Below, piece after piece: positions 1 to 26,114 of a stretch of 26,114 bases of DNA. Each line of letters starts with the position of its first letter. Position 1 is the stretch's first letter. The notes under the pieces were generated by a model. That model saw nothing but the letters and a program-made list of their open reading frames with translations. It ran no database searches and was not told the DNA's origin. The stretch is from a bacterium UBA6115. Lineage in GTDB: Bacteria; Bacillota_A; Clostridia; Christensenellales; Aristaeellaceae. Made by a program: the position numbers and the translations under genes. The stretch spans positions 6,799 to 32,912 of the forward strand of contig DIWD01000037.1 of assembly GCA_002428405.1 (NCBI GenBank). The letters are read 5' to 3'.

Positions 1-1338
1 TCCACGCTGATGAAAATCCTTTCGGGCGTCTACGAAAAAGACAGCGGGACCATCGAGTTTGACGGGAAAGTCATAGAGCACACCACCCCCGTCCAGGCGC
101 TGCGGCGGGGGCTGAGCATCATCTACCAGGAGTTCAACCTTGTCAACTCCATGTCGGTGGGCGAGAACATTTACCTGGGCCGCTTCAGGGAGATGGGCGG
201 GATGCGCGGCGTGCACAAAAAAGCGCGCGCGCTGCTGGACAGCATCGGCAGCAGGATCAACACCTATTCCAAGGTCGGCGAACTGAGCGCGTCGGAAATG
301 CAGATCGTGGAAATCACAAAGGCATTATCATTTGATTCCAAGCTTATCATCATGGACGAGCCCTCCAGCTCCCTGACCTCAGAGGAACTCAAACAGCTCG
401 GTAAGATCATCAACCAGCTGCGGGACAATGGCATCTCCACCATCTATATCAGCCATAAACTGGATGAGATTTTTGAATACTGCGACATCGTGACCGTCAT
501 GCGCGACGGCTGCGTGATCGATTCCCGTCCGGTCAATGAGATAACGCGCAGCGAGATGATCGAGAAGATGGTCGGGCGGACCATCGACAACGAATACCCC
601 CCGCGGATGCACTGTGTCGGCGGGCCGCTGCTGGAGGTCAAAAATCTCAGCACCCGCAAGCTGCACGACGTCAGCTTCACCCTGAATAAAGGCGAGATCC
701 TGGGATTTGTGGGGCTGGTGGGCGCGGGGCGGACAGAAATCGTCCGGGCGGTCTACGGCGCGGACAAGGTCAAAAGTCATACCCTGTGCCTGAGCGGAAA
801 GCACATCAGGGTCCGCAGCCCCAAGGAGGCGATGGTCGCCGGCATGGGCCTGCTGCCTGAGGACCGCAAGCGCGAAGGCCTGATCCTCCCGTTCTCCGTT
901 CAGGCCAACATCACCATGGCTTCCCTGGACCGGCTGACCAGGCACGGCATCATCGACAGGTCAAAAGAGCGGGAGATCGGCGGACGTCAGATCAAGAACC
1001 TGAACATCAAGACGCCCTCCGCCCAGACAAAAACGAACAGCCTGTCCGGCGGAAACCAGCAGAAGTGCATCGTGGGCCGCTGGCTGGAACTGGATCCCCA
1101 AATCCTGATCCTTGACGAACCCACCCGGGGGATCGATGTGGGCGCCAAATATGAGATCTATACGCTGATGAACAAAATCGTTGAAGCGGGCGGCTCGATC
1201 ATCATGATCTCCTCCGAGCTTCCCGAGGTTCTCAACATGAGCAACCGTGTCCTGACGATCTGCGAGGGCAGAGTCACCGGCGAATTCAACCCCGAGACCG
1301 CCTCTGCCACGGAAATCATGAGCAGGGCGATCGGCTGA
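1..1338 (+). CDS. Sugar ABC transporter ATP-binding protein, RbsA-like (5' end outside window)
   Basis: This is the cytoplasmic ATPase of a ribose-type carbohydrate importer. The reading frame is open from base 1, which encodes the Ser-Thr of the first Walker A motif, so the true start lies upstream. Both nucleotide-binding domains are visible. The first has the signature LSASEMQ and Walker B LIIMDEP. The second has the degenerate Walker A GLVGAGRTE (lysine replaced by arginine, usual in the second half of RbsA/MglA proteins), the signature LSGGNQQK, and ILILDEPTRGIDVGAK. The stop is 17 bases before the first permease gene, so they form one operon. The periplasmic-type sugar-binding protein is not in the window and is probably upstream. 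The family call is firm; the sugar cannot be told from sequence. Confidence 0.95.
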   Translation, partial: STLMKILSGVYEKDSGTIEFDGKVIEHTTPVQALRRGLSIIYQEFNLVNSMSVGENIYLGRFREMGGMRGVHKKARALLDSIGSRINTYSKVGELSASEMQIVEITKALSFDSKLIIMDEPSSSLTSEELKQLGKIINQLRDNGISTIYISHKLDEIFEYCDIVTVMRDGCVIDSRPVNEITRSEMIEKMVGRTIDNEYPPRMHCVGGPLLEVKNLSTRKLHDVSFTLNKGEILGFVGLVGAGRTEIVRAVYGADKVKSHTLCLSGKHIRVRSPKEAMVAGMGLLPEDRKREGLILPFSVQANITMASLDRLTRHGIIDRSKEREIGGRQIKNLNIKTPSAQTKTNSLSGGNQQKCIVGRWLELDPQILILDEPTRGIDVGAKYEIYTLMNKIVEAGGSIIMISSELPEVLNMSNRVLTICEGRVTGEFNPETASATEIMSRAIG

Positions 1339-1355
1339 GTGCAAAGGGCCGCAAG

Positions 1356-2318
1356 ATGAGAAACGAAAACAAGCTCCTGCGATTTTTCAACCAGAACCTC
1401 GTTCTGCTTGGAATCATTGTGCTGGTCACAATGACCGCGATCATACAGCCAAAGTTCCTGATGGCCCGCAACCTGACCAACATCCTCCGTCAGATGACGT
1501 CCCTCGCCTTTGTGGCGCTGGGCATGACCTTTGTCATCATCGGCGGATTCATCGACCTCTCGGTCGTGGGTATGGTATCGCTGGTCAGCGTCATCACGGC
1601 ATCCCTGATCAACCCGCTGGGGCAGGTGGGCGCGCTGCTGTGCGGCCTTCTGGCGGGCGCCCTGCTGGGATACCTCAATGGCACCATCCTGACCAAGTTC
1701 GGCGCCACCATCCAGGCGGAAGTGCTTTTCATCACCTATGGCATGAGTTCCGTCTTCATCGCGGTGGGCCTGCTGGTCACCAACGCGGAGACGCTGCGCA
1801 TCGCGCGGTCCACCAAACCTTATGACATGTTCACCGCGATCGGTTCGGGCAGCTTCTACGGCATCCCCATCTCCATCCTCATTTTCGCCGTGGTCCTGGC
1901 CATCATGTATTTCTTCCAGACCAGGACGCTGGCAGGCCGGTCCATCAGCCTGATGGGCGGCAACAAGACGGCCGCCTATCTGTGCGGATTCAACATCAAC
2001 CGCACCATGCAGATGGTCTATACCATCAACGGGCTGATGTCCGCCTTCGGATCCATCGTCCTGATGTCACGGGTGACCACCGCGACAGCGACGCTTGGCA
2101 CCGGCTACGAAGCCAACGCGATCCTGTGCGTCGTAGTGGGCGGCACGACGCTCGCGGGCGGAAAGGGAAATGTCCTGCGCACCCTTCTGGGCGTGTTCCT
2201 GATCACCCTGCTGTCCAACTGCATGAACCTTTTGGGACTGTCCACCTATATGCAGACGATCACAAACGGCGCGGTGCTGGTCACCGCCATCTGGCTTGAC
2301 AACCGGAAACGTCAGTAG
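1356..2318 (+). CDS. Sugar ABC transporter permease, RbsC-like (first of two)
   Basis: A 320-residue integral membrane permease of the BPD_transp_2 (RbsC/LsrC) family. Hydrophobic segments run through the whole protein. The region around residues 55-75 (FVALGMTFVIIGGFIDLS) matches the family's conserved G-x-D/F-LSVG loop. GGTTLAGGKGN near residue 270 is the cytoplasmic coupling-loop pattern of these permeases. It starts just after the ATPase and ends 11 bases before the second permease. The two permeases are clearly different, so the channel is probably a heterodimer, as in LsrC/LsrD, rather than an RbsC homodimer. The substrate is unknown, most likely a sugar or sugar-like compound. Confidence 0.92.
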   Translation: MRNENKLLRFFNQNLVLLGIIVLVTMTAIIQPKFLMARNLTNILRQMTSLAFVALGMTFVIIGGFIDLSVVGMVSLVSVITASLINPLGQVGALLCGLLAGALLGYLNGTILTKFGATIQAEVLFITYGMSSVFIAVGLLVTNAETLRIARSTKPYDMFTAIGSGSFYGIPISILIFAVVLAIMYFFQTRTLAGRSISLMGGNKTAAYLCGFNINRTMQMVYTINGLMSAFGSIVLMSRVTTATATLGTGYEANAILCVVVGGTTLAGGKGNVLRTLLGVFLITLLSNCMNLLGLSTYMQTITNGAVLVTAIWLDNRKRQ

Positions 2319-2329
2319 GTGATGACGAG

Positions 2330-3295
2330 ATGAAGATGACAGCAGTATTAAACAGGGTCTGGAAGTCCCTCTCACGGCAGAAGGCAATCCTCGCGATCAT
2401 CTCCCTGGTCACGCTGATGCTGTTTTTTGACACCAATTTCTTCACTCCATACAACTGGCTGGACATGCTCCGCTCAACAGCCATCATAGAGATCATCGGC
2501 TTTGGCGTGACGGTGGTGGTGATCTGCGGCGCCTGTGACCTGTCAGTCGGAGGGACCATGAGCATCGGCGGCATCCTGGCCATCATGACGGTCAACGCCG
2601 GCTATCCTTTCTGGCTTGCTTTCCTGGCGGGCACCCTGAGCGGTGCCCTGGTCGGCCTTGTGAACGGGTTCCTGGTGGTGCATCAGAAGACGGAACCTTT
2701 TATCATCACCCTGGGCATGGGCATGCTGCTCAAGGGCGTCGCCCAGCAGCTGACCAACGCCAGCCCGCTCTCCAGCAGGAACATGGAGTTCATGAAGATT
2801 TCAAACCAGCAGTTCTTCGGCATCCCCTCCCTGGTTATCTACATGGCGGTGCTGCTGGTCGCCTTCTTCTGCCTGCTCAGGTTCACAGGCTACGGCAGGA
2901 ACTGCTACGCCATCGGCGGCAACTATGAGGTCGCCAAGAACTCAGGCATCAACGTCGTGCGGACCAAGTGGATCGCCTTTGTCATCAGCGGCAGCACGGC
3001 GGCCCTGGCAGGCGTGCTGCTGTCCTCCCGGATGAACACCGGTTCCTCCATCTACGGGGATACCACGGGCATGCTGGTCAACTGCGGCATCGTGATCGGC
3101 GGCACCTCCTTTGCCGGCGGCATCGGGGGCATCTATGAGAGCTTCATCGGGCTGTTCGTCATCCAGCTGATCACCAACAGCATGGGGATGCTGGGCATCG
3201 GCGGCTATTCGCAGCAGCTCATCCGCGGCATCATCATCGTGCTCATCATCGGCATGGACTGCTACGCCAGAAAGCGCAAACGCGAAGCGGTATAG
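2330..3295 (+). CDS. Sugar ABC transporter permease, RbsC-like (second of two)
   Basis: A 321-residue multi-spanning membrane protein of the same permease family as the gene before it. Hallmarks are VVICGACDLSVGGTMSIGG near residues 60-80, NSGINVVRTKW near residue 205, and GGTSFAGGIGG near residue 260, the loop that contacts the ATPase. It begins after an AGGTGATG ribosome-binding region. It is the last gene of the transporter operon, because a strong intrinsic terminator follows 43 bases downstream. No substrate-binding or catabolic gene follows on this strand. The link to the glycyl-radical locus downstream is therefore by proximity only. Confidence 0.92.
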   Translation: MKMTAVLNRVWKSLSRQKAILAIISLVTLMLFFDTNFFTPYNWLDMLRSTAIIEIIGFGVTVVVICGACDLSVGGTMSIGGILAIMTVNAGYPFWLAFLAGTLSGALVGLVNGFLVVHQKTEPFIITLGMGMLLKGVAQQLTNASPLSSRNMEFMKISNQQFFGIPSLVIYMAVLLVAFFCLLRFTGYGRNCYAIGGNYEVAKNSGINVVRTKWIAFVISGSTAALAGVLLSSRMNTGSSIYGDTTGMLVNCGIVIGGTSFAGGIGGIYESFIGLFVIQLITNSMGMLGIGGYSQQLIRGIIIVLIIGMDCYARKRKREAV

Positions 3296-3337
3296 CCAGT
3301 TTCCCCGTCCGCCGCTGATCATCATTGGATATGGACA

Positions 3338-3368
3338 GCGCCCCGGCTCTCAGGCCGGGGCGCTTTTT
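3338..3368 (+). terminator. Intrinsic terminator of the sugar transporter operon
   Basis: A GC-rich stem, GCGCCCCGG pairing with CCGGGGCGC across a short loop, is followed directly by TTTTT. It lies 43 bases after the last permease stop codon and is the expected end of that transcript. Confidence 0.9.
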
Positions 3369-3447
3369 ATTCTTTCCTCGGGCAGGCGTCATGCCTTATA
3401 ATATAAAAAGCATTGACGCATCGGGAAAATATATATGATTCCGGGGT

Positions 3448-3492
3448 CCGGGGAGAAACTCCCCGGGCGGGGTTTGGGGATGCGGTCCCCAA
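3448..3492. repeat. Two adjacent perfect hairpins downstream of the glycyl-radical enzyme gene
   Basis: CCGGGGAG-AAA-CTCCCCGG (3448-3466) and TTGGGGA-TGCGG-TCCCCAA (3474-3492) are two perfect stem-loops 7 bases apart. They lie between the convergent transporter operon and glycyl-radical enzyme gene, past the latter's stop codon. Neither has a clean T-run on the minus strand. They may act as a weak terminator or mRNA 3'-end stabiliser, or be a dispersed palindromic intergenic repeat. Nothing else was recognised in 3369-3543. Confidence 0.5.
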
Positions 3493-3543
3493 TCGTCCTC
3501 AGATACTCCTCTGACAGAGCACTCAGGTTTTGCATTCGTATTA

Positions 3544-5946
3544 TCAGATGGATTGCTCCGTCCGCTCGATGATGTCGTCCTGGGTCTGGCGTGAGAGCGA
3601 ATTGAAGAACGCGCTGTAGCCCGCAACGCGCACGATGAGGTCGCGGTGTTTTTCCGGGTGCTTCTGGGCATCCCTGAGCACCTCGCGGCTGACGACGTTG
3701 TACTGCACGTGGAAGCCGTGCAGGGTATCAAAAAAGGTTCTCAACAGCAGGATGAGCTTGTCCCGGTTTTCAACTCGCTCGAGCATTTGCGGCGTCACTT
3801 TCTGGTTGAGCAGGACGCCGCCTGTGATTTCCTCCGTGGGCAGTTTGGAGACGGACTTGAACACGGCGGTAGGTCCGTTCCTATCCATGGAATGGCTGGG
3901 TGAGCAGCCCTCCGCAAGGGGTTCCCCCGCCCGGCGTCCGTCCGGCGTTGCTAGGGTGCCCGCCCCCTGGGGGATGTTGGCGGATATGGAACTGGTGCCC
4001 GCGTAGTAGATCCCGCCGATGGGCCCGCGCCCGTAGCGGGTGTTGTGGTATTTCTTTATTTCGTCGATATAGCTGCCATAGGCTTCCCGCAGCAACAGGT
4101 CAACATAGTCGTCGTCATTGCCGTATTTGGGCGCGCCGTCCGTCAGGATAGACTGGACCGCCTCACCTTTTTCCCCTTCGAAATTGGTTTTCAGGGCGTC
4201 CCACAGTTCCGACGGCGTCAGGCGCCGGTCCTCAAACACACACTTCCTGATCGCGGCCAGCGAGTCGGCCAGGTTCGCGATGCCCACCTGCAGGTCGCTG
4301 ATGAAATCGTATACCGCGCCGCCTTCCTTCAGGTTCAGGCCGCGTCCGATACAGTCATCGCACAGCGCGCTTAAGAGGATGTCCGCGGTGTCACGTTCCA
4401 GGGTCAAATCCGCGCAGCTGTCAATGATGACCGCCTGGCGGGCAAACTCACGGATCACCTGGTCCCATGCCGCCATCACCTGGGAGAAGTCCGTCATCTC
4501 CGTAAAGTGGCCGGTTTTCCCGCACACGCGCTGTCCGCTTTCAGGGTCGACCCCGTCGTTCATGGCGATGAGGAGGGATTTGGGGAAATTGATGAAGCTC
4601 ATCCCGGTGACGCGATAGCCCCACTTCCCGGGCACGGCCACTTCAACGCACCCGATGGCGGAATAGTTGTAGGCGTCCTCACGGCTGACCCCTTTGTCAA
4701 TGAAGCTGGGAATGATGATCTCATCGTTGTTGAAGGCGGGCATGCCGATCCCCAGGCGCACCAGCTCGATGCATTTGCGCATGAACGCGTCTGTCAGCCC
4801 GGCGTGGTAGCGTACGGTCAGGTTGGGCTGCGGCAGCCGGACCTGGGCGACGCTGTCGAGGATCATGTAGGTGAAGTCATTGACCGCGTCCTTTCCGTCA
4901 GCCGTCTGCCCGGCTACCGTTACGTTCTGGTAAAGCGGGCTACCGGCGGAAAAGCGCGTATGGGACCAGGGCCGGATCTTGTTGATCGACAGGGTCTTCA
5001 GCCACAGGTTGTCCAGCAGCTCGACGGCCCTCTCCCGCGTGGTCCGCCCGGCCGCCAGGTCCGACTGGTAAAAGGGGTTCAGGTACTGGTCCATGCGGCC
5101 GTAGGACAGCGAATGGCCGTTGCTCTCGATCTGAAGGATGCAGTGAACCAGCCAGACGCTCTGGATGGCTTCGCGCAGGTTGCCGGCCGGCTGCATGGGC
5201 ACCTTGCGCAGGATCCCTGCCATTTCCAGAAGTTCACCGGCGCGCTGCGGTCCCGCTTTTCCGGCTTCCGCTTCCGCCAGGATCGCGTAGCGCCCGGCAA
5301 AGCGTTCCACCGCGTCGATCACAAGGATGATGGCGCGGTAAAAATATCCCTTGGCGATGTTGGCGTGTTCGGTAAAGTCCAGCGACTGCAGCTTCTCCCT
5401 GGAGCGGGCTCTGTAATCATCCAGTCCCCGGTTGATCAGACCGGTGTAATCCGCGGCAACGTGCGCGTCCCCGGAGGTGATGTTTCCCTCCGCCTTGATG
5501 ATGCCAAGGTCATACAGCAGCCTGGCCTGGGGCGGGAAGGACGCGAGGCCGCGATCCTTGACCGTGTTGTTCTTCCAGAACGGCGCGATTTCACGGAGCG
5601 ACTCCTTGGTCTGCTCATCGATCTGGAAACTGTCCCCGTCGCGCTTGTCAAACTCATCCAGCTCCCTGATCACCCAGTCCATCGCGTACTCGGGAAAAAT
5701 GGGCGCCGCGCGGTTGGCGGAGGCCTGGTTCCCTGCCAGCAGCGTTTCCGGCTCAATGTAGATGGTCATATGGTCCAGGATGTTGGCCAGCATCATCGCC
5801 CGCTTGATGGCCAGCGGCTGGTGAAGATGCTCCTGATAGGCCTCGGTCGTCAGGATGGCGCGCTGTGCGCACACGCGCGGCTTTTCGCTGAGCATTTTCT
5901 CGCGGTACGCCTTGATCCTCTCCGTCATGCTGCCAAACCCGTCCAT
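3544..5946 (-). CDS. Glycyl-radical enzyme, PflD/diol-dehydratase-like
   Basis: An 800-residue glycyl-radical enzyme, the usual length of the family. The active-site cysteine is in IGCVEVAVPGK (Cys433, Glu435), and the radical-bearing glycine is in RVAGYS near the C-terminus (Gly776). A single Cys followed by V-E is the pattern of the dehydratase/lyase branch (glycerol, propanediol, choline, hydroxyproline enzymes). True pyruvate formate-lyase has a Cys-Cys pair instead. These enzymes work in anaerobic cytoplasm and need a radical-SAM activase, which is encoded nearby on the other strand. The gene is 58 bases downstream of the DeoR-type regulator on the same strand, so the two are probably co-transcribed. 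The start is supported by GGAGAAAAGG upstream of ATG. The substrate is undetermined; the context suggests a sugar-derived polyol or acid. Confidence 0.93.
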   Translation of the reverse strand: MDGFGSMTERIKAYREKMLSEKPRVCAQRAILTTEAYQEHLHQPLAIKRAMMLANILDHMTIYIEPETLLAGNQASANRAAPIFPEYAMDWVIRELDEFDKRDGDSFQIDEQTKESLREIAPFWKNNTVKDRGLASFPPQARLLYDLGIIKAEGNITSGDAHVAADYTGLINRGLDDYRARSREKLQSLDFTEHANIAKGYFYRAIILVIDAVERFAGRYAILAEAEAGKAGPQRAGELLEMAGILRKVPMQPAGNLREAIQSVWLVHCILQIESNGHSLSYGRMDQYLNPFYQSDLAAGRTTRERAVELLDNLWLKTLSINKIRPWSHTRFSAGSPLYQNVTVAGQTADGKDAVNDFTYMILDSVAQVRLPQPNLTVRYHAGLTDAFMRKCIELVRLGIGMPAFNNDEIIIPSFIDKGVSREDAYNYSAIGCVEVAVPGKWGYRVTGMSFINFPKSLLIAMNDGVDPESGQRVCGKTGHFTEMTDFSQVMAAWDQVIREFARQAVIIDSCADLTLERDTADILLSALCDDCIGRGLNLKEGGAVYDFISDLQVGIANLADSLAAIRKCVFEDRRLTPSELWDALKTNFEGEKGEAVQSILTDGAPKYGNDDDYVDLLLREAYGSYIDEIKKYHNTRYGRGPIGGIYYAGTSSISANIPQGAGTLATPDGRRAGEPLAEGCSPSHSMDRNGPTAVFKSVSKLPTEEITGGVLLNQKVTPQMLERVENRDKLILLLRTFFDTLHGFHVQYNVVSREVLRDAQKHPEKHRDLIVRVAGYSAFFNSLSRQTQDDIIERTEQSI

Positions 5947-6004
5947 CGCCTTTTCTCCATTCTTCCTCTTGATGATCTGGATGTTTCTGCCGAATATGTG
6001 TCGC

Positions 6005-6751
6005 CTATGCTTTCAGGACAGCAACGCCCCTGTCCAGGAGGAACCGCTCGGTTTCTTCCGGGATGCCTTCGTCTGTATAGACGGCGCTGACTTCGCGGAC
6101 CTCAAGCAGGGGAACGACCCCCTGACTGTTGAACTTCCGTGATTCCGTGAGGACAACCGCCCGGCTTGACTGCCGCCGCATCGCGCGCACGGCCTCGGCC
6201 CTCATCATGTCGCTGCCGGTGAATCCGTTGGCAGTCGAGAAGCCGTCTGTTCCGACAAACAGCTTGTCCACAAAAAACTGTCCCGCGCAAATCCGGACAA
6301 GGGGGCCGACCAGCACCTGGGAGGCCGGCTGATAACTTCCGCCCAGGAGAACGACTTTCACGCCGGGCGCGGAGCGCAGGAAGCCCGCAATAAAGGCGGA
6401 ATTGGTGACGATCGTGACGCCAAGGCCTGAAAGAGCCAGCTCCTCCGCCAGAAGCGCGCAGCAGGAGCCGGATTCAATGAAAACAGTCTCCCCCGCCTGC
6501 ACGCTGGCCGCTGCAAGTTTCGCGATGCGCTTCTTCTGCTCATAATGGTATGCCAGCCTGCTGTTCAGGTCATCGCTGGAGCCAAGTACCGCCGTCCCGT
6601 GCTCGCGCCTGATCAGCCCCAGCTTTCCCAACGCATCCAAATCCTTGCGCACGGTGACTTGGGATACACCCAATAAATCCGCAAGCGCCGAAACTTCGAT
6701 CCGGCCCTGGTCCGTCAGCGCGTTGAGCAACCGCTTTTGCCTGTCAGTCAT
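6005..6751 (-). CDS. DeoR-family transcriptional regulator
   Basis: A 248-residue regulator. The N-terminal DeoR-type winged helix-turn-helix (RQKRLLNAL, then LADLLGVSQVTVRKDLDAL and the IRREHG wing) spans about residues 3-57. The DeoR C-terminal phosphosugar-sensing domain follows, with KKRIAKLAAASVQ, IESGSC and FVGTDGFS. I place the start at the ATG at 6751 because AAAGGGGG lies just before it. An in-frame upstream ATG at 6805 would run through the promoter region. It probably controls both itself with the glycyl-radical enzyme gene and the divergent activase gene, answering to a phosphorylated sugar-like intermediate. The effector is not known. Confidence 0.93.
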   Translation of the reverse strand: MTDRQKRLLNALTDQGRIEVSALADLLGVSQVTVRKDLDALGKLGLIRREHGTAVLGSSDDLNSRLAYHYEQKKRIAKLAAASVQAGETVFIESGSCCALLAEELALSGLGVTIVTNSAFIAGFLRSAPGVKVVLLGGSYQPASQVLVGPLVRICAGQFFVDKLFVGTDGFSTANGFTGSDMMRAEAVRAMRRQSSRAVVLTESRKFNSQGVVPLLEVREVSAVYTDEGIPEETERFLLDRGVAVLKA

Positions 6752-6792
6752 CGGAGCGCCCCCTTTCACAATCCTATTATAGAAGAGAGCCA

Positions 6793-6834
6793 TTTCGTTT
6801 GTCAATGTTTAAAGTTTCATTTGTAACTTATAAT
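6793..6834. promoter_or_regulatory. Divergent control region with repeated candidate DeoR operators and a TATAAT box
   Basis: TTTCGTTTGTCAA (from 6793) and TTTCATTTGTAAC (from 6815) are direct repeats 22 bases apart, two helical turns. A weaker third copy, ATTCGTTTACAG, begins at 6852. A TATAAT box at 6829-6834 faces the activase gene, but no good -35 box lies at 17 bases. The position between two divergent genes, one encoding a DeoR regulator, suggests these are its operators. This is inference from spacing and repetition. Confidence 0.45.
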
Positions 6835-6907
6835 GCTTGTGAATGTAATTAATTCGTTTACAGGAACAGGCCTCCATGGTATACTGGCAGCATTGGGGGT
6901 GGGATCA

Positions 6908-7663
6908 TTGGAAAACTCCGGGATCGTTTTCAACATTCAGAAATTCAGCCTTCATGACGGGCCGGGCATCCGCACGGCGGTTTTCCTCAAAGGCTGCCCG
7001 CTCCGGTGCCTCTGGTGCGCGAATCCGGAGAGCCAGTCGCCTCAAATCGAGCGGGAAAACGGCGTCACCTACGGTGAAGTGAAAACCGCGGAAGAAGTGA
7101 TGGCGATCGTCCGGCAGGACCTGCCCTTTTATGAGAAGTCAGGCGGCGGGATGACGCTGACCGGCGGAGAGCCGCTGCTGCAGCCTGATTTTTGTTATGA
7201 ACTGCTTAAATCGGCTAAAAAAGAAGGCATCAACACAGCCATTGAGACAGCAGGAGGTGTATCCTATTTGTCCTTTGAGCGCGTGATGCCTTTCACCGAC
7301 CTTTTTCTATTTGATCTGAAGCATTATGATACCAAAAAACACCGCGAAGCCACGGGAATGCCTCTTATAGAAATTGTTGATAACCTCAGCAGACTCCTGG
7401 CGTCCGGCATGGAGGTGACCGTTCGAATACCCGTCATCCCCGGATTCAACGACTCTCCGGAGGACGCGCGGGGCCTGAGCGATCTCATGGTCAGCCTGGG
7501 GGCAAAACGGGCTGATTTATTGCCATTTCACCAATTTGGCGAAAAGAAATATGCCTTGCTGAACAAGCCCTACAGTATGATGGGTTCTAAAGCGCTGCGT
7601 CCCGAAGACCTGCGTGAATATCAAAGCATTTTCTTGTCCAGGGGTATTGAATGCAATGTGTGA
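6908..7663 (+). CDS. Glycyl-radical enzyme activating protein (radical SAM)
   Basis: A 251-residue activase of the PflA type. It uses a 4Fe-4S cluster and S-adenosylmethionine to install the glycyl radical on the partner enzyme encoded at 3544-5946. The cluster motif is CPLRCLWC (C-x3-C-x2-C) near residue 30, preceded by FSLHDGPGIRTAVFLKGC, the activase hallmark. GGGMTLTGGEPLLQ and VTVRIPVIPGFN follow as expected. Length fits the short PflA class without the extra two-cluster ferredoxin insert seen in many dehydratase activases. I prefer the TTG start at 6908 because GGGGGTGGG lies 5 bases upstream; an ATG at 6833 would fall on the TATAAT box. It is divergent from the regulator and enzyme genes. 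Confidence 0.92.
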   Translation: MENSGIVFNIQKFSLHDGPGIRTAVFLKGCPLRCLWCANPESQSPQIERENGVTYGEVKTAEEVMAIVRQDLPFYEKSGGGMTLTGGEPLLQPDFCYELLKSAKKEGINTAIETAGGVSYLSFERVMPFTDLFLFDLKHYDTKKHREATGMPLIEIVDNLSRLLASGMEVTVRIPVIPGFNDSPEDARGLSDLMVSLGAKRADLLPFHQFGEKKYALLNKPYSMMGSKALRPEDLREYQSIFLSRGIECNV

Positions 7664-7991
7664 TGCCGCACGGTCATGACAAAACGCAGAACATGATCAG
7701 CTGAAATGTCAGGATGGATGTCTGGGCGCAAAGACCCCGTACCGGACGATTTACCCTCATCCGCGGCTTATTGAAAGCACAGAATTGCTGAGGCGGCCTT
7801 TTCTCCGGCAAGACGACGATGAATGATTTCCGCGGTCATAGTGCGGGATGTTTGGCCCAAATCAAAGCAGGGGAACGCAATTTCATTCTGCGGTCCAGCA
7901 ATTGATCTGCAAGGACGCCGGTTTCCTTAAATACGCCTTTGGCGAATAAGCGCAGCTAATTCAGACAGCACACACCTTGCGGCCTTGATTC
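7664..7991. other. Intergenic stretch without a recognisable gene
   Basis: These 328 bases have no ribosome site followed by a credible open frame. One plus-strand frame from about 7677 to 7822 is open without a start codon and reads like coding sequence (TPYRTIYPHPRLIEST within it). It may be a decayed gene remnant. No clear terminator was found after the activase gene. Confidence 0.4.
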
Positions 7992-8621
7992 TCATTTTTT
8001 ATATGCTCTGATAATCATTCCCTTTGGAACAATATATCCCTTGATCGGGATCCTGAATCCCTGATAATAGAAACACTCAACATCCTCAAAGCCTGATGAC
8101 TCCAGGACTTCTTTCATTTCGGCGTCGCTGTAAAGTTTCAAACTCATTTTCTCAATATCTTTTGCGTGATTTAGACCGTCATCTTTGTTATAAGCCATTT
8201 CAATGATAAGCCGGCCGCCAAACTTGAGGACGCGGAAAATCTCGCTGAGCGCTGAAAGCGGATCTTTCCAGAAGTAAAATGTCTCAATGCATGCAACTGC
8301 AGAAAAGCGTTCAGAAGACCATGGAAGAGAAATGACATCCCCCTGTCTAAAATCAGCTCTTTTGCTATTCACCAGATCATTATTGATGGCCTTCGCTAAG
8401 CTAACCATGTCCTCTGAATAATCAATACCAGCTATCTCTGATACATGCCGGGCATATTTTTTAATAAACAAACCGGAACCGAATCCGACTTCGAGATATT
8501 TATCTTCAGGAGCCAGGTCAATTATCCGCGCTGTATTCTTATAGAAATCCCTGTGGCCCCATGCCATGCCTCTTGCAACGATTCTTCCAAGGACTCCTGC
8601 AGGTTTTTTAAACTGTGACAT
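7992..8621 (-). CDS. Class I SAM-dependent methyltransferase
   Basis: A 209-residue protein with the Rossmann-like methyltransferase fold. Motif I is YLEVGFGSG (about residues 45-53), the ribose-contacting acidic residue is in IAGIDYSEDMV, and motif III/IV is in FSAVACIETFYFWKDP, with FGGRLIIEM further on. The fold is that of Methyltransf_11 proteins acting on small molecules, quinones or lipids; the substrate cannot be assigned. I chose the ATG at 8621 because a GGGAGAAAAGG ribosome site lies before it; an ATG at 8639 has none. It lies 55 bases downstream of the ferritin-like gene on the same strand and may share its transcript. Confidence 0.85.
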   Translation of the reverse strand: MSQFKKPAGVLGRIVARGMAWGHRDFYKNTARIIDLAPEDKYLEVGFGSGLFIKKYARHVSEIAGIDYSEDMVSLAKAINNDLVNSKRADFRQGDVISLPWSSERFSAVACIETFYFWKDPLSALSEIFRVLKFGGRLIIEMAYNKDDGLNHAKDIEKMSLKLYSDAEMKEVLESSGFEDVECFYYQGFRIPIKGYIVPKGMIIRAYKK

Positions 8622-8676
8622 AACCTTTTCTCCCACCATGATTATGTGAGCGATGCCAGAAGCTTATATGATTGGT

Positions 8677-8982
8677 TTACTTCCTGAGCTTTCTGATTTC
8701 CTCTTCTACTTCCCGGGCGCCCTGGATATAAAACTTCTCTTCATCAGGGTCAAGTTCCTTCAGCAATCTCAAAAACTCGCCGGCATGAACCCTCTCTTCA
8801 TCCGCTATATCTTCCAGTACGTCAATTGCCAGTTTGTGATCAGTCGATTCAGCCAACTGCATATAGAGCTGGATCGCTTCATATTCCGCGGCGATCATAA
8901 AACGGATTGCCCTGATCAATTCCTTGTCACTGATTTTATGATCTTTTGCGAGACCGGAAAAGGGATGTCCAAAATCAGGCAT
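8677..8982 (-). CDS. Short ferritin-like (rubrerythrin/encapsulated-ferritin type) protein
   Basis: A 101-residue, mostly helical protein. Metal-ligand motifs are AAEYEAIQLY (about residues 31-40) and DEERVHAGEF (about residues 60-69), the E...ExxH pattern of half a four-helix bundle. A single helical hairpin must dimerise to make a di-iron site, as established for encapsulated ferritin-like proteins and related short rubrerythrin-like proteins. The end (GAREVEEEIRKLRK) is a charged helix. The likely role is iron oxidation/storage or peroxide defence in an anaerobe. No encapsulin gene is in the window. An AGGAGGTACC ribosome site precedes the ATG. Confidence 0.8.
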   Translation of the reverse strand: MPDFGHPFSGLAKDHKISDKELIRAIRFMIAAEYEAIQLYMQLAESTDHKLAIDVLEDIADEERVHAGEFLRLLKELDPDEEKFYIQGAREVEEEIRKLRK

Positions 8983-9124
8983 AGTGGGTACCTCCTCAGT
9001 TATTTATATTGGGATATGTCTGTGATGGCATATCACGACGCTGTTCCCGGAGACGCTGCGATATGAACACTTGTCGAATCGCTTGCCGGGAGTTGTTTTC
9101 ATCAAGTATATCGTTTTTATGCGG

Positions 9125-9334
9125 TCAAGTTCCTCGTACGAGAAGCGAACCGCATTTGGGGCATTTTTGGGAAGTACAGGGAACACCTGTCGTATGGCTT
9201 ACTTTTTCACCGCACTTAGGGCAGACACACAGCCCCGCCGGGCCCGCGCCTTTTCCTCCCCGTTGTTCTCCGCGTCCCCTTTTTCCTCCCACAGGTCCCG
9301 TTCCAGAAGGCCCTGTCCCATCCTTATTAGGCAT
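9125..9334 (-). CDS. Small double-CxxC zinc-ribbon protein
   Basis: A 69-residue protein. The N-terminus begins with the MPNKDGTGPSGTGP leader seen on many small metal-binding proteins of anaerobes, followed by a Gly/Arg-rich linker. Two CPKCG knuckles (about residues 38-42 and 58-62) should bind one zinc or an iron-sulfur centre. The start is fixed by GGAGGTG, 8 bases before the ATG. The broken ferredoxin gene just upstream on the same strand begins with nearly the same leader (MPKKDGTGPPGT), so the two come from the same kind of small redox/metal-protein cluster. The precise function is unknown. Confidence 0.75.
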   Translation of the reverse strand: MPNKDGTGPSGTGPVGGKRGRGEQRGGKGAGPAGLCVCPKCGEKVSHTTGVPCTSQKCPKCGSLLVRGT

Positions 9335-9358
9335 TTAGAACACCTCCATTTTATAACA

Positions 9359-9565
9359 TTAAATTGATGGTTTCATCGGACATTCGCAGGCACACGTTCT
9401 GCATTCAATACGGTCATTATTGATTTACGCTTACCGGGTTCCTTCTTTATTGCTTCTTCCGGATGAACCTTTACGCAGTTTCCGCAGGCAACGCACCTTT
9501 TTTCGCTTGCCTTTCCCTGCCGCAGTTCTCGTTCCAGGCGGGCCCGTTCCGTCCTTTTTGGGCAT
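9359..9565 (-). pseudogene. Frameshifted 4Fe-4S ferredoxin-like gene
   Basis: After a GGAGGTGTTC ribosome site, the ATG at 9565 opens MPKKDGTGPPGTRTAAGKGK. The frame is then lost in a run of six A bases. Shifting by one base restores a cluster motif, RCVACGNCVKVHPEEAI. A second shift restores a C-terminal one, DRIECRTCACECPMKPSI, ending at a stop at 9359. Together these pieces form a two-cluster ferredoxin. In the first cluster the expected fourth cysteine is histidine (VHP instead of VCP), which also suggests decay. The first shift could be a homopolymer sequencing error, but two shifts and a lost ligand favour a real pseudogene. Confidence 0.7.
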
Positions 9566-9964
9566 TTTGAACACCTCCAATCAAATCTTTAAAATGGATA
9601 GCTTCCATCGGATACTCTCAGACATATGCTCAGCATTATAAAAAATCATCACTATATTTTGCTTAACCTCTATTCATCTATATTGCTTCTGCCGGACATG
9701 CGGTTTCTAACAAAGGATGTCTTGTGCTTTTCAAACAGTACTTGAATATGCTCACGATCACAGTACATCGATTATGGACATAAGTCAATAACTATTTAAG
9801 CATTTCAAAGATGGAGCATCTGTGTGAACCTTCATAGCTTGCAGAAACTTCCAGTATTGTCCTTGATAATCAGGCCTTAGTATATAGAGAAGAAGACAGC
9901 CTTTTCCCCAATATTCCCCTGACTTTTAATGAAGAAAAAAACAAGCGGAAGAACGAAAGAAGAA
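9566..9964. other. AT-rich intergenic stretch before the element
   Basis: About 400 bases with no credible gene. A minus-strand frame holds the string CPAEAI, which recalls a ferredoxin cluster end, but no other motif supports it. This is the host sequence immediately downstream of the tRNA-Val gene as it stood before the element inserted. Confidence 0.4.
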
Positions 9965-9991
9965 GCCTTGAAAACTGAGCGTTCTCAAGGC
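9965..9991 (-). terminator. Original tRNA-Val terminator, now displaced at the left end of the element
   Basis: An 11-bp stem, GCCTTGAAAAC with GTTCTCAAGGC and one mismatch around a 5-base loop, is followed on the minus strand by CTTCTTCTTTC. It lies just beyond the CCA end of the tRNA fragment in attL. Before insertion it would have ended tRNA-Val transcription. A sister hairpin lies in the same position at the right end (26022-26050). Confidence 0.65.
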
Positions 9992-10045
9992 TTTTGCCTG
10001 GTGGGATTAATTGGGCTCGAACCAACGACCTCCACGATGTCAACG
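9989..10045. repeat. attL: left copy of the 57-bp attachment core
   Basis: Identical over 57 bases to 26048-26104. On the minus strand it holds the 3' part of tRNA-Val, from the 5' side of the anticodon stem to CCA (9999-10045), plus 10 bases beyond. The identity stops inside the anticodon stem, the usual exchange zone of tRNA-targeting tyrosine recombinases. The sequence right of 10045 is element DNA, so this tRNA copy is only a fragment. Confidence 0.92.
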
Positions 10046-10149
10046 CATAAACTATGTGATTATGCGTTATATCCTGTAGAGAAAAAGCAAGCAAAATCAA
10101 TGTATTTCTATAGTAGCGTGCTATCTGGTAATATCCTGTAATATCGTTG

Positions 10150-10170
10150 TAAGGGTCAGAATAAGGGTCA
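10150..10170 (+). promoter_or_regulatory. Left pair of TAAGGGTCA sites
   Basis: TAAGGGTCA occurs at 10150-10158 and 10162-10170, 12 bases apart. The same 9-mer pair, with the same 12-base spacing and orientation, occurs at the right end (25966-25986). Position and symmetry suggest binding sites for integrase or excisionase near the core. Confidence 0.55.
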
Positions 10171-10256
10171 GGACAATTGTATAGATATAATACTATCTGT
10201 ATATATACATTTATTAAAAATGGCTTTCTATACCTACCCTCTAAAAACACTCCATA

Positions 10257-10295
10257 TACCCACTTAAAACTTAAAACACTTATTACACTTAAAAC
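10257..10295 (-). promoter_or_regulatory. Left 39-bp integrase arm-type site
   Basis: Read on the minus strand, this 39-mer begins GTTTTAAGTGTAATAAG and ends GTGGGTA. Two 39-mers at the right end match it closely in the opposite orientation. Inside it a 9-base unit close to TTTTAAGTG is repeated about four times. It overlaps the stop codon of the integrase gene. AP2-like N-terminal domains of integrases bind such arm sites. Confidence 0.65.
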
Positions 10296-11470
10296 CCACC
10301 CAGGCCCTCAACGGCTCCCATGGCCTCCCGCATGGTGCTAAGGTTGGTATGGACGTATTGCTGAAGCGTGAAGGCGATCTTTGTATGCCCAATCATCTCT
10401 GAGAGCGTGCGCACGTCCACCCCAGCCCTCACGCAGTTGGTGGCGAAAGTATGACGCAGGGCATGGATACCTACGCGCTTGACGCCAGCAGCATCCAGGC
10501 TGATGCGCAGCACCCGCCCCAGGTTGCAGCGGTCAATGGCCATGCCCAGCTCATTGGCAAAGACAAACGTTTCACCCTGGATGGGTATTCCTCCGGCCCA
10601 GGCGGACCCGGCGCGGAAACGGTCCAGTACCTGAGCCTCCTTCTGTGCTGCCAGGAGCCTGATCATCCGGTCTGTGAGAGGGATGGTCCGCCTGCCGGCC
10701 TTTGTCTTTGGCGGTGAAACAGAGAGCTTGTATTTTGGTTTATCATCATCCCTCTGCCGGTCCAGATCTAGCACCCGCTGGACCGCCTGCTTGATGGTAA
10801 AGTGATCCCCGGTAATATCCTGCCAGCGCAGCCCGCAGAGCTCAGAGGCCCTCAACCCGGTGCCCAGGATGAACTGCAGCGCGCGTCCATAGATGGAGGC
10901 TGGCAGTGCTGCCATCAGTTTACGCTGTTCCTCTACAGTCAGGAATTCAATTTCCCGCGGCGCGGCCGGGGGTAGAGACAGGTGCAGGGAAGGGTTATTG
11001 GTAATCATGCCGTTAACCACTGCCTGCTTCAATGAAGCGCGCAACGGCTCCAGATGCTTCCTGACACTGGCCGGCGCCCGGCCTATTGCTGCCTGGCGGT
11101 TGATATAAGCTTGGATATGGTCCGGCCTGAGCTTCTGCAGCTTATACCGGCCCAAGCCGGGCTTCAGGTTGTTATTGATGTTCCTGAAGTGCTCAGCTGC
11201 GGTGCTGTCACGCCAGCGTGGCCGGCCGTATACCCTAAACCAGGTATCAAGCCATTCTGCCACACTGATGACAGAAGGATCAGCATACTCTCCCCGATCT
11301 AGCTGCCTCAGCACTTCCCTCAGCTTCTTCTGGGCTTCCTCCTGGGTAGGTGCGTAAACGCTCCTCTGGATCTGCTCTCCGTCCGCATCATAGCCGGCAG
11401 TGTAGCGGCCCTCCCAGCGGCCATCTTTGCGCAGCCGGACAGTGCCATCATTATTTCCTCTCTTAGGCAT
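10289..11470 (-). CDS. int: Tyrosine-recombinase integrase
   Basis: A 393-residue site-specific recombinase that catalyses insertion and excision of the element at tRNA-Val. The N-terminal AP2-like arm-binding domain (GRWEGRYTAGYDADGEQIQR region, about residues 12-45) is followed by a SAM-like core-binding domain (EWLDTWFRVYG onward). The catalytic domain has the first arginine in GTGLRASELCGLRW, HALRH, GHTKI and the nucleophile tyrosine in QQYVHT. It sits at the left end beside attL, with its stop codon inside the left arm site, the standard place for such a gene. The start abuts the repressor stop codon, so the two are co-transcribed leftward. Confidence 0.95.
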   Translation of the reverse strand: MPKRGNNDGTVRLRKDGRWEGRYTAGYDADGEQIQRSVYAPTQEEAQKKLREVLRQLDRGEYADPSVISVAEWLDTWFRVYGRPRWRDSTAAEHFRNINNNLKPGLGRYKLQKLRPDHIQAYINRQAAIGRAPASVRKHLEPLRASLKQAVVNGMITNNPSLHLSLPPAAPREIEFLTVEEQRKLMAALPASIYGRALQFILGTGLRASELCGLRWQDITGDHFTIKQAVQRVLDLDRQRDDDKPKYKLSVSPPKTKAGRRTIPLTDRMIRLLAAQKEAQVLDRFRAGSAWAGGIPIQGETFVFANELGMAIDRCNLGRVLRISLDAAGVKRVGIHALRHTFATNCVRAGVDVRTLSEMIGHTKIAFTLQQYVHTNLSTMREAMGAVEGLGGF

Positions 11471-12016
11471 TTACGAGAACCCCCTTTCGAGCAATACATT
11501 GCAGGCCTTGTATGCAGCTTGGAATTGGTCATCATAATCAGCAAAAACTTCAGGAATAAAGGATCCGTCAGGCTGTTCAATGTATTTGGGCACATACTTC
11601 TGAATGTTATCAATTTGAGCACAAATGTTCGCAAGCGGTATTAGGTAACGATCCAGGACAGGTTGACCTTCAATATCGTATCTCATTCTGAGGTTTTTTG
11701 CGGTTTGAAGAATCTTTAGCATCGCCTCTTCTCCAGGATCCCCGGCACTCTCTATAGCCTCCCTGGCATTGACTTCATGTTGATATGTTTTGTATTCACT
11801 TTGTCCGAGAATGTACTCCATCGAGTACCCAGTATAAGATGCCACCAATGCCAGCAGGTTAATATCCGGCACTGACTTCCCATTTTCATAGTAGTTATAG
11901 GTTGCTCTAGGAATCTGAAGATTTTCTGCCATCTGGGCCTGGGTGATTTTTCTCTTAAGCCGATATTCTTTTAGCCTGTTAGCGAAGGCCTCACCAGGTG
12001 TTTGCTTTCTTTCCAT
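11471..12016 (-). CDS. XRE-family repressor (Stl/CI-like master regulator)
   Basis: A 181-residue protein with an N-terminal Cro/CI helix-turn-helix (about residues 15-65: RKITQAQMAENLQIPRATY, then YYENGKSVPD) and a C-terminal region with no peptidase motif. It is therefore not a self-cleaving LexA/CI-type repressor. The ATG at 12016 is favoured over the GTG at 12025 because AAGGTG is correctly spaced before it. It is divergent from the excisionase operon and upstream of int, the position of Stl-type master repressors in phage-inducible islands. Those are lifted by binding a helper-phage protein; that this also holds here is inference. Confidence 0.85.
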   Translation of the reverse strand: MERKQTPGEAFANRLKEYRLKRKITQAQMAENLQIPRATYNYYENGKSVPDINLLALVASYTGYSMEYILGQSEYKTYQHEVNAREAIESAGDPGEEAMLKILQTAKNLRMRYDIEGQPVLDRYLIPLANICAQIDNIQKYVPKYIEQPDGSFIPEVFADYDDQFQAAYKACNVLLERGFS

Positions 12017-12171
12017 CTCTTTCACCTTTCTTGTGTCGTGTCAAATGTCGGGATTTTGGATTTGGGCACTAAGTGCTTGACTGTCTTTAATTCACAGTTT
12101 AACATACAACTCAAGCGTACACAACAAGAAAATTATTAAGGCAAGTGGCGCTAATAAAACAGGAGGTAAAC
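12017..12171. promoter_or_regulatory. Divergent control region between repressor and excisionase operon
   Basis: A rightward promoter is well formed: TTGACT (12077-12082), 17 bases, TAACAT (12100-12105). The palindrome GCACTAAGTGC (12066-12076) abuts its -35 box. GCTTGA at 12075 and TCAAGC at 12111 form an inverted pair flanking the promoter. These are candidate repressor operators. A leftward promoter is not clear. Confidence 0.55.
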
Positions 12172-12381
12172 ATGGAAAGGCAAGACAGCGCAATGGTAAT
12201 CACCGTCCCTGAAATGGGGCAGCGCTTAAAAGTATCCCGCGATGTGGCCTATCGACTTGCAAGATCGGAAGGTTTTCCGGTTGTACATATTGGCAAGCGA
12301 ATAATCGTCCCTATCCGCGAGCTGGAAGCATGGCTGGCAGATCAGGCGAGGAAAGGCGCTGCCAATGCCGACGCCGTTTGA
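12172..12381 (+). CDS. Excisionase / AlpA-like helix-turn-helix protein
   Basis: A 69-residue protein of the HTH_17/excisionase class. The core is VPEMGQRLKVSRDVAYRLAR followed by FPVVHIGKRIIVPIRELEAW (about residues 10-52), a MerR-like winged helix that recognises DNA near attachment sites or promoters. The ATG at 12172 is fixed by AGGAGG 6 bases upstream. It is the first gene of the rightward operon facing the repressor, where satellites and phages place Xis or AlpA. Its end overlaps the next gene by 17 bases. It could direct excision, activate the operon, or both. Confidence 0.85.
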   Translation: MERQDSAMVITVPEMGQRLKVSRDVAYRLARSEGFPVVHIGKRIIVPIRELEAWLADQARKGAANADAV

Positions 12382-12943
12382 CGCACTCTTTGATTCCGTG
12401 CGGGACATCTCCGCAGCCGACGCGGCTGAGCGGCTGAACATTAAGCTGCGGAAAAACAGCGAACACGCGGTTGCACTGTGTCCTTTGCACAGCGAGGATA
12501 CCCCTTCCATGACTTTTTTCCCTGACGGTCACTTTTTCTGCTTTGGCTGCCATGAGAGCGGCCGCGCCATCGAGCTCTATCAGAAGGTGCTGCGCCTTTC
12601 TGCCCTGGAAGCTGCGCGTGCCCTGGCAACTGACTTCAATATCATTGAGCCCTCAGCCTATGCCCCGGTAAAGCGCTGGGGGCCCACGGCTTACGACCTG
12701 AAGCATGCCCTGGACGCTTTCAAAGGCAAGCGCTGGGGTGCGTTGTGCAAGCATAAACACATCTTCAGGGAAATGGCCGATATCTTCGCTGCCCTGTTGG
12801 GACCTGATACCTGTGCGGAATCGGGCTCATTTTGGGCAGCTGTTCAAGGCGCCGCCAGCAGCGAGGATGAGCTATGCCGGCTGGATTCCGCGCGCCCTGC
12901 TGAACTTCTGGAGATGGCCAGAGGTGCTCATGAGCTTCACTGA
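12365..12943 (+). CDS. CHC2 zinc-finger (DnaG-type) primase fragment protein
   Basis: A 192-residue protein whose N-terminal half is a CHC2 zinc-binding domain: CPLHSEDTPSM, then FFCFGCHESG about 18 residues later, giving the C-x2-H...C-x2-C ligand set. In DnaG-type primases this domain reads template sequence. No TOPRIM or other catalytic primase domain follows; the rest is an unrecognised mostly helical region. The next gene is a DUF3987 protein overlapping by 14 bases, so the two probably act together in replication of the element, perhaps with a host or helper primase. Split zinc-finger/helicase pairs of this kind are known in phages. Confidence 0.85.
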   Translation: MPTPFDALFDSVRDISAADAAERLNIKLRKNSEHAVALCPLHSEDTPSMTFFPDGHFFCFGCHESGRAIELYQKVLRLSALEAARALATDFNIIEPSAYAPVKRWGPTAYDLKHALDAFKGKRWGALCKHKHIFREMADIFAALLGPDTCAESGSFWAAVQGAASSEDELCRLDSARPAELLEMARGAHELH

Positions 12944-14444
12944 GATGGATGAATACACTGCACTGCTCCCAACAGAGGAAGCGCAGGAGTTGCTGCAGGG
13001 GGAAGAGAAGCCCTGGGGGCCACTGCCTGGGAAACAAGACCTTCCTAATTTCCCAGTGTTCCATCTTCCTCCTATTGTTGGAAAATACATCATTGAGTTA
13101 GCAACTTTCCTGCAGCTGCCAAATGATATGCCGGGCGTCACAGCTATTGGCGCGGTAATGATTGCAGCTCTAGGATCTTATGCAACCGTAAAGCCGGGAT
13201 ACATAGAGTTCCTACAGTTATACCTTGCAATTATCGCTCCTCCATCAGAGCGCAAATCTGCCTTACTCGCCTTTGTGCTTCGTCAAATCATGAAGTTTTG
13301 CAATGAGACAAATGCTGAAAACGCGTCCGAAAAAGCGGCCGTGGATCTTAAACGTGAAATGCTGAGCAAGCAACTTAATAAGGCAAAAGACAAAGGGGAC
13401 GAAGAGAGAGCTAATTCGCTTGTCGAGCAGATTGAAGCCCTGCCTGACATTAAAGTGCTGCACCCTCCGCTGACTGATACTACCTCAGAAGCGCTGGGAC
13501 CTATCATGCAAAAAAATGGGGGGATGGCTGCCATTGCATCGGCTGAAGGTGCCTTTTTGAGTGCCCTGGCGAGCATGTATGCAGAGCTAACAAACATTGA
13601 TATTCCTCTTCAAGGATACTCGGGCGATTCAGTCTATGTAGCGCGAATCAGTCGTGAACCGGTCATTATCAAAAATGCCTTGTTGGCGATTCTGTTAGTG
13701 GTTCAGCCTCACGTTATAGACTGTTTAATGAGCAATGAGCAGTTGCTTTCGCGTGGACTTTGTGCTCGTTTTCTTTACAGTTACCCGACCTCATTGATTG
13801 GACACCGGGAAATCAGGAATGCCCGGCCTGTATCAAAAACAACTGAAAATGCCTTCAACAGCATCATCCAGACGCTGCTTCAACAGTCTTATAAGGGGGA
13901 AACCAGAGAACTCACCCTCTCGCCGGAAGCGATGGAGCTCTATTACGGCTGGGCTGAAGAGGTCGAAAAAAACATTGGACCGGGAGCTATTTGGCATGGC
14001 ATTGCGAATGGGTGGGAGGGCAAACTTGTGGGCAATACCATCCGCCTGGCCGGGATCGTCAAGCTGATGGATTCTCAGGATTATGCCCTTCCTATTGAAG
14101 AAAGTCACTTCAGTGCGGCCATTGAGCTGGCGCGGTATTTCGTAGCTCACGCCTTGGCTGTCACTGGCAAGGCGGCCGGATTGACTCCTGCCGCGCGTGA
14201 AGTCCTGGATGAACTGAAAAAGCAGGGTGAGTCTCCCTTTTCACCTTATACCCTCCGGCAAAGGCTGCGTTTTAGGAAAAATTTCAAAGAAGGATCAAAG
14301 GTTGATGAAGCCTTGTCCTGCTTGGCAGCAGCGGGCTTCATTCGTAAAACTCTCCCCCCTGCCTGGCAAGGCGTAGGACGTAAGCCGGAAGCGCTGTATG
14401 AGGTGCACCCGGGGCTGCTGCCATTAAAAAGCAAGGAGAAATGA
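12930..14444 (+). CDS. DUF3987-family helicase-like replication protein
   Basis: A 504-residue protein of the DUF3987 family, found beside primase modules in phages and satellites. Evidence: the atypical P-loop AIIAPPSERKSALL (from about residue 100, where ERKS replaces the usual GK[ST]), the central block EPVIIKNALLAILLVVQPHV, and the family signature GLCARFLYSYP with GHRE shortly after. I place the start at the ATG at 12930, which overlaps the CHC2 gene, rather than further upstream inside that gene. A middle insert (about residues 130-170) is charged and helical. It is likely an ATPase partner of the CHC2 protein. Altered P-loops occur in this family, so this alone does not show inactivity. 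Confidence 0.82.
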   Translation: MSFTEMDEYTALLPTEEAQELLQGEEKPWGPLPGKQDLPNFPVFHLPPIVGKYIIELATFLQLPNDMPGVTAIGAVMIAALGSYATVKPGYIEFLQLYLAIIAPPSERKSALLAFVLRQIMKFCNETNAENASEKAAVDLKREMLSKQLNKAKDKGDEERANSLVEQIEALPDIKVLHPPLTDTTSEALGPIMQKNGGMAAIASAEGAFLSALASMYAELTNIDIPLQGYSGDSVYVARISREPVIIKNALLAILLVVQPHVIDCLMSNEQLLSRGLCARFLYSYPTSLIGHREIRNARPVSKTTENAFNSIIQTLLQQSYKGETRELTLSPEAMELYYGWAEEVEKNIGPGAIWHGIANGWEGKLVGNTIRLAGIVKLMDSQDYALPIEESHFSAAIELARYFVAHALAVTGKAAGLTPAAREVLDELKKQGESPFSPYTLRQRLRFRKNFKEGSKVDEALSCLAAAGFIRKTLPPAWQGVGRKPEALYEVHPGLLPLKSKEK

Positions 14445-14447
14445 ATC

Positions 14448-14705
14448 ATGTTTGTCAAAGCCGGATTCAGGACCAGCAACAGGCAAGAGGCGGAAGATGC
14501 AGTGCTTTACTGGGAGCTAAAGCAGAAAAACCTGGAAGCAAAGATCTGCAGGATCGACCCGCGCAACGTCATCCTGTTCGATGAACTGTTTGACAAGATC
14601 CTTGACGCAAGAGACGAAATCGAGCGCTTGAAAGCCCTTATCAGTGGAATCCGCTCAAATGGTTATGTGGAGGCCGGTAATGGAACTGAAAAACCCAAAG
14701 CATGA
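14448..14705 (+). CDS. Small hypothetical protein between replication gene and terS
   Basis: An 85-residue protein not recognised. It begins MFVKAGFRTSNRQEAEDAVL, has a helical middle rich in Asp/Glu/Lys (ELFDKILDARDEIERLKAL) and no membrane segment or cysteine pair. An AAGGAG ribosome site precedes the ATG. The gene starts 3 bases after the DUF3987 stop and overlaps the terS start by 26 bases, so it is in the same operon and probably translated in coupling with both. Confidence 0.7.
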   Translation: MFVKAGFRTSNRQEAEDAVLYWELKQKNLEAKICRIDPRNVILFDELFDKILDARDEIERLKALISGIRSNGYVEAGNGTEKPKA

Positions 14706-15216
14706 GCGTTTCAGCCAGGAGTACCTCATTGACCTGAATGCTTCCCAGGCGTATCTGCGCACCGGCTACAGGGGCCGGCGCCCAGATGCGCGCGCTGCGG
14801 AGCTGAAGGCAAAGCCCACGATCACCGCGCGGATTGCTGAGCTGATCGCTGATCGGGCCGCGCGCGTCGGGATGAACCAGGAGAGGGTCATCCGGGAGCT
14901 GGCACGTATCGCCTTCATCGACCCTTCCAAGCTGATTGACGCGCAGACCGCGGCCGTGCTGGAAAATGCCTCAGTGGATGACCGCGCGGCCATCGCCAGT
15001 GTGAAGGTCAAGATCGGTGATGACTGGATTGAGCGCGAGGTTCGCCTGGTGGACAAACTGCGCGCCCTGGAGCTATTGGGCAGGCATCTGGGCATGTTTC
15101 AGGATAACCTGAACATCACCGGCGATCTGCCGAAGATAATTAACAACATACCAGTCTCCCCGGCTGGAGACAAATCAACGAAGGGAACAGGTAATGCAAA
15201 TGGCCGGAGAGCTTGA
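14680..15216 (+). CDS. terS: Phage terminase small subunit (Terminase_2 family)
   Basis: A 178-residue DNA-recognition subunit of the packaging motor. The N-terminus has the family's helix-turn-helix layout: HERFSQEYLIDLNASQAYLR, TGYRGRRPDARAAELKAKP, then ITARIAELIADRAARVGMNQ. The middle has VIRELARIAFIDPSKLID, and near residue 130 is DKLRALELLGRHLGMF, a very typical end of this family. A GGAGG site precedes the ATG at 14680. No large subunit is present anywhere in the element, so this protein must work with a foreign TerL. In known phage-inducible islands this is how the satellite diverts packaging to its own DNA. The gene overlaps the tape-measure gene by 23 bases. Confidence 0.93.
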   Translation: MELKNPKHERFSQEYLIDLNASQAYLRTGYRGRRPDARAAELKAKPTITARIAELIADRAARVGMNQERVIRELARIAFIDPSKLIDAQTAAVLENASVDDRAAIASVKVKIGDDWIEREVRLVDKLRALELLGRHLGMFQDNLNITGDLPKIINNIPVSPAGDKSTKGTGNANGRRA

Positions 15217-18200
15217 TTTAGGCAGTATTGTCATGCGCATCCGCGCAGACATGTCCGGCGTACAAAAGAGCGTCGACCAGCTGGCTCATGAGATGGGAAG
15301 AATGGAGACGGTCACCGGCAGCGCTGGAGGCAAGGTTGAAGCATCAGCCCAGAAAATGAGCAGGTCTGTGCAGGATAGCAGTATTGCCCAGGCAGCAGCA
15401 TACGGCGCCATTGCAGCGGCCGCAGTCAAGGCAATGAGCATAATCAGCAACGCGATCACGGCGGGGATCGCAGCATCTGAGCGCTACAAGGCCGCGCTCA
15501 TCGGCCTGAGCTCTGTCGCAGCCGGCAAGGGTATTAACTCTGATGCAATGGATGCAGCACTCCGCCAGGTCACAGACGCCTTCTTTGACGCGGCATCGGC
15601 CTCCACGGCCTTTAAGAACCTGCTTAGCCGCGGCTACGACCTGGACCAGGCTACGCAGTCAATTATCCGGTTGAAAGATGCAGCTGCCTTTGGCCGCCAG
15701 GCGTCTCTGAGCTTGGCTGATGCGGTTATGAGTGCTACAGAAGGCTTGAAAAATGAGAATTCAATTCTCGTTGATAATGCGGGCGTGACTAAGAATGTCA
15801 GCATGATGTGGAAGGATTATGCCAAAACCATCGGCGTGACGGTCGAGAGCATGACCACGGCCCAGAAGGTCCAGGCTGAAGTTGCCGGCATCATGAAAGA
15901 AACCCAGCACCAAGTGGGCGATCTGGCCAAAGCAACGGACACGCTGGCTGGTAAACAGGCTGCAGCTGCCCAGAGCGGGGTCCTGCTGGCCCAGGCGTAT
16001 GGTGAGAGCATGACTCCGGCCGTGTCCGTTGTGACTGAGCTGCTTAAAGGGCTGACGGACACCCTGGCCGGGATAGTCCAGGAAGCGCCTGCACTGGTTT
16101 CAGGCGCTACGGCCACCAGTCTGGCTATCGCCAGCATGACTGTTGCGACAAAGGCAGCCCAGGCGCTCAGAGCCTTCAATAACCATCTCCAGGCAGCAGC
16201 CGGTGGTGCTACCTTCTTTGGCGTTGCGATCAAAACAGCCCTGCCTTGGATGGCTGCCATTGCTGCGATTGTTGGCGTTGTGACCGTTGCATATACCGCG
16301 ATGAAAAAGAAGCAGGAGGAAGCAGCCGAAAAGCAGCGAGAAGAGGCGCAAAAGGCAAAGGAAGAAGCCAAGGCTCTGCAGGATAAAATCACGAAGCTGG
16401 ATGACTTAAGCAAAAAATACGAGGAGCTCATTGGCAAGACCCGGCTGACCTTCGCTGAAAGTGAAGAGCTTTTGGCCTTGCAAAAACAGCTGCAGAAAGA
16501 GTATGGCCTTACTGGCACATCCCTGCAGGGTCTGGCGAGTGATTACGGTACGGTGACCGGTGCGATTCGGGAGATGCACATCGAGCTGCTGAAAACGCAG
16601 CAGGCGGAGAAGGATACCGCGGCGGCGTCGGCTAAGACTATCCTTGTCGGAACGGATAAATACAAACAGGTAACTAGTCAGATCAGCACCATGAAGGCCG
16701 AACTCGATAAACTGCTCACTTCGTCTGGACTTACCGGGGTCGGCGCAATGGACCGCTTGATTAGGTCAGATGCGGCGGCTGCATCACTTAACGATGAAAT
16801 ATATCAACTTGAAAAAGAGAAAGCGCGGCTCGAAACAATCATATCCCCGAAAGCGCTTACAGACTTTAGAGCTGCGCGCAGCAGTGCGGCAGTTGATTAT
16901 GTCAAGGCTGAGATTGCTGCAATCACCGGTGAATTCGAGATCGGCGGCGGGATAGTTAATGCAGCGGCCAAGGAGCTGATTGACAACCTCTTCCTGGGCC
17001 TGGCAGCAAACCCGAAGAACGCGACGCAGGCTGACCCGGATCGCCTGATGAAGGAGTATGCCGCGGCGTTGAAAGCCGCTGACATTGGCCCGGCCATGCA
17101 GGCGATGGACGGGATTAATCAGAAGATCATGATGGGGGCTATCCCGACATCTAGCGAAGTCTCCAGCATTGAACAGAATTGGAGTGTAATCAGCACCTTC
17201 GCGCAGGGCGTGGGCAAGGCCCTCAACCTGTCCGCTGAGGATACTAAGGCCTTTGCTGCTACGCTGGCGCCGGTCATGACATTGGCCATCAATAAGACGG
17301 ATGAACTGGCTGCCGCGGGGGCGGCACTGGCTGCGCAGTGGAAAGAATCAAGCATCGCCATGGTGACCAACATGGCCCCCACAGACCAGACCTCCTGGAT
17401 TGGGGACGCAACCGAAAACGCCCGGAAAGGTATTGACGACCTGACTAAGCTGGCCCAGGAAGCGAAAAAGCAGTCAGACATTGTCAAAGGTCTGAACTTC
17501 ATGCGCATTAACTGGGACAAGCAGGACAGCGAAGGGTTCAAGCTCGGAGTCGCCCTGCTCACAGAATACGGCGAGGCCGCACCAAAGAATCTAGCGGTGG
17601 TCAATAAGGAATACGAAAACCACTCAAAAATCCTGAAAGGCGCGAACATCGACCAGGCGATGCTGATGAGCAGCATGCAGGGCACCATAGCATCGCTGAA
17701 ACAGTACCGCGATGCATTGGATGAAAACTCCTCAGGCTACAAGCTCATGGATGCGCTGGTTGCGGAACTTGAAACGTCCTTCATCGCGATTGCCGCTATC
17801 CGGACACCCGAGCTTTCGCTTGACCCGAGCAAGTATATATCCGACCTTGAAAAAATCGATACGTCCTTCAAGGGCCTGGGGAATACGGCAAAGAGCACCT
17901 TTGCCGAAATGGAGATCCTCGCCTCAAAAATCGCAAGCGACAGCAAGCTGCAGTCCGCGCTTGCGCAGCTGAAGGGTGAGATGGAAGGTGGCCGCGGGAC
18001 CGGGCTGCTGGCCGAGAGCCTGCGCGAGCACATCAGGAGCACAGCCGAGTACGCAAACGCTGCGCTGGCCAACATCGATGAGGTCAATGCCGCAATCGAC
18101 ACCACGGCTGTCAGGCAGGCTGCCGCGGCCGGGGAGACAGAACTGCTGACCGCAAGCATTGATCGGCTGTATACGGATCTGATTGAGGGGCAGAAACAAT

Positions 18201-20041
18201 TTGCAGAAAGCAGCTCTGAGTACAAAATCTTTGAAGGCCTGATTGCACAGATCAGCCAGTGGAAGGCGGCACTTGCAGACGCCGGAACCGTAAGAATTAC
18301 AGTAGAAGGCACAGATGGCGCGAAGGATCTTCAAGAACTGTCCGCGCAACTGGAGGCGATAGGTAAAGCGACGCAGGACATCCGTGTCAAGCAGGACAGC
18401 ATCGCCGGCATTCAGCGCCTGGTTGCCGAAGCGAAGAAGGCAAGGACTGCCGGGAAAGACTTCTCCAAACAATGGGAACAGATCACCGCCTTCCTGGGCA
18501 AGGATTTCACCGGCAGCCTGGACGACGCCGACGCGTCAATTGAAGCAATGGCCTCCGGCACCAAGGCCGCGATGGATTCCGCATCCTCCTCTCTGGATAC
18601 CATGGAAGCCCAGATACTCTCCCTCATCGCGGCGGCGGAGCAGGACATCACCATTTCACCACAAGTCAGGTCAGCCAACTTGGGGCCGCTGTACGCCCTC
18701 CTGGCAATTATCAACGCTATCCGGAGAGCGACAGGCCAGGGCCCCATCGGCAGCGGCGGCGGCGGTGGCGGCGGACAGAGCGCCTTCCAGAAGGACCTCG
18801 CGGTCATGGCACACGACGTGGAGATGGGCCGACTGACGCTTGAAGGCGAGCTGCAAAAGCTTGAGGCACTTGACCTCAAATACCGCAATAAGCGCGGGAA
18901 GAGCACACTGAAGACAGACGACCAGAAGGAACTCGATGAGCAAATCTACAGCAAACGCGAAGAGCTGCGCAAGAAGGCGCTGGAAGACGACTACGCCGCG
19001 CTTGACCATAAAAAAACACTCAACACGATAAGCGTCAGCGATGAGATTGCAGCACTTGAAAATATCAAGACAGCCCATCAGCTGAATGCTGAGGAAATAA
19101 TGGAGATCGAGGAGAAGCTTTACGACGCGAGAACACGGCAGAAGGAAACCCTCTACCAGTGGGACATCGCGCTGCTTGATCATCAGCTTTCCACCAGCGA
19201 GATGAGCGCCAATGAAGAAATCGTCCGGCTGGAGCGCATCAGAGACGCACATGAGCTGAGCCAGGAACAGCAATACGAAGTCGAAGAACGCATGTACGCC
19301 CTGCGCAAGCAGCTGCAAGAAGCGCAGGAAAGCGCAGTTACAAGTGCATACAAGCGCATCACAGACGCGCTAAAGAACCAGCTGGATGAGCAGAAGGACA
19401 TGGAGCTTGAAGCGCTGGACGATCGCATCGAGGAACTGAACGCGCTGACCAAGGCCGAGAATGAAGCCGCGCGAAAAGACGACGCTGCAAAGAACCTGGC
19501 AGACAAACAGCGAGAGCTGGCCGTGGAGAAGTCCGCACGCCGGCGCCGTGAACTCCAGGAAGAGATTGCGGAGATGGAGGCCGCTGAAGCCTTAAGACTA
19601 TCTCAGGAAGTGCGGCAGGCTGAGATTGACGCGCTTAACGATCAGAAGAAAGCGGTTACAGACAAATACGCCGAGTTGGCAAAAGAAGAAAGCCTGAGGC
19701 AGGAAGCCCTTCGTCTGGTGATGAGCGGCAACCTGCAGCAGATGACGGACCTGATCGCCTCCTACGGCGAGGAATGGCAGGACGCAGGTGCGCAACTGGC
19801 TGAGGCGCTGTCCAGCGGCCTGCTGGGCAACAGCGGCGCTATCCTTGACACCATCAACAGCCTGACCACCGCCATCCAGGACAGCATCAACGATCAACTG
19901 ACAGCGATCGGGATGAACCTACCGATGGGTGCCGGAAATACCCTTAACGTCTACATGAGCGGCATCACTATTCGTGAGGAAGCAGACCTGGCCCTCCTTG
20001 TCGATGAAATGTATAAAAACATCCAGAAGGCCAGGCGCTGA
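15194..20041 (+). CDS. Phage tail tape-measure protein (1615 residues)
   Basis: It spans the tail tube of siphoviruses during assembly and sets tail length. The N-terminus (MRIRADMSGVQKSVDQL) and the region around residues 170-240 (SLADAVMSATEGLKNENSIL, then VESMTTAQKVQAEVAGIM) match tape-measure proteins of Firmicutes phages. A hydrophobic segment lies at about 349-370 (ALPWMAAIAAIVGVVTVAYT), followed by a long Lys/Glu coiled coil. A seven-glycine linker lies near residue 1190. The remaining roughly 350 residues are coiled coil with repeated units. The last residues (NTLNVYMSGITIREEADL) are a typical tape-measure tail. It is full length with no frameshift. At about 0.15 nm per residue it implies a tail near 240 nm. 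It overlaps terS, and no tail tube or chaperone gene is present. Confidence 0.92.
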   Translation: MQMAGELDLGSIVMRIRADMSGVQKSVDQLAHEMGRMETVTGSAGGKVEASAQKMSRSVQDSSIAQAAAYGAIAAAAVKAMSIISNAITAGIAASERYKAALIGLSSVAAGKGINSDAMDAALRQVTDAFFDAASASTAFKNLLSRGYDLDQATQSIIRLKDAAAFGRQASLSLADAVMSATEGLKNENSILVDNAGVTKNVSMMWKDYAKTIGVTVESMTTAQKVQAEVAGIMKETQHQVGDLAKATDTLAGKQAAAAQSGVLLAQAYGESMTPAVSVVTELLKGLTDTLAGIVQEAPALVSGATATSLAIASMTVATKAAQALRAFNNHLQAAAGGATFFGVAIKTALPWMAAIAAIVGVVTVAYTAMKKKQEEAAEKQREEAQKAKEEAKALQDKITKLDDLSKKYEELIGKTRLTFAESEELLALQKQLQKEYGLTGTSLQGLASDYGTVTGAIREMHIELLKTQQAEKDTAAASAKTILVGTDKYKQVTSQISTMKAELDKLLTSSGLTGVGAMDRLIRSDAAAASLNDEIYQLEKEKARLETIISPKALTDFRAARSSAAVDYVKAEIAAITGEFEIGGGIVNAAAKELIDNLFLGLAANPKNATQADPDRLMKEYAAALKAADIGPAMQAMDGINQKIMMGAIPTSSEVSSIEQNWSVISTFAQGVGKALNLSAEDTKAFAATLAPVMTLAINKTDELAAAGAALAAQWKESSIAMVTNMAPTDQTSWIGDATENARKGIDDLTKLAQEAKKQSDIVKGLNFMRINWDKQDSEGFKLGVALLTEYGEAAPKNLAVVNKEYENHSKILKGANIDQAMLMSSMQGTIASLKQYRDALDENSSGYKLMDALVAELETSFIAIAAIRTPELSLDPSKYISDLEKIDTSFKGLGNTAKSTFAEMEILASKIASDSKLQSALAQLKGEMEGGRGTGLLAESLREHIRSTAEYANAALANIDEVNAAIDTTAVRQAAAAGETELLTASIDRLYTDLIEGQKQFAESSSEYKIFEGLIAQISQWKAALADAGTVRITVEGTDGAKDLQELSAQLEAIGKATQDIRVKQDSIAGIQRLVAEAKKARTAGKDFSKQWEQITAFLGKDFTGSLDDADASIEAMASGTKAAMDSASSSLDTMEAQILSLIAAAEQDITISPQVRSANLGPLYALLAIINAIRRATGQGPIGSGGGGGGGQSAFQKDLAVMAHDVEMGRLTLEGELQKLEALDLKYRNKRGKSTLKTDDQKELDEQIYSKREELRKKALEDDYAALDHKKTLNTISVSDEIAALENIKTAHQLNAEEIMEIEEKLYDARTRQKETLYQWDIALLDHQLSTSEMSANEEIVRLERIRDAHELSQEQQYEVEERMYALRKQLQEAQESAVTSAYKRITDALKNQLDEQKDMELEALDDRIEELNALTKAENEAARKDDAAKNLADKQRELAVEKSARRRRELQEEIAEMEAAEALRLSQEVRQAEIDALNDQKKAVTDKYAELAKEESLRQEALRLVMSGNLQQMTDLIASYGEEWQDAGAQLAEALSSGLLGNSGAILDTINSLTTAIQDSINDQLTAIGMNLPMGAGNTLNVYMSGITIREEADLALLVDEMYKNIQKARR

Positions 20042-20075
20042 TCAGCACAAACATTAAGAAAGGTGGATCTATGAC

Positions 20076-20234
20076 ATGATGAAGATTACTGAAGATTTAG
20101 GCAATCTCCTGGGCTTCTTTGAAGAAATGCGAGGCCTTGCAGAGCAGCAGATTAAGCGCCTGGAGAAAATCAAGGCCGATGCAGATGCGTACCTGGAAAA
20201 GCAGCAGCAGGAAAGCGAAGCCGGCGAACAATAG
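20076..20234 (+). CDS. Small coiled-coil hypothetical protein (52 aa)
   Basis: A short protein beginning MMKITEDLGNLLGFFEEMRG. It is one helix with heptad-like leucines and many Glu/Lys/Gln, ending QQQESEAGEQ. An AAGGTGG ribosome site precedes a double ATG (20076 or 20079). It directly follows the tape-measure gene and is probably co-transcribed. No family recognised. Confidence 0.6.
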   Translation: MMKITEDLGNLLGFFEEMRGLAEQQIKRLEKIKADADAYLEKQQQESEAGEQ

Positions 20235-20243
20235 GAAAGGGTG

Positions 20244-20339
20244 ATGAATGATGGCGACTATGAGTATCGGCCACAGGTGCAGGTATCCCCCGGCCGAGTG
20301 AGCGGCCAAGCAGACCCCAATAAAACCCAACAAACATGA
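20244..20339 (+). CDS. Possible 31-residue peptide
   Basis: An ATG after GGAAAGGGTG opens a 31-codon frame beginning MNDGDYEYRPQVQVSPGRVS, rich in Gln, Pro and polar residues. The good ribosome site and its fit between flanking genes suggest it may be translated. Other ATGs lie within 10 bases, and no homologue is recognised. It could be non-coding. Confidence 0.35.
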   Translation: MNDGDYEYRPQVQVSPGRVSGQADPNKTQQT

Positions 20340-20357
20340 AAGGCAGGCACCCTACAA

Positions 20358-20768
20358 ATGAGTATGTTCACCCTCAAAAGAGGCCTCAAGGCAAGAATCA
20401 CCAGGATGGTGGATTTTCGCGATTCTTTCAAAAAGGAACTCGACCAACAGCTGCGCGATCCCAGGTATGGCCAGGAACAGTGCGCCAGGCTTGCAGCCCC
20501 AACGGCTGAGCGGTATCTGGCCAATTCCGGCATGACCCTGCGCGTGGCAACCGACCTGATTGACACCGCGATCAGTGGCGTCTGGGCAGCCCATGGCCCC
20601 GCCAGCGTGGTTGACACCCTGAAGCAGGTGAAGGCCAAGCTGACCGACTATGCCAGCACCCCGCTCACAGAGAACCCCGATCAGCACATGCAGGCCGCCA
20701 TGGAGTTGATTGATGGCCAGCTCACCGACGACCTGCAGCGCCATATCACCCCCGACACTGCAGTCTGA
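20358..20768 (+). CDS. Hypothetical protein, member 1 of a three-copy paralogous family
   Basis: A 136-residue, mainly helical protein not matched to a named family. Its start (FTLKRGLKARITRMVDFRDS) and later IDTAI, VVDTLKQVKAKLTDYA and LTDDLQRHI align along almost the full length with the protein at 21225-21611 (TLKLQLSTRILKQINPIRAS, IDTAL, VVAALNNLKALVAAYA, LSDDLQTIEV). The N-terminal 65 residues also resemble the protein at 21636-22232. The ribosome site is weak (AGGCAGG, 11 bases before the ATG). A structural or assembly role is possible from its place beside tail and neck genes, but this is not shown. Confidence 0.7.
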   Translation: MSMFTLKRGLKARITRMVDFRDSFKKELDQQLRDPRYGQEQCARLAAPTAERYLANSGMTLRVATDLIDTAISGVWAAHGPASVVDTLKQVKAKLTDYASTPLTENPDQHMQAAMELIDGQLTDDLQRHITPDTAV

Positions 20769-20781
20769 AAGGGGAAGAAAA

Positions 20782-21159
20782 ATGGCCATCATTCTTGAAG
20801 GCGTCCAGAATGTCATGAACAAGTTTTCTGAGCTGATGAATAACATCGGAGATCAGACAGAGGAAAGCATGAACGAGATTGTCATCGACATCGGCTCCAG
20901 GGCTGCGGAGAAAGCCCCTGTAGGCAAATCCGGCAACCTGCATGGCAGCATGGAAACCGAAGTGAAGACAGAAGGTGATGAGGTAGTTGGTGAGATCCGC
21001 TTCACTGAAGAGTACGCGGCAGCACAGCATGAACACGTTGAGTATGTTCACCCCCAACATGGTGAGGCCAAGTACCTTGAAAAGGCCGCGTTGGAGAAAT
21101 TGGAGCAGATCAGAGAAAATCTGGGCGCCAAACTCAACGAACTGTTTGGAGGCTCATAA
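20782..21159 (+). CDS. HK97-gp10-like phage morphogenesis protein
   Basis: A 125-residue protein of the HK97-gp10 family, which acts at the head-tail junction or tail end of siphoviruses. The pattern EKAPVGKSGNLHGSMETEV, then FTEEYAAAQHEHVEYVHPQHG and AKYLEKAALEKLEQIRENL matches the family's aPvdTGnLr, yA.yvE.G and peLrpAl blocks. GGGGAAG precedes the ATG at 20782. In complete phages this gene lies between the capsid and tail-tube genes, upstream of the tape-measure gene. Here it lies downstream of it, so the order is rearranged. It may adapt the satellite's tail or neck to helper particles. Confidence 0.78.
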   Translation: MAIILEGVQNVMNKFSELMNNIGDQTEESMNEIVIDIGSRAAEKAPVGKSGNLHGSMETEVKTEGDEVVGEIRFTEEYAAAQHEHVEYVHPQHGEAKYLEKAALEKLEQIRENLGAKLNELFGGS

Positions 21160-21224
21160 CACCTACCCCACTGGCGGCCTACCCCAGGGACCCCGGAATC
21201 ATTTTAAAAATAAGGAGAAAGAAA

Positions 21225-21611
21225 ATGGAACACACTCTCAAATTACAGCTTTCAACCCGGATCCTTAAGCAGATCAACCCGATCCGCGCATCCTTTGCTG
21301 AAAAGATCGCTTTCTTGAACAATTCGGCTTGCTACACCTCTGAACAGAAGGCCGCCTTTGTAGCACATGAAGAGGCCCTCTACGCTGTCGCGGTGCAGAC
21401 ATCTCGAGAGCTTGTCGACCAGGTGATTGACACTGCCCTGCTGGCCTACCCGGAAGCGCCGGTGGTTGCCGCGCTGAACAACCTCAAGGCACTTGTAGCT
21501 GCCTATGCCGCAGTACCGGCCGCTGCCGATGCTTCGGCTGAGTGGCAGGCCGTGACCGACTATGCAAATCATCTGTCTGATGATCTGCAGACTATTGAAG
21601 TGCCTTACTAA
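21225..21611 (+). CDS. Hypothetical protein, member 2 of the paralogous family
   Basis: A 128-residue helical, alanine-rich protein. It aligns with the 136-residue protein at 20358-20768 through its whole length, including TLK at the start, IRASF, the IDTAL block, a VVAALNNLKALVAAYA helix and LSDDLQ near the end. YTSEQKAAF matches FTQEHKDQL of the third member. An AAGGAG site lies 8 bases before the ATG. A 65-base gap after the HK97-gp10-like gene has no other feature. Function unknown. Confidence 0.72.
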   Translation: MEHTLKLQLSTRILKQINPIRASFAEKIAFLNNSACYTSEQKAAFVAHEEALYAVAVQTSRELVDQVIDTALLAYPEAPVVAALNNLKALVAAYAAVPAAADASAEWQAVTDYANHLSDDLQTIEVPY

Positions 21612-21635
21612 GGCACAGGAAAGGAATTATCAATC

Positions 21636-22232
21636 ATGTCACTTAAAAACAATTTGACAGACGCCATCAGGTCCCTCACGGATCTCAGGTCCAGTGTTAA
21701 GGAGCAGATCCGGGTCATCGAAAAAGATGATCGGTTCACTCAGGAGCACAAGGATCAGCTGATCCAGGATGCCAAGGCGGCTTTTACCGTCAGCGCTGAC
21801 GCTGTGGCCAGTAATGCCAGAGCACAGATTGACCAGGCCAGGAAGGGCTTCCAGCAGAGCCAGGGCGCTATCACAAAGAACCGGCTAAGCCCAGACCGCG
21901 CTCAGGCCTTCCAGGCCGCCATCCGTATGATCGAACTGGGAGGAAAGATACTCAGCGCCGGGGACCTTCGCGAGCTGGCGGAGCCCTTTGAAGATGATCG
22001 TATCGCCCTGGCTGCCATCCGCGGCCTGGTCGAGCGTGAGGGGCTCAACGGTGAGCAACTGCCCTTTATTGGGGATAAGAACCCGGACGGTCCGCTTGAT
22101 ATGGCATGGGGCACGATCAACAAGGTTGCATCAAAGCCCCTGGATGCGGACATTGGCCTGGAAGTGGCCGTGGAGATCGCCCATATCGAGCAAATGCCAG
22201 CCTCTGTGTTTGAAGCGGTGGCCAACACCTAA
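21636..22232 (+). CDS. Hypothetical protein, member 3 of the paralogous family, with extra C-terminal domain
   Basis: A 198-residue protein. Residues 1-65 (SLKNNLTDAIRSLTDLRSSV, then FTQEHKDQLIQDAKAAFTVS) share the pattern of the two preceding paralogues. The rest is a separate region with SPDRAQAFQAAIRMIELGGK, LRELAEPFEDDRIALAAIRG and a C-terminal DIGLEVAVEIAHIEQMP helix. No named family recognised. It is the last gene before the hairpin leader of the sigma-like gene. The shared N-terminal domain on different C-terminal ends suggests a common binding partner. Confidence 0.68.
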   Translation: MSLKNNLTDAIRSLTDLRSSVKEQIRVIEKDDRFTQEHKDQLIQDAKAAFTVSADAVASNARAQIDQARKGFQQSQGAITKNRLSPDRAQAFQAAIRMIELGGKILSAGDLRELAEPFEDDRIALAAIRGLVEREGLNGEQLPFIGDKNPDGPLDMAWGTINKVASKPLDADIGLEVAVEIAHIEQMPASVFEAVANT

Positions 22233-22255
22233 ATAAAAAGGAAGAGCCGCCTGCC

Positions 22256-22323
22256 AGCAGCCCTTCAATGAATGATGTCCGATGCCAATAACCTTTACGG
22301 ATATTATACATTGGAGGGCTGTT
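22256..22323 (+). promoter_or_regulatory. Long hairpin enclosing the ribosome site of the sigma-like gene
   Basis: Bases 22256-22270 (AGCAGCCCTTCAATG) pair with 22309-22323 (CATTGGAGGGCTGTT) over 15 positions with two G-U pairs and no mismatch, around a 38-base loop. The 3' arm contains the GGAGG ribosome site used by the GTG at 22325. Read-through mRNA would hide the site. The loop holds AT-rich TATTATACA, a possible -10 region that would give a transcript lacking the 5' arm. Confidence 0.6.
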
Positions 22324-22324
22324 T

Positions 22325-23116
22325 GTGTCAAATGAAAAACTGGTTTTAGCTATCCAGGCGGGTGATCAGGACCGAGTGCCGGAGCTCTGGGAACAGGTGA
22401 AACGATACTGCTTCATGCTTATCAACAAATACAAAGCCCTGGCTGAAATGAACGTTGCGGTGAGCCTGGAAGATCTGGAGCAAGAAGCCTATTTGGGCAT
22501 GATAGCGGCCATTCGACGATTCGACCCTGCGAGGGCAAGCTTTATCGCAATTCTCAAACTATGTGTCAGTGATCATTGCCGCGAAGCTCTGGGTATCCGA
22601 AGCAAGCGGCCAAAGCTTGAGCACTTTGTCAAACAATCCCTTGATGCACCTCTGCCCGGCCAAGAGGTCAACGGCCTCACGCTGCTGGAGAGGGTGGAGG
22701 ATATAACACTTCCTGGTATGACTGATGCCTTGGAGCAGGACGACATGAAGCGGGAACTCCGGGAGGCAATCAGCCGACTGCCCTACGGCTGGGATGAATT
22801 CATGCGGCAGCACTTCCTGGAGGGAAAACCCTTGCATGACATAGCGCGCGATCAGGGAGTTGCCAAACAGGGCATTTACCAAAAGAAGAAAAAGGCCATC
22901 GAAAAACTGAAAAGGGATCCGTCCTTGCGTATGTATGCGGACCTCAATTATTTCAAACCCAAAGGGGTGAGTGCTTTTCACCGGACAGGCAGCTCAACCA
23001 CTGAGGATCTGGTAATACGCCTTGAAGAGAATAGGGAAAATGAAGAAGCCAGGAAAGCCCAGCTGTTGAAGGAGCTGGAAGAATTGAGGCTTGAACAGGA
23101 AGCGAGCAAGGTATAA
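22325..23116 (+). CDS. Sigma-70-like transcription factor of phage type
   Basis: A 263-residue protein with sigma region 2 (SLEDLEQEAYLGMIAAIRRF, then DPARASFIAILKL, about residues 45-80). Region 4 follows (ELREAISRLPYGWDEFMRQH, EGKPLHDIARDQGVAKQGIY, about 140-195), whose second helix reads promoter -35 DNA. The last 60 residues are charged helix. Such small two-domain sigma-like proteins control late genes in Firmicutes phages. The start is the GTG at 22325 after GGAGG, the ribosome site that lies inside the hairpin. It may direct RNA polymerase to element genes, or respond to or mimic a helper-phage factor. The target promoter is unknown. Confidence 0.8.
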   Translation: MSNEKLVLAIQAGDQDRVPELWEQVKRYCFMLINKYKALAEMNVAVSLEDLEQEAYLGMIAAIRRFDPARASFIAILKLCVSDHCREALGIRSKRPKLEHFVKQSLDAPLPGQEVNGLTLLERVEDITLPGMTDALEQDDMKRELREAISRLPYGWDEFMRQHFLEGKPLHDIARDQGVAKQGIYQKKKKAIEKLKRDPSLRMYADLNYFKPKGVSAFHRTGSSTTEDLVIRLEENRENEEARKAQLLKELEELRLEQEASKV

Positions 23117-23416
23117 TCAAGGCTTAGTTTTCTTTTTTGATGAGCCTGGCTTTGGCTTCTTTTCTACCATCTCGGTACCTTCCTGGTATTGCTTCATCCT
23201 CTGTGCGAACAGCCGGGCAATGTCATGGATCAGTGCGTCCTGGCCTGCCAGGGCCTCCGGCGTCGCCTTGATGTATAGGGGCACTGAGGGCAGGAAACTG
23301 CCATCCGGAGCCCGCATGGCAGTAACGCCTACCTGGATGTATTGGTCATCTGGCATAGGGAATCTCCTTTCCTTCATCAGGGCCTTTAAGCACTCCGGCC
23401 TAATAAACACTTCCAT
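23117..23416 (-). CDS. Hypothetical protein (99 aa) convergent with the sigma-like gene
   Basis: It begins MEVFIRPECLKALMKERRFP, with a compact N-terminal domain (YIQVGVTAMRAPDGSFLPSV) and a basic C-terminal tail (VEKKPKPGSSKKKTKP) that may bind nucleic acid or be flexible. No family recognised. The ATG at 23416 is preferred; a GTG at 23422 is possible. Neither has a recognisable ribosome site, so the mRNA may have a short leader from the palindromic promoter region at 23438-23459. Its stop directly abuts the sigma gene stop with no terminator between, so rightward transcription runs antisense through this gene. Confidence 0.6.
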   Translation of the reverse strand: MEVFIRPECLKALMKERRFPMPDDQYIQVGVTAMRAPDGSFLPSVPLYIKATPEALAGQDALIHDIARLFAQRMKQYQEGTEMVEKKPKPGSSKKKTKP

Positions 23417-23437
23417 TAGCACTGTTAAATAATAAAC

Positions 23438-23459
23438 AGCGGTATTATATAATACCGCT
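23438..23459. promoter_or_regulatory. Perfect 22-bp palindrome containing TATAAT in both directions
   Basis: AGCGGTATTAT followed by ATAATACCGCT is self-complementary over 22 bases. On the minus strand its TATAAT (23449-23444) is placed to serve as the -10 box of the 23117-23416 gene, about 28 bases before the start codon. No -35 match is evident, which suggests an activator or a dimeric regulator site. Confidence 0.5.
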
Positions 23460-23468
23460 AAAGAAGCA

Positions 23469-23500
23469 CAGCCCTCGCTTTCGCAGGGGCTGCCTTTTAA
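23469..23500 (+). terminator. Intrinsic terminator for rightward transcription
   Basis: CAGCCC pairs with GGGCTG, and CGC/GC continue the stem to a TTTC loop (23469-23492). CCTTTTAATTTT follows. It is placed to stop rightward transcripts that have passed the sigma-like gene and crossed the opposing 23117-23416 gene. Confidence 0.65.
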
Positions 23501-23541
23501 TTTTAGCGAAGTTTCTCCCGAGGTGGCGATGTTTGGGGCTT

Positions 23542-23946
23542 TTATGAGATGTGTTTTAGAATCTGGAGTGCTTGTGTTTTGAAGCCTCTATCTAGTAACA
23601 CCTTAACGAATTCTTTCCATGGCGGAATAATACTCATATATGGGTTTTCGTCTGGTCCAGAATACATTCCACCACCTGGCCCTGTATACAAGCCACCACC
23701 AGGTCCAGTATAAAGACCTCCTCCTGGTCCAGTGTAAAGGCCACCACCTGGTCCAGTATACATGCCTCCGTCTGGCCCAGTGTAAAGACCGCCACCAGGA
23801 CCAGTATACATACCTCCACCTGGTCCAGAATACATACCTCCACCTGGTCCAGTGTATGCCCCACCATCTGGTCCGGTGTATAGTCCCCCACCGGGACCTG
23901 TGTAGTTACCGCCGCCTGGGCCCGTATATTGATTTCTTGGCCACAT
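23542..23946 (-). CDS. Octapeptide-repeat protein, probable 4-fold beta-flower
   Basis: A 134-residue protein. After MWPRNQ it has twelve tandem octapeptides of the form YTGPGGGx (x is L, M, N or A; the last copy is YSGPDENP), then a C-terminal helix (PPWKEFVKVLLDRGFKTQAL). From memory this pattern, including N/W-rich start and IPPW tail, is that of the 4-fold beta-flower domain found by structure-prediction surveys; its function is not established. AGGAGG precedes the ATG. It lies in the minus-strand cargo block downstream of the DUF3892 gene. It could be a cargo effector or a surface/structural protein. The repeat is clear from the sequence; the fold is inference. Confidence 0.8.
   Translation of the reverse strand: MWPRNQYTGPGGGNYTGPGGGLYTGPDGGAYTGPGGGMYSGPGGGMYTGPGGGLYTGPDGGMYTGPGGGLYTGPGGGLYTGPGGGLYTGPGGGMYSGPDENPYMSIIPPWKEFVKVLLDRGFKTQALQILKHIS
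23641..23928 (-). repeat. Twelve 24-bp tandem repeats coding YTGPGGGx
   Basis: The coding repeat runs in perfect 24-base register for 288 bases. Copies differ mainly at third codon positions and at the eighth residue, so the protein pattern has been kept while the DNA drifted. This argues for selection on the protein rather than recent duplication. Copy number may vary between strains. Confidence 0.9.
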
Positions 23947-24052
23947 ACTACATCCTCCTATTAAAAAGTAGTATAGAACCTGTATTGGTCTTAAGTGCGC
24001 ATTCAGAGACTATTCCAAATATACCATGATTCAAAATGTACAGCAAGCAATC

Positions 24053-24352
24053 TTATCCGCGGGGAAGGCTCAGGAGATTATCCTTCGTGCTGTCATTTGA
24101 GATTGAACGCACATACTTCTCATGGGTTCTTGTACTTACTAAGGCAATCAGCTTGGGGTAAGGAGGGATATTAACAGAAACCACATGGCCTTCATTAATT
24201 AAGTCATGGACCTGAGCCTTTTTATACCAGCCCTCTCGTGTTACGCCAGTCAAATAGATCTCATCAATCTCCAGCAGCAGGTTCTCAAGCGAGTAGTAGA
24301 CTGAAGCGCTGCTGTAGCTTGGCTTCATTCTGATTCTGGTTGCATAGACCAT
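24053..24352 (-). CDS. DUF3892-like protein
   Basis: A 99-residue protein whose second half carries the DUF3892 pattern: GWYKKAQVHDLINEGHVVSV, and HEKYVRSISNDSTKDNLLSL near the end, matching the family's yLRs...DNL..LP ending. The domain has no assigned biochemical role. AAGGAAG precedes the ATG. A good promoter lies about 70 bases upstream on the minus strand. It is the first gene of the leftward run that continues into the beta-flower gene, 106 bases on. It may be an accessory or defence cargo gene, which is inference from position only. Confidence 0.72.
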   Translation of the reverse strand: MVYATRIRMKPSYSSASVYYSLENLLLEIDEIYLTGVTREGWYKKAQVHDLINEGHVVSVNIPPYPKLIALVSTRTHEKYVRSISNDSTKDNLLSLPRG

Positions 24353-24791
24353 GAGTGTACTTCCTTTCTGCTTTATTTAGTTTTCATGTTATTAATGGGA
24401 TTTGTTGCGCCACGGAAGGCATTATAAAAGCATGTGTATCATAAGTCAAATGTGACTATCTCCAAAAGATACAGCCTAGCACGTCACTAATAAAGATGAA
24501 TGGTTTTTCTAATCCACTATGCTCCCTCACTGAATGGGGCTGAGCCCGGGCGCTAGTAATCCCTTCGCTGGCGGGGAGGCCCTGGAATCGCCCCAAAAGG
24601 GCAATAATGGCGGCTGACCCCCACTCCCTAATTTAGCGGAAATTCGTGCAAGTTGGGGACACGGTCCACCCGGCGCAGGTGTCGGAGATTTGATACCCCC
24701 TGCTGCCACTGTCCTACTTTTTCCAACCGTTTGAGGCTTACACGCGCGCGAGGGCTTTACTCTGTTATACCCCCATAAAGGGCAAAAAGAA
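24353..24791. other. Non-coding island of about 440 bases
   Basis: This is the largest stretch without a credible gene inside the otherwise packed element. Its left fifth carries the DUF3892 promoter. The rest (about 24530-24780) turns GC-rich, with several runs of C or G and many small self-complementary pieces. No ribosome site plus open frame is found on either strand; a 60-codon minus-strand frame at 24527-24709 has no ribosome site. It could hold a packaging site (cos/pac), a replication origin or a structured RNA. Confidence 0.45.
24421..24449 (-). promoter_or_regulatory. Promoter of the DUF3892 gene block with inverted repeat
   Basis: On the minus strand TTGACT (24449-24444), a 17-base spacer and TATAAT (24426-24421) form a near-consensus promoter for the leftward genes. 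GTCA-AATG-TGAC (24445-24456) is an inverted repeat over the -35 box and a candidate operator. Confidence 0.75.
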
Positions 24792-24812
24792 AAGGCCCCC
24801 TCAGGGGGCCTT
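24785..24812 (-). terminator. Intrinsic terminator of the leftward 36-aa/106-aa gene pair
   Basis: AAGGCCCCC (24792-24800) and GGGGGCCTT (24804-24812) form a perfect 9-bp stem with a 3-base loop. On the minus strand it is followed by TTCTTTTTG. It lies 15 bases past the stop of the 106-residue gene. Confidence 0.9.
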
Positions 24813-24826
24813 GATTGCCTGATTAT

Positions 24827-25147
24827 TCAGGCGGGGATTTGCTTCGCGGCTTCGCGGAGTGCACTGTGCAGCCGACCTACCTCTGCAGAAATCGCCTTGA
24901 TCTTCCTGTCAGTTTCATACAAATAGTCCAGCAGCATACCTGCGCGCAAACCATTCTCGATGAAATAGTGAATAATGCAGGTCTTTTTGTCAAAGCTGAG
25001 ATCCCCTTCATCTTCTGCCGGTGTATCAAAGTATTCATACAGATCCTCAGCCAACAGGCTAGCCTTAGCGGCTTTGATTTTACAGCCCGCCAATTGATCC
25101 GATAGACGCCCCAGAGTGCCGATGATGCTTTTGTCTGTGTTTTCCAT
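24827..25147 (-). CDS. Hypothetical helical protein (106 aa)
   Basis: It begins MENTDKSIIGTLGRLSDQLA and is predicted mainly helical by eye, with an acidic middle (YFDTPAEDEGDLSFDKKTC) and a C-terminal coiled-coil-like helix (EVGRLHSALREAAKQ). AGGAGG precedes the ATG. It is the second gene after the operator-controlled leftward promoter, 21 bases downstream of the 36-residue gene, and ends at a strong terminator. No family recognised. Control by the ribbon-helix-helix protein suggests it is part of that regulator's switch. Confidence 0.75.
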   Translation of the reverse strand: MENTDKSIIGTLGRLSDQLAGCKIKAAKASLLAEDLYEYFDTPAEDEGDLSFDKKTCIIHYFIENGLRAGMLLDYLYETDRKIKAISAEVGRLHSALREAAKQIPA

Positions 25148-25168
25148 GTTTGTTTCCTCCTTTATTAA

Positions 25169-25279
25169 TTAGATGGCTTCGTTCTTGTAAAGTCTGACGA
25201 CAAACTTGTAGATTCTGATTAAGGTTGCTTCGCTCTTGATTTTCCCCAGCGCTTTCATAATCAAATCCTTGTAATCCAT
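25169..25279 (-). CDS. Small basic protein (36 aa)
   Basis: The frame reads MDYKDLIMKALGKIKSEATL then RIYKFVVRLYKN, a short basic helical protein. AAGGAG stands 6 bases before the ATG. It resembles the very short basic peptides common next to regulators in Firmicutes prophages, with no known function. It is the first gene of the leftward transcript from the promoter at 25343-25371, which has a palindromic operator in its spacer. Confidence 0.65.
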   Translation of the reverse strand: MDYKDLIMKALGKIKSEATLIRIYKFVVRLYKNEAI

Positions 25280-25342
25280 ACTTTCTCCTTTCTGCCTGGG
25301 CTATCCCCGGCTTGGGCACTGTCTGCCCCTTTAATTGTGTGA

Positions 25343-25448
25343 ATCATAGCATCTTGTACAAGATATTCCAATTGACAGAATGCACAATCTTGTACAAGAT
25401 TTTTTGTGTACATTGCTACTTGTACAAGATATTCAATGCGCATATAAT
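25343..25448. promoter_or_regulatory. Divergent promoters with three palindromic operators
   Basis: ATCTTGTACAAGAT, a perfect 14-bp palindrome, occurs at 25351-25364 and 25387-25400; a third copy with two changes is at 25417-25430. The leftward promoter is TTGGAA (25371-25366), 17 bases, TATGAT (25348-25343), with the first operator wholly inside its spacer. The rightward promoter is TTGTAC (25420-25425), 17 bases, TATAAT (25443-25448), with the third operator covering its -35 box. The ribbon-helix-helix protein encoded at 25473 is the obvious candidate to bind them and repress both directions. Confidence 0.82.
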
Positions 25449-25472
25449 TCGACAGTGAAAGGGGATGATGAT

Positions 25473-25703
25473 ATGTCAGAAAGCAGGAACAAAGCAACGC
25501 AGTATAAAAACAGATACAATGCCAGGGCGTATGACAGCCTTCGTATTGTCATACCCAAGGGTCAGAAGGCAACGGTCCAGGCCGCAGCGGACTATGCACA
25601 AGAGAGCGTCAATCAGTACACCCAGAAGGCGCTGCTGGAGAGGATGGGGCTGGAGAGGTGGCCAGTGCTCAACGCTGCCCAGGAGGGGCCGGCAGAAGGA
25701 TAA
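25473..25703 (+). CDS. Ribbon-helix-helix (Arc-like) DNA-binding protein
   Basis: A 76-residue protein with an Arc/CopG-type fold: the beta-strand YDSLRIVIPKGQ is followed by helices TVQAAADYAQESVNQYTQ and KALLERMG (about residues 16-50). Dimers of such proteins place the strand in the DNA major groove at palindromes. The start at 25473 follows GAAAGGGG and lies 25 bases after a TATAAT box. The three palindromes just upstream make autoregulation likely. It ends in a good terminator and stands alone near the right arm sites. It may keep the leftward 36-aa/106-aa genes silent until induction. Confidence 0.85.
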   Translation: MSESRNKATQYKNRYNARAYDSLRIVIPKGQKATVQAAADYAQESVNQYTQKALLERMGLERWPVLNAAQEGPAEG

Positions 25704-25734
25704 CCTGCCAGGCGATTAATACCAGAAGCTTAAA

Positions 25735-25754
25735 CCCCTGAAGAGGGGCTTTTT
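25735..25754 (+). terminator. Intrinsic terminator of the ribbon-helix-helix gene
   Basis: CCCCT-GAAG-AGGGG followed by CTTTTT, 31 bases after the stop codon. Confidence 0.8.
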
Positions 25755-25785
25755 CGTTATTCTGCTAGGGAGAGTAAAGCAGACA

Positions 25786-25824
25786 GTTTTAAGTGTAATA
25801 AGCGTTCTAAGCAATAAGCGGGTA
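25786..25824 (+). promoter_or_regulatory. Right arm-type site, outer copy (39 bp)
   Basis: It starts GTTTTAAGTGTAATAAG and ends GCGGGTA. The first 17 bases are identical to the left arm site read on the minus strand, and all three copies are 39 bases long with a shared GGGTA end. It lies 262 bases from the attR core. Confidence 0.65.
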
Positions 25825-25851
25825 CCCTGGGCAAAAAAACGAAGCCGGCAG

Positions 25852-25890
25852 GTTTTAAGTGTTAAAAGAGTTTTAAGAAACAAGTGGGTA
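25852..25890 (+). promoter_or_regulatory. Right arm-type site, inner copy (39 bp)
   Basis: It starts GTTTTAAGTGTTAAAAG, contains GTTTTAAG again after 18 bases, and ends GTGGGTA like the left copy. It is a direct repeat of 25786-25824, start to start 66 bases. Confidence 0.65.
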
Positions 25891-25946
25891 TCCGAAGCAA
25901 AAATAAAAGGTCCGCAGAGGTTATGTGGCCAATATACATCAATGAG

Positions 25947-25986
25947 TAGGGGTCAAAAAAGCTGGTAAGGGTCAAAGTAAGGGTCA
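25947..25986 (+). promoter_or_regulatory. Right cluster of TAAGGGTCA sites
   Basis: TAGGGGTCA (25947), TAAGGGTCA (25966) and TAAGGGTCA (25978). The last two are 12 bases apart, exactly as in the left pair at 10150 and 10162 and in the same orientation. These are probable recombination-protein sites. Confidence 0.55.
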
Positions 25987-26021
25987 AACCGGAAAAACAA
26001 GCTGATATAGTAAAAAGAAGA

Positions 26022-26050
26022 GCCCCTGAAAACTCAGTGTTTTCAAGGGC
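26022..26050 (-). terminator. Element-supplied terminator for the rebuilt tRNA-Val gene
   Basis: GCCCCTGAAAAC pairs with GTTTTCAAGGGC (one mismatch, 5-base loop) and on the minus strand is followed by CTCTTCTTTTT. It stands where the host terminator stood relative to the tRNA CCA end and resembles it in sequence (compare 9965-9991). Confidence 0.65.
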
Positions 26051-26104
26051 TTTTGCCTGGTGGGATTAATTGGGCTCGAACCAACGACCTCCACGATGTC
26101 AACG
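26048..26104. repeat. attR: right copy of the 57-bp attachment core
   Basis: Identical to 9989-10045. Here the tRNA continues past the core toward its 5' end (26105-26114 and beyond), so insertion has rebuilt a complete tRNA-Val gene at this end. Confidence 0.92.
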
Positions 26105-26114
26105 TGGCGCTCTA
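26058..26114 (-). tRNA. tRNA-Val(GAC), 5' part outside window
   Basis: On the minus strand the anticodon stem is CCACG/CGTGG with loop TTGACAT, giving anticodon GAC (valine). The variable loop AGGTC, T-arm GTTGG-TTCGAGC-CCAAT, acceptor strand TAATCCC, discriminator A and encoded CCA follow. The D-arm and 5' acceptor strand lie beyond base 26114. Confidence 0.9.

Follow-up and report, generated by a model that had tools for sequence, protein, structure and literature searches.

A putative phage satellite carrying genes for a terminase small subunit, a tape measure protein and a probable tail completion protein

The window analysed here (26,114 nucleotides) consisted of a piece of bacterial chromosome followed by an integrated element that encoded a terminase small subunit (TerS), a tape measure protein (TMP) with both ends present and a probable tail completion protein (TCP), in an order unlike that of phages. 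The element may be a PICI-like satellite that depends on a long-tailed siphovirus and would replace the TMP and TCP of that helper inside the tail with its own, a reading to which a probability of about 0.5 was assigned. From gene content we infer its dependence on a helper, the use of both tail proteins in virions, chimeric tails and all steps of assembly and transfer. That the element itself is real and integrated, with intact TerS and TMP genes and a TCP-like gene, appears highly probable.

Anatomy of the integrated element

Read by eye, the flanking chromosomal genes included those for an ABC sugar transporter and for a glycyl radical enzyme with its activase. The enzyme was 72 % identical to the copy of Anaeromassilibacillus sp. 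An250, the best among 40 genomes searched, and on the basis of this one gene a clostridium is the likely host. The element lay between two perfectly identical repeats of 57 nt, 16,059 bp apart (Table 1), and the intact att sites described in the initial annotation were thereby recovered. Rfam placed a tRNA gene, cut by the window end, at the right repeat; its anticodon loop was read by eye as GAC, hence tRNA-Val.

Table 1. Features of the element, with positions in the window
Feature	Position	Strand	Evidence
attL, 57-nt direct repeat copy of tRNA-Val 3' part	9989..10045	.	100 % identical to 26048-26104
Tyrosine integrase	10289..11470	-	PF00589 6.1e-23; phrog_1 9.7e-67
XRE/CI-like repressor, divergent	11471..12025	-	PF01381 7.1e-14
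HTH_17 AlpA/excisionase-like regulator, start taken as ATG 12172	12172..12381	+	PF12728 9.2e-10 (frame from 12145); phrog_66 1.3e-9
CHC2 zinc-finger primase-like protein	12365..12943	+	PF01807 2.9e-15
DUF3987 helicase-like replication protein, start taken as ATG 12930	12930..14444	+	PF13148 8e-70; phrog_2373 DNA helicase 1.4e-64
85-aa ORF between DUF3987 and terS	14448..14705	+	no PHROG match
Terminase small subunit (TerS)	14680..15216	+	PF03592 3.9e-29; PHROG_51 1e-33; PDB 3zqp 1.3e-15
Tape measure protein (TMP), 1613 aa from ATG 15200	15200..20041	+	relatives aligned over whole length
51-aa ORF, coiled-coil-like by eye	20079..20234	+	single PHROG match, E 0.049
Element-specific small protein g20358	20358..20768	+	28 % identical to g21225, E 4.7e-6
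Probable tail completion protein (TCP), HK97 gp10 / 80alpha gp51 type	20782..21159	+	phrog_5 3.6e-7
Element-specific small protein g21225, paralogue of g20358	21225..21611	+	same comparison
Element-specific helical protein g21636	21636..22232	+	predicted helical model, pLDDT 72
Sigma-70-like factor	22325..23116	+	phrog_351 2.4e-23; TIGR02937 4.1e-16
Right-end accessory genes	23117..25719	23117, 23542, 24053, 24827 on -; 25465 on +	24053-24352 = DUF3892, PF13031 1.2e-7
attR, second 57-nt repeat copy, overlaps tRNA gene 3' part	26048..26104	.	repeat comparison and Rfam

Integrase and XRE repressor genes pointed leftward. A tight rightward row ran from the HTH_17 regulator through CHC2, DUF3987, the 85-aa ORF, TerS, TMP, the 51-aa ORF, g20358, TCP, g21225 and g21636 to the sigma-like factor, possibly a late regulator, after which the accessory genes occupied the right end. 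The two DUF3987 scores in Table 1 stem from a longer frame beginning at 12705. Relatives of this replication protein were absent from viral_contigs and from the five genomes searched; 841 were found in phage records, all below 60 % identity. A 12.9-kb record (L129) also holds a DUF3987 gene, at 33 % identity. Four of the accessory genes matched no family in Pfam or PHROGs. The 85-aa ORF had a single weak match, below cut-off, to a herpesvirus family. One weak PADLOC match, to the DUF3892 gene (E 0.0051), was not believed.

Among the 19 element genes (all compared with PHROGs, 18 with Pfam), TerL, portal, capsid, protease, tail tube, chaperone, Dit and Tal were nowhere recognised, in agreement with an earlier statement that TerL, portal, capsid, protease and tail-tube genes were lacking. 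Nor was a capsid-size or interference gene recognised in the element. No broken gene was noticed within it, and its open frames were full length.

Packaging and tail genes and their phage relatives

The open reading frame of the TMP spanned 1,615 codons (15194-20041), the length initially given. Its start was likely ATG 15200, since most aligned relatives begin with M-A-x-E-L-D or similar; AGG was seen by eye eight bases upstream. The overlap with terS, first put at 23 bases, was accordingly corrected to a probable 17 nt.

Scoring of 7,993 candidates gave 90 relatives at E 0.001 or better; nine of these 90 listed proteins, besides the near-identical P0001, covered 100 % of the TMP at 38-45 % identity. 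Matches to family profiles were weak (phrog_7078, of unknown function, 1.7e-12; phrog_1533, tape measure, 4.1e-5), Pfam and NCBIfam gave none, and annotated records contributed one of 50,697 phages (10 % of the query) and five of 72,556 plasmids (9-16 %). The protein was recognised as a tape measure by full-length homology to proteins that are followed by tail-tip genes in phages (Dit next in L050, L053 and L054). Its N-terminus and last 125 residues aligned with the other TMPs, including P0023, the L050 protein of the tree, which has Dit and Tal after it. In a leave-one-out comparison of 22 aligned TMPs, 223 of the 235 columns (95 %) conserved in the other 21 were kept, those 21 keeping 69-99 %. 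As judged from the alignments, the TMP is intact with both ends present. A second copy with a full-length frame (P0001, 43,628-nt contig), differing in one of 1,613 residues, makes it less likely that the gene was misassembled internally.

Near the TMP, each of the ten best loci (L002-L004, which scored E 1e-63 or better, and L050-L056) had a gene for a chaperone, a tube protein, a TCP-like protein, Dit or Tal. Using 20 seed proteins, labelled neighbours were found at 74 of 128 TMP loci and at 16 of 30 fetched later, including the best eight of the latter (L212-L219, 8/8); only the ten best are used in the argument because the rest were unlabelled (few seeds, contig ends).

In the tree, the window TMP was sister to P0002/P0003 (100/100) and separate from the readable phages L050, L051 and L053. 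P0002 and P0003 are TMPs of 1,830 residues on contigs of 14,906 and 17,141 nt and display six repeats of ~60 residues in the C-terminal half against three in the window TMP (counted by eye), a difference of the sort expected to change the length measured by a ruler protein. The nearest TMP group was about 45 % identical, so that a closer phage source may be unsampled; linkage of the TMP to element genes was also seen in this element only. Both points would suit a recent gain of TMP and TCP from an unsampled phage, with the pair doing little for the element. The TMP gene, however, takes up 30 % of the element and leaves no gap in the replication-packaging row, and its second copy has kept a full-length frame, and we regard such a passenger as very unlikely.

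TerS was placed where the initial annotation had put it, the match to the solved TerS structure 3zqp being obtained with a profile (A3) built from 16 TerS. Its relatives P0103-P0116, at 61-73 % identity, headed the best 120 of 3,139 matches; 108 phage records matched, the best at 50.7 %. In the tree, it fell in a five-row clade with P0104 (support 100/92; bootstrap not settled), separate from L053, the readable phage there. A TerL-like gene stood within the next three genes at 76 of 81 terS loci (80 from the profile search, plus L130), the five others being L133 and L156 (in both the sequence ends after terS), L130 (portal next), L186 and L190.

A third virion gene, 20782-21159, was absent from the initial annotation. 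Its product is probably a tail completion protein, being homologous to the phage gene that precedes tail terminator, tube and TMP: it was 53 % identical to the gene so placed in L051 and 49 % to that in L053. Nine phage records matched (best E 9e-8), and the score against PF04883 (E 0.017) was below cut-off. HK97 gp10-type proteins fold into a long N-terminal helix, a beta-hairpin, a short helix and a C-terminal helix. The TCP stands among three small proteins, g20358, g21225 and g21636, the last of which has an N-terminus weakly related to g20358; with g21636, a viral-fold search gave no match at E 0.001.

TerS, TMP and TCP were each kin to one phage type, represented by L053, a siphovirus-type IMG/VR contig. 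Its TerS was 54 % identical and its TMP 44 % in the best segment (50 % over 429 residues). The order there is terS-terL-portal-...-capsid-...-TCP-...-TMP-Dit-Tal (gene names such as capsid and portal were assigned by eye). The initial annotation had held that the element would be a deletion remnant if its close relatives were complete prophages in which terL, portal and capsid genes separate terS from the tape measure. In part this was borne out: the nearest readable relatives of the three proteins are phages of that layout, terS and TMP standing 9,558 nt apart in both L053 and L056. These phages, together with the tail genes near the TMP at the ten best loci, favour a rearranged remnant, in which an L053-like prophage shed its head and most tail genes and left terS, TMP and a displaced TCP without function. 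The arrangement of the element argues otherwise. The phages have a head and tail module and a TCP upstream of the TMP, whereas in the element terS overlaps the TMP and the TCP lies downstream. A single deletion does not explain this, because loss of the interval from terS to TMP would have removed the TCP, here found beyond the TMP. Ancestral order, pseudogenes or truncated ends would mark a deletion remnant; the order was changed and the frames were full length, with no broken gene, the conserved TMP columns kept and no recognised Dit or Tal after the TMP. In the phylogenies, neither TerS nor TMP grouped with the readable phages. The three small proteins around the TCP had no relatives in 6,694 ORFs of 321 loci (E 0.01), and g21636 had ten relatives elsewhere at 61-70 % identity, the window's own copy excluded. 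A remnant is accordingly considered unlikely, and the element is probably a satellite. The initial proposal, in which a satellite brings TerS and TMP genes of its own, drew support from anatomy (att site at a tRNA, integrase, divergent XRE and HTH_17 genes, CHC2, DUF3987, terS, no head genes).

Proposed tail replacement and known satellites

As a satellite, the element would draw TerL, portal, head, tail tube and tip from helper late genes. Its TerS would guide the TerL and portal of the helper to satellite DNA, its TMP would set the tail interior and a length of about 240 nm, at the usual 0.15 nm per TMP residue, and its TCP would close the tail on the DNA end. The resulting particles would have helper heads, tail tubes and tips with a tail interior chosen by the satellite. 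In 80alpha, the TMP is present in three copies and the TCP in one; the TMP touches the TCP, which touches the DNA end. Owing to such low copy numbers and contacts, a handful of satellite polypeptides in each particle would determine how long the tail is, how the DNA end is held and how ejection proceeds. There is about an even chance that TMP and TCP enter the element's own particles. g20358, g21225 and g21636 may, at a guess, be TMP chaperones or competition factors. Because a 48-kb headful is about three times as long as the 16.06-kb element, three copies would fit a helper-sized head without a capsid-size factor; several copies per helper-sized head were proposed for AH14b (PMC4936722).

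TMP and TCP might instead poison helper tail assembly as a mismatched ruler and cap, without serving satellite particles; sabotage or retargeting of the helper tail by the TMP had been raised in the initial annotation. Tail assembly and the TMP are known targets of defence, by Tab (PMC10884400) and Rta (PMC12987554), neither of which is described as a tape measure. A full-length TMP with conserved ends and a probable physical partner is, however, more than a decoy requires, and satellite packaging through TerS would still require working tails. Interference of this kind seems quite unlikely.

The element shares with the SaPI/PICI family a host att site, integrase, divergent repressor and AlpA-like regulator, primase/helicase, terS and a size of ~15 kb, and differs from it in carrying TMP and TCP and in having no recognised capsid-size or interference gene. 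Many PICIs, though not all, carry terS without terL, as was found here. The 57-nt repeat with its own tyrosine integrase and the leftward XRE gene opposite HTH_17, CHC2 and DUF3987 also agree with the PICI outline, in which divergent Stl/CI-like and AlpA/Xis-like regulators are followed by primase/helicase (PMC11773190). Absence of phage structural genes is a further PICI criterion, as applied to EcCIMP1 (PMC11773190); since the element carries TMP and the probable TCP, it was classed as PICI-like and kept outside the PICIs proper. Induction and packaging by a helper phage, which also characterise PICIs, are predicted for it. Capsid-forming PICIs are described as encoding capsid, protease, portal, connectors, TerL and TerS (PMC10690885), of which TerS alone was recognised here. 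Both would supply TerS and part of the virion (predicted for the element); capsid-forming PICIs make heads and borrow tails, whereas the element has tail-interior parts and no recognised head genes.

The closest precedent is offered by the PLE satellites of Vibrio cholerae, reported to encode a TMP and an assembly chaperone, and in PLE11 also a hub protein (PMC12987554). In the same account, PLE11 virions contained the satellite TMP, the helper TMP being absent, and had tails 10 nm shorter, as predicted; removal of tmp cut transfer by ~99.9 % (PLE11), 96 % (PLE1) and 99 % (PLE4). Like the PLEs, the element is predicted to combine its own TMP and a TMP-linked tail protein with other tail parts from the helper. 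Compared by description, the PLE kit of TMP, assembly chaperone (TAC) and baseplate hub (BhuB) serves with a contractile-tailed lytic helper, ICP1 (PMC12987554), whereas the kit here is of siphovirus type (TMP, probable TCP and TerS) in a probably clostridial host. The initial annotation knew of no described satellite with a TerS and TMP pair; none was found in print (open-licence literature to August 2026), but the PLEs are a precedent for the satellite TMP. The principle of tail-interior replacement is therefore already known and the kit is new.

Satellites have long been known for redirecting packaging and heads, with tails taken unaltered, until the PLEs (2026) changed that for one family. 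We tentatively suggest, at somewhat less than even odds, a siphovirus-satellite lineage with a matched kit of TerS, TMP and TCP, with which the satellite would determine packaging choice and tail interior jointly. If so, tail-interior replacement would extend beyond Vibrio PLEs with a different kit, as a general satellite strategy whose purpose is perhaps altered ejection or escape from defences recognising helper tape measures. A second element, with another tail type and another tail-interior part, would make tail piracy seem a general rule, and would render directly testable the need for TMP and TCP to match, the factor that selects the TMP entering a particle and the use of satellite TMPs to dodge defences that recognise tape measures.

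Distribution of related elements

The search for related islands that the initial annotation had suggested yielded the relatives of g21636 and TerS described above; terS adjoining a TMP was not seen at the fetched loci. Families of terS and TMP were found in 147 and 158 of the 321 loci, respectively, and both in five, where they were spaced 8,445-9,558 nt apart and adjoined in none (loci extend at most 10 kb per side, many being too short to show both genes). Neither terS beside a TMP (TerS-clade profiles A3 and A6, TMP profile A5) nor g21636 (single protein; profile A2) was found in viral_contigs, and g21636 was absent from the 50,697 phage records.

Whole genomes were searched for g21636 with the protein (60) and with the profile (295, 391, 398, 251, 200 and 200, in overlapping draws). 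The single match (E 3e-4), a 190-aa frame in L211 that is presumably a ribosome recycling factor, was judged to be chance, other element genes matching there only weakly and over short stretches. Absence from these genomes says little because their choice centred on guessed hosts.

The longest contig was 14,211 nt for both P0104 (TerS, 72 %) and P0093 (g21636, 68 %); by a rough hand estimate, chance agreement above 10 kb is expected a few times in a thousand. Among the TMP matches listed, none had a contig of 14,211 nt or of 15,694 nt (the size for P0094), which was not taken as absence, since each cluster is represented by its longest contig. A second such pair, P0101/P0154, both 1008 nt, was taken as chance, short sizes being crowded. 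Five TMP/TerS pairs also had equal contig sizes (22725, 19606, 244305, 32754 and 656224) and are presumably phages.

Sequence features around the sigma-like gene

The gap between the gene of the element-specific helical protein (g21636) and the sigma-like gene displayed a leftward, perfect sigma-70 promoter match (12/12, spacer of 17 nt), followed ~40 nt further on by an 11-pair terminator-like hairpin and a T run. This pair looks like a small-RNA unit of ~60 nt. Its fold z was only -1.4, and promoter-like sites overall showed no excess (12 observed versus 11.8 in shuffles).

Features of the element
Feature	Position	Strand
GTTTTAAGTGTAATAAG site near attL	~10262-10296	opposite to attR-side unit
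Tape measure gene	15200-20041	+
Small-RNA-like candidate	22331-22241	-
Repeat protein gene	23542-23946	-
Tandem 66-nt unit near attR	25786-25917	

Repeats near the att sites

A 66-nt unit was repeated in tandem near attR, its two copies matching imperfectly (74%). The GTTTTAAGTGTAATAAG motif of this unit recurred, by eye, on the opposite strand near attL, and the sites bearing it are possible integrase arm sites.

Repeat proteins and a further phage record

The repeat protein was built from eight-residue repeats of the YTGPGGGL/M type, for which a tandem repeat of 24 nt codes in the DNA. It matched no family in Pfam or PHROGs.

The gut 'Bacteriophage sp.' record MT836114.1 (12.9 kb) carried integrase-, repressor- and DUF3987-like genes at its left end and, by eye, no obvious head or tail gene over its whole length; it is possibly a satellite of another kind.

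The tape measure protein shared a central region with its nearest relatives, P0002 and P0003. Repeats of ~60 residues in its C-terminal half numbered three, versus six in these relatives (counted by eye).
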